This document shows, piece by piece, positions 1-64,000 of a stretch of 64,000 bases of DNA (position 1 is its first letter; each line of letters opens with the position of its first letter). The notes beneath the pieces were generated by a model. That model was given only the letters and a program-made list of their open reading frames with translations. It was not told the origin of the DNA and made no database searches. This DNA comes from Lunularia cruciata (lineage: Eukaryota; Streptophyta; Marchantiopsida; Lunulariales; Lunulariaceae), in the NCBI GenBank assembly GCA_948567375.1, contig OX419756.1:46452333-46516332 (forward strand), written 5' to 3'. Position numbers and translations under genes: made by a program.

Positions 1-1560
1 GTGGAGGCTATTTCATGTATTCTTTGGCCTACAAATGTGAGTAGAGTGCAAGTATTCCTTGGGTTACAACCTTATTTCACCAATATGTAAGAGGATTGAG
101 TGAATTGCTAAGTTCTTTATCAAGCTTACACATGATAGTTGTTGGGAAGATGAGCAGGAGAGAGATTTTATAAAGCTTAAGCAAAGGTTGATATCTACCC
201 CTATTCTTATGAGATCAATTGAGGATATAGATTTTAGGTCCATACTATTTGGAGTACTTTGGAGCTTGGAGCAATGCCTACAATAGGATGATGAGGGAAA
301 GGAGTTTGAGGTGAGGAAGAATGCTAAGCAATAGTGTGGGCAGTAGCACATTTTTTATTTTACCTATTTGGTAGTCTCTTCATTCTCATCATTGATCATC
401 AACCATTGGTAAAATGGTATGAATACCAATGTATGGCAGTTTGTTGCTTGATATAAGAATGAGTTATAGCATCATTCAATGCTCCTACACCACAATTATA
501 CCCACTAATTACCCTTGGATTGTGTAACCACCAGAGTTTGCTTTTTGTTAGACCTTTATCACTAATTGTGAGACAATATTTCATATGTTTTAGTTATGGT
601 TGAGCACTTCTCCAAATGGATTATTTTGGTGGCACTTCCCAACAATTCCAATTAAGGTAAATCTTACTCATTCTTGGATTCAATTCTTATTCATTTTGGT
701 GCACAAACTAAGGACTTGATTGATCAGGTTATAAGGTTTGTATGAGAGTTTCAAATCTTGTTTTTCTAGGTCTTGATTGATCATTGTACTACCTCCCAAT
801 GTCACCTTGAGGTAGATGGCTTAGTGGAGAGAGTGGTTCAAATGGTGAAGAAGGGATTGTGTAATTATGGTTTGTAAAGAGGCCACTTGGAAAATTAGAT
901 CTCCAATTACCTTGGTTGGCTATGTACTATGAGTTCATTTGGCAAGTCTCCCTATCATCCTTCTCTCCCTACTTCTTACTCTATGGATGAGATCTGTATT
1001 TACCTAATAGCATTAGTTGTGATGTAACTATAGTTTTGGACTTGGATGATCCAGATATATCCGTGAGCACATGTTCTCAAAGAGTAGAGATCTTTCAACA
1101 AGTGGTACCAATGACCTTTGAGACCTTAGTGATTGCTCAACATAGGGATACCTTACATTATGCCACTATTTAAGGAGGAGGTTATAGATTCTTGATATGC
1201 TGGTTCCATCTAGGTGATTATCTGTATCTATAGTAAACTACAACAACTCTTGATGTAACTATAGACCACATTATCTTAGAAGTGTACAAGTTTTGCCTTT
1301 GGAGGACATGATGGTGTGTTTTAGAAGGATCATGTGCACAATTTTGTGCCATGCTACCTCCTAAAAATTTATGGCATGATAGACCCCAACTTGGCAATAA
1401 AACATATTGGCTTGTAGTGTATTTTATGTGGCTCTTTCAGTGGAGCTATTACATTGGTGTGTGATAGCTATTCAAGAAGATGGCATATTTGACCCCTTCC
1501 CTTATGATGAATCCTTAGGGGCAGTGGTTATGTCCTTCATATATTTGATGCTATAGCTAG
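1..1560 (+). pseudogene. pol fragment: RT tail, RNase H, integrase, PHD finger (copy D)
   Basis: Bases 1-60 align with the thumb/connection region of reverse transcriptase in copy A (22554-22613). RNase H follows to about 440 and integrase to about 1300. The integrase zinc-binding region is badly deleted around 430-500. At 1418-1493 the frame reads C-I-L-C, a glycine-rich stretch, C-D-S, R-W-H: the first half of the PHD finger seen in copies B2 and C. Several TAG, TGA and TAA stops and indels interrupt the frame, so this is a dead remnant. Integrase would insert the cDNA; the PHD finger would read histone H3 tails. Confidence 0.75.
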
Positions 1561-1734
1561 TCTACTCTTATGTGATATTGATTGCAAGTATGTGAATAAC
1601 AATAGGATTTGATAGAAACCAATCTTGTGATCTTTTCTCATCATAAGACATATCACATACTTGGAGTAGATTGCTATCTAGAGTGAGATGGACCTAACCT
1701 CAACTAGGGAGGAACTAGTGTGTGTTTGGAGTTT

Positions 1735-1821
1735 ATGTGTAACTTCTATATGAGTTGTGCTTCTATAGTATATGATATTGACAATGATGTATGTTGAGTA
1801 GCTATGTATACGCACAAAAGC
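1735..1821 (+). repeat. Family M 3'-untranslated block, first copy (copy D)
   Basis: A block of about 90-105 bp containing GAGTTGTGCTTCTATA. It lies between the PHD finger and the 3' LTR in copies C (about 50643-50745, minus) and D. In this copy it also recurs after the LTR (2251-2357). Confidence 0.6.
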
Positions 1822-2250
1822 TATCATGGCATTTATAGAATCAAAGCTATTTTGCTACAATGCTGGAGTGATAGTTTTGGTGGTCATCATGTTATCACTA
1901 GTTGCTTAGGGACTACTTAGTGGCAACAAGATATGGTATTTTGTTGACTGATTGCATCATCATTGAACTGCCATTCACCTTATCAAATGTGCCATTATGG
2001 TTGTATTTTTGGCCTCTCCATATGGGGTATACCTCAGAGTGAAGCTCTGGAGAGCTTCACTCTGAGGTATACTTCACTTGATTTCTTCTATGTTGAGCCT
2101 TTGAGCTCTTGGCTATGGTGGACAAAGAATGGTGAGCATCACCTTGATTCTCTTTGCTAGGGTGGATATGCCTTGACTATGTGATCAATACTTGTTTGCA
2201 CTATATATTGAGTTTTTAATATTCATATTTGAGTTTTAATAAATTAATTA
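1822..2250 (+). repeat. Family M 3' LTR (copy D, diverged)
   Basis: Aligns end to end with the 5' LTR of copy A (8193-8643), with the start decayed to TATCATGGC. The part corresponding to the transcription start has become a perfect inverted repeat (2027-2072). The 3' end merges into an AT-rich stretch before the second 3'-untranslated block. Confidence 0.65.
2027..2072. repeat. Perfect 22-bp-arm inverted repeat inside the LTR
   Basis: Arms 2027-2048 and 2051-2072 are exact reverse complements separated by GG. The copy A LTR has only a 10-bp-arm version at the same place (8431-8440 and 8445-8454), so the longer palindrome arose after divergence. The arms duplicate the TATA-like GTATAC in both orientations. 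Confidence 0.95.
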
Positions 2251-2357
2251 TTGTGGGTCTTTGAAGTTTATGTGTGACTTTTGTATGAGTTGTGCTTCTA
2301 TAGGGTATGATTTTGAGAGTAATATATGTTGAGTAGTGATGTATGTATGCACAATAT
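2251..2357 (+). repeat. Family M 3' block repeated after the LTR
   Basis: Starts with TTGTGGGTCTTTGAAG and matches the block at 1735-1821, the one at 48255-48357 and the one at 63353-63455. In all three loci this block directly follows an M LTR. Confidence 0.6.
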
Positions 2358-5093
2358 GATGTAGTAGGTGATACTGTACTCTTTTAGGAGTGGCTCCTAT
2401 CTAAGAGGTTAAATAGGAAATTTTAAAAATAATATTGTGACTAGTAACACTTCCTCTTTACTTTTAGTCATTTCCAACCTTTATCCTTTGAGGAACTACT
2501 TGTCCTTGCCAATTTTTACTAATGCTTTGCATGCTCTGAGTCACCACAAGCACCATCCCTCATCACAAAAATCCCTTAGTTGAAACCATATAGAAAGCTC
2601 AATTAGTTTGGTTTAAGAGAGGCCGGCCCTACTTGCAAAGCACTCTACTTACATCTACAGTGCATTAAGATATCTATCTTGAACCTCATGATGTATCCCA
2701 AGTATAACTCAAAGGTCAACCCAAGTTCACAACCACCACAGGAGGAACCTACTTGGTTTACTTGGTCACTTGGCTTATCCAAGAATTTGGATGTCATATA
2801 ACATCACTCATATGGAGAATATGAACCCCAAACATAAAATGAACCTTCCATTGTAAAAATTGTCTAGAGTGTGCACACACAACAACTAAAGGTGAGAAAG
2901 GGAGTAGCAAGAAAGGAGTGTTGCTAGTTGTATCTTGTTTTATCATCAACAGACACATGAAAGCAAGTATCATTATCATTGTGAGACATTGCTTTGACCA
3001 TTCACCATTGGGATTCCTTTATATCTTTTGATCTCAAGCAATACTATATCTATCAATCATAATGTACTTTCAGCCTTTCTTGAATCAAATTTGGGCTCCA
3101 TATGCACTGCTAGCAATCCAATGTTTTGTGAGCATATCATTATGATCTACAATGATGGAGTGCCAAAACTTAACTTATATACAAGCACTTATCATCAAAT
3201 GACAAGATTTCAATATTTGGAAAGTTAGAGCTTCTATACACATTACATGCATTTAAGCCTTTGCAACCTTTGTGTATGGACATAAGCTCCACAGAAATAG
3301 TGCCATAGAGAATGGCAATGCCAACTCTCACTAAGAATTGATATTTGATGTTTGACCTTTCCAAATGCCACATCAAGGAATGAATTTAGCTCTTCAAATT
3401 GATAAACACTATGAACTTTACATCACCCACATCCAACATGCCGGTTAGACATGATCTAACTCCACTCCCAAATTACCACCCTATGGGTTAACTCTATGTC
3501 TTCTTGAACTGAAACAATTACCCACTATATCTACTTGGAAATGAGTTATGACAAACCTTCTAATGTGGCATGTACAAACCTCCCATGGGGACCATATTGT
3601 AAGGTACATCAAGGAAACTTTTCAACTAGGTTGTTAATGTAGTTCTTTTATATGACATTGCTACTACTCATTAAATGAAAGCATCATTATATTTTTTGGC
3701 ACTAAAAAGTACACCACTTGTTAGGTGACACCTACAAAATTGTACATCACTTGTAGTTGAATTAAGAGTATCTTATAAGTGAAATTATGCAAAGTTGGTG
3801 GCGAGTTGCAAATTAAATCCTTGACTATCACATTAATTAATTGGTTTAGCTTTATACACATTATCAATCAACATTAAGGATGGCAATTTGCTCTTATATT
3901 CATATCTAAATAAGGAAGAGAGAGTGACCTTATAGGTGCATGATATGTTAGAATATTCATATCCAATTCTAATACCTAAATAGTTATATATGTTACTTTA
4001 TAGTTTTAGTACTTATTTTAAAAAGATGTTTATATAAATTATTTGGGAATCACAGATTTAAACATATTTTACATATAGGAAATTGATTTGAACAGTAATA
4101 TTTTTAATTATTTTTCTAAATCTATATATTTAATTTAATATATCTATGAGATTTAAACTTATTTGTCATTAGAGATCAAGTAAAGCTTTATTATATAAGC
4201 AGGACCTACAAATAATCTAAAGCTTTATAATAAACCTATGAACTATTGGAGATAAAGAGATTTAAAGATTCTAGCATAGCATATTAAGATAGTTATTAGA
4301 TTATGATATATATTTACTAACTACGTTTTAACTTAGATAAAATTTTGAAGCTAAGCAAAGGGGATATTTGGTGAAAAGTTACAATTAAAAACTTTGATGA
4401 ATGCTCATACCAATATGCATGAATGAGATCTTGTATAATTACTTCCTTGGAGAGCTTTAGAATTTTAATAAAATTTTTTGGAAAATACAAGGCAAATCAT
4501 CTAGCATCATTATTTTAATATCATTATTTATCATATTTCAACATTATCAATTCACAAAAACCTTGGCTAGAAATGGACCTTATACTATTTAAGATTTTCA
4601 TTAGTAAAGTTAGTTCTAGCACTTATTTTCCTTATCCTCGAGGGTGGCTAGGTTGACAACCCCAATCTAGTGTACAAATCTAATTGGAAGAAAAAATTGA
4701 CATCCCCGCCATATTTTATGTATCTGATTGGAAAAGATCCTCATTTTGCATTTCTATTTATGTTTTTGCATTTTGGATATGGTAGAAAAATTAGCACATG
4801 ATCTTTCTTGCAAAGTTCATTCTCTAGGCATCAATTTTTGTGTGGATACTTGCAAGTGTTGAAATTGGCAGCGCTTCTTTAGAGGAGGTGCCAATCCGTG
4901 GTTGTGGCTTGCACTCTATATGCAACTTTGGTTGTGCCAATGCTTGACCCCAAATTCCTTATCTTGCTCTTAGGTCTAATCTCGAGTGTGTTCTACAATT
5001 GTGTGGGAACCATTGATACGACATGATAGGTTGGACTTCATATGCCCAAATTCATAGGAGGCATTGCAAAATGATATATGAATCATATTGTTC

Positions 5094-5243
5094 ACCCTTT
5101 ACCTTCATGGTTATGCTGATTAGTTTGTGTTCCTTAAAAGCTCACCATGCTCAAAAAAGCAAGCTTGCTTTGCTTTACCTTTGTGGTTATGAAAATTAGT
5201 TCATGTTTCCTAGAAAGCTCACTCCATGCTCATCAAAGCAAGT
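5094..5243. repeat. Diverged tandem duplication, about 78 bp unit
   Basis: 5094-5164 and about 5172-5243 share the order TTTACCTT, GGTTATG, TTAGTT, AGCTCAC, CATGCTCA, AAAGCAAG with substitutions between them. No coding potential is seen. Confidence 0.6.
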
Positions 5244-6381
5244 ATGGAGTGAATGGTATGAATTATATGTTGTCTTTGTTTTTGTGGAAAAACTTCTCTA
5301 AAATGGCATCTTAGAGTGGAATTGGAGGTTAGATCATGATCTAGACAGGCTAAAGCTTGCGACCAAAAGCTTTAATGAAAAGAATTTGGTTATGTTTCCA
5401 TATCTTGAATACTTCTTTAGATCTTGATTTGTAATTTCTTTGCTCAAGGAAGGTTGTGTTAGCAAGTGTGGAATATGTATTGTCTCAAGATAAAACCAAG
5501 GATCAATCTCCTTCAAATGATTTTTTCATAGCTCGTTGCTTTAATATTTAATGCAAGTACATATGACATGTCAAATGAGTGCTATTGACTAAGTTGGTGC
5601 ATTGATTGATATTTTGTAGATCAAATAATAGAGTTCTTGGAATTGTGGTGACATTTATGCCAAAGTGGTCAAGAAAATCATTAAGGATCAATTTGGTTGA
5701 TGGACTCTTTGATCTCATGATGTCTCTCCTCTATAAGTTAAAGAGCTTAGCACCTCATTGTCTCTAGAAAGTGGAGTGAGTGCTAGTTCATGTATTGATT
5801 GGCCGGGGTTAACTCAAGGGAACAAGTACACTACTTATAGTTGGTAAGATGAATAGTTAAGTAGCAATTCCTACTTGCAACTTGATGTGTTTACTCTAAC
5901 TATATGCTTGTCAATAGTGATGTTTAAAGTTGAACCAAGTTAAATCCATAGTTAGGCATCATGAGCAAGCAAATAGAGATATGAAGAGTTATGAATAAGG
6001 ATTTCTCTATTTCCATTCCTCATTTCTCATTTCATCTTTGCAAAAGCTAAAAAATAACAATAAGTTATATTAGACATACTCTAAAATCTTGAATGTCAAG
6101 GAAATATCAATATAGTGTCTCAAATAATGGCACTTGGCTGACTCTTGATTGTGATGATAGAACCTGATGTCTTTGATATAACAAAATCAACATCAATCAA
6201 CTCAACACACACAACCTATAACAATATCAACTCCAAATGATCTTGCACCAATACAAGCTTTAACAATGTAAACTTCAAACAATTTGCAACCTCCACAAGA
6301 GCAGGTTTATAGTTTACTTGTAGAAGCACAAGCTACTATTGAGAACCATGCTATAGCTCATGGATAAAAGAAGTAAGTCAT

Positions 6382-6500
6382 TTACATAGCAAAACATCAA
6401 AGACAAGAGATATGTGGAACATATGGTTGGATTGCATGCATATACATAGCAAGTATCAAAGACAAGAGATATGTGGAACATATGGTTGAATTGCATGCAT
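6382..6500. repeat. Tandem repeat, two units of about 60 bp
   Basis: Unit 1 (6382-6441) and unit 2 (6442-6500) both start TACATAGCAA and end GCATGCATA. They differ at a few positions, including a one-base gap. Confidence 0.9.
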
Positions 6501-6781
6501 AGACAAGATTACAAGAACAACCACGTGTACCTCGCAAACAACAATAGGAGGCAACAATCAAGCAACTTAATTGTCCATGGGATGTTGTCATTCAAAAAAT
6601 AACAAGTGGTCCATATTGGTTTGTTTAAGTCAAGAATTGCTTGCATTACCACAAGGCTATTGAAGATCTTGGGGCATATTCTTGAGCTCACAATTCCTTG
6701 CAAGTGTTGCTATAATTAAGGAGATGTCAAGCGCACGAGCATCTCCAAAATTAGGTTTGATGACTCTTTGTCAATAATAGC

Positions 6782-7228
6782 TCTAACAATATGGAGCTTA
6801 CAAATGAGTGAGTTGAGACTTACAAAGTACCAAATAGGCCAAATTATCTAAGAATATTCTAGAGGTATCTAGGAAGCTACTTGGTACCTTCCAAGTGATG
6901 AGTAATGTGCATGCCAAGGAAGAAGCTTCTTGAGAAGCTTCTTGGCTAGCTAAACTTGCATGGAAAGTAGATGGCTTCTAGAAAGAAGCTTCTTGGGAAG
7001 ATTCTTGGCTAGCTTAGCTTGCAGGCCAAGTAAGTGGATTCTAGAAGGAAGCTTCTTGGTTAACTTGGCTTGCACTCCAAGAAGATGGCTTTTAGGAAGC
7101 TTCTCAAGAGCCTTGTATACTTCATTATAAATACCAAAGCCCAAGTTTATGTTAAGCCTCTGGAGTTTCCCTCATTCAACTCCGGTCTTCCATTCTCCTA
7201 TTTCTCTCTTTGGTCTTGGTCTTTTCCA
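6782..7228 (+). repeat. Family G 5' LTR (element H)
   Basis: Begins TCTAACAATATGG (TG decayed to TC) and ends CTTTTCCA just before the primer site. It matches the reverse complement of the G LTRs at 56687-57111 and 61412-61788. The section 6900-7110 holds several diverged repeats of an AAGCTTCTTGG-containing unit, also present in the G LTRs. TATAAAT at about 7125-7131 is a plausible TATA box. Confidence 0.8.
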
Positions 7229-7229
7229 T

Positions 7230-7241
7230 TGGTATCAGAGC
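7230..7241 (+). other. Primer binding site, initiator-Met tRNA
   Basis: TGGTATCAGAGC, the standard 12-base complement of the plant initiator tRNA-Met 3' end, one base after the LTR end. It marks minus-strand DNA synthesis priming and fixes the element's orientation. Confidence 0.9.
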
Positions 7242-7480
7242 AAGAATGGGATAGATGGAATTTATGGTCCACCAAACCATTGGGATTTTTGTATCCATGT
7301 ACTACCAAAGTGCAGTTTCACGCAGTTTGTCACCTCATGCTTTAGGTAATTTTTTTTTGAATATGATCACCTTGTTTGATAAACCATTAGTATTTCTAAT
7401 TGTAACTTATGGAGAACGATGGACGTGTTGCATTTACATGTTAATTTAGATAAATTGTAGGTAGTGTGATAGAGTAGTGG

Positions 7481-8192
7481 TCATGGTGGCAATATCCAAA
7501 ATTATCATTGCTATGCAAAAACAAATTGAACACCTTACTTGATTGTTGGAAGAACAAGACCATCAACAATTAGAGCATGGAGAGAGAGAGAGGACCATTT
7601 CAAGAAGGAGTGAATCTGATTCCAAACCCAAGGTATTTGAAGGTAAGAATCTATTGGGTGCAAAGGAGAATTGTATATTTGATTATGAAGATTCTTTTGA
7701 GGCTACAAATCTTCAAGATGAATAAAAATAGATTCTCTTAACTTCAAGCCAATTGGATAGAGCAATGAAACTATGGTTTCAATTTTGAGTGGAGCAAGCT
7801 AAATGACAATATGTTGGATCAATCTTGATATGAGAAGAATTAAAGAGTCACACAAGCCATATGAGATCAATTGGCAAGGTTGAAGTAGATTAGTTTTGTA
7901 AGCAGCTATATCATGCAATTCCAAAACACCATTATGCAAATTCTAGATATATTGATGGTGAAGCTCTAGATCAATTTATAGTGACTTGAAGTCATGAACC
8001 AAATTGAAAGTGATTATGCAAGAGCCAAAACAATTGGAGGGAGCCATGCAATTGGCTAAGCATTTTGATTCTTTGGTTATGACAACTTGGTCTTGACCCC
8101 AACCTTCACAAAACCTATCAACACATTACACATAGGTGGAGGATTTGGAACCAATGGAGATTGATGCCATCCAATAAACACCACTTGACACA
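7481..8192 (+). pseudogene. gag fragment of element H
   Basis: The frame at 7543-7725 shares SKPKVFEGKNLLGAKE and FEATNLQDE with the gag of element G (reverse strand, 60700-61150), so it is the N-terminal half of a gypsy gag (virus-like particle protein). Stops follow at about 7726 and 7785. The sequence resembling the rest of gag continues in broken frames to 8192, where copy A begins. No zinc knuckle is left. Confidence 0.65.
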
Positions 8193-8420
8193 TGTCACGC
8201 CATTTGTAGTTCCGCATCTAGCTGCTCGGACACTGGAGTTCAAGTGATAGTAGTTAGAGTTATTCTAGCAGTTTCTCAATGACTACTTTTTGACAGTCTG
8301 ATTTGGTGTTCGGGGTACTGACTTCACGGTGGGGCCCACCGTCACTTTGGACCGTTCGCACCGTCGAGTGTGCCATCAGCGGGACCATTAGGGTTTCAGT
8401 GCTAGCTCAAGTCCAGGGGG

Positions 8421-8427
8421 TATAGTT
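8421..8427 (+). promoter_or_regulatory. TATA box of the family M LTR
   Basis: TATAGTT, 29 bp upstream of the inferred transcript 5' end at 8450. In B2 the equivalent TATACT (43054) lies 30 bp upstream of the equivalent position. Confidence 0.55.
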
Positions 8428-8430
8428 TCA

Positions 8431-8454
8431 AAGTGAGCTCCAGAGAGCTCACTT
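8431..8454. repeat. Inverted repeat across the inferred transcription start
   Basis: AAGTGAGCTC (8431-8440) and GAGCTCACTT (8445-8454) are exact reverse complements with a 4-base CAGA loop. This is the precursor of the larger palindrome in copy D. Confidence 0.85.
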
Positions 8455-8460
8455 CTCTGA
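8450..8460 (+). promoter_or_regulatory. Inferred self-primer at the RNA 5' end
   Basis: CACTTCTCTGA is the exact reverse complement of the 11 bases that follow the LTR (8644-8654); pairing extends 3 bp into the LTR end (8461-8463 with 8641-8643). In Tf1/sushi-type elements the first 11 bases of the RNA fold back on the primer site and serve as primer after cleavage. The position about 30 bp after a TATA box agrees with this being the transcript start. Confidence 0.65.
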
Positions 8461-8643
8461 TGTTGAGCCTTCGAGTTCTTGGCTATGGTGGATAGAGGCT
8501 GGCGAGCGTCACCTGGATTCTCTATGCTTGAGTAGGTGTGGCTTGACTGTAATCAATGCCCAATTGTTGGCAATTTATAGAGTGATAGATCAAGTGCTGA
8601 TCTGAGTTGAGTTGAGTTGAAAGTGGTAAGCAATCTGATTACA

Positions 8644-8654
8644 TCAGAGAAGTG
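8644..8654 (+). other. Self-complementary primer binding site
   Basis: TCAGAGAAGTG directly follows the LTR terminal CA, where a tRNA primer site would be. It does not match the initiator-Met or Glu types used by the other families here, and pairs perfectly with 8450-8460. Confidence 0.65.
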
Positions 8655-9062
8655 AAGTCAAGGGGAAATCGGGTGCAGGAACATTCAGTGTTGGTGGTAT
8701 CTCCAAGCTCGGTGGATCGTGGTAGCTTGATTCAAGTTCTGGGTTTCCCTAGTGTGCAGAAGCTCGTTCAATTGATTCAGATTTGGCAATTAGGCGGATG
8801 GTGTGCGGAAGCATTGGCCAAATTTCGAGCAAAGAAGGAGCAATTTTTTAGCAGTGTTGTGATTTTGAGCTCAAGAGGTGAATGCAGGTTCAATTTGCTA
8901 CGAGTTAGGCTCAAAAAGTGAAATTGAAGGTGGAGTTGGGAAGCTCTTCTCATGAAATTATGATTTGGCAAAACCCGTTTTGTCAATTTGGCTCGAGTGG
9001 AAGCCAAATTGCGGGGGATTTGGCGGACAACCATCTTTAGGGTTTACGTCAAATTTTACGTC

Positions 9063-9185
9063 AGATTTTGGGCCAGATTTGGAGGAGTTTTTGCTGTTTG
9101 GCCAGATTTGGAGGAGTTTTGCTAGTTTGGAGGACTTTTGTAGGTTTGGAGAAGTTTCGCCAATTTTGGAGGAGGTTTCGAAGTG
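9063..9185 (+). repeat. GATTTGGAGGAG repeats in the leader
   Basis: Four to five diverged units of about 25-30 bp, each with a TTTGGAGGA or TTTGGAGAA core. The same motif recurs in the B2 leader at about 43721-43830. Confidence 0.7.
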
Positions 9186-9354
9186 GCAACAAGAAAGGCC
9201 TCATTTGGCTGAATTTTGGTGTTTTGAGGCTTCGAGGCATAGGGCTATGAAGGCCTAGAAAGGCCAGCAAGCCAGCTTGCTGGCGTGAGGCTAGCTAGTT
9301 TAGAGTAGATCTTGGTCATTGGTTGGCAAAATCTGCCTTTCTTGCTAGATTGTG

Positions 9355-9440
9355 CGCAACAAGGTTTGACCTCTAGATCTCTTGTTCTTAGACTGGTGCC
9401 CTAGCCAACTGGTCCACCCTCACTCGTTGTCCTAGTGACT
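9355..9440 (-). other. tRNA-like segment in antisense orientation (degenerate)
   Basis: On the minus strand the sequence reads TGGACCAGTTGGCTAGGG (D-arm/A-box-like) followed about 30 bases later by AGGTCAAACC (T-loop/B-box-like). A second D-arm-like piece, GTGGCGCAGTCACTAGG, lies just upstream on that strand. The anticodon stem does not pair, so it is not a functional tRNA. The segment is conserved in B2 at about 44015-44102. Confidence 0.35.
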
Positions 9441-10030
9441 GCGCCACTATTATCTATACACATGTAGCTTTGGCTAGGAGAGGCAGTTTGATCCCATTCT
9501 TGGTGATCCTGGTAGCTTAGGACTTAGATACGGACTGCTCTTATGTCAAATGCCAAATGGTGGCAGAGTCAGTCCCGTGTTGTGTTATGAGATGAAGGGT
9601 TTTGGTTTAGATTTCTTGTGATTGGATCCCCTCCATTCTCTACTTCCTGTTTGTGCACCACGTTTGTGTGAGGTGCCCTGACTTTTGAGCATTGGTGCTC
9701 TGGTGTGCTCTTGGTGGCGAGGCTGGAGTGATGACCAGTCAGACTACCTTTTTTTCTCTCCGATGAGGCAGGAAGTGATGACCTACAGACCGTGAGAGTG
9801 CGTGTTATGATGGTAGGTTATAGGTTGCCTTTCCCATAGTGTAGTTATCTCGGTTAGAGTTACATTAGTGGGGGGTGTCTAGTTGGTGTTGGCACGTGGT
9901 GGTGTTAGCACTTGGTGGGGCACTTGCGGTTGCAACTTGCGGTTGCAGTTGGTGGTTCGGGTTTGCTGTTGCAGTTATGTGGTCACGACGGAGTTCTTTG
10001 GAGATTCCAGAGGAGTTAGCCCTACAGTAC

Positions 10031-10722
10031 TGTGAGCCGGCCTGTCTCTCACTCAGGATGAACCTCTGATGGCTATTATGGTAGCGCACCATGGACTAAG
10101 AAGGCAAGGAACCCCAACTCCATCATACTCCTCCAAGGCTAACACTCCAAGACTCAAGACATTGCTCACTAGAGAACTCAATGAGAGAGAGATAGTTGCA
10201 AATGAAAGGATGATGAGTACCTCCTCACTCCTTGTTTATATACTTGTGAAATAGTTACGTACCAAAGTTACTAATTACCGTAGTAACTCAAGTTACTAGA
10301 CTAAAAGTCAAGTAAAGTCAAAAAGTAGAAAGGAATATCCATTCACATGGGCATATTCCCCTAAGCATGTGGTCTTATCTTGACCCAACCACTAAGTCAA
10401 GGATTCCTTCACATGGGCTATCCTTGGACTAAAGAAGAATCCAAAACAAAAAGGCTTGCGGGCCCAAGAGTTCTCAACTCTTTCCCCAAAGCCAAACACC
10501 TAGGAATAATACCAAGTCAACACACTAAAATCCAAAATAGTGGTGCTCATCTTTTCTACTTCCTCTAAAGTAAGGTCCCATCTATCTTAGCTATGACTAA
10601 CTTTAGCTAACCATGACTAATATAGAACCATCCTTTATCTCTATATAAATAATATCTCTTAAGTACTTGTAATACCAAGCTAAATATCACAATACCACAC
10701 ACATGCACAAATGGGTGTTACA
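10031..10722 (-). repeat. Family I 3' LTR of element 1, 692 bp
   Basis: In element sense it starts TGTAACACCC and ends GGCTCACA. It is nearly identical to the 5' LTR at 17168-17859. Small open frames in it recur only because the LTR recurs. Confidence 0.95.
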
Positions 10723-10733
10723 TTTACCCCCGG
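10723..10733 (-). other. Polypurine tract of element 1
   Basis: On the minus strand CCGGGGGTAAA lies immediately before the 3' LTR, the usual place for plus-strand DNA priming. Confidence 0.6.
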
Positions 10734-10770
10734 ACTAAGTTTTCACTTTGTCCTCAAAGTGAAGGTCTCT

Positions 10771-11406
10771 CTACCTTCTATGGTACATCTTCAACTTATC
10801 ATGGTTAATCCTATCAAAGTGTCTTCCTCCCAACTCCTTGAGATCATAGGTGTAATTGCCCCACACCTTCTCTACTATGAAAGGTCCAAAGTACTTAGGC
10901 AAAAACTTCTTTTGCACTCTCTTGAATCAAATGGAATCAAACAACATTACCCAATCACCTTCTTTGAAAGGCTCCACCTTCTTCTTGCCTTGCCTCTTGT
11001 CATAGCTCTCCTTTTGTTTCCTTTGGGCTTGCTCCACTCGAACCATAGCAACTGCTCTTGCCTCTTCCAACTCCATGAGTTGATCCTTCCTTGACTTCCC
11101 TGCATCACTTCCTTGTGCTTTCTTCAATCTCCTATGAATGCTTTGGAAGGTAGGAAGATCAAAGTGAATAGGTAAGGTAGACTCAATACCATACACCAAT
11201 TAGAATGGAGAATATCCAGTGGAAGTCTTCATGGTTGTCCTATACTCCCACAAAACTGCATGAATCCTCTTGTCCCAATGATGTTTAGCCCCCTCCATTT
11301 CTGCATCTTTGGCCAACATCATGCACAAGGTCTGATTGGTTCTCTCTGCCAAGCCATTGGAATTTGGCTTATAGGATGTAGTTACTCTATGTGTGATAGA
11401 GAAATG
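10771..11406 (-). pseudogene. Integrase C-terminal part of family I element 1
   Basis: Same frame as the long gag-pol ORF but after its TGA (11407-11409). The peptide contains NGLAERTNQ, carrying the third catalytic acid of integrase, then a basic stretch, then a Y-F-G-P-F module typical of gypsy integrase C-termini. Further in-frame stops lie at 11200-11202 (TAG, where element 2 has a Gln codon) and 10927-10929 (TGA, where CGA is likely ancestral). The natural end appears to be the TAG at 10771-10773. No chromodomain was recognised. Confidence 0.75.
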
Positions 11407-14400
11407 TCATAGCATGGCTGTAGTAATGCTTCCTGTAAACTCTCCTCCTCTATCAGAAACCAACTCCAAAGGGCATCCAAACCTAGTGATAATGCGTTCA
11501 TAAAGAAATCTACCCACTTCATCTTCATTCTTGTCCCTCAATGGTCTAGCCTCAACCCACTTGGTAAGGTAATCAGTAACTACCACAATGTACCGATTGT
11601 TCCTTGGGGTTCTATTGAGAGGTCCTACAAAATCAATTCCCCACTTCTCAAAAGGTCCTAGCAATGGAATTGATCTAAGTGGTGGAGTGGATGTAGACTT
11701 TCTAGCAAAAGCTTGACAAACATGACAAGTTTTGCAATAATCAAGACAATCCTTGAAAATCCCTCTCCAATGGTAACCTGCATCTAGAATCTTGAAAGCA
11801 GTCACCTTTCCTGCAAAGTGTCCTCCACATACTAAACCTTCATGAAACTCCTTTATGAGTAGGATAGACTCTTCCTTACCCACTGCTCTTCGAAGTAGAC
11901 CATCTGCTCCTTGGTGAAAAAGAATATCCTCCACCATTGTGTAAGGTCTAGATCTTGTTGCAAGGGCCTTCCTCTCCCTAGCATGCATCCCTTCTGGATA
12001 GTTACCTCTTGTCACAAAATCCACAATCTCCTTGTACTCCATTGGAATCTCTTGAGTGACTGAGATTGTCATGAGCTCCTCATCCGGGAAGGAATCATCT
12101 ATTGGCTCATCTCCATCATGATCATAGGCTCTAGATAACAAATCAGCATTTGCATGTTTCTTTCCTGGCCTATCCTCAATTGTGTAGTCATACTCAGACA
12201 AGAGTATCATCCACCTTGCTAGTCTCCCTTCAACATTAGGCTTGTTGAAGATGTACTTCAAAGCCTTGTGATCCGTGACAATTGTGGCTTTCCCTCCAAT
12301 CAAGTAGTGTCTAAACTTCTTGAGACCAAAGATCACTGCCAACCCTTCTCTCTCTGTGACAGAGTAGTTCTTCTCTGCTGAAACCATCTGCCTACTAGCA
12401 TAAGCTATTGGATGATCATGCCCATCTTGGTCTAATTGACTAAGAGTGCATCCTATAGCTACATTAGAAGCATCTATGTAGAGGATGAAAGGCTTACTCC
12501 AATCAGGTTTAGCAAGAATTGGAGCTACAACAAGGGATTGCTTGAGCTCCTCAAAAGCTTTGAGAGCCTCCTTGTCTTCCAAAATCACCATGTAATCTAC
12601 ACCCTTCTTCATGTAGATGGTCAATGCATAAGCCTTGTTGGAAAATGAGAAGATGAACCTCCTATAGTACCCAACCATTCCCAAGAATTGGCGTAACTTT
12701 GTCAAGCTTGAAGGGAATGGAAGGTCTGAGATTTTCCTCACCTTCTCAGGATCAACTGCTATTCCATCCTTGGAGATGATGTGCCCCAAAAGTAGACCTT
12801 CTTCACATCCAAAAATGCACTTCTCTGGGTTGAGTGATGCATTTGCCTCATCCAAGCGTTGCAAGACTTTGATTAGGTGCTCAAAGTGCTCCTCCTTGCT
12901 CCCATAGACACAAAAGTCATCAATGAAATCTCTCACAAATTTCCCAATGAAAGGTTCAAATACCTTGTTCATGAACCGTTGGAATGTGGCTGGAGCATTG
13001 CAAAGCCCAAAAGGCATGACCTTGAAAGCGTAAGTTCCCCAAGGTGTGGTGAATGTGGTGAGTTGTTGATGCTCTGGTGCAATCTTTATTTGGTTATATC
13101 CACTATAACCATCTCCAAAACTGTACCTCTCATGACCTGCAACCTCCTCCAAGATCTCATCAATGAATGGCAATGGGTAGTAGTCCTTCTTGGTAACAGC
13201 ATTAAGCTTCTTGTAATCCACACATACCCAAAGCTTGCCATTCTTTTTCTTCACAATGACAATTGGAGACACCCATTCTGAATTCTCCACCTCAAAGATA
13301 AATCCAGCCTCCTTGAGCTTATCAATCTCCTCCTTCACAACCAAAGATATTGGTGGGCTAATGCGACGTTGCTTTTGGCGGATTGGTCTTGCATGTGACT
13401 CCACCTCTATCTTGTGCTCCTCCAAGGTGACTTCCTTCAAATCCTTGTAACTAAAAGCAAACACATGGATGAACTTGCGGAAAATCTCCTCAAATCTCAC
13501 CTTCTCCTCCTTGGTAACATTTGGGCCATACTTGAGGGTAGATAACCTTCTCTCTACCTCCTCAAGTGTCAATGGTGATTTATCTGGGTCCTTCAAAACC
13601 TCTGGCTTAGGTGCAAAATCCATAGCACACAAGGGATACACATCTGAATCAGATTCTGATTCATCTTCCTCCGTGGAAGTCTCCTCTTCCATGCTTGTGT
13701 CCACACCTGAAGCTCCTTCTTCAGAATCTGATTCCCAATAATTAGAAGATGGGGTATCTGAATGTGAAGTGTTGGTGGTGTTAGTCACAGGAACAGTGAC
13801 TCTATGGTTTGATGGCCCAATCCTCAAGTACCCTTTGTGCCATCGATCAGTTGTGCGTGCTGCTCTCAACCATGGCCTCCCAAGAAGTAAGTCATAGCTT
13901 GAATCCTTCAAGACTTGGAAAGTCATGAGATTTTGAACTCCCATAACTGAAACTACCACCTTATCCATCACCCCTACTGGTCGAACTTGTTGCTTGTTTG
14001 CCATGCTCACCACAAATGTTGAAGGTCTTGAGGGTATCATACCCAACTTCTTCATCAACCTTTCTGACATGGCATTCACTGCTGATCCTCCATCAACCAA
14101 TGCATCCTTGATGTTGTGACCATTCACTCTCACATCAATCTTGGAGGCATATTCACAAGCCTCCCATGGTGCTGGCTTGGCATCCACCACCCCCATTGAT
14201 ACTGGAACTTTTGCCTTCTTCTTCTTTTTGCTCCTTGTAGAACTCAAACCACCTCTAAGCTCCTTTCTCAAGGTAGGGTTCAAAGCAATTAATTGGCCCA
14301 CTGTGATGTTAGCCTTGTGACTTCCAACATCCTCCAACACATTGTAGTTCCATTGTTGCTTTGAGATCAAGAAGTCCTCCATCCCCAACTTCTTCCTTGG

Positions 14401-15597
14401 AGTCTTTGTTGTTGATGGTGTTGAGGTGCGAGTGCTCCTAGTAGACATAGGAGTATCCTTGCTTGAAGTAAATCCTTGAGAAGAGTGAACATCCTCTGCA
14501 AAACGAGCTCTCTTCTTCTCTTGTGCCAAAAGCTCCAAATTAAGACCCTTGGAGTTTGAGCACTCTCCCTTCTCATACTTGCTCTCAACCACATCTATGG
14601 ATGCTATCCCCTTACCTTTGTTGGGATTAGGAGCCACTTGGGTTTCACTACCTCCCTCTTTCCCTCTATTGGCTCCCTCATAACCCCTTCCTCCATGGTA
14701 AGTGGAATTTGGGCAATTCCTTTGGATATGGCCTCTTCCTCCACAACCAAAACAATTTCTATCATTGAAATTGTTGGCTGGTTGGCCTCCTCTATATGGA
14801 TAGTTTCCATAACTCCTAGGTCCTCTCCCTACATTCTGATCCACCTCTCTCTTCTCCCATAGTTGCACCACATTGATCTTGAGATCCGCAAGTTGTTCTG
14901 TGATGGTTTGGAGTGGATCTTTTGGTGGAGGTGCAAGAATTGGAGCAACTACTACTTGTGGTGCAACCCTTGTCACCAAAGTATCAGAAGTTCCACCATA
15001 CTTGTAGCCTTGAGGAGGATGCACAATCTCCTTCATCACCAAATCACTCTCATCCCCTTCCAAACTCTCCTCCATACGAATTACGATCTTGATAGCTTCA
15101 ACCTTGGAAGAAGGTTTCTCATATCTCACCTTGCTTCTAATTTGTGGTCTCAATCCTCCCACAAAATTCTTGGTGAGCATGGCCCCTATGCCAATCATTG
15201 TAGTCTCCACATCATCCCCACCCTTCCTCAACACTATGCGAAATCTGGACTCCAACTTTTCCACTCTTTCCACATAGACCCTCACTTTCTCTCCATCTCC
15301 TTGCTTGAGAAATGTAACCTCACTCATCAATCTCTCATAACTCTCATCAGGAAGAAAGTTCATAATGAGTGCTGAAGTCAAAGTCTCCCAAGACTCCTCT
15401 TCCCCCTCTCTCCTCTCTCTCTTTTGGTATTCTGACTCATACCATGTAAGTGCTGCATCCTCAAAGAAATCTGGTAATAATGAGGCCCACTCATTCTTCC
15501 TCCTCTCATTGTTTCCTATGCAAGCTCTCTTGAAGTCTCTCACAAAGGCCTCCACATCTTCTCCATCCTTGCCAAAGAAAACCGGAAGTTTCCCCAT
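11407..15597 (-). CDS. gag-pol polyprotein, family I element 1 (1396 aa)
   Basis: A single ORF for a Ty3/gypsy polyprotein, starting MGKLPVFFGKDGED. Order: gag capsid (about residues 1-200), zinc knuckle CFGCGGRGHIQRNC (about 282-295), aspartic protease with DGG rather than the usual DSG/DTG (about 500), reverse transcriptase (about 740-920) with the catalytic box F-I-D-D near 892, RNase H starting near 1040 (LYIDAS, VTDHKALK), integrase zinc-binding domain (about 1225-1270) and integrase core (GIDFVGP near 1321, SDRGGEF near 1380). The ORF closes at a TGA before the third catalytic residue, and the same TGA occurs in element 2. It makes virus-like particles and copies and inserts the element. 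Whether it is active depends on that stop. Confidence 0.9.
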   Translation of the reverse strand: MGKLPVFFGKDGEDVEAFVRDFKRACIGNNERRKNEWASLLPDFFEDAALTWYESEYQKRERREGEEESWETLTSALIMNFLPDESYERLMSEVTFLKQGDGEKVRVYVERVEKLESRFRIVLRKGGDDVETTMIGIGAMLTKNFVGGLRPQIRSKVRYEKPSSKVEAIKIVIRMEESLEGDESDLVMKEIVHPPQGYKYGGTSDTLVTRVAPQVVVAPILAPPPKDPLQTITEQLADLKINVVQLWEKREVDQNVGRGPRSYGNYPYRGGQPANNFNDRNCFGCGGRGHIQRNCPNSTYHGGRGYEGANRGKEGGSETQVAPNPNKGKGIASIDVVESKYEKGECSNSKGLNLELLAQEKKRARFAEDVHSSQGFTSSKDTPMSTRSTRTSTPSTTKTPRKKLGMEDFLISKQQWNYNVLEDVGSHKANITVGQLIALNPTLRKELRGGLSSTRSKKKKKAKVPVSMGVVDAKPAPWEACEYASKIDVRVNGHNIKDALVDGGSAVNAMSERLMKKLGMIPSRPSTFVVSMANKQQVRPVGVMDKVVVSVMGVQNLMTFQVLKDSSYDLLLGRPWLRAARTTDRWHKGYLRIGPSNHRVTVPVTNTTNTSHSDTPSSNYWESDSEEGASGVDTSMEEETSTEEDESESDSDVYPLCAMDFAPKPEVLKDPDKSPLTLEEVERRLSTLKYGPNVTKEEKVRFEEIFRKFIHVFAFSYKDLKEVTLEEHKIEVESHARPIRQKQRRISPPISLVVKEEIDKLKEAGFIFEVENSEWVSPIVIVKKKNGKLWVCVDYKKLNAVTKKDYYPLPFIDEILEEVAGHERYSFGDGYSGYNQIKIAPEHQQLTTFTTPWGTYAFKVMPFGLCNAPATFQRFMNKVFEPFIGKFVRDFIDDFCVYGSKEEHFEHLIKVLQRLDEANASLNPEKCIFGCEEGLLLGHIISKDGIAVDPEKVRKISDLPFPSSLTKLRQFLGMVGYYRRFIFSFSNKAYALTIYMKKGVDYMVILEDKEALKAFEELKQSLVVAPILAKPDWSKPFILYIDASNVAIGCTLSQLDQDGHDHPIAYASRQMVSAEKNYSVTEREGLAVIFGLKKFRHYLIGGKATIVTDHKALKYIFNKPNVEGRLARWMILLSEYDYTIEDRPGKKHANADLLSRAYDHDGDEPIDDSFPDEELMTISVTQEIPMEYKEIVDFVTRGNYPEGMHARERKALATRSRPYTMVEDILFHQGADGLLRRAVGKEESILLIKEFHEGLVCGGHFAGKVTAFKILDAGYHWRGIFKDCLDYCKTCHVCQAFARKSTSTPPLRSIPLLGPFEKWGIDFVGPLNRTPRNNRYIVVVTDYLTKWVEARPLRDKNEDEVGRFLYERIITRFGCPLELVSDRGGEFTGSITTAML

Positions 15598-15833
15598 CTT
15601 AACCCCTCACTATCTTTCTTTTCTCTTAATTTTTTTTTTTCTCTTTTCTTTTCTCTCACTCTATTACTAATAGAGTATATACATGACTAACACCATTTGA
15701 GAATAATCCACTCTAGGGAACACAAAAGGTTCAGGTTGCTCCAAGATTTCTATAGCAACATCAAATCCTAGAGTGCATATTAATCTAACTCTCATGGATA
15801 GTTTATCCATAAGTTAAAAGATTATCTCCATCA

Positions 15834-16307
15834 CTAATCTTGAGAACTAGCTGATGAAGGTGGTAGTATTTCTGTAGCTATACTAAGACTCTCTCCAAGA
15901 TCCTTCACCAAAGTTTCCAAAAGTGCTTTTACTCCACTACACTCATGTCCTTTTGGAAGTCCTTCAACTCCACAAACCTCACACAACTCCTTAGTCTTAG
16001 ATCTTCTCCCTCCCAATCTTGGTGAAGAAGGTCCAACATGCAAACCCAAGTCAAGTAAGCCTCTCCTTTCCCTCAATCTCTTGCTCTCAAAGGTTAATGG
16101 ACATGAACTTGCCTTATGTCCCTTCTCTCCACATAGAAAGCACTTAGACTCACTCTTTCCTCCAAGTGGTGTAGGTTTTTGGATCCTCTCAACACTCTCT
16201 TCAAATTCTATTGTAAACTCTCTTTTCCTCAAATCCACCCCTACAATCACCTCAAACCCTTGGGGAACCTTGCATAATCTCAATTTCCACTCTTGATGAC
16301 CCTCCAT
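15834..16307 (-). CDS. Upstream zinc-knuckle ORF of family I (157 aa)
   Basis: Lies between the 5' LTR and gag, in the same orientation. I chose the ATG giving MEGHQEWKLRLCKVPQGF because element 2 keeps the same start (33011). It contains a canonical CX2CX4HX4C knuckle, CFLCGEKGHKASSC, and a second Cys/His cluster (CEVCGVEGLPKGHEC) about 50 residues later. This suggests a nucleic-acid-binding accessory protein. An extra ORF before gag is known from Ogre/Tat-group elements, but I see no clear relation to those. Function unknown. Conserved in both full copies, though these are close relatives. Confidence 0.6.
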   Translation of the reverse strand: MEGHQEWKLRLCKVPQGFEVIVGVDLRKREFTIEFEESVERIQKPTPLGGKSESKCFLCGEKGHKASSCPLTFESKRLRERRGLLDLGLHVGPSSPRLGGRRSKTKELCEVCGVEGLPKGHECSGVKALLETLVKDLGESLSIATEILPPSSASSQD

Positions 16308-17146
16308 GTTCCCAAAGATGAATCTAAACACTCAAACATGCTTTTTGTTGATCTCAAACTTCTCATGCATGAGATCTCCACTCTGCAGAATTGACCCTTC
16401 CTCACAATGTCACTCAAATCTCCCAACGAATATGTCACAGTCCTCTGAAATTTTCCACACTTGATCACAACTCTAGGGCGTCCCTCCCTGCAAAATTTTA
16501 GATCTTTTCATCGAGCCATTTGGCCTAGACACCTTTCTATTCAGCACCCATATTTCAGATTTGGTCTGAAAACCACCCCCCTCACTTCAAAAACTCATTT
16601 CTCCCTGCACAAGAACGATCTCTCTCTAATTTGTGTGGCAGCAGGTAGGATACAATGCACTGAAGTTTCTTGGAAATTTTCAGGACAATTCACTAAAAAT
16701 TGAAGAAATGGCAGACTCTGTACAATTTTCCAGAGAGCATGCAGTTGCGGGAGCACTTTACCCTATCAACTTTCAAAAATTCTAGCCCAGTGCGCATAGA
16801 AGTTCTCTCAATAATTTCAAGTGTGCTAACTGAAAGATAACCCAAGCTATCATGTGTAGAAATCTCAAGTCCAGATCTCAAACTTGAGATTTTGCCCAAA
16901 ATCACCTTAATCCCCAAAATCTGCAATCCACCTCACACAATCTCTCCAATTCCTCTCATGTGTACAAGATGTACAAAATCACCTCAAAGACATCATAATG
17001 AACTACAGGGTATACAAATGGATCTTGGTTCTCTAACATAAGTTCAGCCCTCTCCTCTCCTAATGTTCTCTCCAAGTGAGCTCTCATAGCCTCCTTCTGC
17101 CTAATGTAGAATTGGACGCGGAACATTATCTTGCCTTCTAGAGAGG
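16308..17146 (-). other. 5' leader of family I element 1
   Basis: About 840 bp with no gene I can support. A 77-codon open frame runs at 16956-17189 across the primer site into the LTR and is identical in element 2, but near-identity of the DNA explains that. Possible short leader ORF only. Confidence 0.5.
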
Positions 17147-17163
17147 TCCCGGCAACGGAACCA
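17147..17163 (-). other. Primer binding site, Glu-type tRNA
   Basis: On the minus strand TGGTTCCGTTGCCGGGA, four bases inside the 5' LTR. From memory this complements the 3' end of plant tRNA-Glu (CCCGGCAACGGAA plus CCA). Element 2 has the same 17 bases at 33850-33866. Confidence 0.7.
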
Positions 17164-17167
17164 AAAA

Positions 17168-17859
17168 TGTGAGCCGGCCTGTCTCTCACTCAGGATGAAC
17201 CTCTGATGGCTATTATGGTAGCGCACCATGGACTAAGAAGGCAAGGAACCCCAACTCCATCATACTCCTCCAAGGCTAACACTCCAAGACTCAAGACATT
17301 GCTCACTAGAGAACTCAATGAGAGAGAGATAGTTGCAAATGAAAGGATGATGAGTACCTCCTCACTCCTTGTTTATATACTTGTGAAATAGTTACGTACC
17401 AAAGTTACTAATTACCGTAGTAACTCAAGTTACTAGACTAAAAGTCAAGTAAAGTCAAAAAGTAGAAAGGAATATCCATTCACATGGGCATATTCTCCTA
17501 AGCATGTGGTCTTATCTTGACCCAACCACTAAGTCAAGGATTCCTTCACATGGGCTATCCTTGGACTAAAGAAGAATCCAAAACAAAAAGGCTTGCGGGC
17601 CCAAGAGTTCTCAACTCTTTCCTCAAAGCCAAACACCTAGGAATAATACCAAGTCAACACACTAAAATCCAAAATAGTGGTGCTCATCTTTTCTACTTCC
17701 TCTAAAGTAAGGTCCCATCTATCTTAGCTATGACTAACTTTAGCTAACCATGACTAATATAGAACCATCCTTTATCTCTATATAAATAATATCTCTTAAG
17801 TACTTGTAATACCAAGCTAAATATCACAATACCACACACATGCACAAATGGGTGTTACA
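17168..17859 (-). repeat. Family I 5' LTR of element 1, 692 bp
   Basis: Same length as the 3' LTR. In element sense a clear TATATAAA lies near position 480 of the LTR, preceded by a cluster of GTAAC/GTTAC motifs. Confidence 0.95.
17372..17379 (-). promoter_or_regulatory. TATA box of family I 5' LTR
   Basis: TATATAAA on the minus strand, present in all family-I LTR copies with an intact middle part (for example 21480-21487 plus). GTAAC-type motifs occur several times in the 70 bp upstream in transcription sense. Confidence 0.6.
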
Positions 17860-17863
17860 GTAC

Positions 17864-18905
17864 GCAGTGGGTTTACTCGGAGTGGTGCTCGGTATCAACT
17901 TGTATCTCAGGTCCTAGTGAGGGAGGAGATTGACTCTGAGTTAGAGTTTGACACAAGAGCTGATTCAATTGAGAGTGCACTTGGTGTGTCCGCACCGTTG
18001 TTGTGGGACATGGACGAGATTTATGGGGCCTCCAAAGGCCCTAAGCGTTACTCTGTTACAATGGGTACCATTGAGTTAGATGACTTCATCCAGGAGTTCA
18101 AGTTCATGGAGGATGAGGTGGTAGAGGTGGTGGTAGAGGATCTACACCTAGTAGGGGTGCAGTACCTGCCCTTACTTCTGACACAGCTATGGCTACTCGG
18201 ATTGAACAGTTGGAGCAAAGATTGGCTAGTATGGCTATTGCTCAAAGGAGATCAAATTGGGTGTTGAGGCTTCCACCTCATATGTTGGTGATAGAGATGC
18301 TTTGGACTTCATGTGCGGAGCAGCATAGGTGGATGCATCTGCAGTAGTGACTAGGAGTGCAGTACGTGCTCCAGAGCGTAGAGGAGCATCAGTGGAGTTG
18401 GACCCACAAAGAGGAGAGGTTGGGAGACAGGTCAGACTTCCCCAGTCTTTCACGCTATCTGAGGCATTGCAGACAACATCCATGGTTCCTAGACGTCCCA
18501 GTGCAGGTGTGGTAGGTGGTGATGGAGTACATGATGGACTACCTACTAGTCAACCACCTACTACTACACAGACTGAGTCTAGCATGATGTTGGGGGCAGC
18601 TCAGTTGATTATGCGGCATCTTTTGTTTTCAGCCAGTGACATGTTTACATTGGGGGTTGACCCAGCCCCAATGTTCCGGTTGGCTACCATGTTGTGTGAG
18701 AGTAGGGATGGTGCAGTTCCTACTACTAGAGCAGATGTGGTTGGTAGTGGAGCTAACTTGGTTGAGGAGCATGGGATCCGTTCAGCGACCAGTGGTTTAT
18801 GGCAGGCAGCAACGGCTAGACTAGAGGAGTTGCCAGCTAGACCGGCCTTTGAGAGAGCGCGGTTTACACCTGGTGTTGTCCTATTGGATAACCAGAGGGG
18901 GATTT
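17864..18905 (+). pseudogene. gag of family M copy A, internally deleted
   Basis: Resumes after the family-I insertion. The peptide EEIDSELEFDTRADSIES and the following PLLWDMDEIYGASKGPKRY match B2 at 44160-44340. At about 18105 the sequence jumps from IQEF to a Gly-rich segment that B2 has at about 45345; about 1 kb of gag, including the zinc knuckles kept in B2, is missing. Downstream the peptide runs through a frame change to NQRGIF at about 18900, where one base is missing relative to copies B1 and B2. Gag would form the particle; this copy cannot. Confidence 0.65.
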
Positions 18906-18909
18906 TTGG

Positions 18910-19365
18910 TTGGTGGGACCTTTAGGGAAGGTCTATACACCACAGGGACCTTTAGGGAAGGTCTATACACCACAGAGAGTCTTGTTAGACTCTGGTGCGC
19001 AACCCCTTATGTTGGGGAAGGCTGTAGTTGTCGGTCTGGAGTTACGGAAGACTGATGTGGAAAGGTGTCCATTTCAGATCCAGACATCTCTAGGTGGTGG
19101 TTTGACACAGTACATCACACGTGGAGAGCTTGTTGTCCTGGTTCAGCCTGGTCATCCGACTGATAGCTTGGTGGTGAGAGCTCAGGTTATTGCGAGGATA
19201 GTTGAGTCATATGATGTGCTAGTTGGGGGAGCAGTGTTATACCCTATGGGTTTCAGCATTGACTATTGGGAGGAGACAACCTCTTATGGACCTGGTTGGC
19301 AGTCTGGTGAGGGACGGGTACGTCGCCTACCAGTACGCTTTAGTAGTGGCAGTCTTGGCTCACTA
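18910..19365 (+). pseudogene. Aspartic protease of family M copy A
   Basis: LLDSGAQP at about 18977-19000 is the D-S-G active site; the following PLMLGKAVVVGLEL fits a retropepsin fold. It would cleave the polyprotein. The frame is open to a TAG at 19366-19368; in B1 that position reads as sense, so the TAG is probably a C-to-T change of CAG. The same frame continues into the methyltransferase. Confidence 0.75.
18912..18974 (+). repeat. 31-bp tandem duplication before the protease
   Basis: The segment encoding GPLGKVYTPQ occurs twice in a row in copy A, and once in B1 (about 38400) and B2 (about 46118). The added length of 31 bp shifts the frame and partly offsets the base missing just upstream. 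Confidence 0.85.
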
Positions 19366-19368
19366 TAG

Positions 19369-19581
19369 TCCGGGACCATGGCAACATCAGTTTTAGCTTT
19401 TAGTGGTGCAGTTACTTGGCCTGGTGACTTGTTGGAGGGGAATGCTCATGCAGAGGATACTCTAGTACCAGAGGAGATCACTTGGCTTTGGAGTATGAGT
19501 GGGATTGTTCCATCCACCTTGGATGTTCCATTGTGGAGTTTAGAAGAGGCATTGCAGCAACATACAGATCAATTGGTGCAG
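19369..19581 (+). pseudogene. Linker between protease and methyltransferase
   Basis: About 70 codons, peptide AVTWPGDLLEGNAHAED followed by EEITWLWSMSGIVPSTLDVP. It is well conserved in B1 (38784-38981), which argues for a structured part of the polyprotein. It has no motif I recognise. It ends at TAG (19582-19584), where B1 has TAA. Confidence 0.6.
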
Positions 19582-19584
19582 TAG

Positions 19585-20982
19585 GCTTGGAGTGGAGCCT
19601 TTGTACTATCACGAGATGAGTGTGAGGATAAGCCTCAAGAGGCGATTGCTTTGACACCTCTGGATACCACACTCATTGCTTGGCAATATCCAGTAGAGGG
19701 GATATGTCTATTGGAGTTGTTTGGTGGGATCAGCACCGGACTAGCTGCGGTGTTACAGGTGAGTATACGAGTACAGAGGTACTTGTATGTAGAGAGAGAT
19801 GAGACTGCTAGGCAAGTCTCTCTACATCATGTGGCACACTTGGCCTATCGGTATCCGGAGTTATTACCGATATCAGCAGTCAGAGGTTACCAAAAGGCCT
19901 TACCAAGAGACATTTCCTTACTGGGGGCGCATGACCTAGAGAAACATGGGCCTATTCACTTGGTGATTTTTGGATGGCCATGTCAGGGACATACACATGC
20001 GGGCCGCGGTTTGGGTATTCAGGATCCTTGTTCTGGTGTGTTTTGGGAGATGTTACGGATACTACGACATCTCCAGGTTCATCAGTCTACTTCTCTAGCT
20101 TACCTTTTGGAGAACATTCCATTGATGGGTGATTCTCGCACTAGAGTGGTGGCGAGTACACATCAGGTCCATTCATGGATGGGACCTGCTGTATTGTTAG
20201 ATGCAGCCAGAGTGGGATCACGGGCTCATCATCTTCATCTTTGGTGGACGAACCTCTTACCCAGAGAGGTTCTACAGCGTAGTTATGATGGGATTTAGCG
20301 ACTAGACCACATTCTTGTTGATGATCACTTGGATGCTGGACGTTAGTCTCACACAGTGGTAGTGGCTGATAGGTCACCTATGGCAGTGGTGAACCTAGTT
20401 GGACAGCCTAGAGTTGCATTTCCCACACTCATGAGTTTCCCAAGCTCTCATGCTTTTCGAGAGGGAGGACCTGGACTTGTTTGGGACTCACAGTTACAGT
20501 AGTTGGTGGAGCCCAATGCTGATGAGAGAGAGCAGGCGATGGGTTTTTGCACCAGAATTACCGCTGTTCCAGTAGTGTCAGAGGCATCTAGGCGTCAGGT
20601 GTTAGGTCAGGCTATGGACCTAAACTGTTTGACCTGGATTGTGAGCCTTGGCTTGGCAGAGCAGCGTAGGATGCGCTTGATAGGCATCACCACTCAGACA
20701 CTTGTGAGCCTTGTGCCTATCAAGACGATTCAAGCACATGCTGGGGGCGATGGACCGAGTGGACATGGTATTCTTGGGACACATCCAATAGCTACTAGGG
20801 AGAGTGGTCTACTTGGAGTCCATCCAGGTGAGCGTGTGCTACTTGGATTACACCCTTGGTCCACATGGGATGCAGCTAGAGGACGTGTGGAGCTTGCAGC
20901 CAGAGTGGAGGGAGTTTTTCACACAGAGGTTGGGACTTCTAGTGGTCGGGAGCATGACACTATTGCTCCCAAGGGCCCAGTG
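19585..20982 (+). pseudogene. DNMT3-type cytosine-5 DNA methyltransferase in pol (copy A)
   Basis: In frame with protease and reverse transcriptase. Motif I is LLELFGGISTGLA (about 19708-19746), the S-adenosylmethionine site. YVERDE follows, then motif IV with FGWPCQGH, whose catalytic Cys codon is TGT at 19981-19983. Motif VI is LLENIP (Glu-Asn at 20110-20115), motif VIII/IX SRAHHLHLWWTNL (about 20218-20256), motif X EREQAMGF and RRQVLGQAMDL (about 20527-20640). The order I, IV, VI, VIII, X is canonical; plant DRM enzymes are circularly permuted, so the closest type is DNMT3. Motif X spacing also resembles DNMT3. Predicted reaction: transfer of methyl to cytosine C5 in DNA. Stops TAG at 20296, 20344 and 20500 break the frame; the first is sense in B1. 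No reader domain is seen next to it. Confidence 0.85.
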
Positions 20983-20999
20983 TAGTAGCCAGTCAGTAC

Positions 21000-21691
21000 T
21001 GTAACACCCATTTGTGCATGTGTGTGGTATTGTGATATTTAGCTTGGTATTACAAGTACTTAAGAGATATTATTTATATAGAGATAAAGGATGGTTCTAT
21101 ATTAGTCATGGTTAGCTAAAGTTAGTCATAGCTAAGATAGATGGGACCTTACTTTAGAGGAAGTAGAAAAGATGAGCACCACTATTTTGGATTTTAGTGT
21201 GTTGACTTGGTATTATTCCTAGGTGTTTGGCTTTGAGGAAAGAGTTGAGAACTCTTGGGCCCGCAAGCCTTTTTGTTTTGGATTCTTCTTTAGTCCAAGG
21301 ATAGCCCATGTGAAGGAATCCTTGACTTAGTGGTTGGGTCAAGATAAGACCACATGCTTAGGGGAATATGCCCATGTGAATGGATATTCCTTTCTACTTT
21401 TTGACTTTACTTGACTTTTAGTCTAGTAACTTGAGTTACTATGGTAATTAGTAACTTTGGTACGTAACTATTTCACAAGTATATAAACAAGGGGTGAGGA
21501 GGTACTCAACATCCTTTCATTTGCAACTATCTCTCTCTCATTGAGTTCTCTAGTGAGCAATGTCTTGAGTCTTGGAGTGTTAGCCTTGGAGGAGTATGAT
21601 GGAGTTGGGTTTCCTTGCCTTCTTAGTCCATGGTGCGCTACCATAATAGCCATCAGAGGTTCACCCTGAGTGAGAGACAGGCCGGCTCACA
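21000..21691 (+). repeat. Solo family I LTR, 692 bp, in M copy A
   Basis: A complete LTR from TGTAACACCC to GGCTCACA, flanked by GTAC (20996-20999 and 21692-21695). It is left after recombination between the two LTRs of an element. The target CAGTACG is the same seven bases hit by element 1 at 10025. Confidence 0.95.
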
Positions 21692-23068
21692 GTACGTCTT
21701 CCACTCCTACTACAATTACAGGGGATACTTGGGAGCCAGACCTTGGACCCAAGCTTACTAGAGAGGAAAGATAGAGGGTTTGGAGGTTCTTGAGGAGTCA
21801 CACAAGTTGTTTTGCCTTTAGTATGAAGGATTTGGGTGCTCTGAAGGGACCTGGTATACGGATTGAGCTGACTAGCAACACACCAGTTTTCCGACATCCT
21901 TATCGATATAGTGAGATAGAGAGGACATTGATTCAGAGCCGGAGTAGTGACCTCTTTGAGGCTAGTTTGGTGGAAATTTCACATGGAGAGTATGCATCAG
22001 CAACAATGATGCCAGCCAAGAAGGATATGCATGGCAACTATACAGATAGGCGGATGTGTGGAGATTACCGTCCTATCAACCGACAGACCAGGGCTGATTG
22101 GTATGCCATGCCTACATCAAAGGGAGATTTTTGATGCGATTGGGCATGCAAAGGTCTTCAGTACTTTGGATCTTCGAGCGGGATATCATCAGTTGCCGAT
22201 CAGGGAGGAGGATAAGTCCAAGACAACATTTTGGGCTATTGATCCTCACGGCAAGGATGTGTTATATCAGTGGAGGTTCTTACCATTTGGGTTGAAGAAT
22301 GCTCCTGCTGAGTTCCAGAGGGTCATGGATAGGATCCTAGCTAGATTGGATTTTGCTCGGTGCTATATTGATGACATTTTGGTTTATAGCACTATTGTGG
22401 AGGAGCATGAGAGACAATTATTGGAGGTGTTTGAGAGGTTGAGATCTCATGGACTCAAACTACATCTTGGGAAGTGTAGGTTCTTCCACAAGCAGGTTGA
22501 GTGTTTGGGTCACACTATCTACCCCGGAGGACTTGGTGTCCAACAGACCAAGGTGGAGGCTATTGCACGTATTTCTCGGCCTACGGATGTGAGCAGAGTG
22601 CGAGCATTCCTTGGGTTGGTGAACTTCTATTGCCACTATGTTAGAGGATTTAGTGCCATTGCCAAGGCCTTGACGAGGCTGACCAAGCTTACACAGGAGT
22701 GGTGTTGGGGAGATGAGCAAGAGAGGGCTTTTGTAGAGCTCAAGGAGAGGTTGACATCTGCTCCTATTTTGAGGAGACCAATCAGGGGACGACCATTTCA
22801 GGTTCACACTGATTGGAGTATGTTGGGACTTGGAGCGGTGCTCACCCAGCATGATGATGAGGAGAAGGAGTTTGTGGTGGCCTATGCTAGTCGCTCCAAC
22901 AATTCAGCGGAGGCAAAGTATAGTTCATATGAGGGAGAGTGGTTGGCAGCAGTTTGGGCAGTAGCACATTTCCAATGTTACCTATTTGGTAACCTCTTCA
23001 CTCTCATCATTGATCATCAGCCGCTGAAGTGGTTGATGGAGTCCGACAAGCTTTCAAGGAAGCTTGCA
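21692..23068 (+). pseudogene. Reverse transcriptase and RNase H of family M copy A
   Basis: The RT N-terminal part is open from 21790 (VFRHPYRYSEIERT, MMPAKKDMHGNYTDRRMCGDYRPIN). A one-base insertion at about 22115 relative to B1 shifts the frame. The second frame, to 23068, has LDLRAGYHQLPI, LPFGLKNAPAEFQRVMD and the catalytic YIDD (CYIDDILVYS, about 22360). Connection (LGHTIYPGG, RAFLGLVNFY) and RNase H follow, with VHTDWS, SYEGEWLA and IDHQPLKWL for the D-E-D residues. A TGA at 23069-23071 stands where copy C has CGA (Arg). Function: RNA-templated DNA synthesis and RNA removal. Confidence 0.9.
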
Positions 23069-23071
23069 TGA

Positions 23072-24555
23072 TGGGCTCTGATTTTACAAGAGTATGATTT
23101 CACGGTTGTTCATAGACCTGGAGTGGTGAACCGTGATGCAGATGGGTTGAGTAGAAACCCATGTCCCAGCCAGCAAGATCAGACCGGAGCACGTTGGCAT
23201 GGTGAGACAAATGAGGAGATGGTGCCAAGTTGGCATGCATTGGCCTTTCTGTGTACATTTGCAGAGACTTTGGTGGTATCTCTCTCAGCGCATGCAGGAG
23301 GAGTTATTGAGGTCACAGATCCAGAGAGTGAAGATATCAGTACAGTTCAGCAAGACATTCATGATGATGTCTTAGTGATGGACTATCTTCACATTGGTGT
23401 TGTGGGTGGCATAGTTGGGGCCAAGGAGAGAGACCGTGTTCTTCAGCGAGCCAGACGGTGCAGATTGGAGGGTAGACATCTTTTGCGTGTATGGGAGGAT
23501 GGTAGAGTGTGAGTAGTACCACTTCCATCTCAGAGACCACAGTTGGTCCGTCATGCTCATGAGGAGCTAGTACATTTTGGAGTAAAGCGTACATATAGCT
23601 TACTCCAGAGTCATTATTGGTGGCGCGGTATGCAGACCAAGGTACAGCAGTTTGTTGCCAGATGTGTGGTTTATGACTGAGTTAGAGCATCATTCAATGC
23701 TCCTACGCCATAGTTACACCCATTACCTATCATGGGATTGGGTTACCGTTGGAGTTTGGACTTCACCGGACCTTTACCGCTAACTGTGAGACATCATCGG
23801 TATGTTTTGGTGATGGTGGAGCACTTCTCCAAGTGGATTGAGTTTGTGGCACTTCCTTACAAGTCTAGTGAAGGGATAGCTTACTCGTTCCTGGATCAAG
23901 TTCTTAGTCATTTTGGTGCACCAGTTGAGGTTTTGATTGATCAGGGTATAGAGTTCTTGGGAGAGTTTCAGGTCTTGTGTGACAAGGCTTTGATTGATCA
24001 TCATACTACATCCCGAGATCACCTTGAGGCAGATGGCTTAGTAGAGAGAGTGGTTCAGACGGTGAAGAAAGGATTGCAAAAGTTAGGTTTGCAGAGAGGC
24101 CACTTGGGAGATTGGGATCTCCAATTACCTTGGTTGGCCATGGGCTATCGGTTCAACCGGCAAGCCTCCTTAGCATCCTTCTCTCCATACTTTCTACTCT
24201 ATGGACAAGATCCCGATTTACTTGCAGCCATTTGTTGAGATGCTACTGTAGTTTTGGACTTGGATGACCCCGATGTATGGATGAGCGCATGTTCTCAGCG
24301 GGCAGAGATCTTTTGGAGAGTGATGCCGATGGCCTTTGAGAACTTGGCGATTGCTCAGCATAGAGATAGTTTATGCTATGTGACCATTCGAGGAGGAGGT
24401 TATAGACCCTTGATCCGTCGATTTCATCCAAGCGACTATGTATATCTACAGCAGACAGCACCGACGACACTTGATGTTTCTACAGGCCACACTATCTTGA
24501 GAGTGCGCGTGGTTTTGCCATCTGGAGTCCTTGTGTTAGAAGGACGTGATGGATA
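23072..24555 (+). pseudogene. Integrase of family M copy A, 3' end lost
   Basis: Zinc-binding domain: HAHEELVHFG at about 23552 with ARCVVYD at about 23648, where copy C has ARCVVCD, so one ligand Cys is lost. Core domain: WSLDFTGPL (first Asp, about 23755), LIDQGIEF (second Asp), GLVERVVQ (Glu, about 24045). C-terminal part: FHPSDYVYLQQ at about 24420. Stops TGA at 23512-23514 and 23679-23681 and TAG at about 23711 occur where other copies have Arg or Gln codons. Homology ends in EGRD at about 24553, just before the PHD finger, at the junction with element E. Confidence 0.85.
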
Positions 24556-24589
24556 CATTTGCAAGTTGCTTCTTACCTTCCACGTAGGT

Positions 24590-25010
24590 GATTGTCATGT
24601 TGAATCATTGTCACCACTCTTCCCACCAAATTTGGTGACAAGATAGATCCTTTTGCATCTCAAGGTAGACTAGAGGTTTGTGGTCTATCTCTACTACAAA
24701 TGCCTTCTTGCATAGGTAGTGCTTCCAATGCTTGGTTGCTAGAACAATGGCCAGCTCTTCTTGTTCTGTGGTGTGTTAGTTGTGCTCTACCGGTAATAAC
24801 TTTCAAGAGAAATATGCAATTGAATGCCATCCATCATGCCACTATGCTCCTATTGCTACGCCTGATGCATCTGTAGCCAACTTGATTGGACGTTTTGGGT
24901 CGTACCAATTCAAGATTGGTGCATGTAGCAAGGCGGCCTTCAATTCTTGAAAGGCCAAATCTTGTGCAATTCCCCATGTCCACTTCTTCCCCTTGCCAAG
25001 TAGTGCCGTT
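24590..25010 (-). pseudogene. RNase H fragment of element E
   Basis: Minus-strand frames contain EQEELAIVLATKHW, the RNase H segment with its catalytic Glu, and upstream part of the connection. Broken by stops. Homologous to 53714-54150 in F. Confidence 0.65.
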
Positions 25011-25720
25011 AAAGGCTATGCAACCTTGGAGAAGTCCTTGAAAAATCTATGATAGAATCTCGTCAACCCCAAGAAGCTCTTAAGTTGAGTCTGATCTTCT
25101 GGGGCACTCCATTTTTGAATGACCTCTATTTTATCTGTCAATACTTGAATGCACTCTGCACTTACTCTATGCCCTAAGTAGTCTACTTCAGACTTGCCAA
25201 ACTCACACTTTGAAATTTTGGCGTACAACTGATTCTGTCTTAGAATCTAGAGGACCTCTCGTAGATGTTGTTTGTGTTCTGTCATCGTGCTACTATATAC
25301 TAAGATATCATCCAAGAAGACGATAACAGACTTATCCAAGTATGGATGAAATATGTAATTCATTAGACTCATGAAAGTGGTAGGTGCATTGGTGAGGCCA
25401 AAAGGTATCACAAGATACTCAAAGTGGCCATACTTGGTTCAAAAGGCAGTTTTGTAAACATCCTCCTCTGCAATTCGGATTTGATTGTAACCACTCCGCA
25501 AGTCCAGTTTGGTGAAGTATCTTGCTCCATGGAGTTGATCAAACAGGTCATCCAAGCGAGGTAAGGGGTATTTGTTCTTCACTGTTTGTTGATTGAGACC
25601 CCGATAGTCAATGCACATGCGCATTATACCATCCTTCTTCTTCACAAACAAGATAGGGGCCCCATATGGTGATATGCTAGATTGGATGAACCCTTTCTAC
25701 AGCATCTCCTCAATTTGAGT
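25011..25720 (-). pseudogene. Reverse transcriptase of element E
   Basis: 25439-25651 reads [20 protein letters not shown], then [13 protein letters not shown] and [12 protein letters not shown]; 25016-25228 reads SKCEFGKSEVDYLGH and SFLGLTRFYHRF. The catalytic region between them lies near 25300 (a V-F-L-D-D-I-L-like reading) and is broken by stops. The peptides are typical of plant chromovirus RT. Not functional. Confidence 0.85.
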
Positions 25721-26440
25721 CTTACACTCCTCCAACTCATGAGGTGATAAGCAATATGGGGCCTTACAAGGAGGTGTCTTCACCGGGAGTGTCTCTATTT
25801 TGTGATCTACTCACCTTTTTGGTGGTAATATTGAGGGTAGATCATTGGGAGAGACATCTTGAAACTCATCCACCACATTCTTCAATTTCTAAGGAATTTG
25901 TCCATCAAGTTGTGCACTCTGGACTTCTCTTATTAGACCCATAAAACATCTATCGGTCTTACAGACAGTTGCCGTCCCTACGACATATAGAGGTAGTTTC
26001 TGCCTGTGTGATTTTTCTTTAACCCCAATGATTGACTATTGGTGGGTTCTCACTACTTTCTCCCTCCAATCCACCATAGGGTTGTACTGCTCCATCCATG
26101 GCATGCCTAAAATTGCATCATAACGAGCTAATTGTATCACTCGCCACTCAATTGCTTCTAGATATTCTCCTACAGAGAGGATTACCCGTCTAGGTAATGA
26201 TTCAATCCTCTCTATTTGCCCATTTGGTAACTCTACTTCTTCATTGCCATCTCGCTCTGGATCCATTCCCAATCTTATTGCAACAGAGCAAGACAAGAAA
26301 TTCTCTATTGCTCTAGAATCTAATAATACTCTCACTTGATTACCTTCTAGGATTCCATTCACGACAATCAATTGTGAGGTTGCCTTTCGGGATCTTTGTG
26401 CATTATTCTTCTTCCTTCCCTCGCTTTTCTACTTCCTTAT
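25721..26440 (-). pseudogene. Protease and RT linker of element E
   Basis: 26036-26371 encodes GNQVRVLLDSRAIENFLS then LARYDAILGMPWMEQYNP. The retropepsin active site is D-S-R instead of D-S-G. PWMEQYNP before RT is typical of chromoviruses. Stops follow on either side. Confidence 0.8.
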
Positions 26441-26469
26441 TGAGCCAGTAAGGCCGCAAGGTACCTTAA

Positions 26470-26747
26470 TTGGCAATCTTCGTTTTCCAAAGTGATTTCC
26501 ACCTCCTCCTCTTCAATGTGCCTCTCCATTTTATTTAAAGATTGCCTGTACAAAGGCCGAGGGCCTCTAGGGAAACAAGTGCGACAATTGGTAGATATGT
26601 ACCTAATACGGCCACAATTGTAACAACGGTGTTGTTCTCCTCGTGGGACTCCATCTCTTTGTTCTTCTACCCGTCCCCGCTCCCCTTGAAGTGGTCGTGC
26701 TCCTCGATCCCGGAATCAAAGGTTGCCCAATTCCATTGGTACTGGTC
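26470..26747 (-). pseudogene. gag 3' part and zinc knuckle of element E
   Basis: On the minus strand the reading CYNCGRIRYISTNC (26583-26624) is a CX2CX4HX4C knuckle with His replaced by Tyr. This piece continues the gag reading of 34565-35288 once element 2 is removed. Confidence 0.65.
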
Positions 26748-27438
26748 TGTGAGCCGGCTTGTCTCTCACTCAGGATGAACCTCTGATGGCTATTATGGTA
26801 GCGCACCATGGACTAAGAAGGCAAGGAACCCCAACTCCATCATACTCCTCCAAGGCTAACACTCCAAGACTCAAGACATTGCTCACTAGAGAACTCAATG
26901 AGAGAGAGATAGTTGCAAATGAAAGGATGTTGAGTACCTCCTCACCCCTTGTTTATATACTTGTGAAATAGTTACGTACCAAAGTTACTAATTACCATAG
27001 TAACTCAAGTTACTAGACTAAAAGTCAAGTAAAGTCAAAAAGTAGAAAGGAATATCCATTCACATGGGCATATTCTCCTAAGCATGTGGTCTTATCTTGA
27101 CCCAACCACTAAGTCAAGGATTCCTTCACATGGGCTATCCTTGGAATAAAGAAGAATCCAAAACAAAAAGGTTTGTGGGCCCAAGAGTTCTCAACTCTTT
27201 CCTCAAAGCCAAACACCTAGGAATAATGCCGAGTCAACACACTAAAATCCAAAATAGTGGTGCTCATCTTTTCTACTTCCTCTAAAGTAAGGTCCACTCT
27301 ATCTTAGCTATGACTAACTTTAGCTAACCATGACTAATATAGAAACCATCCTTTATCTCTATAAATAATATCTCTTAAGTACTTGTAATACCAAGCTAAA
27401 TATCACAATACCACACACATGCACAAATGGGTGTTACA
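26748..27438 (-). repeat. Family I 3' LTR of element 2
   Basis: 691 bp, ends as in element 1. The purine tract CCGGGGGTAAA follows at 27439-27449 (minus). Confidence 0.95.
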
Positions 27439-27487
27439 TTTACCCCCGGACTAAGTTTTCACTTTGTCCTCAAAGTGAAGGTCTCTC

Positions 27488-28121
27488 TACCTTCTATGGT
27501 ACATCTTCAACTTATCATGGTTAATCCTATCAAAGTGTCTTCCTCCCAACTCCTTGAGATCATAGGTGTAATTGCTCCACACCTTCTCTACTATGAAAGG
27601 TCCAAAGTACTTAGGTAAAAACTTCTTTTGCACTCTCTTGATCGAATGGAATCAAAGAACATTACCCAATCACCTTCTTTGAAAGGCTCTACCTTCTTCT
27701 TGCCTTACCTCTTATCATAGCTCTCCTTTTGTTTCCTTTGGCCTTGCTCCACTCGAACTATAGCAACTGCTCTTGCCTCTTCCAACTCCATGAGTTGTTC
27801 CTTCCTTGACTTCTCTGCATCACCTCCTTGTGCTTTCTTCAATCTCCTATGAATGCTTTGGAAGGTAGGAAGATCAAAGTGAATAGGTAAGGTAGACTCA
27901 ATAGCATACACCAATTGAAATGGAGAATATCCGGTGGAAGTCTTCATGGTTGTCCTATACTCCCACAAAACTGCATGAATCCTCTTGTCCCAATGATGTT
28001 TAGCCCCCTCCATTTCTGCATCTTTGGCCAACATCATGCACAAGGTCTGATTGGTTCTCTCTGCCAAGCCATTGGAATTTGGCTTACAGGATGTAGTTAC
28101 TCTATGTGTGATAGAGAAATG
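27488..28121 (-). pseudogene. Integrase C-terminal part of element 2
   Basis: In the frame after the TGA at 28122-28124, the open stretch 27705-28067 holds AERTNQTLCMMLAKDAE, HHWDKRIHAVLWEYRTT and GYSPFQLVYAIESTLPIHFD. Element 1 has a stop at the Gln codon here. A one-base deletion at about 27645 shifts the last part. The natural end corresponds to TAG at 27488-27490. Confidence 0.75.
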
Positions 28122-29633
28122 TCATAGCATGGCTGTAGTAATGCTTCCTGTAAACTCTCCTCCTCTATCAAAAACCAACTCCAAAGGGCATCCAAACCTA
28201 GTGATAATGCGTTCATAAAGAAATCTACCCACTTCATCTTCATTCTTGTCCCTCAATGGTCTAGCCTCAACCCACTTGGTAAGGTAATCAGTAACTACCA
28301 CAATGTACCGATTGTTCCTTGGAGTTCTATTGAGAGGACCTACAAAATCAATTCCCCACTTCTCAAAAGGTCCTAGCAATGGAATTGATCTAAGTGGTGG
28401 AGTGGATGTAGACTTTCTAGCAAAAGCTTGACAAACATGACAAGTTTTGCAATAATCAAGACAATCCTTGAAAATCCCTCTCCAATGGTAACCTGCATCT
28501 AGAATCTTGAAAGCAGTCACCTTTCTTGCAAAGTATCCTCCACATACTAAACCTTCATGAAACTCCTTTATGAGTAGCATAGACTCTTCCTTACCCACTG
28601 CTCTTCGAAGTAGACCATTTGCTCCTTGGTGAAAAAGAATATCCTCCACCATTGTGTAAGGTCTAGATCTTGCTGCAAGGGCCTTCCTCTCCCTAGCATG
28701 CATCCCTTCTGGATAGTTACCTCTTGTCACAAAATCCACAATCTCCTTGTACTCCATTGGAACCTCTTGAGTGACTGAGATTGTCATGAGCTCCTCATCC
28801 GGGAAGGAATTATCCACTAGCTCATCTCCATCATGATCATAGGCTCTAGATAATAAATCAGCATTTGCATGTTTCTTTCCTGGCCTACCTTCAATGGTGT
28901 AGTCATACTCAGACAAGAGTATCATCCACCTTGCTAGTCCCCCTTCAACATTAGGCTTGTTGAAGATGTACTTCAAAGCCTTGTGATCCGTGACAATGGT
29001 GGCTTTCCCTCCAATCAAGTAGTGTCTAAACTTCTTGAGACCAAAGATCACTGCCAACTCTTCTCTCTCCGTGATAGAGTAGTTCTTCTCTGCTGAAACC
29101 ATCTGCCTACTAGCATAAGCTATTGGATGATCATGCCCATCTTGGTCTAATTGACTAAGAGTGCATCCTATAGCTACATTAGAAGCATCAGTGTAGAGGA
29201 TGAAAGGCTTACTCCAATCAGGTTTAGCAAGAATTGGAGCTACAACAAGGGATTGCTTGAGCTCCTCAAAAGCTTTGAGAGCCTCCTTGTCCTCCAAAAT
29301 CACCATGTAATCTACACCCTTCTTCATGTAGATGGTCAATGCATAAGCCTTGTTGGAAAATGAGAAGATGAACCTCCTATAGTATCCAACCATCCCCAAG
29401 AATTGGCGTAACTTTGTCAAGCTTGAAGGGAATGGAAGGTCTGAGATTTTCCTTACCTTCTCAGGATCAACTGCTATTCCATCCTTGGAGATGATGTGCC
29501 CCAAAAGTAGACCTTCTTCACATCCAAAAATGCACTTCTCTGGGTTGAGTGATGCATTTGCCTCATCTAAGCGTTGCAAGACTTTGATTAGGGTCCTCAT
29601 CCTCCTTGCTCCCATAGACACAAAAGTCATCAA
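28122..29633 (-). pseudogene. pol 3' half of element 2: RT tail, RNase H, integrase
   Basis: 503 codons, nearly identical to the matching part of element 1: LNPEKCIFGCEEGLLLGH (RT), LYTDASNVAIG and VTDHKALKYIF (RNase H), CKTCHVCQAF and GIDFVGPLNRT (integrase), ending in ITTAML at the same TGA. It is cut from the RT core by a five-base net deletion at about 29592-29605 relative to element 1. Confidence 0.9.
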
Positions 29634-30105
29634 TGAAGTCTCTCACAAATTTCCCAATGAAAGGTTCAAATACCTTGTTCATGAACCGTTGGAATGTGGC
29701 TAGAGCATTGCAAAGCCCAAAAGGCATGACCTTGAAAGCATAAGTTCCCCAAGGTGTGGTGAACATGGTGAGTTGTTGATGCTTTGGTGCAATCTTGATT
29801 TGGTTGTATCCACTATAACCATCTCCAAAATTGTACCTCTCATGACTTGCAACCTCCTCCAAGATCTCATCAATGAATGGCAATGGGTAGTAGTCCTTCT
29901 TGGTAACAGCATTGAGCTTCTTGTAATCCACACATACCCAAAGCTTGCCATTCTTTTTCTTCACAATGACAATTTGAGACACCCATTCTGAATTCTCCAC
30001 CTCAAAGATAAATCCAGCCTCCTTGAGCTTATCAATCTCCTCCTTCACAACCAAAGATATTGGTGGGCTAATGCGACGTTGCTTTTGGCGGATTGGTCTT
30101 TGCAT
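29563..30105 (-). pseudogene. RT core of element 2
   Basis: Contains EAGFIFEVENSEWVSQIVIV, KLWVCVDYKKLNAVTKKDYY and the F-I-D-D catalytic box. It is separated from gag-protease by an extra T at about 30101 and from the downstream part by the deletion near 29600. The overlap with the neighbouring frame is an artefact of the frameshift. Confidence 0.9.
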
Positions 30106-32308
30106 GTGACTCCACCTCTATCTTGTGCTCCTCCAAGGTGACTTCCTTCAAATCCTTGTAACTAAAAGCAAACACATGGATGAACTTGCGGAAAATCTCC
30201 TCAAATCTCACCTTCTCCTCCTTGGTAACATTTGGGCCATACTTGAGGGTAGATAACCTTCTCTCTACCTCCTCAAGTGTCAATGGTGATTTATCTAGGT
30301 CCTTCAAAACCTCTGGCTTAGGTGCAAAATCCATAGCACACAAAGGATACACATCTGAATCAGATTCTGATTCATCTTCCTCTGTGTAAGTCTCCTCTTC
30401 CATGCTTGTGTCCACACCTGAAACTTGTTCTTCAGAATCTGATTCCCAATAATCAGAAGATGGGGTATCTGAATGTGAAGTGTTGGTGGTGTTAGTCACA
30501 GGAACAGTGACTCTATGGTTTGATGGCCCAATCCTCAAGTACCCTTTGTGCCATCGATCAGTTGTGCGTGCTGCTCTCAACCATGGCCTCCCAAGAAGTA
30601 AGTCATAGCTTGAATCCTTCAAGACTTGGAAAGTCATGAGATTTTGAACTCCCATAACTGAAACTACCACTTTATCCATCACCCCTACTGGTCTAACTTG
30701 TTGCTTGTTTGCCATGCTCACCACAAATGTTGAAGGTCTTGAGGGTATCATACCCAACTTCTTCATCAACCTTTCTGACATGGCATTCATTGCTGATCCT
30801 CCATCAACCAATGCATCCTTGATGTTGTGACCATTCACTCTCACATCAATCTTGGAGGCATATTCACAAGCCTCCCATGGTGCTGGCTTGGCATCCACCA
30901 CCCCCATTGATACTGGAACTTTTGCCTTCTTCTTCTTCTTGCTCCTTGTAGAACTCAAACCACCTCTAAGCTCCTTTCTCAAGGTAGGGTTCAAAGCAAT
31001 TAATTGGCCCACTGTGATGTTAGCCTTGTGACTACCAACATCCTCCAACACATTGTAGTTCCATTGTTGCTTTGAGATCAAGAAGTCCTCTATCCCCAAC
31101 TTCTTCCTTGGAGTCTTTGTTGTTGATGGTGTTGAGGTGCGAGTGCTCCTAGTAGACATAGGAGTATCCTTGCTTGAAGTAAATCCTTGAGAAGAGTGAA
31201 CATCCTCTGCAAAACGAGCTCTCTTCTTCTCTTGTGCCAAAAGCTCCAAATTAAGACCCTTGGAGTTTGAGCACTCTCCCTTCTCATACTTGCTCTCAAC
31301 CACATCTATGGATGCTATCCCCTTACCTTTGTTGGGATTAGGAGCCACTTGGGTTTCACTACCTCCCTCTTTCCCTCTATTGGCTCCCTCATAACCCCTT
31401 CCTCCATGGTAAGTGGAATTTGGGCAATTCCTTTGGATATGGCCTCTTCCTCCACAACCAAAACAATTTCTATCATTGAAATTGTTGGCTGGTTGGCCTC
31501 CTCTATATGGATAGTTTCCATAACTCCTAGGCCCTCTCCCTACATTCTGATCCACCTCTCTCTTCTCCCATAGTTGCACCACATTGATCTTGAGATCCGC
31601 AAGTTGTTCTGTGATGGTTTGGAGTGGATCTTTTGGTGGAGGTGCAAGAACTGGAGCAACTACTACTTGTGGTGCAACCCTTGTCACCAAAGTATCAGAA
31701 GTTCCACCATACTTGTAGCCTTGAGGAGGATGCACAACCTCCTTCACCACTAAATCACTCTCATCCCCTTCCAAACTCTCCTCCATACGAATTGCGATCT
31801 TGATAGCTTCAACCTTGGAAGAAGGTTTCTCATATCTCACCTTGCTTCTAATTTGTGGTCTCAACCCTCCCACAAAATTCTTGGTGAGCATGGCCCCTAT
31901 GCCAATCATTGTAGTCTCCACATCATCCCCACCCTTCCTCAACACTATGCGAAATCTGGACTCTAACTTTTCCACTCTTTCCACATAAACTTTCACTTTC
32001 TCTCCATCTCCTTGCTTGAGAAATGTAACCTCACCCATCAATCTCTCATAACTCTCATCAGGAAGAAAGTTCTCAATGAGTGTTGAAGTCAAAGTCTCCC
32101 AAGACTCCTCTTCCCCCTCTCTCCTCTCTCTCTTTTGGTATTCTGACTCATACCATGTAAGTGCTGCATCCTCAAAGAAATCTGGTAATAATGAGGCCCA
32201 CTCATTCTTCCTCCTCTCATTGTTTCCTATGCAAGCTCTCTTGAAGTCTCTCACAAAGGCCTCCATATCTTCTCCATCCTTGCCAAAGAAAACTGGAAGT
32301 TTTCCCAT
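30068..32308 (-). pseudogene. gag-protease part of element 2 polyprotein
   Basis: Starts MGKLPVFFGKDGEDME like element 1 and holds capsid, CFGCGGRGHIQRNC knuckle, and the protease with D-G-G. It leaves frame at 30101 by a one-base insertion. Before that I see only scattered substitutions relative to element 1. Confidence 0.9.
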
Positions 32309-32540
32309 CTTAACCCCTCACCATCTTTCTTTTCTCTCATTTTTTTTCTCTTTTCTTTTCTTTCACTCTATTACTAATAGAGTATATACATGACTAACAC
32401 CATCTGAGAATAATCCACTCTAGTGAAAACAAAAGGTTCAGGTTGCTCCAAGATTTCTATAGCAACATCAAATCCTAGAGTGCATATTAATCTAACTCTT
32501 GTGGATAGTTTATCCATAAGTTGAAAGATTATCTCCATCA

Positions 32541-33011
32541 CTAATCTTGAGAACTAGCTGATGAAGGTGGTATTTCTGTAGCTGTACTTAGACTCTCTCC
32601 AAGATCCTTCACCAAAGTTTCCAAAAGTGCTTTTACTCCACTACACTCATGTCCTTTTGGAAGTCCTTCAATTCCACAAACCTCACACAACTCCTTGGTC
32701 TTAGATCTTCTCCCTCCCAATTTTGGTGAAGAAGGTCCAACATGCAAACCCAAGTCAAGTAAGCCTCTCCTTTCCCTCAATCTCTTGCTCTCAAAGGTCA
32801 ATGGACATGAACTTGCCTTATGTCTCTTCTCTCCATATAGAAAGCACTTAGACTCACTCTTTCCTCCAAGTGGTGTAGGTTTTTGGATCCTCTCAATACT
32901 CTCTTCAAATTCTATTGTAAACTCTCTTTTCCTCAAATCAACCCCTACAATCACCTCAAACCCTTGGGGAACCTTGCATAATCTCAATTTCCACTCTTGA
33001 TGACCCTCCAT
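32541..33011 (-). pseudogene. Upstream zinc-knuckle ORF of element 2 (156 aa)
   Basis: Same start (MEGHQEWKLRLCKV) and length as in element 1, but the knuckle has lost a Cys and a Gly (CFLYGEKRHKASSC), so metal binding is probably gone. The second cluster CEVCGIEGLPKGHEC is kept. Upstream (33012-33849) is a leader without a supported gene. Confidence 0.6.
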
Positions 33012-33849
33012 GTTCCCAAGATGAATCTAAACACTCAAACATGTTTTTTGTTGATCTCAAACTTCTCATGCATGAGATCTCCACTCTGCAGAATTGACCC
33101 TTCCTCACAATGTCACTCAAATCTCTCAACCAATATGTCACAGTCCTCTAAAATTTTTCACACTTGATTAAAACTCTAGGGCGTCCTTCCTTGCAAAATT
33201 TCAGATCTTTTCATTGAGCCATTTGGCCTAGACACCTTTCTATTCAGCACCCATATTTCAGCTTTGGTTTGAAAACCACCCCCCTCACTTCAAAAACTCA
33301 TTTCTCCCTGCACAAGAACGATCTCTCTCTAATTTTTGTGGCAGCAGGTAGGATACAATGCACTTAAGTTTCTTGGAAATTTTCAGGACAATTCACTTAA
33401 AATTGAAGAAATGGCAGACTCTGTACAATTTTCCAGAGAGCATGCAGTTGCGGGAGCACTTTACCCTATCAACTTTCAAAAATTCTAGCCCAGTGCGCAT
33501 AGAAGCTCTCACAATAATTTCAAGTGTACTAACTGAAAAATAACCCAAGCTATCATGTGTAGAAATCTCAAGTCCAGATCTTAAACTTGAGATTTTGCCC
33601 AAAATCACCTTAATCCCCAAAATCTGCAATCCACCTCACACAATCTCTCCAATTCCTCTCATGTGTACAAGATGTACAAAATCACCTCAAAGACATCATA
33701 ATGAACTACAGGGTATACAAATGGATCTTGGTTCTCTAACATAAGTTCAGCCCTCTCCTCTCCTAATGTTCTCTCCAAGTGAGCTCTCATAGCCTCCTTC
33801 TGCCTAATGTAGAATTGGACGCGGAACATTATCTTGCCTTCTAGAGAGG

Positions 33850-33866
33850 TCCCGGCAACGGAACCA
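33850..33866 (-). other. Primer binding site, Glu-type tRNA (element 2)
   Basis: Same 17 bases as at 17147-17163, four bases from the 5' LTR. Confidence 0.7.
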
Positions 33867-33870
33867 AAAA

Positions 33871-34560
33871 TGTGAGCCGGCCTGTCTCTCACTCAGGATG
33901 AACCTCTGATGGCTATTATGGTAGCGCACCATGGACTAAGAAGGCAAGGAACCCAAACTCCATCATACTCTTCCAAGGCTAACACTACAAGACTCAAGAC
34001 ATTGCTCACTAGAGAACTCAATGAGAGAGAGATAGTTGCAAATAAAAGGATGTTGAGTACCTCCTCACCCCTTGTTTATATACTTGTGAAATAGTTACGT
34101 ACCAAAGTTACTAATTACCATAGTAACTCAAGTTACTAGACTAAAAGTCAAGTAAAGTCAAAAAGTAAAAAGGAATATCCATTCACATGGGCATATTCTC
34201 CTAAGCATGTGGTCTTATCTTGACCCAACCACTAAGTCAAGGATTCCTTCACATGGGCTATCCTTGGAATAAAGAAAAATCCAAAACAAAAAGGTTTGCG
34301 GGCCCAAGAGTTCTCAACTCTTTCCTCAAAGCCAAACACCTAGGAATAATGCCAAGTCAACACACTAAAATCCAAAATAGTGGTGCTCATCTTTTCTACT
34401 TCCTCTAAAGTAAGGTCCACTCTATCTTAGCTATGACTAACTTTAGCTAACCATGACTAATATAGAACCATCCTTTATCTCTATAAATAATATCTCTTAA
34501 GTACTTGTAATACCAAGCTAAATATCACAATACCACACACATGCACAAATGGGTGTTACA
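33871..34560 (-). repeat. Family I 5' LTR of element 2
   Basis: 690 bp. Differs from its partner at about ten positions by my reading. Confidence 0.95.
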
Positions 34561-34564
34561 GGTC

Positions 34565-35288
34565 CACCCATGTGTGACATTTCTGCCCGATAATGTTGAG
34601 GTGGAACTACTCCTTCACCTCCACCTAATGCTCTTGCTATTCTTTGTGCACAAGCAATGGCTTCAAATACTGTGCAAGGATTTTGCACCATGACTTCTTG
34701 GCAAATCTGCTCTTTCAACCCTCGTTTGAAATTTTTGAGAGCCTCAGCTGGACTCATGTCGGTAATTGCAACTTGTGGATCCAGACATGCCTCCACATAC
34801 TCTTGTATGTTATTCTTCTGTCTCAATCTCCATAGTCAGGTTCGAGCTATCTGCATAGAATCCATCGATTGGAAATTCTTCAGCAGTCCTTCTTGCATTG
34901 CTGTCCATGTGACCTCCCTTCTCTCTGCCAACATGGATCATTCCCAAGCATCATACCATATGAGGGCTTTATCGGTCAAGTACCCACATGCAAACACACC
35001 TGTAGCATGCTTTGTGATCTCTGTTGAGAACAATCTGAAATACCAATTCATTCTCAAGATCCAATTTTCCACTACTCCCATCGTACGCTGCTCCTTGTAT
35101 GGCTCGATGTTGCAGGTCTTCTTCATCCGGAGTAGCAATGTGGCTTCATCATTGATAGGGTTCGTAGGCACGGGTGCCTCTCCAAGTACTTCAGTCGTAT
35201 GTACTGGGTTTTGAGACGGCTCTTCTTCTTGCATGGCTTGATCGTTCCTGAGGATCTGCACTTGACTTTGTAATGTCTCCATGGTCAT
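34565..35288 (-). pseudogene. gag of element E
   Basis: Starts MTMETLQSQVQILRNDQ; then ATLLLRMKKTCNIEPYKEQR, ENWILRMNWYFRL and ALIWYDAWE, followed after a stop at about 34935 by VEACLDPQVAITDMSPAEAL and LKEQICQEVMVQNP. This is the typical Retrotrans_gag fold region. The frame leads straight into the GGTC target site of element 2. It would form the particle; now broken. Confidence 0.75.
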
Positions 35289-35951
35289 CTTAATCTCTCA
35301 AAATTCATTCAACATCCCTTGCATTCTTTGCACCAGCTCTTGCAACAGCGGATCCATGGTTCCTACAACACTCAATTGCTAATGTCTACTTCAATACAAA
35401 GTCAATATAATCACTCTGGAAGGCTCACGAACTATCAGAACTACCATTGGGACCTCAAAAGCTATCACTTGATGATAATACTCCTCACCAAAATTCCTAA
35501 CCACAAAATCTCTAAACATCACTTTTGGCTTCACTACATAATGGATTTCTACTTGAGTGTTGAAAGGGAGAGGATTTGGGACATTCATATCCATATTATC
35601 ATAATAGAATGTAGATTTTCAAATCCCACTCTCTGTCATATATCACCACAGGTAGAATCACCGGGTTTGGTGAGTTCATCACTATGTCCATGAATTCCAC
35701 ACCAAAGTGATAAACTATCGATACCCTCATTTTCTCACGCTAGATGTATATAACCTTGATGTGGAATGGATTTGAGAATGGAAAGCTAGGTGCAAGAAAT
35801 TGTCCTCCCGGCACATCCATCCCATCCGCTCTCTAAAGTCCTTCCTAAGTCTAGCAATTACTCTATGTTCTCCACCTCAAATTACTCAGTTTTAGTAGTT
35901 TGTGTTATTCCAAGAGGGGTGATCCACTCTCTTGGACTAGAACACTCACTC
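35289..35951 (-). other. Leader of element E
   Basis: About 660 bp between the primer site and gag. Short open frames only, none with motifs. Homologous to 61794-62379 in F. Confidence 0.6.
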
Positions 35952-35959
35952 TGATACCA
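35952..35959 (-). other. Primer binding site, initiator-Met tRNA (element E)
   Basis: Minus strand TGGTATCA followed by GAGT, one base after the LTR end. Confidence 0.85.
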
Positions 35960-35960
35960 T

Positions 35961-36693
35961 TGTAATACTCCGAGGACAAGAGAAGAGAGAAAACACAAAT
36001 TGCACACTCAAACATTCGATGCCCCAAGGGAGCACCTTCTCTTTATTATATAGACAAAGAGGATCTCCTCCAAGGAAGCTCCACCATAGGATTAGGGACA
36101 TAGATAGGTGATATGTCAGCAAGTTCCACCCTTGGATTACTTACTTGGATGGGTGACATGTCTGGTCTAGGTCCTATCTGGTTGGTCAAACAAGCTTTGA
36201 CCGGAAGGAATCTTTTAGGGAATCTTCCTGTAGGAATCTCAAAATCACATGAGTAAGGTACCATTGGAAAGCTCTTGACGAGACAAAGCAGGGGGGAGGG
36301 AAGGCCAGCCTTTCCTCCATTGGGGGGAATCTACACATTTTTTAGGCCTAATCCGTTTAGGCCTCCAAAATTGCCTTCAAAGATTTCAAGCATATTTTGG
36401 TTCCTAATCTATTAGTAGAAGTCCCCTTTTGGTGATATCTCTTTCTGATCTATTTAGTCCATCATGTGTAACATCCTTCTAGATGTTACCAAACTAATTC
36501 TCACCTTTAAATCATATGTCTAGCTATTGGTTCTAAGGTTCTCAAGTCTATTTCGGTTTTTTCCCTATTAGTAGAAGTACTCTTTTGGTGATACTTCTAT
36601 CTTATCTATTTTGACCGTCATGTATAACATTATTCTAGATATTACCAAACCAAATTTCACATCTAGATCATATGGCTAGCTCTTGGTATTATA
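35961..36693 (-). repeat. 5' LTR of element E, 733 bp
   Basis: In element sense it starts TATAATACCAAGAGC (TG decayed) and ends GGAGTATTACA. Matches the LTRs of F at 48357-48838 and 62389-62970. TATA-like TATATAA occurs at about 36036-36042. Confidence 0.85.
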
Positions 36694-38395
36694 GAGAGCT
36701 TACTTGGAAGAGACTGAGCTATGGAGAAAATATTGGTCTCTAAACTACATCTCTATCACTTCAAGCTCAATTGCTATGGGTAGATCGGCAATACCCACAA
36801 GTTCTAGCTCTAGTAGCATTGGTGGATCTAATAGAGGTGCATTAGTTGGAGATGGTGTTATTCAAAGTGGGAGTACAACTACAAGAGGTAGTGCAATATG
36901 AGGGTTTAACCCCATAGTTGAGTTCTTCTAGTGCTTGAGGCAAAACTACCAAGGAGTAAGGACTTACAAGCTAAGGAGCTTACAATTAGTTGGAAAGCTA
37001 GAGAGAGCCTATGCAAGGTATACACTCATATGAGTTGGTTGATCAATTTCACTCAAGGAGTTATTGAGGCTAGGTATTCCAATTTTGGTATGGGATATTG
37101 GACAAGGAGTTGCAATGTAGAGTACGTGATGTTATGTTTTTATAGGCTACTTCACCTACTTTGATAATGATCTTTAGTTTGGCTAAGCATATTGATCTAA
37201 ACATAGTGGAGGAGAGAGTGGTGATATTTGGATTTGGTAAAGAGACCTCATCTATAGCTCTCACTTCTTCTAGAGTGCAATAGACTGCACCATGCCATGT
37301 TGGCTTCCAAGAATACAATGAAAAGCCCAAATCCTATAGAGCAAGTGGACGGCCTAGTGTAGCTAGACCCTTACCTTCATTTTCAAGTCAACAACAACCA
37401 ATGAGTAGTGGTGTTGGTTGTTGCACTTTTGGTGGAACTCATCACAAGAAAAAGTACATAAGATAGTAGACATGATACCTCTAGTGCATCACAACCAACA
37501 TAGAGATAATATGACCATTGCTAGAAATTTGGTCATACTAGTGAGCAATGCTTTGACCTTCATCCAGAGTTACGGAATGGTAGGGCTATTATGGCAAGTG
37601 GTAGAGGAGGTCTAGGTCCTAAAGGACTAGGTGGTAAAGGATCCACACTTGGTAGGAGTGTAATACTTGCTATTGCTTCTAATATAGCCATGGCTATTTG
37701 AATTGAGCAAAGATTGGCTAGCATGGCCGTAGCTCAAAGGAGATCAGATTTGGGTGCTGAGGCTTCCACCTCTTATGGTGGTGATAAAGACATCTTGGAG
37801 TTTATGTGTGGAAATACTACAAGTAGATGCATCTACCATAGTGACTAGGAGTGAAATATTTGGTGCAAAGCCTAGTGGAGCATCATGGAGTTTGATCCAC
37901 AAAGAAGAAACACGTTAGACACAAGTTAGACTCCCCCAATATTTCACACTCTCTTAGGCATGACATATGACATCCATGGCTCCTAGTGAAAGTGTGGTAG
38001 GTGGGGATGGAATGCCTGATAAACTAGATGCTAATCAACCACCTATTACTACACAGATTGATCTAGGATAATGTTAGAGGCAACTCAATTGATCATGCGC
38101 TTCACTTTGTTGTCAACCCATGACATGTTTCCATTTGGAGTTGATCCAACTCTAGTGTTCCAATTGGCTGCCACACTTTGTGAGATTAGGAATGAAGTGG
38201 TTCTTGCTTCTAGAGTAAAGGTGGTTGATAGTGGAGCTGATTTGGTTGAGGAACATAGGATCCTCTCAACAACCAATGGTTTTATGGCAAACAACAATAG
38301 CTAGATTAGACTAGTTACCAACTAGACCTATCTTTGAGCAAGCTTGGTTCATACCTAGAGTTATCTTATTGGATAACCAAAGGGGGATTTTCTAT
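36694..38395 (+). pseudogene. gag of family M copy B1
   Basis: Recognised by alignment with B2 (44455 onward): the regions near 36694-36900, 36931-37164 and 37400-37615 follow the same order. A knuckle-like TFGGTHHKKK remains at about 37425. The last part (38071-38304) holds LLSTHDMFPFGVDPTLVFQLAATLCE, matching copy A. Many stops and indels; no product expected. Confidence 0.7.
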
Positions 38396-38981
38396 TTGGT
38401 GGGACCTTTAGGAAAGATATATTCATCACAAAGTGTCTTATTAGACTCTAGTGCATAGCCCTTTATGTTGGGGAAAGCTATAGTTGTTGATTTGGAGCTA
38501 CAAAAGATCTATATGGAGATGTGTCCATTTTAGATCCAAATATCTCTAGGGGTGGTTCTACACAATATATCACATGCGGAGAGCCATCACACATCTAGAT
38601 TCAGCCAACTTATAGCTCTATGGTGAGAGCTCAAGCCATTGCAACAATAGTAGAGTTCTTCAATATTGACTATTGGGAGGAGATAGCTTCTTATAGACCA
38701 GGTTGGTAATCAAGTAAGAGATGGGTATGTTGTCTTCTAGTATGTTTTAGTATTGGCAGTCTCCGCTTACTACATCAAGAACCATGGAATCAGTTTTTAG
38801 TGGTTTTGTTACTTGGCCTTATGACTTATTAAAGGAGAATGCCCATGCAAAGGATACTCCAATACCAAAGGAGATCACTTGGATTTGGAGTACAAGTGGG
38901 GTTGTTCTATCCACCTTGGATGTTCCATTGTGGAGTTCTAAGGAGGCATTGAAGCAACATGTAGATCAATTTTTACAATAA
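38396..38981 (+). pseudogene. Protease and linker of copy B1
   Basis: Protease active site reads LLDSSA instead of LLDSGA at about 38440. The linker 38784-38981 keeps VTWPYDLLKENAHAKDTPIP and ends at TAA (38979-38981), the codon at which copy A has TAG. Confidence 0.7.
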
Positions 38982-40330
38982 GGTTGGAGTGGAGCCTTTC
39001 TACCACCAAGAAACAAGTATGAAGATGAGCCTTTAGAGTCTATAACCTTGTCACCTTTGGATACCCATTGCTTGGCAATATCCAATAGAGGGAGTATGTC
39101 TATTGGAGTTGTTTGGTGGGATTATCATTCAACTAGCTACAATATTATATATATGTATGCAAGTACATAGTTACCTACATGTGGAAAGAGATGAGACTAC
39201 TAAGCAAGTCTCTTTATATCATATGGCACACTTGGCCTATCAATAACATGAGTTATTACCTATGTCTATAATTAGGGGATTACTAAAAGACCCTATTGTT
39301 AGACATTTCCTTATTGGGGATGTAAGAATTGGAGAGACATGGTCTTATTCATTTGGTCATTTCTAAATGGCCATATTATGAACATACTTGAAGATTTTTG
39401 TTTTGGTGTGTTTTGGGAGATGTTATGTATACTTTGACATCTCTAGGTTCATTAGTCTATTTCTCCAACCTACATTTTAGAGAACATCTCTTTAATAGAT
39501 GATTCTTGTACTCAAGTGGTAGCAAGTACACATCCAATGGTTGGGACCTATGGTGTTGTTGTATGCAACAAAGTGGGATCATAAGCTTATCATCTTCATC
39601 TTTGGTGGACAAACTTCTTACCTCAAGAGGTTCTATAATGTGCTTATGATGGGATTTATCAACTAGACTACCTTACTATTGATGACATTTTGGATGTTGG
39701 GTACTAGTCTTAGATGGTGGTAGTAGTTGATAGGTCACCTATGGCCGTGGTGAACCTTGGTGGATAGCCTAGAGCCACTTTACTCATAGTTTACCAAAGC
39801 TCTCATGCTTTTCAAGAGAAAGGTCTTGGACTTGTTTGGGACTCATAATTATAGTAGTTAGTGGAACCCAATGCCAATGAGAGGGAGTGAGTGATGGGTT
39901 TTTGTATTGGTATTACCGTTGTTACAACAATATCAACAACATCCAAACATCAAGTCTTAGATCAAGCTATGGACCTAAATTGTTTAACCTAGATTGTGAG
40001 CCATGTCTTGGCAAAGCAACATAGGATGCACTTGATAAGCATCAACACTTAGATACTTGTGAGCTTTGTGCCTATCGAGATGATTCAAGCACATGCTAGA
40101 AGTAATGGACCAAGTAGAGAGGTATTCTTGGGACATAACCAATAGCTACTAGTGAGAGTGGTCTACTTGGGGTCTATCTAGGTGAACATAATCAACTTGG
40201 GTTACATCCTTGGTTTAGTTTAGATGTAGCTAGAGGATGTATAGAGCTTGCAGCCAAAGTAGAGCGAGTTGTCCACATTGAGGTTGGGAACTCTGGTGGT
40301 TTAGGCCATGACATTAGTGCTCCCAGGGCT
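38982..40330 (+). pseudogene. Methyltransferase of copy B1, catalytic Cys lost
   Basis: Motif I is partly kept (LLELFGG at about 39097). Motif IV reads K-W-P-Y-Y-E-H: the catalytic Cys codon is TAT (Tyr) at 39374-39376. Motif VI L-E-N-I is kept at about 39478. Motif VIII/IX region LHLWWTNFLP remains at about 39595. Many stops and indels. TAG codons at 39705 and 39855 match stops in copy A, while the copy A stop at 20296 is TAT here. No activity possible. Confidence 0.8.
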
Positions 40331-41527
40331 CCAATCAATATGTCTTCTACTCTTACATCAATTACATAGGGTACTTGGGAGCCAGATATTGGACCCAAGT
40401 TTACAAGAGGGGTAAGACAAAGAGTTTGGAGGTTCTTGAGGAGCTACACAAGTTGTTTTGGCTTGAGTATGAAGAATTTGGATGCTCTAAAAGGATCTGG
40501 TACTTGGATTGAACTCATTAGTGATACATCAGTTTTTTATGTCCCCATAGATATAGTGACATGGAGAGAGCATTGATTCACAACTAAAGTAAAGACCTTT
40601 TTGAGGCTAGTTTGGTAGAGATTTTGCATACAGAGTATGCTTCACCTACAATGATGCCAACCAAGAAGGATATGCATGAAAACTACACAAATAGGCAAAT
40701 ATGTGGAGATTACCGTCTTATTAATTGATAGACTAGGGCTGATTGGTAACTCAACTTGCTCATGGAAAAATCTCACTTCCCAAGATATAATTTGAGTCCA
40801 TGAGATCTCAATCTTAAAACACTTCCAACAAATGTCTCTCATGCTTGTCTATAATAGTGTTGTAGACCAAAATGTCATCAATATAGCACCAAACAAAATC
40901 CAATCTTGCTAGGATCCTATCCATGACCCTTTTGAATTCAATATGAGCATTCTTAAACCCAAATGGTACAAACCTCCACAAATATAATACATCCTTACCG
41001 TGAGGATCAATAGCCTAAATTGTTATCTTGGATTTGTCCTCCTCCTTGATTGGTAATTGATGATATCTTGCTTGAAGATCCAAAATACTAAAGACCTTTG
41101 GATGCCCAATTGCATCAAAAATCTCCTTCATTATAGGCATGGCAGTATTTGGAGGTCACACTATCTACCCTAGAATACTTGATGTTTAATAGACCAAGGT
41201 AGAGGCTATTGCATGTATTCCTTGGCCTACATATGTGAGTAGAATTCAAGGATTCTTTGGGTTAGCAAACTTCTATCACCAATATGTTAGACAATTTAGT
41301 GCCATTGCCAAGACCTTGACAGAGCTGACCAAGCTCACACATGAAAGGTGTTGGGGAGATGAGCAAGAGTGAGCTTTTATAGAGCTCAAGGAGAGATTCC
41401 CATGTGCCTTTATTCATAAGAGACCATTAGAGGACGACCATTCTAAGTTCACACTGATTGGAGTATGTTGGGGCTTGGAGCAATGCTCATCCAACATGAT
41501 GATGAGAGGAAGGAGTTTATGGTGGCC
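40331..41527 (+). pseudogene. RT of copy B1 with internal inversion
   Basis: RT N-terminal residues up to the region equal to copy A 22100 are on the plus strand to about 40746. The piece 40747-41143 is on the minus strand: its complement reads MPIMKEIFDAIG and on to the segment equal to copy A 22490. From 41144 the plus-strand order resumes (WRSHYLP, FFGLANFYHQYVRQFSAIAKTL) into RNase H. The YIDD region lies within the inverted piece. Confidence 0.8.
40747..41143 (-). repeat. Inverted segment within B1 RT (about 400 bp)
   Basis: Only this stretch is reversed relative to copy A; both breakpoints fall within RT and nothing obvious is missing. The inverted sequence matches copy A 22107-22499. 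Confidence 0.85.
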
Positions 41528-42219
41528 TATAACACCCATTTGTGCATGTGTGGGGTATTGTGATATTTAGCTTGGTATTACAAGTACTTGAGAGGTATTA
41601 TCTATATGGAGATAAAGGATGGTTCTACATTAGTCATGATTAGCTAAAGTTAGTCATAGCTAAGATAGAGTGGACCTTACTTCAGAGGAAGTGGAAAAGA
41701 TGAGCACCACTATTTTGGATTCTATTATGTTGACTTGGTATTATTCCTAGGTGTTTTGCTTTGAGGAAAGAGTTGAGAACTCTTGGGCCTGCAAGCCTTT
41801 TTGTTTTGGATTCTTCTTTAGTCCAAGGATAGCCCATGTGAAGGAATCCTTGACTAAGTGGTTGGGTCAAGATAAGATCACATGCTAGTGGAATACGCCC
41901 ATGTGAATGGATATTCCTTTTTATTTTTTGACTTTACTTGATTTTTAGTCTAGTAACTTGAGTTACTATGGTTATTAGTAACTTTGGTGCATAGATATTT
42001 CACAAGTATATAAACAAGGGGTGAGGAAGTACTCAACATCCTTTCATTTGCAAGTATCTCTCTCTCATTGAGTTCTCTAGTGAGCAATGTCTTGAGTCTT
42101 GGAGTGTTATCCTTGGAGGAGTATGATGGAGTTGGGGTTCTTTGCCTTCTTAGTCCATTGGTGCGCTAGCATAATAGCCATCAGAGGTTCATCCTGAGTG
42201 AGAGATAGGCCATCTCACA
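41528..42219 (+). repeat. Solo family I LTR in B1
   Basis: 692 bp, starts TATAACACCC (TG decayed) and ends ATCTCACA, flanked by GGCC at 41524-41527 and 42220-42223. Splits the RNase H of B1. Confidence 0.95.
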
Positions 42220-42776
42220 GGCCTATGCTAGTTGCTCTAACAACTCAATGGAGGCAAAGTATAGTTCATATGATAGAGAGTGCTTGGAAGTAGTATGGTT
42301 AGTAGCACATTTTTTATGTTACCTATTTTGTAACCCCTTCACTCTCATCACTAATCATCAACCACTAAAGTGGTTGATGGCATCTAACAAGCTTTCAAGG
42401 AAGCTTGCATGATGGACCTAGATTTTAAAAGAGTATGATTTCATGATTATTCACAAATATAGAATGGTGAGCTATGATGTAGATGGGTTGAGTAAAAACC
42501 CATGTCCTAACCAATAGGATCATATCAGCGCATGGTGAGACAAATGAGGAGATTGTGCCATGTTGGCATGCATCTAATTTTTTATGTATATTCTTTGAGG
42601 CTTTGGTGGTATATCTCTCAACACATACAAGAGGATTTATTGAGGTCACAAATCTAGAGGGTGGAGATATTGGTATAGTTCAACAAGACATTATTTCTAC
42701 ATTGGTGTTGTGGGTGGCATAATTGGTGCCTAGGAGAGACACCATATACTTTAGCAAGCCATGCAATTTAGATTGC
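42220..42776 (+). pseudogene. RNase H end and integrase start of B1
   Basis: NHQPLKWLMASNKLSRKLA at about 42353-42410 matches copy A RNase H, followed by a TGA at the same CpG-derived codon. The region 42640-42776 matches the spacer before the integrase zinc domain and stops abruptly. Confidence 0.75.
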
Positions 42777-42825
42777 AGTGCACATTGCTCTTTAAAAAAG
42801 CAGGTGCTCCTTTGGAGGGCCCCCT

Positions 42826-43277
42826 TGTAACTCTATTTGTAGCTTTGCACCTAGATTGCTCAGACTCTAGAGTAGTAGTGTTGGTAGTCATGACTAATTT
42901 GGTAGTTACTCATAGAGTACTTGTTGACGGTCAGATTTTTGTTTGGGGTATTGACTACATGGTGAGGCTCACTGTCACTTAGCACCATTTGCACCATCGG
43001 ATGTGCCGTCAATGGGACAGTTACAATTTGAGACCTAGCTCAAGTTGAGGGGGTATACTTTCAAAGTGCAACTCTAGAGAGCTCACTTCTTTAATGTTAA
43101 GCCTTTGAGTTTTTGGCTATGGTATATAAAGATTGGTGAATATCACCTAAATTCTCTTAGCTAGAGTAGGTGTGCTTTGATTGTAATCATTGCACAATTG
43201 TTTGCAGATTATGGCATATCAGATCAAGTACTGATCTAATTGAGTGTGATTTGAGTTGTATAAACGAATTGATTACA
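42826..43277 (+). repeat. Family M 5' LTR (copy B2), 452 bp
   Basis: Starts TGTAACTC and ends TTGATTACA, aligned over its full length with 8193-8643. TATACT at 43054 and the inferred self-primer CACTTCTTTAA at 43084-43094 keep the copy A spacing. Confidence 0.8.
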
Positions 43278-43288
43278 TCAAAGAAGTG
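43278..43288 (+). other. Self-complementary primer binding site (B2)
   Basis: TCAAAGAAGTG pairs with 43084-43094 at 10 of 11 positions. Relative to copy A one C-to-T in the primer is matched by a G-to-A in this site. Confidence 0.6.
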
Positions 43289-44165
43289 AAGTAAGGGCAC
43301 ATTGGGTGAAAGGACTAAATGTGTTGGTGGTATTTCCAAGCCTTGTTGATTGTTGGTAGCTTGATTGTGATCTTGAGTTTCCCTAAAAGTGATCATGTGC
43401 AAAAGATCTTTGAATTGATATAGATTTGGCAATGAGGCAAAAGGTGTGCAAAAGCGCTCGCCAAATTTTGTCCAAAGAGAAGTAGTTTTCAGGTGGTAGT
43501 TGTGATTTTAAGCTCAAGAGTGCAAGCAAGACCAATTTGGTGCAAGTTGAGCTCACCTTGGAATTGAAGGTGGAGTTTGGAACCCATCTCGTGAATTTGT
43601 AATTTGGAGAAACCCATCATTTCAATTTTGCTCAAGTGGAGAATTAGCGGAGGATTTGGCAGTCAGCCAACTTTAGGGATTTACATCAGATTTTTGTTGG
43701 AGTTAATGTCAGATTTTGGCCAAATTTGGAGGAGTTTTTTCAGATTTGGAGAGGGTTTGAAGTGGCAGATTTTGGCTCAAGTTGGAGGAGCTTGGTCAGA
43801 TTTGGAGGATTCTTGCCAAATTTAGAGAAGTCTCAAAGTGGCAAGAAGAAAGGCTTCATTTGGGCACTTAGAGGCTTTGAGGTAGAGGGTTATGTGCTAT
43901 GAGAGGTTACAAGGGCCAGATAGCCAGCTTGCTAGGATAATGCTAGCTAGTTTAGAGTAGATTTTGGTCATTGTTTGGCAAAATCTACCACCCTTGCTAG
44001 ATTGTACGCAATAGATCTTGACCCTTAGAGCTCTCGTTCCTAGACTAGTGCTCTAGCCAATTGGTCCACCCTCACTTGTTGTCCTAGTGATTGTTCCACT
44101 ATTATCTATACACTTGTAACTTTGGCTAGGAGAGACAATTTGATCCCATTTTTGGTGATCCTAGT
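43289..44165 (+). other. Leader of family M copy B2
   Basis: Homologous to 8655-9520 of copy A, with GATTTGGAGGA repeats at 43721-43830 and the antisense tRNA-like piece at about 44015-44102. Lacks about 500 bp present in copy A before gag. No supported gene. Confidence 0.6.
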
Positions 44166-45481
44166 AGGAGCTCAAGATTGATTTTGAGTTGGAGTTTGGC
44201 ACAAGAGCTGATTTAGTTAAGAGTGCACTTGGTGTATCTGCACCATTTTTGTGGGACATGGATGAGATTTATGGAGTTTCCAATAATCCTAAGCATTACT
44301 TTGTTATAATGGGTATCATTGAGTTGGATGACTTCATCCAAGAGTTCAATAGTTGGTATAATTTTTAATAGATGCAAAACCCAACTTTGTTCACACTCTT
44401 CATGGGATGGAAGCACTTGGAGGGCCACCAATGGAAGACTACCATGAGTTCAAGAGAGCTCACTTGGAGAAGATTGAGCTCTGGAGACAATATTGGTCTC
44501 CAATATCTCCATCACTTCAAACTTGGTTTTTAGGGAAGATTGGTAGTACCCACGAGATTTAGCTCTAATAGCGTTGGTGGGTTTCTTGGAGATGTTGCTA
44601 CTGCAAGTGGAGGTGATACTACAAGAGGTTGTGTAGTACCAAGATTTTAAGCCCATGGTGGAGTTCTACTAATGTTTGAGGTAGAACTACTAAGAAGTGT
44701 GATTTGAGAAGTTGAAGAGCTTGCAGGAGTTCTAGCCAAAGGTTTGAGAGAGCCTATGCAAGGCATGAGATGACTGATCAGTTTTACTCAAGAAGTTATT
44801 GAGGCCCAAGCAATCCAGTTTTGGTATGGGATATTGGATAAGGAGTTGCAAAGTAGAGTCCATGGTGCTACGTTGTAACATGCTACTTTGCCTACTTTGC
44901 CAATGGTCTTTGGTCTGGCTGAGCGTATTGGGCTCAACATGGTAGAAGAAAAAGTGGTGACATTTGGATTTGGTAAGGAGACCTCATCCAAAACTCTTAC
45001 TTCTTCTAGAGTGCAATAGAATGCACCATGCCATGTTGGTTTCCAAGGATAGGGTAGACATCCTAGATCCTATGGAGTGAGTGGAAGGCCTATTGTAACT
45101 AGACTCTTACCTTCATTTTTGGGTCAATAGCAACCAAAGAGTGGTGGTGTTACTTGTTAGATGTGTGGTGTAACTCATCATAAAAGAGAGTGCACTTAGG
45201 GTAGTGGACCTAATACCTCTTGTGCATCACAGCCAGCATAGAGACTATGAATATTGCCAAAGATTTGGTCACAGTAGTGACCGATGCTTTGACTTACATC
45301 CAGAGTTATGGAGTGATAGGGCTGCTATGGTAGATGGTAGAGGAGCTCCAGGTCATGGAGGAAAAGGTGGTAGAGGATCCACACCTAGTAAGGGTGCAAT
45401 ACTTGCCCTTACTTTTGATACACCCATGGCTACTCAAATTGAGCAATTGGAGCAAAGATTGGCTAGCAAGGCTATAGTTTA
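44166..45481 (+). pseudogene. gag of family M copy B2 with zinc knuckles
   Basis: Gives the best view of the gag part missing from copy A. Near 45160 the reading is a CX2C, THH, KREC knuckle-like motif. At 45204-45482 the open frame has YEYCQRFGHSSDRCFDLHPEL, resembling the C-x2-C-x3-G-H-x4-C knuckle of many plant elements with the first Cys lost, then a Gly-rich basic tail and IEQLEQRLA, a possible coiled coil shared with copy A at 18200. Stops interrupt the earlier part. Confidence 0.7.
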
Positions 45482-46170
45482 GAGGAGATCAAATTTGGGT
45501 GCTTAGGCTTTGAGATGTCTTAGACTTCATGTGTGGAACAACACATTTGACTAGGAGTGTAGTACGTGATCTAAAGCCTAGAGGAGCATTAATGGAGTTG
45601 GACCCATAGAGAGGAGAGGATGTAAGACAAGTCAAACTTCCCCAATCTTTTATACTCTCTAAGACATTGCAAAATGACATCCATGGCCCCTAGATATCCT
45701 AGTGTAGGTGTGGTAGGTGGTGATGGGGTGCATGATGGACTACCTACTAGTCAACCACCTACTACTTCATAGACTAAGTCTAGCATGATGTTGGAGGTGG
45801 CTTAGTTGATTATACATTTTCTATTCTTCTCAACCAGTGATATGTGTGCATTGGGAGTTGACCCAACCCCAATGTTTTGGTTGGCTGCCATGCTTTGTGA
45901 TAGTAGGGACAATATGGTTCCTACTACTAAAGCAGAGATGGTTGATTGTGGAGCTAACTTGGTTGAAGAGTATGAGATCCGCTCAATGACTAGTGATTTA
46001 TTGCAAGTAGTAGCGACTAGATTGGAGGAGTTACCAACTAGACCGGCCTTTGAGAGAGCACGATTTAAACTTAGGGTTGTCCTATTGGGTAATCAGAGGG
46101 GGATTTTTCATTTAGTGGGACCTTTAGGGAAGGTCTATACACCATGTAGGGTCTTATTAGACTCTATATG
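45482..46170 (+). pseudogene. Gag-protease spacer and protease start of B2
   Basis: 45806-46140 encodes the region before protease (SDMCALGVDPTPMFWLAAMLCDSRD), matching copy A 18640-18900. It reaches VLLDS, the first residues of the protease active site, at about 46150 and then jumps to the RNase H end (KLL-type reading, GSDF) at about 46175. The deletion removes protease, methyltransferase and RT, about 4 kb relative to copy A. Confidence 0.7.
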
Positions 46171-46174
46171 GTGT

Positions 46175-47792
46175 ATAGACTCGGGCCACAAAGCTTTTAA
46201 GGAAACTTGCATGATGGGCTCTGATTTTATAGGAGGGTGATTCCATAGTTATTCACATACCTAGAGTGGTGAAATGTGATGCAGATTGGTTGAGTAGAAA
46301 CCCATGTCTCAGCCAGCAAGATCAGACCAGAGCATGTTGTCATGGTGAGATAAATGAGGGATGGTGCCAGGTTGGCATGCATATGCCTTTCTCTATATAT
46401 TTTTTGAGGCTTTGGTGGTATCTCTCTCAACGTATATAAGAGGAGTTATGGAGGTCATAGATCCAAAGAGTGGAGATAATCACACAATTCAGCGAGACAT
46501 TAATGATGATGTCTTAATGATGGACTATCTTTGCACTAGTGTTGTGGGTAGCACGATTGGGGCCAAGGAGAGAGACCTTGTCCTTTGGCAAGCTAGATGG
46601 TTCAGATTGGAGGGAAGACACCTTCTTTGTGTATAGGAAGATGATAGAGTGAGAGTAGTGCCACTTCCATCTTAGAGACCATAGTTGGTCCATCATGCTC
46701 ATGAGGAGCTAGTACATTTTAGAGTAAAGTGTAGATATAGCTTACTCTAGAGTCATTATTGGGAGCATGGTATGCAGACCAATGTAAAGCAATTTGTTGC
46801 CAGATGTGTGGTTTGTGACCAAGTTAGAGCATCATTTAGTGCTCCTACACCAAAATTACACCCATTTCCTATCATGGGATTGGGTTACCATTGGAGTTTG
46901 GACTTTGTTGGACCTTTACTGTTGATTATGAGACATCATCAGTACATTTTGGTGGTGGTGGAGCACTTCTTCAAGTGGATTGAGTTGGGGGCACTTCTTG
47001 ACAAGTCTTGAGAAGGGACAACTTATTTGTTCTTGGATTGGGTTCTTAGTCATTTTGCTACACCAATTGAGGTTTTGGTTTATCAAGGTATAGAATTCTT
47101 GTGGAAGTTTTAGGTCTTGTGTAACAAGGCTTTGATTGATTGTCATACTACCTCCCAAGATCAACTTGAGGCATATGGCTTAGCAAAGAGAGTGGTTTAG
47201 ATGGTGAAGAGAGGATTGCAAAAGTATGGTTTGCAAAGAGGCCATTTGAGAGATTGGGATCTCCAGTACCTTGGTTGGCCATCGGTTATTGATTCAATTG
47301 GCAAGCTTCCTTAGCATCCTTCCCTCATTATTTTCTACTCCATGGATGAGATCTAGATTTACCTATAGCTATTCATTGAGATGTTATTATAGTTTTGGAC
47401 TTGAATGATCCAGATGTATGGATGAGCGCATGTTCTGAATAGACAAAGATCTTTTGAAGTGTGATGCCAATGACCTTTGAGAACTTAGCAATTCTCAACA
47501 TAGGGTTACCTTACGTTATGCTACCATTTGAGGAGTTAATAGACCCTCAATCCATCAATTTCATCCAATTGACTATATATATCTATAGTAGATAGCATTG
47601 ATGACACTTGATGTTTCTATAGGCTGCACTATCTTAAAAGTGAGCAAGGTTTTTCCGTTTGAATTCCTTGTGTTGGAAGGACGTGATATTGTTGTTTGGA
47701 AGGATCATGTGCACAATTGTACACCATGCCACCTCCCAAAAATTGATGGGATTATAGACCTAAGCTTGGCACTTGTACATGTAAGCTTGAGG
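46175..47792 (+). pseudogene. RNase H end and integrase of B2
   Basis: Integrase zinc domain with ARCVVCDQVRASFSAPTP (46797 onward) keeps the Cys pair that copy A lost. Core: WSLDFVGPLLL (first Asp, about 46893), then a decayed second-Asp region (LVYQGIEF, Asp to Tyr), and LAKRVV in place of LVERVV (Glu to Lys). The catalytic triad is thus damaged. C-terminal part runs into LVLEGRDIVVWKDHVHNC before the PHD finger. Confidence 0.75.
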
Positions 47793-47927
47793 TGTATGTT
47801 ATGCGGCTCTTATGGTGGAGCTGCTACAATGTTAGTGTGTGATAGTTGTTCGTGAGGATGGCATATGGCATGTATGACTCCTCCCTCCATGGCGGTTCTC
47901 CAAGGATAGTGGGTATGTCCTAGATGT
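47793..47927 (+). pseudogene. PHD finger after integrase, copy B2
   Basis: Reads C-M-L-C, then after 11 residues C-D-S-C, then G-W-H-M-A-C, then after a variable stretch C-P-R-C: all eight C4HC3 ligands of a PHD finger are present. Two stop codons (at the Arg after C-D-S-C-S and before W-V-C) interrupt it. PHD fingers bind histone H3 tails; here it takes the position a chromodomain has in chromovirus integrases. Confidence 0.8.
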
Positions 47928-48003
47928 ACTTGACCTATAGCTAATCCATGTATGAGTTATGTGTGAGTTATGCTTTTATAATGTGTGATGTTGACATCGA
48001 TGT

Positions 48004-48254
48004 ATGTTGTGAGACCTAGCTCGAGTCCAAGAGGTATACTTTTGAAATGCATCTTAGAGAGCTCACTTCTCTAATGTTGAGCCTTTCAATTCTTGGCTAT
48101 GGTGGACAAAGGCCGGCAAGGGTCACCTATATTCTCTTAGCTAGAGTGGGTGTGGCTTGATTATAATCAGTACTCAATTATTGGTAGATTATGGAGTGAG
48201 AAATCAAGTGCTGATCTAATTAAGTGTGATTTGATTTGTGTAAACAAACTAGTT
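48004..48254 (+). repeat. Family M 3' LTR piece (copy B2)
   Basis: Begins in the middle of the LTR at GAGACCTAGCTCG, after a deletion that fuses it to the 3' block at about 48005, and runs to AACTAGTTA. It contains CACTTCTCTAA, the self-primer equivalent. It is followed by the 3' block (48255-48357). Confidence 0.7.
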
Positions 48255-48357
48255 ATTGTGGCACTTTAGAGTCCATGTATGACTTATGTGTGAGTTGTGA
48301 TTCTATAGTGTGTGATGTTGACATCAATGTATGTTGTGTAGCAATGTATATACACAT
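48255..48357 (+). repeat. Family M 3' block after the B2 LTR
   Basis: TTGTGGCACTTTAGAG to GTATATACACATG. In copy C (minus, about 50643-50745) the same block precedes the LTR. Confidence 0.65.
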
Positions 48358-48838
48358 GACACCCTCCAAGGAAACTCCACCCTTGGATCAGATATATGGA
48401 TTGATGATATGTCAACAAGCTCCATCCTTATATTAGTTATTTGGATGGATGACACGTCAGTCGTTGTCCTATCTAGTTGGTCAAACAAGCTTTAACAAAA
48501 GGAATCTTTAAGGAATCTTCTTGTAGGAAGCTCAAAATCTCATGGATGAGGTACAATTTTTAAGCTCTTGATGAGACAAATCATGGGGGTGAAGATAAGC
48601 CTTTTATCTTCACAAGGAGGGGAGAATATTTCTATTTTTGAGGTCTAATTCATTTGTTTAAGCCTCTAAAATTAGCTTTGAAGTTTTTAGGCTATTTTTG
48701 ACTTCTACCTTATTAATAGAAGTACTCTTCTAGTGACACCTCTATCCGATCTAGTTAGCCCATCCTACACAACATCCTTTTAGATGTTACTAAGCCAATT
48801 TTCACCTCTAGATAATAAGTTTAGCTATTGGTATTACA
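48357..48838 (-). repeat. 3' LTR of element F (3' end truncated)
   Basis: In element sense it starts TGTAATACCAATAGC and is cut about 120 bp before its normal end, where it meets the M 3' block. The purine-rich AAAAGGGATAAGG lies just before it (about 48841-48853, minus). Confidence 0.75.
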
Positions 48839-48853
48839 AACCTTATCCCTTTT

Positions 48854-50199
48854 AAGACGTAACATCCTTGTTGTGAAGTTGTTTCTCAAAAGATTGAACT
48901 AACACTGGTGCATTGGTCAAGTTTGCTATTGGCTCTCATGTTGCCTCATATAGTGGGTACACTTCCCAATGTACAAGATATTCCACATGTGGATGGCGAG
49001 TGCCACAAATGCATTTCTATAGAATGTATTTGACTTCATATTCCTCTGTGTCATCAATGAAGGTTGTGCAAGGTCAACTTTCTTAGATGGAAGAGAAGTG
49101 GAGAAATCAAGGTGAATATCTACATATTAAGGAAACATGAAATATTGGATGAATCTTTATATGTGGTGGTAGCTTGAGATGATAGGCCATTGTGCCAATT
49201 TGACGAAGAATGGAGAAAGGTCCAACAAAACAAGATCTGAGCTTATGAGTCCCAACTAGCTTCAGGTTGGTGGTTGACAGCCAAAATTGATCTCCCACAT
49301 TGAACTTCATATATTAGTGGTGTGCATCTACATATTGCTTTTGCTGATTTTGGGTGATCTGCAACCTATGTTTGGTATTCTCCACACCCTATTGGATTCT
49401 AAACACAAAAGTGTTGATTGTGTCAACCTTGGTGGCCACCGGATGAACCTTCATCAAGCTTGAAGGTGTGAAAGGATGCTCTTTATACATGAGGAAGAAT
49501 GGTGTGACTTGTGTGGAGGTATTCACAGAATTTTTGTAAGTAAATTCCACCAATGGTGTTTCACCTCTCTTGCTCATCCAAATTAAGCTCCAAAGCATGT
49601 CCTCCATGATGCAATTTTCCCTCTCTATTTGTCTATTGATCTATGGATGGTAAGTTGTAGACATGGCTAATTTGGTTTTGAAGAACCCAAAGAGTGTTCT
49701 CCAAAACAAACTAGTGAATTGAGTGCCTCTATACGTCATGAGTACTCAAGACAAGTGATAATGGGAGAAGACTTCATCTAATTATAATTGACCTAGTTGC
49801 GGAGCAATCATGTCATTGGTGGTAGGACACAGATGAATCATTTTGTTGAGTCAATTGACAAAGAATATGATGGAGTCAAACCCAAAGGTGGTCTTGAGCA
49901 ATTCATAAACCAGATCTATGCTTACTTGTTCCTAATGTTGTGTAGGAGTGGAAAAAGGTTGGAGGAGTATTGTGGGAGCTTGATTAGAAGCCTTATTTTG
50001 TTGATAGAGTAGGCATCTCCAAAAATATTCCATCACATCATCTCTCATCTTGGGATAATAGTAATGGTGTTTGATTGCAATTAAGGTCTTGTCTACTCCA
50101 ACGTGACCTACATTGGTAGATACATGACATTTTGCTAAGATGGTGGTTCTTAGATCTGTGGCAGCCGAGATCCATAACTTGCCATAATCCATACAAGTG
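48854..50199 (-). pseudogene. Integrase of element F
   Basis: Frames on the minus strand: 50199 downward GHVGVDKTLIAIKHHYYYP and YFWRCLLYQQNKAS (zinc-binding domain), 49389-49607 VEFTYKNSVNTSTQVTPF, 49107-49310 FNVGDQFWLSTTNLKL followed by GPFSILRQIG and LPPHIKIHPIFHVSLI (C-terminal GPF module). A chromodomain would follow towards 48860 but I cannot read one. Interrupted by stops. Confidence 0.8.
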
Positions 50200-50642
50200 T
50201 GCAATCAGATTGCTTATAACTCTTGAATCAACTCAACTCAGATCAGTACTTGATTTGTCACTCTATAAACTGCCAACAACTAGGCATTGATTACAATCAA
50301 GCCACACCCACTCTAGCTAAGAGAATCCAGGTGACGCTCGCCGGCCTCTATCCACCATAGCCAAGAACTCTAAGGCTTGACATTAAAGAAGTGAGCTCTC
50401 TGGAGTTGCACTTTGAAAGTATGTCCCTAGATTTGAGTTAGGTCTGGAACCCTAAAGGTCCCATTGACGGTACACTCAATGGTGTAAAGTGATGGTGGGC
50501 CCTACCATGAAGTTAGTACCCCAAACACAGAATCTGACCGTTGGAAAGTAGTCTATGGGCAACAACTGAAATACCTCTTACTACTATCATTGTGACTTTA
50601 GTGTTTGAGCAATCTAGATGCGATACTACAAATAGCGTGACA
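50200..50642 (-). repeat. Family M 3' LTR (copy C), 443 bp
   Basis: In element sense starts TGTCACGCTATTTG and ends CTGATTGCA. It confirms the LTR ends deduced from A and B2. The TATA has decayed to CATACT, and the primer equivalent reads CACTTCTTTAA. Confidence 0.85.
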
Positions 50643-50850
50643 ACTATTGTGTATATATACATTGCTACACAACATACATTGTTGTCAACATCATACATTA
50701 TAGAAGCACAACTCACACAGAAGTCATACATAGACTCTAAAGTGCCACAAATGCCTCCTAGCTGGCGGTTAGGTCCCTCTAACTCCTAATAGCCATCTAC
50801 TCCAAGTATATGGTATACCCTATGATGGGCAAAGATCAAAAGGCCGGGTG
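50643..50850 (-). other. 3' untranslated region of copy C
   Basis: About 105 bp of the shared 3' block next to the LTR, plus about 100 bp after the PHD frame. No purine tract is evident directly before the LTR. Confidence 0.5.
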
Positions 50851-51177
50851 CTATGAAGCCCCATCGTTTGTCACCTGTCTACAATCCATACCATATAAAG
50901 AATGAACTACTATAGGCCAAGTACATCTAGGACATAACCATTGTCCCTGAGGAACTACCGTGAAGGAAGGAGTCATACATGCCATATGCCATCCTCTTAA
51001 ACAGCTATCATACACTAACATAGTAGCAACTCCACCAAAAGAGCCACATAACATACACCTCAAGCATGCACATACAAATGCCAAGCTTAGGTCCATAGTA
51101 CCATCTATGTTTGGGAGGTGACATGGTGCACAATTGTGCATATAATCCTTCCAAACAACACCACGTCCTTCTAACAC
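50851..51177 (-). pseudogene. PHD-finger module after integrase, copy C
   Basis: A 108-codon open frame. Ligands by residue: Cys41, Cys44, Tyr56 (Cys in B2), Cys59, His64, Cys67, Cys82, Cys85. The spacing C-x2-C-x11-[C]-x2-C-x4-H-x2-C-x14-C-x2-C fits C4HC3 PHD fingers. DNA span of the finger is 50923-51057. W63 precedes His64 in GWHMAC, and GQWLCPRC closes the domain, as in many PHD proteins. An extra CAPC pair lies 22 residues upstream. Likely role: H3 tail reading to guide integration. The start shown is not a natural start; the module continues the integrase frame. Confidence 0.85.
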
Positions 51178-52410
51178 AAGGACTCTAGATGGCCAACACC
51201 TTGCACACTCTCAAGATAGTACAACCTATCAAAACATCAAATATTATTGGTGTTGTCTATTGTAGATATACATAGTAACCTGGATGAAATTGATGGATCA
51301 AGAGTCTATAACCTCCTCCTCAAATAGTAGTATAACATAAGGTATCCCTATGTTGAGCCATTGCCAGGTTCACAAAAGCCATTGGCATCACTCTCCGAAA
51401 GATCTCTGCCCGTTGAGAAAATGTGCTCATCCATCCATTTGGATCATCCAAATCCAAGACTACAATAGCATCTTACAAATGGCTGTAGGTAAATTTGGAT
51501 CTTGTCCATAGAGTAGGAAGTAAGGAGAGAAGGAAGCTAAGGAGGCTTGCCGGCTGAACCGATAGCCCAAGGCCAACCAAGGTAATTGCAGATCCCAATC
51601 TCCCAAGTGGCCTCTCTGCAAGTCATACTTTTGCAATCCTCTCTTCATTGTCTCTGCTAAGCCATCTACCTTAGGGTGATCTTGGGATGTAGTTTAATGA
51701 TCAATCAAAGCCTTGTCACACAAGACCTGAAACTTCCCCAAGAACTCTATACCTTGATCAATCAAAACCTCAGTTGGTGCACCAAAATGACTAAGAACTC
51801 AATCCAAGAATGAGTAAGCAGTCCCTTCACTGGACTTGTCAAGAAGTGCCACCAAATCAATCCACTTGAAGAAGTGCTCCACCATCACCAAAACATACCA
51901 ATGATGTCTCACAATCAACGATAAAGGTCCAGCAAAGTCCAAACTCCAATGGTAACCCAATCCCATGATAGGTAATGGGTGTAACTGGGGTGTAGGAGCA
52001 TTGAATGATGCTCTAACTTGGTCACAAACCACACATCTGGCAACAAAATTTTGTCCCTTGGTCTCCATACCGTGCCACCAATAGTGATTGTGGAGTAAGC
52101 TATACGTATGATTTACTCCAAAATGTCCTAGCTCCTCATGAGCATGGCGGACCAACTGTAGTTTGTGAGATGGAATTGGTACTACTCTCACTCTACCATC
52201 CTCCCATACACGCAAAAGGTATGTACCTTCCAATCTGAACCATCTGGCTTGCTGAAGAACAAGGTCTCTCTCCTTGGCACCAATTGTGCCACCCACAACA
52301 CCAATGCAAAAGTAATCCATCACTAAGACATCACCATGAATGTCTTGTTGAATTGTACCAATATCTTCACTCTTTGGATCTGTGACCTCAATAACTTCTC
52401 TTGTATGCAC
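51178..52410 (-). pseudogene. Integrase of copy C
   Basis: The frame 51799-52410 (minus) has the zinc domain HAHEELGHFG and ARCVVCDQVRASF with all ligands, then WSLDFAGPLSLIV (first Asp) and VEHFFKWIDLVAL. A stop follows at about 51798. LVLIDQGIEFLG lies near 51750. The Glu region reads LADSV-like, damaged, near 51660. 51460-51648 reads DWDLQLPWLALGYRFSRQ and SPYFLLYGQDPNL. Copy C has CGA where A, B1 and B2 have TGA at the RNase H end (about 52630), so it keeps older codons. Confidence 0.8.
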
Positions 52411-52865
52411 CTAGAGAGATACCACCAAAGTCTCAGAAAATATACAAAGAAAGGTAGATGCATGCCAACCTTACACCATCTCCTCATCTGTCTTACCATG
52501 CCAACATGCTCCGGTCTGATCCTGCTGGCTGGGTCATGGGTTTCTACTCAACCCATCTGCATCATGGTTTACCACTCCAGGTCTGTGAACAATCATGAAA
52601 TCATACTCATGTAAAATCAGAGCCTATCGTGCAAGCTTTCCTAAAAGCTTGTTGGACTCCATCGACCACTTCAGTGGCTGATGATCAATGATGAGAGTGA
52701 AGGGGTTACCAAATAGGAAACATCAGGAATGTGTTACTACCCAAACTACTACCAAGCACTCTACCTCATATGAACTATACTTTGCCTTCATTGAATTGTT
52801 GGAGCGACTAGCATAGGCCACCACAAACTCCTTTTCCTCATCATCATGCTAAGTGAGCACTTCCT
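52411..52865 (-). pseudogene. RNase H remnant of copy C
   Basis: Minus-strand reading includes VAYASRSNNS (about 52815), the SSYEV segment, and IDHQPLKWSMES (about 52680), ending at the CGA codon near 52630. Cut at 52865. Confidence 0.7.
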
Positions 52866-53207
52866 TGTAACACCCATTTGTGCATGTGTAGTATTATAAT
52901 ATTTAGCTTAGTACTATGAATACTTGAGAGGTATTATTTATATAAATATAAAGGATAGTTTTACATTTGTCTAGCTAAACTTAGTCATAGCTAAGATAGT
53001 GGGGACCTTACTTTAGAGGAAGTGGAAAAGATGAGCACCACTATTTTGGATTCTAGTGTGTTGACTTGGTATTATTCCTAAGTGTTTGGCTTTGAGGAAA
53101 GAGTTGAGAACTCTTGGACCCGCAAGTCTTTTTGTTTTGGATTCTTCTATAGTCCAAGGGTAGCCCATATTAAGGAATCCTTGACTTAGTGGTTGGGTCA
53201 AGATAAG
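52866..53207 (+). repeat. Family I LTR, 5' half, joined head-on to another
   Basis: Starts TGTAACACCC and follows the LTR consensus for about 342 bp to CAAGATAAGG, where orientation flips. Confidence 0.9.
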
Positions 53208-53713
53208 GATGATGAGTACCTCCTCACCCCTAATTTATATACTTGTGAAATAGTTATGTAAAGTTACTATGTACCAAAGTAACCCAAGTTACTAGGCTAA
53301 AAGTCAAGTAAAGTCAAAAAGTATAAAGGAATATCCATCCACATGGGCATATTCCACTAAGCATATAATCTTATCTTGACCTTACCAATAAGTCAAGGAT
53401 TCCTTCACATAGGCTATCCTTGGACTATAGAAGAATTCAAAACAAAAAGGCTTGTGAGCCCAAGAGTTCTCAACTCTTTCCTTAAAGCCAAACACCTAGG
53501 AATAATACCAAGTCAACACACTAGAATCCAAAATAGTGGTGCTCATCTTTTCCACTACCTCTAAAGTAAGGTCCCCACTATCTTAGCTATTACTAACTTG
53601 CTAATCATAACTAATGTAGAACCATCTTTTATCTATATAATAATATCTCTCAAGTACTTGTAATACCAAGCTGAATATCACAATACCACACACATGCACA
53701 AATGTGTGTTATA
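53208..53713 (-). repeat. Family I LTR piece in opposite orientation
   Basis: Matches the LTR in reverse from GATGATGAGTACC to GTTATA. The overlap AAGG at the junction suggests microhomology. The outer flanks (TCCT and GTCT) do not match, so this is not a simple insertion. Confidence 0.9.
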
Positions 53714-54150
53714 GTCTCCACTCTACCCACCAAATCTATCAACAATAAAGATCTTGTTGTGTCTCAAGGTAAACTAGAGATTTGTGGTTTGTCTCTACCA
53801 AAATGTCTTCTCACCCAGATAGTGCTTCCAATGCTTGGTTGCAAGGACAATGGCAAGCTCTTCTCATTTGGTGGTGTGATAGTTGCATTTTGTTGATAAC
53901 AACTTATGAGAAAAATATACAATTGGATGCCATCCATCTTGCTACTCTTGTTGTAAGATTGTTCCTATTCTATACCTAATGCATCCATAGCCATCTTGAT
54001 TGGACATTTTGGGTCATACTATTTCAAGATTGGTGCATATAGTAATGCATCTTTCAACTCCTTAAAGGCCAATTCTTATGTGGTTCCCCATATCTACTTC
54101 TTCTCCTTGCCCAATAATGGTATTAGAGGTTGTGAAATCTTAGAGAAGTC
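53714..54150 (-). pseudogene. RNase H of element F
   Basis: Homologous to 24600-25000 in E; short broken frames only. Resumes F after copy C and the LTR pair. Confidence 0.65.
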
Positions 54151-55139
54151 CTTGACAAATCAACAAATAAATTCTACTAATCCCAATAAACTCTTAAGTT
54201 GATTTTAATCTTTTGGAGCACCTCATTTTGAATGACCTCTATTTTTTTTAGCACTTGGATACCTTTTACACTTACCCTATGCCCTATGTAGTCTACTTCA
54301 GATTTGCCAAACTTGAACTTTGAGACTTTGGCATACAACTGATTCCATTGTAGAATTTGGAAGACTTCTCATAGATGTTGCTTGTGCTTTGGCATTCTCC
54401 TATTGTAGACTAAGATGTCATTAATGAAGATAATACTAGATTTATCCAAGTACTGACAAAATATGTCATTCATCAAACTCATAAAAGTGGTTGGAGCATA
54501 GGTGAGGCCAAACGGCATCACCAAGTACTCATAGTGACCATACCTTGTTTGAAAGGTTATTTTGGGTATGTCTTCTATTGCAATCTTGATTTGATTGTAA
54601 TTGCTCCATATATCAAGTTTGATGAAGTGCCTTGCACCATTGAGTTGATCAAACAAGTCATCCATGCAAGGTAATGGATATTTGTTCTTCAACATTTTTT
54701 GATTCAGTCCCGGGTAGTCAATGCATATGCACATTGTTCCGTCCTTCTTCTCCACAAACAATACAAGAGCCCCATATGGTGATAGGTTGGGTTAGATAAA
54801 CCTCTTCTGCAACATATCCACTACTTGAGCCTTACACTCCTCCAACTCATCAAGTGATAGTCAATATGGGGCCTTACAAGGAGATTTCTTCCTAAGAAGT
54901 GTCTCAATTTTATGGTCTACTTTCCTTTTTGGTGGTAAACCTACGGGTAATTCATCCAAAAAGACATCTTGGAAATCATTGACCACATCTTTCAATTTCT
55001 CAAGAATTTGTCCATTGTGTTGGGTACTTTGGACTTCTCTTATTAACCCCATGAAACATCTATATGTCTTACCAATAGATGTGGTTTCTATGACATACAA
55101 AGGCAACTCTAACCTTTGTGACCTTCCTTTAATCCCCAA
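54151..55139 (-). pseudogene. Reverse transcriptase of element F
   Basis: 54861-55139 reads VVNDFQDVFLDELPVGLPP then KVDHKIE, the usual RT start of chromoviruses. 54369-54761 reads [40 protein letters not shown] and [11 protein letters not shown], so the catalytic F-x-D-D has become F-I-N-D. Stops separate the parts. Inactive. Confidence 0.85.
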
Positions 55140-55640
55140 AGATTTTCCATTGACTAGTTTTCATTACTTTCTTTCTCCAATCTGTTGTGGAGTTGTAGTG
55201 CTCCATCCACAACATACCTAAGATCATATCATAATAAGCTAATTGTATCACTTGCCACTAGATTGCTTCTTGATACTCTCTTATAGAGAGTATTACATTT
55301 CTAGGTAATGACTCAATCCTCTTTGTTTGACCATTAGGTAACTTTACTTTGTCATTCTCATCCTTCTTTAGTTCCATCTCCAACCTTATTACAACAAAGC
55401 AAGACAAGAAATTCTTTGTTGCTCTAGGGTCTACCAACACTTTCACCAGATTGCCTTCTAGCACTCCATTCACAACAATTAATTGTGCTATTTTCTTCCT
55501 CCATCTTTGCACACTTGTCTTCTTTATTCCTCCACTTTTACTCTTCTTCACCAAACCAATAAGGCCATGAGGTACATTTAAAAACCACATTGGGAAATCT
55601 TCATTTCCCAATGTGGTTTCTGCATCCTCCTCTTCAATTT
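55140..55640 (-). pseudogene. Protease of element F
   Basis: Open frame 55258-55611 with GVLEGNLVKVLVDPRATKNF: active site D-P-R instead of D-S-G. It holds a perfect palindrome at 55582-55619. Confidence 0.75.
55582..55619. repeat. Perfect 17-bp-arm inverted repeat in F
   Basis: Arms 55582-55598 and 55603-55619 with loop CTTC. The homologous part of E (about 26465-26495) has only a partial version. Confidence 0.95.
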
Positions 55641-56681
55641 ATCTCTCCATGTGGTTCAAAGGTTGCTTGTATAGAGGTTGAGGCCCTCTAAGATGATAAG
55701 CATGAAAATTGATAGTTATGTGCACAATTTGGCCTTAATTATAGCATCATCGTTGTTTTGCTCAAGCCTTTTCTCTCCTTTCTTTGATCCATCCCCATTC
55801 TCTTTGGAGGGTCTTGCTCATTGGTCTAAAACCAAAGGTTGCCTAGTTCCATAGGAATTGGTCCACCAAAATGGTGTATCTCAGTCCACTAGTTTGCATT
55901 AGTGTTATCACTTCACCTCCTACAAGTGCACAAGTGCACTTGCTATTCTTCATGTGCAAGAAATGGCTTCAAAAATAGTACAAGGATTTTGCACCATTAC
56001 CTCTTGGCAAACCCGCTCTTTTAGTTCTCTTTTGAAATTGTCAACAGCTTTGGTTGGACTCATATTAGTTATCACAACCTATAGATCAAGAAATACCTCC
56101 ATGTAATCTTGTATGCTATTCTTTTGCTTCAACCCCTCGAGTTTGGTTTGGGCCATATGCACGGAATCCATAGATTGGAAATTCTTGAGCAGACCTTCTT
56201 GCATGGCTGTCCAAATGACCTCTCTTCTTTCTACCAATAATGATTATTCCCAAGCATCATACTATGTAAGTGCTTTCTCTATCAAGTACCCACATGCAAA
56301 CACACCTATAGAATGATCAATGATCTTTGTTGTGAACAATCAAAGGTATTGATTCATTCTTGAAATCCAATTCTCCACTACTCCCATGGAATGATGTCCT
56401 TTGTAAGGCTCAAAGTTGCACATCTTTTTCATTCATAGTAACAATGTGGCTTGGTTGTTGATTGAAATTGGTGTTATCAATATGAGTAACTCGTTAGGTA
56501 CTTTGATCGTTGGTGTTGGTTGTTGAGATGGCTCCCCTTCTTGCACTACTTGATTGTTCTTAATAGTACATATTTTATTTTGCAATTCCTCCATGGTCAT
56601 CTTGATTTCTCAAAAGTCCTTCAACATTCCCTGCATTCCTTACATCAACTCTTGCAACTACAAATCCATGATTCCTATACA
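55641..56681 (-). pseudogene. gag of element F
   Basis: Follows E gag (34565-35288) in order over its length, with most frames broken. Ends at the target site of element G. Confidence 0.7.
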
Positions 56682-56686
56682 CGGCC

Positions 56687-57111
56687 TATAAAAGTCCAAG
56701 ACCAGGGAGAGAAATAGGAGAATGGAAGCTCACATTGGGACACTTGAATGAGGGAAAATTACAAATGCCTAGCATGAGCTTTGGCTCTTGTATTTATAAG
56801 GGGCATACAAGGCCTCTAAGAAGCTTCCTTTAGTCATTTTCTTGGAGTGCAAGCCAAGTTATTTGGGAAGCTTCCTTCTAGAAGCAACTTACTTAACATG
56901 CAAGCTAAGCTAGTTGGAAGCTTCTAGAAGCTACCTACTTAGAGTGAAAGCTAAGCTAGTTGGGAAGCTTCCTAGATATTTCTAGAATATTCTAGGCTAA
57001 TTTGTCTTAATTTGTCTTAATTTGTCTTAATTTGTCTTATTTTGTCTTATTTGTCTTCTAGGCTATTTTGTTAGCCCTACTAACTTTGTCGCTAAACTCC
57101 ATATTGTTACA
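56687..57111 (-). repeat. Family G 3' LTR
   Basis: In element sense starts TGTAACAATATGG and ends GACTTTTATA. Contains AAGCTTC-rich repeats and, at 56999-57057, a run of five to six TTGTCTTAAT-type units. Confidence 0.85.
56999..57057. repeat. Short tandem repeat in the G LTR
   Basis: AATTTGTCTT repeated about five times with small variants. Confidence 0.9.
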
Positions 57112-58420
57112 TATTCTCCCACCAACTAGTTGGTGACATCCTTGTTGCCTGTGAAGCTTTAAACTCTTGGATGGCCAGTTGTGCATTCTAGAGATAAGAA
57201 AGAGGCTCCAATGTGGCATCATGAAGGGGATACCTTTTCCAAAGGACCTTGTACTCCGTGTGTTGTTGACATTTGCATTGAATATGGCAACGTGCAAGGA
57301 TACAATCAACTTTGTACTCCTCATGATCATTGATAAGGATAGGAGGAGGGGGTAGTTGGACTTGAGAGGAAAAAGAAGTGGGATTAGGAACAAAGGGTTT
57401 CAACTTGAAAACATGAAAGATAAGATGGATGCATAGATGACAAGGCAAGGCAAGTTGATAAGCAACAAGAAAGACAATTTGGGTGATATCAAAGGGTCCT
57501 ATCCAATCAGGAGCAAGTTTGAAAACTTGGGTATCAAGTGGGAGAAGGAGGTTATTGGATGAGAGCATGACCTTATCACCAACTTGAAAGTTGAGATCAC
57601 GATGATGGTGATATGCATATTGTTTTTGCTAATTTTGAGCAACAAGGTGATGAGATTTGGCTTGTTGGAGGAATTGGGAGATGGTGGTTAGGAAGGTGGA
57701 AGAGTGAAGCATCTAAGATAAAGGAAGAGCAAGAAGAGAATCTAGAACAAGTGGGTCTTGGGCAAAATTGAGAAAGAAAGGAGAGAATTTGGTGCTTGCC
57801 TATTTAGAATTATTGTATGTAAACTCCACAATTGCAAGACATTCATCCCAATTGGTATGGTGAATGTTGATGAAGGCATGAAGCTTATCTTCCAAGGTGT
57901 GATTTGATTGTTTTGTTGTCTATTAGTTTGAGGATGATAGGCCGTGGACAAAGCAAGCTTAATGTTGAGTATCTACAAAGAATGCTTGCTAAACTTTCAA
58001 ATGAAGGGAGGATCACGGTCAAAGATGAGTACTCGTGGTATCTTGTGATGCTTGAATACATTATCAAAGTAGATTTGCCCCAAGGTTGGAGCATCCACGG
58101 TATCAACCATTGGTCCCAAATGGATTTGCTTACCAAGCTTATCCACAAACACCACAATTGTTGTGTGACCTTGCTTTGTCTTGGGCAAGGAGGTGATGAG
58201 ATATAAGCTCACATGTTCCCAATCGGTTTTTGGTTATTGGCCTTGTTGCGTTGGCAACTCTCACACAATCGGACAAACTCCCAAACATCTTGTGCCATGT
58301 TGGGCCACCATAAGTGGCATTGGAGGTACCCAAGGTCTTGTCCACACCTATGTGACTAGCAATTGGTAAATTGTGGGCTTATTGAAGGTACACAAGTTGG
58401 AGATCATCTTTAGCTGGAAC
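57112..58420 (-). pseudogene. Integrase with chromodomain, element G
   Basis: 57997-58212 reads GHTTIVVFVDKLGKQIHLGP and VLIFDRDPPF (second Asp of the core). 57188-57568 reads FKLAPDWIGPFDITQIV (GPF module), then LPCHLCIHLIFHVFKLKPF, and a chromodomain EYKVDCILARC, TEYKVLWKRYPLHDATLEPL. Chromodomains bind methylated histone H3 and steer integration to heterochromatin. Stops between parts. Confidence 0.85.
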
Positions 58421-58809
58421 ATAGATCCGATCCTCATGGAATAGAAGACCTTTCTTGAAGGAGAGGGTGTTGTACTCCTTGTTGTATGCTATCAAATGAC
58501 CATGTATCATTTGGGAGAAGGGATCTTATTGTAGAGCTGATCAAAATTTGTTATGGATCTTGGAGTCAATTGACACCATTATAAATGCCACTATGATGGC
58601 AAGAAGAGACTTCAAATCAGGTTGTTGTGATAAAACATCAAGGATGACATGGAACCAACCTGGTTTGTACTCAAGTTTGATGTCAAACAACTAGAGTTGC
58701 TCCTCCCATCAATGATATTGTCTCTTCATGTGTTGCAAGTGTAAGGTCTGCAACAATGATTTGTGATCAATTTGCATGATCACTTGTTTCCCCAAGAGAT
58801 AATGTCTCC
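58421..58809 (-). pseudogene. RNase H remnant of element G
   Basis: Lies between integrase and the inserted LTR; broken frames on the minus strand with a TDHKSLLQ-like reading near 58755. Assigned mainly by position. Confidence 0.45.
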
Positions 58810-58815
58810 ATACCT

Positions 58816-59428
58816 TAGATAAATGATGGTTCTACATTAGTCATGATTAGCTAAAGTTAGTCATAGTTAAGATAGAGGGTACCTTACTTTAGAAGAAGTG
58901 AACAAGATGAGCACCACTATTTTGGATTCTAGTGTGTTGTTGACTTGGTATTATTCCTAGGTGTTTGGCTTTGAGGAAAGAGTTGATAACCCTTGGGCCC
59001 ACAAGATTTTTTGTTTTGGATTCTTCTATAGTCCAAGGATAGCCCATGTGAAGGAATCCTTGACTGAGTGGTTGGATCAAGATAAGATCACATGCTAGTG
59101 GAATATGCCCATGTGAATGGATATTCCTTTTTACTTTTTGACTTTACTTGACTTTTAGTCTAGTAGCTTGAGTTACTGCGGTAATTAGTAACTTTAGTGC
59201 GTAACTATTTCACAAGTATATAAACAAGGGGTGAGGAGGTACTCATCATCCTTTCATTTGCAACTATCTCTCTCTCGTTGAGTTCTCTAATGAGCAATGT
59301 CTTGAGTCTTAGAGTGTTAGCCTTGGAGGAGTATGATGGAGTTGGGGTTCCTTGCCTTCTAAGTCCATGGTGCGCTACCATAATAGCCATCAGAGGTTCA
59401 TCCTGAGTGAAAGACATGCCAACTCACA
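58816..59428 (+). repeat. Family I LTR lacking its first 80 bp, in G
   Basis: Matches the LTR from AGATAAA to AACTCACA. ATAC occurs at 58810-58813 and 59429-59432, a likely 4-bp duplication, with the LTR start deleted afterwards. Confidence 0.85.
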
Positions 59429-59432
59429 ATAC

Positions 59433-60260
59433 TCCTTGGCAATAGTTCAATCTTGAAGTGCATACTATGATTGGAGGGTAATCCCTTTGGCAGGTCATCC
59501 AGAAACACATCCATAAATTCTTGAACTATCTGATCAACCATTGCTTGATGAGGCTCTTGGCCCTCCTCGGATTGTCCTTGTGCAATCTGCTTGATCCACA
59601 CCACAAAAATAGACTTATGCTCCTCCAAAGCTTGCTCTATGGCTACTTCATTAACAAACTTCCCATCTAGGGACTCATTTTTCTTCAAAGCTTGCTCCAT
59701 GGTTGCTAGCCTGGCAAACTTCCCATCTTGGTACTCATCTCCCTTTAGGGTTTGCTCTATAGCTACCTTCTTGACAAACTTCCCATCATAGGACTGACTA
59801 TTCCTAAGTATCTTACTAAGAGGTGCCAGACAACCTAATACAAAATTCTTACCTTGGTGTTGTACTTGAATTTTTCATCGGTTCCTATCAAATTGAACCT
59901 TATGACATTCAAGCCAAGGTAGTCCTAGAATGACATCATAGTGTAGAGGTGCCACTACAAACCTCATACAATACTCCTTCCCAATCTTGGAGGTAATAGG
60001 ATGCAAGGTACGGAATGCAAAACCCTTTCTACCATCCGTCAACATCAATCTACTTCCAATTACTTGCTTGATAGGAATACCTAATTCTTTTACTACTTGC
60101 ATAGACATGCAATTCTTTAAACTTCCAGAATCAACCAAAATCCTATAACCCCGCTTAGATATTATACCTTGCAAGTGAAGCAAACTTTCATAGGTTGAGT
60201 CTTCAATCCCATTGGAACTAATCAAGTTCCCCGTAGGTGGCTCAAAATCTCCTACTAGGT
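59433..60260 (-). pseudogene. Protease and RT start of element G
   Basis: 59875-60225 reads RGYRILVDSGSLKNCMS with an intact D-S-G, then VVAPLHYDVILGLPWLECHK. 59398-59700 reads EFMDVFLDDLPKGLPSNHS, the RT start. Between them, 59591-59791 (plus numbering) codes three repeats of a FVNEVAIEQALEEH-like unit in the linker. The rest of RT is missing beyond the inserted LTR. Confidence 0.8.
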
Positions 60261-61150
60261 TTCCTCATTTCCTTGATCATTCTGTTCCTCAAAATCCATT
60301 TGGGCAACTTGTTGAGGTTGTCCATTCCTAAGTAGACATTCAGCAATGCAATGTCCAACTTGGCAATAATAAAACCAACCACCATTTTGTCACAATCTTT
60401 CTCTATCTGCTATACCAAGTGGTCTCTGTTGGGTAGCATCAATCTCCATTGGTGATGGTTTCTCCACCTAGTTTATTGTACAAGTAGGCTTTGTGTAGAT
60501 CAAGTTCAAGACCAAGTTGTCAAAACCAAGGAATCAAAGTGCTCAACCAATTGCATGGCTTCTTCCATGTTTGTGGTCACCTCCAATTTGGTTTGTGACT
60601 TCAATCCACTCAAAAATTGATCTAGAACTTCACCTTCTTGTATATTTGGAATTTACATGATGATGTTCTAAAATTGTGCAATGTAGCTCCTTATAAAGCC
60701 AATCTACTTCAACTCTGCTAATTTATCTTGTGCGGCTTGGGTGGCATTTATAGTTTGAAACCAACCAAGTATTGCCTCCTTGAATTCTACCCATGTCAGG
60801 ATTTGTGCAACAATCTGTTGTTTGGCTCGGTCTACTTGGAACCACCACCAAAGTTTTGCCACACCATCCAATTTGCTAGAAGCCAAAAGAATCTATTTTT
60901 GTTCATCTTGAAGATTGGTAGCTTCAAAGTAATGTTCTTAGTCAATCACAAAAATTTCCACTATGCCCAAAAGATTCTTGCATTCAAATACCTTGGGTTT
61001 TGGAAATCGGCTTTGATCTTCTCTATCTTGACCTGGTGCTCTCTCTATGTGTTCTTGTTGTTGCTGATCTCATTCATCCAACAATCAAGTAAGGTGCTTG
61101 ATTTTTTGTTGCATAGCAATGATAATGTATGGTATTGCCACTATGGCTAC
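60261..61150 (-). pseudogene. gag of element G
   Basis: 60704-60886 reads SSKLDGVAKLWWWFQVDRAK and VEFKEAILGWFQTI, a Retrotrans_gag core. A knuckle-like YYCQVGHCIAEC lies near 60345-60385 with its first Cys lost. Several stops. Confidence 0.75.
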
Positions 61151-61398
61151 TACTCTAACCCACTACTCCCAATTTATCTAATTTATTAACACATAGATGC
61201 AACACTTCAATTGTTCTCCATAAGTTGCAACCAAAAGTATCAAGGGTTCTTCATACAAGGTGATCATATGCAAAAAGTCATGCCCAAAGCGCAAGGAGAT
61301 GAATTGTGTGAAACATTGGGTAATACTTGGACAAAAAAATCCCAATGGTTTGGCGGAAGTGGATTTGGTGGTCCATAAATTCCATCCATCCCATTCCT
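61151..61398 (-). other. Leader of element G
   Basis: Between primer site and gag; no gene seen. Homologous to 7242-7480 in H. Confidence 0.6.
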
Positions 61399-61410
61399 GC
61401 TCTAATACCA
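61399..61410 (-). other. Primer binding site, initiator-Met tRNA (G)
   Basis: Minus strand TGGTATTAGAGC, one C-to-T change from the consensus kept in H (7230-7241). Confidence 0.85.
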
Positions 61411-61411
61411 A

Positions 61412-61788
61412 TGTAAAAGTCCAAGACCAAGGAGCGAAATAGGAGAATGGAAGCTCACATTGGGACACTTGAGTGAAAACTCTAAATGCATTTCATGAGC
61501 CTTGGCTCTTGTATTTATAGAGAGCATATAAGGCTCCTAAGAAGCTTCCTTGAGCCGCTTTCTTAGAGTGCAAGCCAAGTTAATTGGCAAGCTTCTCAAG
61601 AAGCTTTCTTCTAGAAGCCACTTAGTTGGCATACAAGCTAAGCTAATTGGAAGCTTCTAGAAGCTACCTACTTGGGATGCAAGCTAAGCTATCCAAGAAC
61701 CATCCAAAGAAGCTTCCTAGATACTTTTGGAATATTCAAGTTATTTGCTAGCTCTACTAACTTTGTTGCTAAACTCCATATTGTTACA
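61412..61788 (-). repeat. Family G 5' LTR, 377 bp
   Basis: In element sense starts TGTAACAATATGG and ends GACTTTTACA. Shorter than the 3' LTR, mainly because the TTGTCTTAAT run is absent. Confidence 0.85.
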
Positions 61789-62379
61789 TGGCCAATGTTC
61801 AATTGCTACTTCCTACTTCAATAAAGGGTTAGAATGATCATTCAAGAGGGAGCACAAACTATTGGAACTACCGTTGGGACCTTAGAGGCTCTCACTCATT
61901 GATAATATTCATCACCAAAATTGCAAACTAAAAAGTTCATAAACATCATGTTTGGTCTAACCATATAACGGATTGCTACTTGCATGTTAAAAGGGTGAGA
62001 ATTTGGTACATTTATATCCATAACATCATAACTAAATGTAGATTGTCAAATCCCACTCTCTATTGTATACCATCACAAGTAGAATCATTGGGTTTGGTGA
62101 ATTCATCACTTTGTCCATGAATTCTACTCCAAAGTGATAAACAATAGATACTCTCATTTGCTCATGTTGGATGTACATAATCTTGATGTGGAATGGATTC
62201 AAGAATGGGAAGCTAGGTGCAAGAACTTGTCCTCCAGACTCCTCTATCCCATCCGCTCTTTAAAACACCTCCCAAGTCTAGCAATTGCACTATGTTTTCT
62301 CCTCTCAAATTACTCAATTTCAATAGCTTGTGTTCTTCCAATAGAGATGATCCACTCTCTTGGACTAAAACACTTGCTT
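61789..62379 (-). other. Leader of element F
   Basis: Continues F beyond the G insertion; matches 35350-35950 in E. No gene seen. Confidence 0.6.
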
Positions 62380-62387
62380 TGATACCA
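62380..62387 (-). other. Primer binding site, initiator-Met tRNA (F)
   Basis: Minus strand TGGTATCA, then AAGC in place of GAGC. Confidence 0.8.
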
Positions 62388-62388
62388 T

Positions 62389-62970
62389 TGTAAAACTCAA
62401 AGGAAAAGAAAACTCTACATGAGAGAAAATACAAGTTTCACACTCAATACTCCGATGCCCCCATAGTAGCACTTGCTCTTTATTATAGCAACAAGGACCC
62501 CCTCCAAAGAAGCTCCACCCTTGGATAAGATACATGGATTGGTGACATGTTAGTGAGCTCCACCCTAAGAGTAGTTGCCTCGATAGATAACATGTCAGTC
62601 CTTGTCCTATCTAGTTGGTCAAATAGGTTTGACCAAAGGGAATCTTTAGATAATCTTCTTGTAGGAAGCTTAGAATCATGTAGGTGAGGTACCATTAGAA
62701 AGCTCTTGATATGATGAAACATAGGGATAGAAGCCAAGCCTCTTGATACCCAAAGTGAAGAGATCATTTCCATTTTGAGACCTAATTTATCCATTTAGAC
62801 CTCCAAAATTTGCTTTGAAGTTTTTAGAGTATTTTGTACTTCTGCCCTATTAGTAGAAGTACTCTTTTGGTGATGCTTCTATCTGGTCTAGTTAGCCCAT
62901 CCAATGCAACATCCTTCTAGACCAAGCCAATTTTCACCTCTAGATAATATATCTAGCGATTGGTATTATA
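62389..62970 (-). repeat. 5' LTR of element F, 582 bp
   Basis: In element sense starts TATAATACCAATCGC and ends GAGTTTTACA. Aligns with 35961-36693, with internal gaps. Confidence 0.85.
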
Positions 62971-63352
62971 GTATTTCAGTACTTACTCATGGATTACTTG
63001 TTGGTGGTCCAATTTTAGATTAGAGCTATTGATCACATGGTGAGACCCACTATCACTTGCACCATTTCATCATCAGATGTCCCATGAGTGGTGCCATTAA
63101 GGCTGGAAACCTAGGTCAAACAAAAGGGGTATAACTTCAAAGTGTAGCTCTATAGAGCTCACTTCTTTAATGTTTAACCTTTGAGTTCTTGGCTATGGTG
63201 GACAAAGGCCGGAAAAGGTCACCTAGAGTCTCTAATCTAGAGTGGGTGTGGCTTGATTGTAATCAATGCTTAGTTGTTGGTAGATTGTTGAGTGCAGGAT
63301 TGAGTACATATTTGATTTGAGTATGATTTGAGTGGAAGAATGAACTGATTTG
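62971..63352 (+). repeat. Family M LTR piece
   Basis: Lacks the first part of the LTR, cut by F. Contains CACTTCTTTAATG and the GTGGGTGTGGCTTGATTGTA segment common to all M LTRs. Confidence 0.75.
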
Positions 63353-63455
63353 ATTATGACATTTAAGAGTTCATGTGTGACTTATGTGTGAGTTGTACTT
63401 CTATAGTGTATGATGTTGACAATGATTATATTGTGTAGCCATGTACATATGCATA
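63353..63455 (+). repeat. Family M 3' block after an LTR
   Basis: ATTTAAGAGTTCATGTGTG to GTACATATGCATAAC, matching 2251-2357 and 48255-48357, again immediately after an M LTR. Confidence 0.65.
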
Positions 63456-64000
63456 ACAAGGAAGGCATTGAGCTACCAAACATACCAGAGGTAGAGTCAT
63501 TTCCACAGCCAAGAAGAAACCAAAGCAAGAGTTATGAATATTTGTCCTTCATTTAATAGAACCCATAGGGATAGACTCAAGAGGAAAATAGTCAAATTGA
63601 TTTGTGTTAAAAAGTGATGTGTATATTTAAATATTTATATTCAAAGGAGACTTTATAGAATGAGACCTATAAGTTTATTGGAAAACTTTATACATGTATG
63701 TTCTTGATTACATGGAAAAATACAATATTTATGTGACTCTTATTAATCATGAGGTGATAATTGTTTTATACGGGGTTTAGAGTGTGGTGTCTCTACACTA
63801 AGAGACTCGATTTCTCCCTCATAAACAATATTATGTTGTTGGTGGAGTGGTCGTTACGATCAAGAGAGTTGTCCAAGGAGTATGATCAAACACCAAGTAG
63901 CACTCCCTTGAACTAACTCCCTTTTAAACCAATTGATGCCCATTTGCATGTGTATATATGTCTTTGATTATATATGTCTATTTTAAGAATTAATAATCAT
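63456..64000. other. Unassigned AT-rich end of the window
   Basis: One short Glu/Pro/Ser-rich reading near 63460-63545 might be a transposon polyprotein remnant, but nothing firm is seen. From 63620 on it is AT-rich without open frames. Confidence 0.4.

What the first reader, a model, noticed from the sequence alone, without database searches (positions are those of the whole stretch)
19585..20982. A DNMT3-type DNA methyltransferase built into the pol frame of a Ty3/gypsy element
Seen: motifs I, IV (Pro-Cys-Gln with catalytic Cys at 19981), VI, VIII/IX and X in canonical order, lying between protease and reverse transcriptase and in the same frame as both once the solo LTR is removed. The order excludes a straight capture of a plant DRM, which is permuted. 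Known, from memory: retrotransposons carrying cytosine methyltransferases have been reported in dinoflagellates and charophyte algae; I know of no established family with this layout and a PHD finger. Inferred: the enzyme could methylate the element's own cDNA or host DNA.
Basis: partly seen in the sequence, partly recalled or inferred. Interest (0 to 1): 0.95.

Follow-up and report, generated by a model that had tools for sequence, protein, structure and literature searches.

The report
DNA methyltransferase inside liverwort-type retrotransposon
A broken copy of a jumping gene, found in hundreds of copies in this genome and with relatives in mosses, liverworts and green algae, carries its own DNA-methylating enzyme next to its particle proteins; a similar case was reported in one green alga in 2018, but the spread, the enzyme's place before a leaky-type stop signal and the details of its ends are additions.

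Summary

Both refutation tests failed to refute it. The genome gives 150 full-length MTase matches (the scoring cap) and 819 matches to an MTase/RT junction pattern. Relatives are named from Marchantia, Calypogeia, Riccia, Sphagnum and Closterium.

Corrections: the MTase is on the Gag-protease side of an in-frame stop (UAG CAG CCA, the type I readthrough motif), not in the RT half. The PHD finger is missing here but ends ORF2 in the three genomic copies examined. The element has split repeats (A1-ORFs-B1-A2-B2), TG...CA ends and 4-bp target duplications. This matches KnitGypsy-Dnmt3 of the alga Klebsormidium (de Mendoza 2018), so the kind is known; land-plant spread, stop, PHD and a second domain order are additions.

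Likely function, unproven: methylating the element's cDNA in the particle. Against a strong CG self-methylation footprint, its CpG depletion is milder than in neighbouring N1.

The parts
8187..8641 (+). M1 5' terminal repeat A1 (begins TGTCACGCC at 8193)
   Evidence: 92% identical to segment A2 of L019; ends of genomic copies
8642..10030 (+). M1 5' region and start of ORF1, cut by the N1 insertion
   Evidence: 9097-10030 is 92.9% identical to L019
10031..17859 (-). Nested LTR element N1, LTRs 99.7% identical, target duplication GTAC at 10027-10030 and 17860-17863
17860..18891 (+). M1 gag remnant (about 1 kb missing near 18098)
   Evidence: zinc knuckle pattern seen in three genomic copies
18892..19365 (+). 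Protease region, DSGAQ motif at 18982-18999 (no Pfam match; named by motif and by relatives)
   Evidence: same motif upstream of the MTase in relatives
19585..20670 (+). DNMT3-type cytosine methyltransferase domain, with TAG at 20296, 20344, 20500
20671..20982 (+). C-terminal tail of ORF1 (weakly constrained, few variants)
20983..20988 (+). ORF1 stop TAG, here followed by TAG CCA (fetched genomic copies: TAG CAG CCA)
21000..21691 (+). Solo LTR of the N family, duplication GTAC at 20996-20999 and 21692-21695
21692..23071 (+). ORF2: RT and RNase H (frameshift near 22100)
23072..24552 (+). Integrase (rve); copy truncated at 24552, PHD and 3' repeats missing
36693..42692 (+). Second, older copy M2 with the same order; MTase stretch within 38659-40333, 77% nt identity, decayed, an inverted piece at 40749-41144, own solo LTR 41530-42220
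42826..48361 (+). Copy M3, protease, MTase and RT deleted; PHD remnant 47706-47930
50200..52860 (-). Copy M4 fragment (RNase H, integrase, PHD 51144-50920, A repeat)
1..2352 (+). Old copy M5 fragment (RT, integrase, PHD remnant, repeats)

Best explanation
M1 is a dead copy of an abundant, recently amplified retrotransposon family with Ty3/gypsy enzymes. ORF1 is gag-protease-DNMT3 MTase, ORF2 is RT-RNase H-integrase-PHD, separated by an in-frame UAG CAG CCA. Shown by sequence: the domains, their order, the stop, signs of constraint on the MTase, split repeats A1-ORFs-B1-A2-B2, TG...CA ends and 4-bp target duplications. Inferred: the stop is read through at low rate, so MTase is made in amounts like Gag and is packed into the particle, where it methylates the cDNA before integration; the PHD finger helps choose the chromatin site. 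Also inferred: the repeat unit in replication is B-A, and the integrated form is opened at the B/A junction, as from a two-repeat circle.
For: Fold and sequence. Genome copies: 150 full-length matches (scoring cap) and 819 matches to a junction pattern with the stop codon left open, reversed control 0; of the 100 junctions listed 96 read TAG, 3 TAA, 1 TTG. All 20 fetched copies have TAG CAG CCA, 16 of 20 in register with the MTase start; UAG CAR YYA is the type I motif (PMC3542737, passages). Of 21 ORF1-type proteins looked at, 11 carry the tail motif HPWxxW and end 38-45 residues after it; the own copy L009 ends 44 after it. Constraint on shared variants (N/S ratio): MTase 0.24, RT-RNase H 0.18, protease 0.20, gag 0.33, integrase 0.42, tail 0.89. 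Of 204 database proteins held, 35 have both motif IV and motif X; 35 of 35 keep the EN of motif VI and 32 of 35 HRxR of motif VIII. Repeats and ends: (five of six copies with upstream pieces show the 5' end; those five have 4-bp duplications). PHD in 3 of 3 ORF2s examined. Retrotransposon MTases stand apart from human and host cellular DNMT3, 100/100. Two SymbioDIRS-Dnmt3 enzymes methylate CG in yeast (PMC5890265).
Against: CpG observed/expected is 0.46 on average in 20 copies and 0.35-0.51 in three M1 parts, against 0.14 and 0.13 in N1 and N2 and 0.09 and 0.15 in two window flanks, not what strong CG self-methylation predicts. The nearest published relative, the Klebsormidium enzyme, showed no activity in yeast (called inconclusive there). 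No RNA structure supports the stop site (one copy folded, z 0.5). The 20 copies were chosen by MTase match, 12 of them also for long frames, which biases. None of the 20 copies has both ORFs fully open. Ten of the 21 ORF1-type proteins lack the tail motif: P0103 and P0112 end 78 and 36 residues after LGQAMD, seven distant ones 118-149, and P0119 and P0128 do not match (of these last, P0128 and P0119 have neither motif).
Confidence: 0.6

Rival explanations
1. The MTase acts in trans, on host chromatin or on other elements, to disguise the element or redirect silencing, rather than on its own cDNA.
For: Many copies; a chromatin-reader-type PHD in ORF2; Dnmt3-carrying elements coexist with an unusual methylome in Symbiodinium (PMC5890265).
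Against: Placed in the Gag-protease ORF, which argues for particle packaging; the Klebsormidium methylome is like that of land plants.
Confidence: 0.2
2. The domain is kept for nucleic-acid binding or RNA methylation, not for making 5mC in DNA.
For: No activity of the Klebsormidium enzyme in yeast; CpG not strongly depleted; P-to-E change in motif IV of 7 of 204 database proteins held, against 144 with WPCQ and 53 with neither.
Against: Motif IV WPCQ nearly invariant in a 39-row alignment; motifs VI and VIII kept in 35 and 32 of 35 proteins with motifs IV and X; N/S ratio close to that of RT.
Confidence: 0.15
3. A recent capture of the host's own DNMT3 or DRM gene.
For: The host genome has intron-split DNMT3-like exons at C7:31989816 (L043).
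Against: 28% identity to that gene against 69-73% to MTases of Calypogeia, Marchantia, Sphagnum and environmental P0107; 100/100 branch between cellular and retrotransposon MTases; DRM is permuted and scores far lower.
Confidence: 0.04
4. ORF2 is made by reinitiation or splicing rather than stop readthrough.
For: Some Marchantia and Riccia gene models (P0109, P0110, P0113, P0097) join MTase and RT with residues missing in between, as if spliced; a Met stands just before the RT in ORF2.
Against: Same frame on both sides and a perfect CAR-YYA context.
Confidence: 0.2

Closest known systems
KnitGypsy-Dnmt3 (Klebsormidium nitens; de Mendoza 2018, PMC5890265)
   Same: Non-rearranged Dnmt3-type MTase in the polyprotein of a Gypsy element; DIRS-like repeat arrangement with Gypsy domains; purifying selection reported there, indicated here
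   Different: Here hundreds of copies in a genome whose nearest relatives are liverworts; MTase before a leaky-type stop, with Gag-protease; PHD at the ORF2 end; 4-bp duplications shown.
SymbioDIRS-Dnmt3 (Symbiodinium)
   Same: Dnmt3 domain in a retrotransposon polyprotein; two domain orders coexist; DIRS-type repeats
   Different: Tyrosine recombinase there, DDE integrase here
Cellular DNMT3A/3B and plant DNMT3
   Different: 25-35% identity to DNMT3A over the rows; no Pfam ADD or PWWP match beside it; separate 100/100 branch
Type I stop readthrough of tobacco mosaic virus and kin
   Same: UAG CAR YYA
   Different: Readthrough not tested here

Membership tests
DNMT3-type C5 methyltransferase domain | PF00145 with motifs I-X in order, not permuted | tested here: met
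DNMT3-type C5 methyltransferase domain | Closest to DNMT3 by sequence and fold among solved C5 MTases | tested here: met
   (fold: model of relative P0001)
DNMT3-type C5 methyltransferase domain | 5mC activity | not testable with these tools
   bench assay needed
KnitGypsy-Dnmt3 kind | Dnmt3 MTase in a Gypsy-type polyprotein | tested here: met
KnitGypsy-Dnmt3 kind | DIRS-like repeat arrangement with Gypsy domains | tested here: met
   five of six copies; the sixth, L012, has no matching 5' end
KnitGypsy-Dnmt3 kind | MTase under purifying selection (Ka/Ks under 0.2 reported) | tested here: inconclusive
   shared-variant ratio 0.24, copies chosen by match
KnitGypsy-Dnmt3 kind | Same clade as the Klebsormidium sequences | not testable with these tools
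   no row named Klebsormidium in the listed hits
Canonical Ty3/gypsy LTR element | Protease, RT, RNase H, DDE integrase in that order | tested here: met
Canonical Ty3/gypsy LTR element | Two equal terminal LTRs | tested here: not met
   A1 at the 5' end, B1-A2-B2 at the 3' end
DIRS element | Tyrosine recombinase and no target duplication (as recalled) | tested here: not met
   rve integrase; 4-bp duplications
Plant DRM | Permuted motif order | tested here: not met
   order I to X
Type I readthrough site | UAG CAR YYA | tested here: met
   20 of 20 fetched copies; M1 itself reads TAG TAG CCA
Type I readthrough site | Measured readthrough | not testable with these tools
   reporter assay needed

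The most novel reading that the evidence does not exclude
One ancient streptophyte lineage of Gypsy-type elements acquired a DNMT3 once, moved it within the polyprotein (between protease and RT in one branch, between RNase H and integrase in another), keeps it at Gag-like dose behind a leaky stop so that every particle carries a de novo methyltransferase, and integrates from a circle opened inside its repeats, guided by a PHD finger.
Probability: 0.3. Interest if true: 0.82.

Novelty: new variant of a known kind. Interest (0 to 1): 0.63.

Why it matters
Methylation normally silences transposons, so an element that has kept its own methyltransferase across algae, mosses and liverworts must gain something from it. 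Relatives in Marchantia, a genetic model, make the question testable. The Gag-side position gives a concrete prediction (enzyme in particles at high dose), and the split repeats with integrase-type ends raise an open question about how such elements replicate.

Tried and rejected
Chance or artefact: rejected. DRM capture: rejected. Recent host capture: disfavoured. Viral source: Foldseek of the P0001 model against predicted viral proteins found viral C5 MTases (best E 5.8e-15, TM by query at most 0.55), less close than DNMT3 in the PDB look; the IMG/VR scan with P0001 found nothing. RNA structure at the stop: none in the one copy folded. PHD in M1: none in the stop-free six-frame scan of the window. 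DNMT1 and CMT were not among the rows shown by VIA-align; absence there excludes nothing. A type B element in this genome was not tested: the genome search was busy each time. Exact count of TAG among all 819 junctions: busy. Schmid 2018 (PMC5784723, passages) lists five Marchantia DNA methyltransferases in three classes (MET, CMT, DRM) and its text has no 'DNMT3'.

Full report

This copy is broken. It has TAG at 20296, 20344 and 20500, an altered motif VIII, a gag deletion of about 1 kb, a 30-base duplication near 18945, the N1 element (10031-17859), an N-family solo LTR (21000-21691) and no 3' end beyond 24552. Older copies M2-M5 lie in the same window; M2 keeps protease end, MTase and the start of RT contiguous in the same order.

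The family in the genome. The window is C2:46452333-46516332 of a 566-Mb assembly. The MTase query gave 11,651 first-look candidates, of which 150 were scored; all 150 cover the whole query, those other than the window itself at 90-93% identity. I fetched 20 regions (12 chosen for long open frames, 8 others). Six of 20 have a 1428-aa stop-to-stop ORF1 and two of 20 a 1037-aa ORF2; none of 20 has both. In all 20 the ORFs meet at TAG CAG CCA, 16 of 20 in register with the MTase start. Genome-wide a junction pattern with a few degenerate positions and the stop codon left open occurs 819 times (401 and 418), reversed control 0; among the 100 listed places 96 have TAG, 3 TAA and 1 TTG (counted by eye). 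UAG CAR YYA is the type I readthrough consensus (PMC3542737, passages). M1 itself has TAG TAG CCA.

The stop in other species. Of 21 ORF1-type proteins looked at, 11 carry the tail motif HPWxxW (Marchantia P0105, P0106, P0108, P0111; Calypogeia P0104, P0089; environmental P0019, P0026, P0059, P0107 and so on as listed) and end 38-45 residues after it; the own copy L009 ends 44 after it. Measured from LGQAMD, the own tail is longer (127 against 94-100 in six of them). The other ten lack the tail motif; P0103 and P0112 end 78 and 36 residues after LGQAMD, and seven more distant ones 118-149. P0108 and P0111 come from records marked partial. So the stop seems old in the bryophyte-type clade, though DNA of those species was not seen. 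Some Marchantia models and one of Riccia join MTase to RT with intervening residues missing, and P0130 and Closterium P0144 read from MTase into RT as one protein.

Selection. Counting variants shared by at least two copies relative to L019, N/S ratios are MTase 0.24 (17 copies in register), RT-RNase H 0.18 (14), protease 0.20 (19), gag 0.33 (16), integrase 0.42 (10), ORF1 tail 0.89 (16; only 7 variants); private variants give 0.41, 0.46, 0.76, 0.62, 0.72 and 0.83. Copies were chosen by MTase match, which favours intact MTases. Of 204 database proteins held, 35 have both motif IV and X; 35 of 35 keep the EN of motif VI and 32 of 35 HRxR.

Ends and repeats. Upstream pieces were fetched for six copies. 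Five of six begin TGTCACGCC, end CGACA and have 4-bp target duplications, read by eye; for the sixth, L012, no 5' end was found. The 5' end carries segment A1 (about 450-460 bp) alone; the 3' end carries B1 (107 bp), A2, B2 (107 bp). A1/A2 are 97-99% identical in the five, B1/B2 97-100% in the six. B1 and A2 meet as CGACA-GC-TGTCA and a G-rich run lies just before B1. My reading that the integrated form derives from a two-repeat circle is inference.

PHD. ORF2 of L009, L019 and L027 ends in a C4HC3 PHD-type pattern after the integrase. Database relatives P0137, P0139, P0141 and P0142 have PF00628 at the same end, and Marchantia P0133 has PF00628 at its C-terminus.

Relatives and history. Searches listed 102, 47 and 120 (of 242) proteins; the named ones are Calypogeia, Marchantia, Riccia, Sphagnum and Closterium; many others are unnamed. 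Two orders exist: MTase between protease and RT (window, Marchantia, Closterium), and MTase between RNase H and integrase (P0135, P0137, P0139, P0141, P0142; P0136 shows RNase H then MTase, P0138 MTase then integrase). The second type is one clade by MTase (7 rows, 95/98) and by RT (6 rows, 100/99). In a smaller MTase tree (five type B rows) the type B rows were not resolved as one clade. Retrotransposon MTases are split from human DNMT3A and the host's own DNMT3-like exons with 100/100; long branches are in play and no other outgroup was used. One acquisition with later movement of the domain is the simplest reading, but two acquisitions from one unsampled source are not excluded.

Against the functional reading. 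CpG observed/expected averages 0.46 in the 20 copies (0.35-0.51 in three M1 parts) and is 0.14 in N1, 0.13 in N2, 0.09 and 0.15 in two window flanks. If the enzyme set strong CG methylation on every new copy, deeper depletion would be expected; composition and family history may differ. The Klebsormidium enzyme gave no methylation in yeast, judged inconclusive because DNMT3B also failed (PMC5890265).

Prior art. De Mendoza 2018 (PMC5890265; parts 1 and 2 of 7 of the text, sections 9 and 10, and passages read) reported a Dnmt3 domain in the Pol ORF of a Klebsormidium Gypsy element with DIRS-like repeats. A 2025 survey (PMC12344493, passages) mentions only previously reported cases in streptophytes and dinoflagellates. 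Passages of PMC11244446, PMC9516144, PMC10952607, PMC6453930 and PMC5784723 showed no bryophyte case; other papers were seen only as listings. Hence: a new variant of a known kind.

Noticed in passing
10027-10030, 17860-17863, 20996-20999, 21692-21695: Both N-family insertions into M1 have the same 4-bp target duplication, GTAC.
   Followed up: partly
10031-17859, 26748-34560: Two near-identical full-length N elements (97.7%) on the minus strand, with further LTRs or LTR pieces of the family at 41530-42220, near 52866-53711 and at 58817-59433.
   Followed up: partly
L043 (C7:31989816-31990166): Intron-split exons of a cellular DNMT3-like gene in the host genome, 41% identical to human DNMT3A over 153 columns, found alongside the retrotransposon MTases.
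   Followed up: partly
MTase tree: Sphagnum sequences fall among liverwort ones; holding liverworts together is only marginally rejected (AU p 0.045), a weak hint of horizontal transfer or old paralogues.
   Followed up: partly
database proteins, alignment A2: Motif IV reads WECQ instead of WPCQ in 7 of 204 proteins held (P0134-P0137, Closterium P0144, P0146, P0147), an odd change at a usually fixed proline.
   Followed up: partly
7234-8187 and 24607-26569: Other decayed retroelement pieces flank M1, including a primer-site-like TGGTATCAGAGC near 7232 (recalled from memory as initiator-tRNA type).
   Followed up: no
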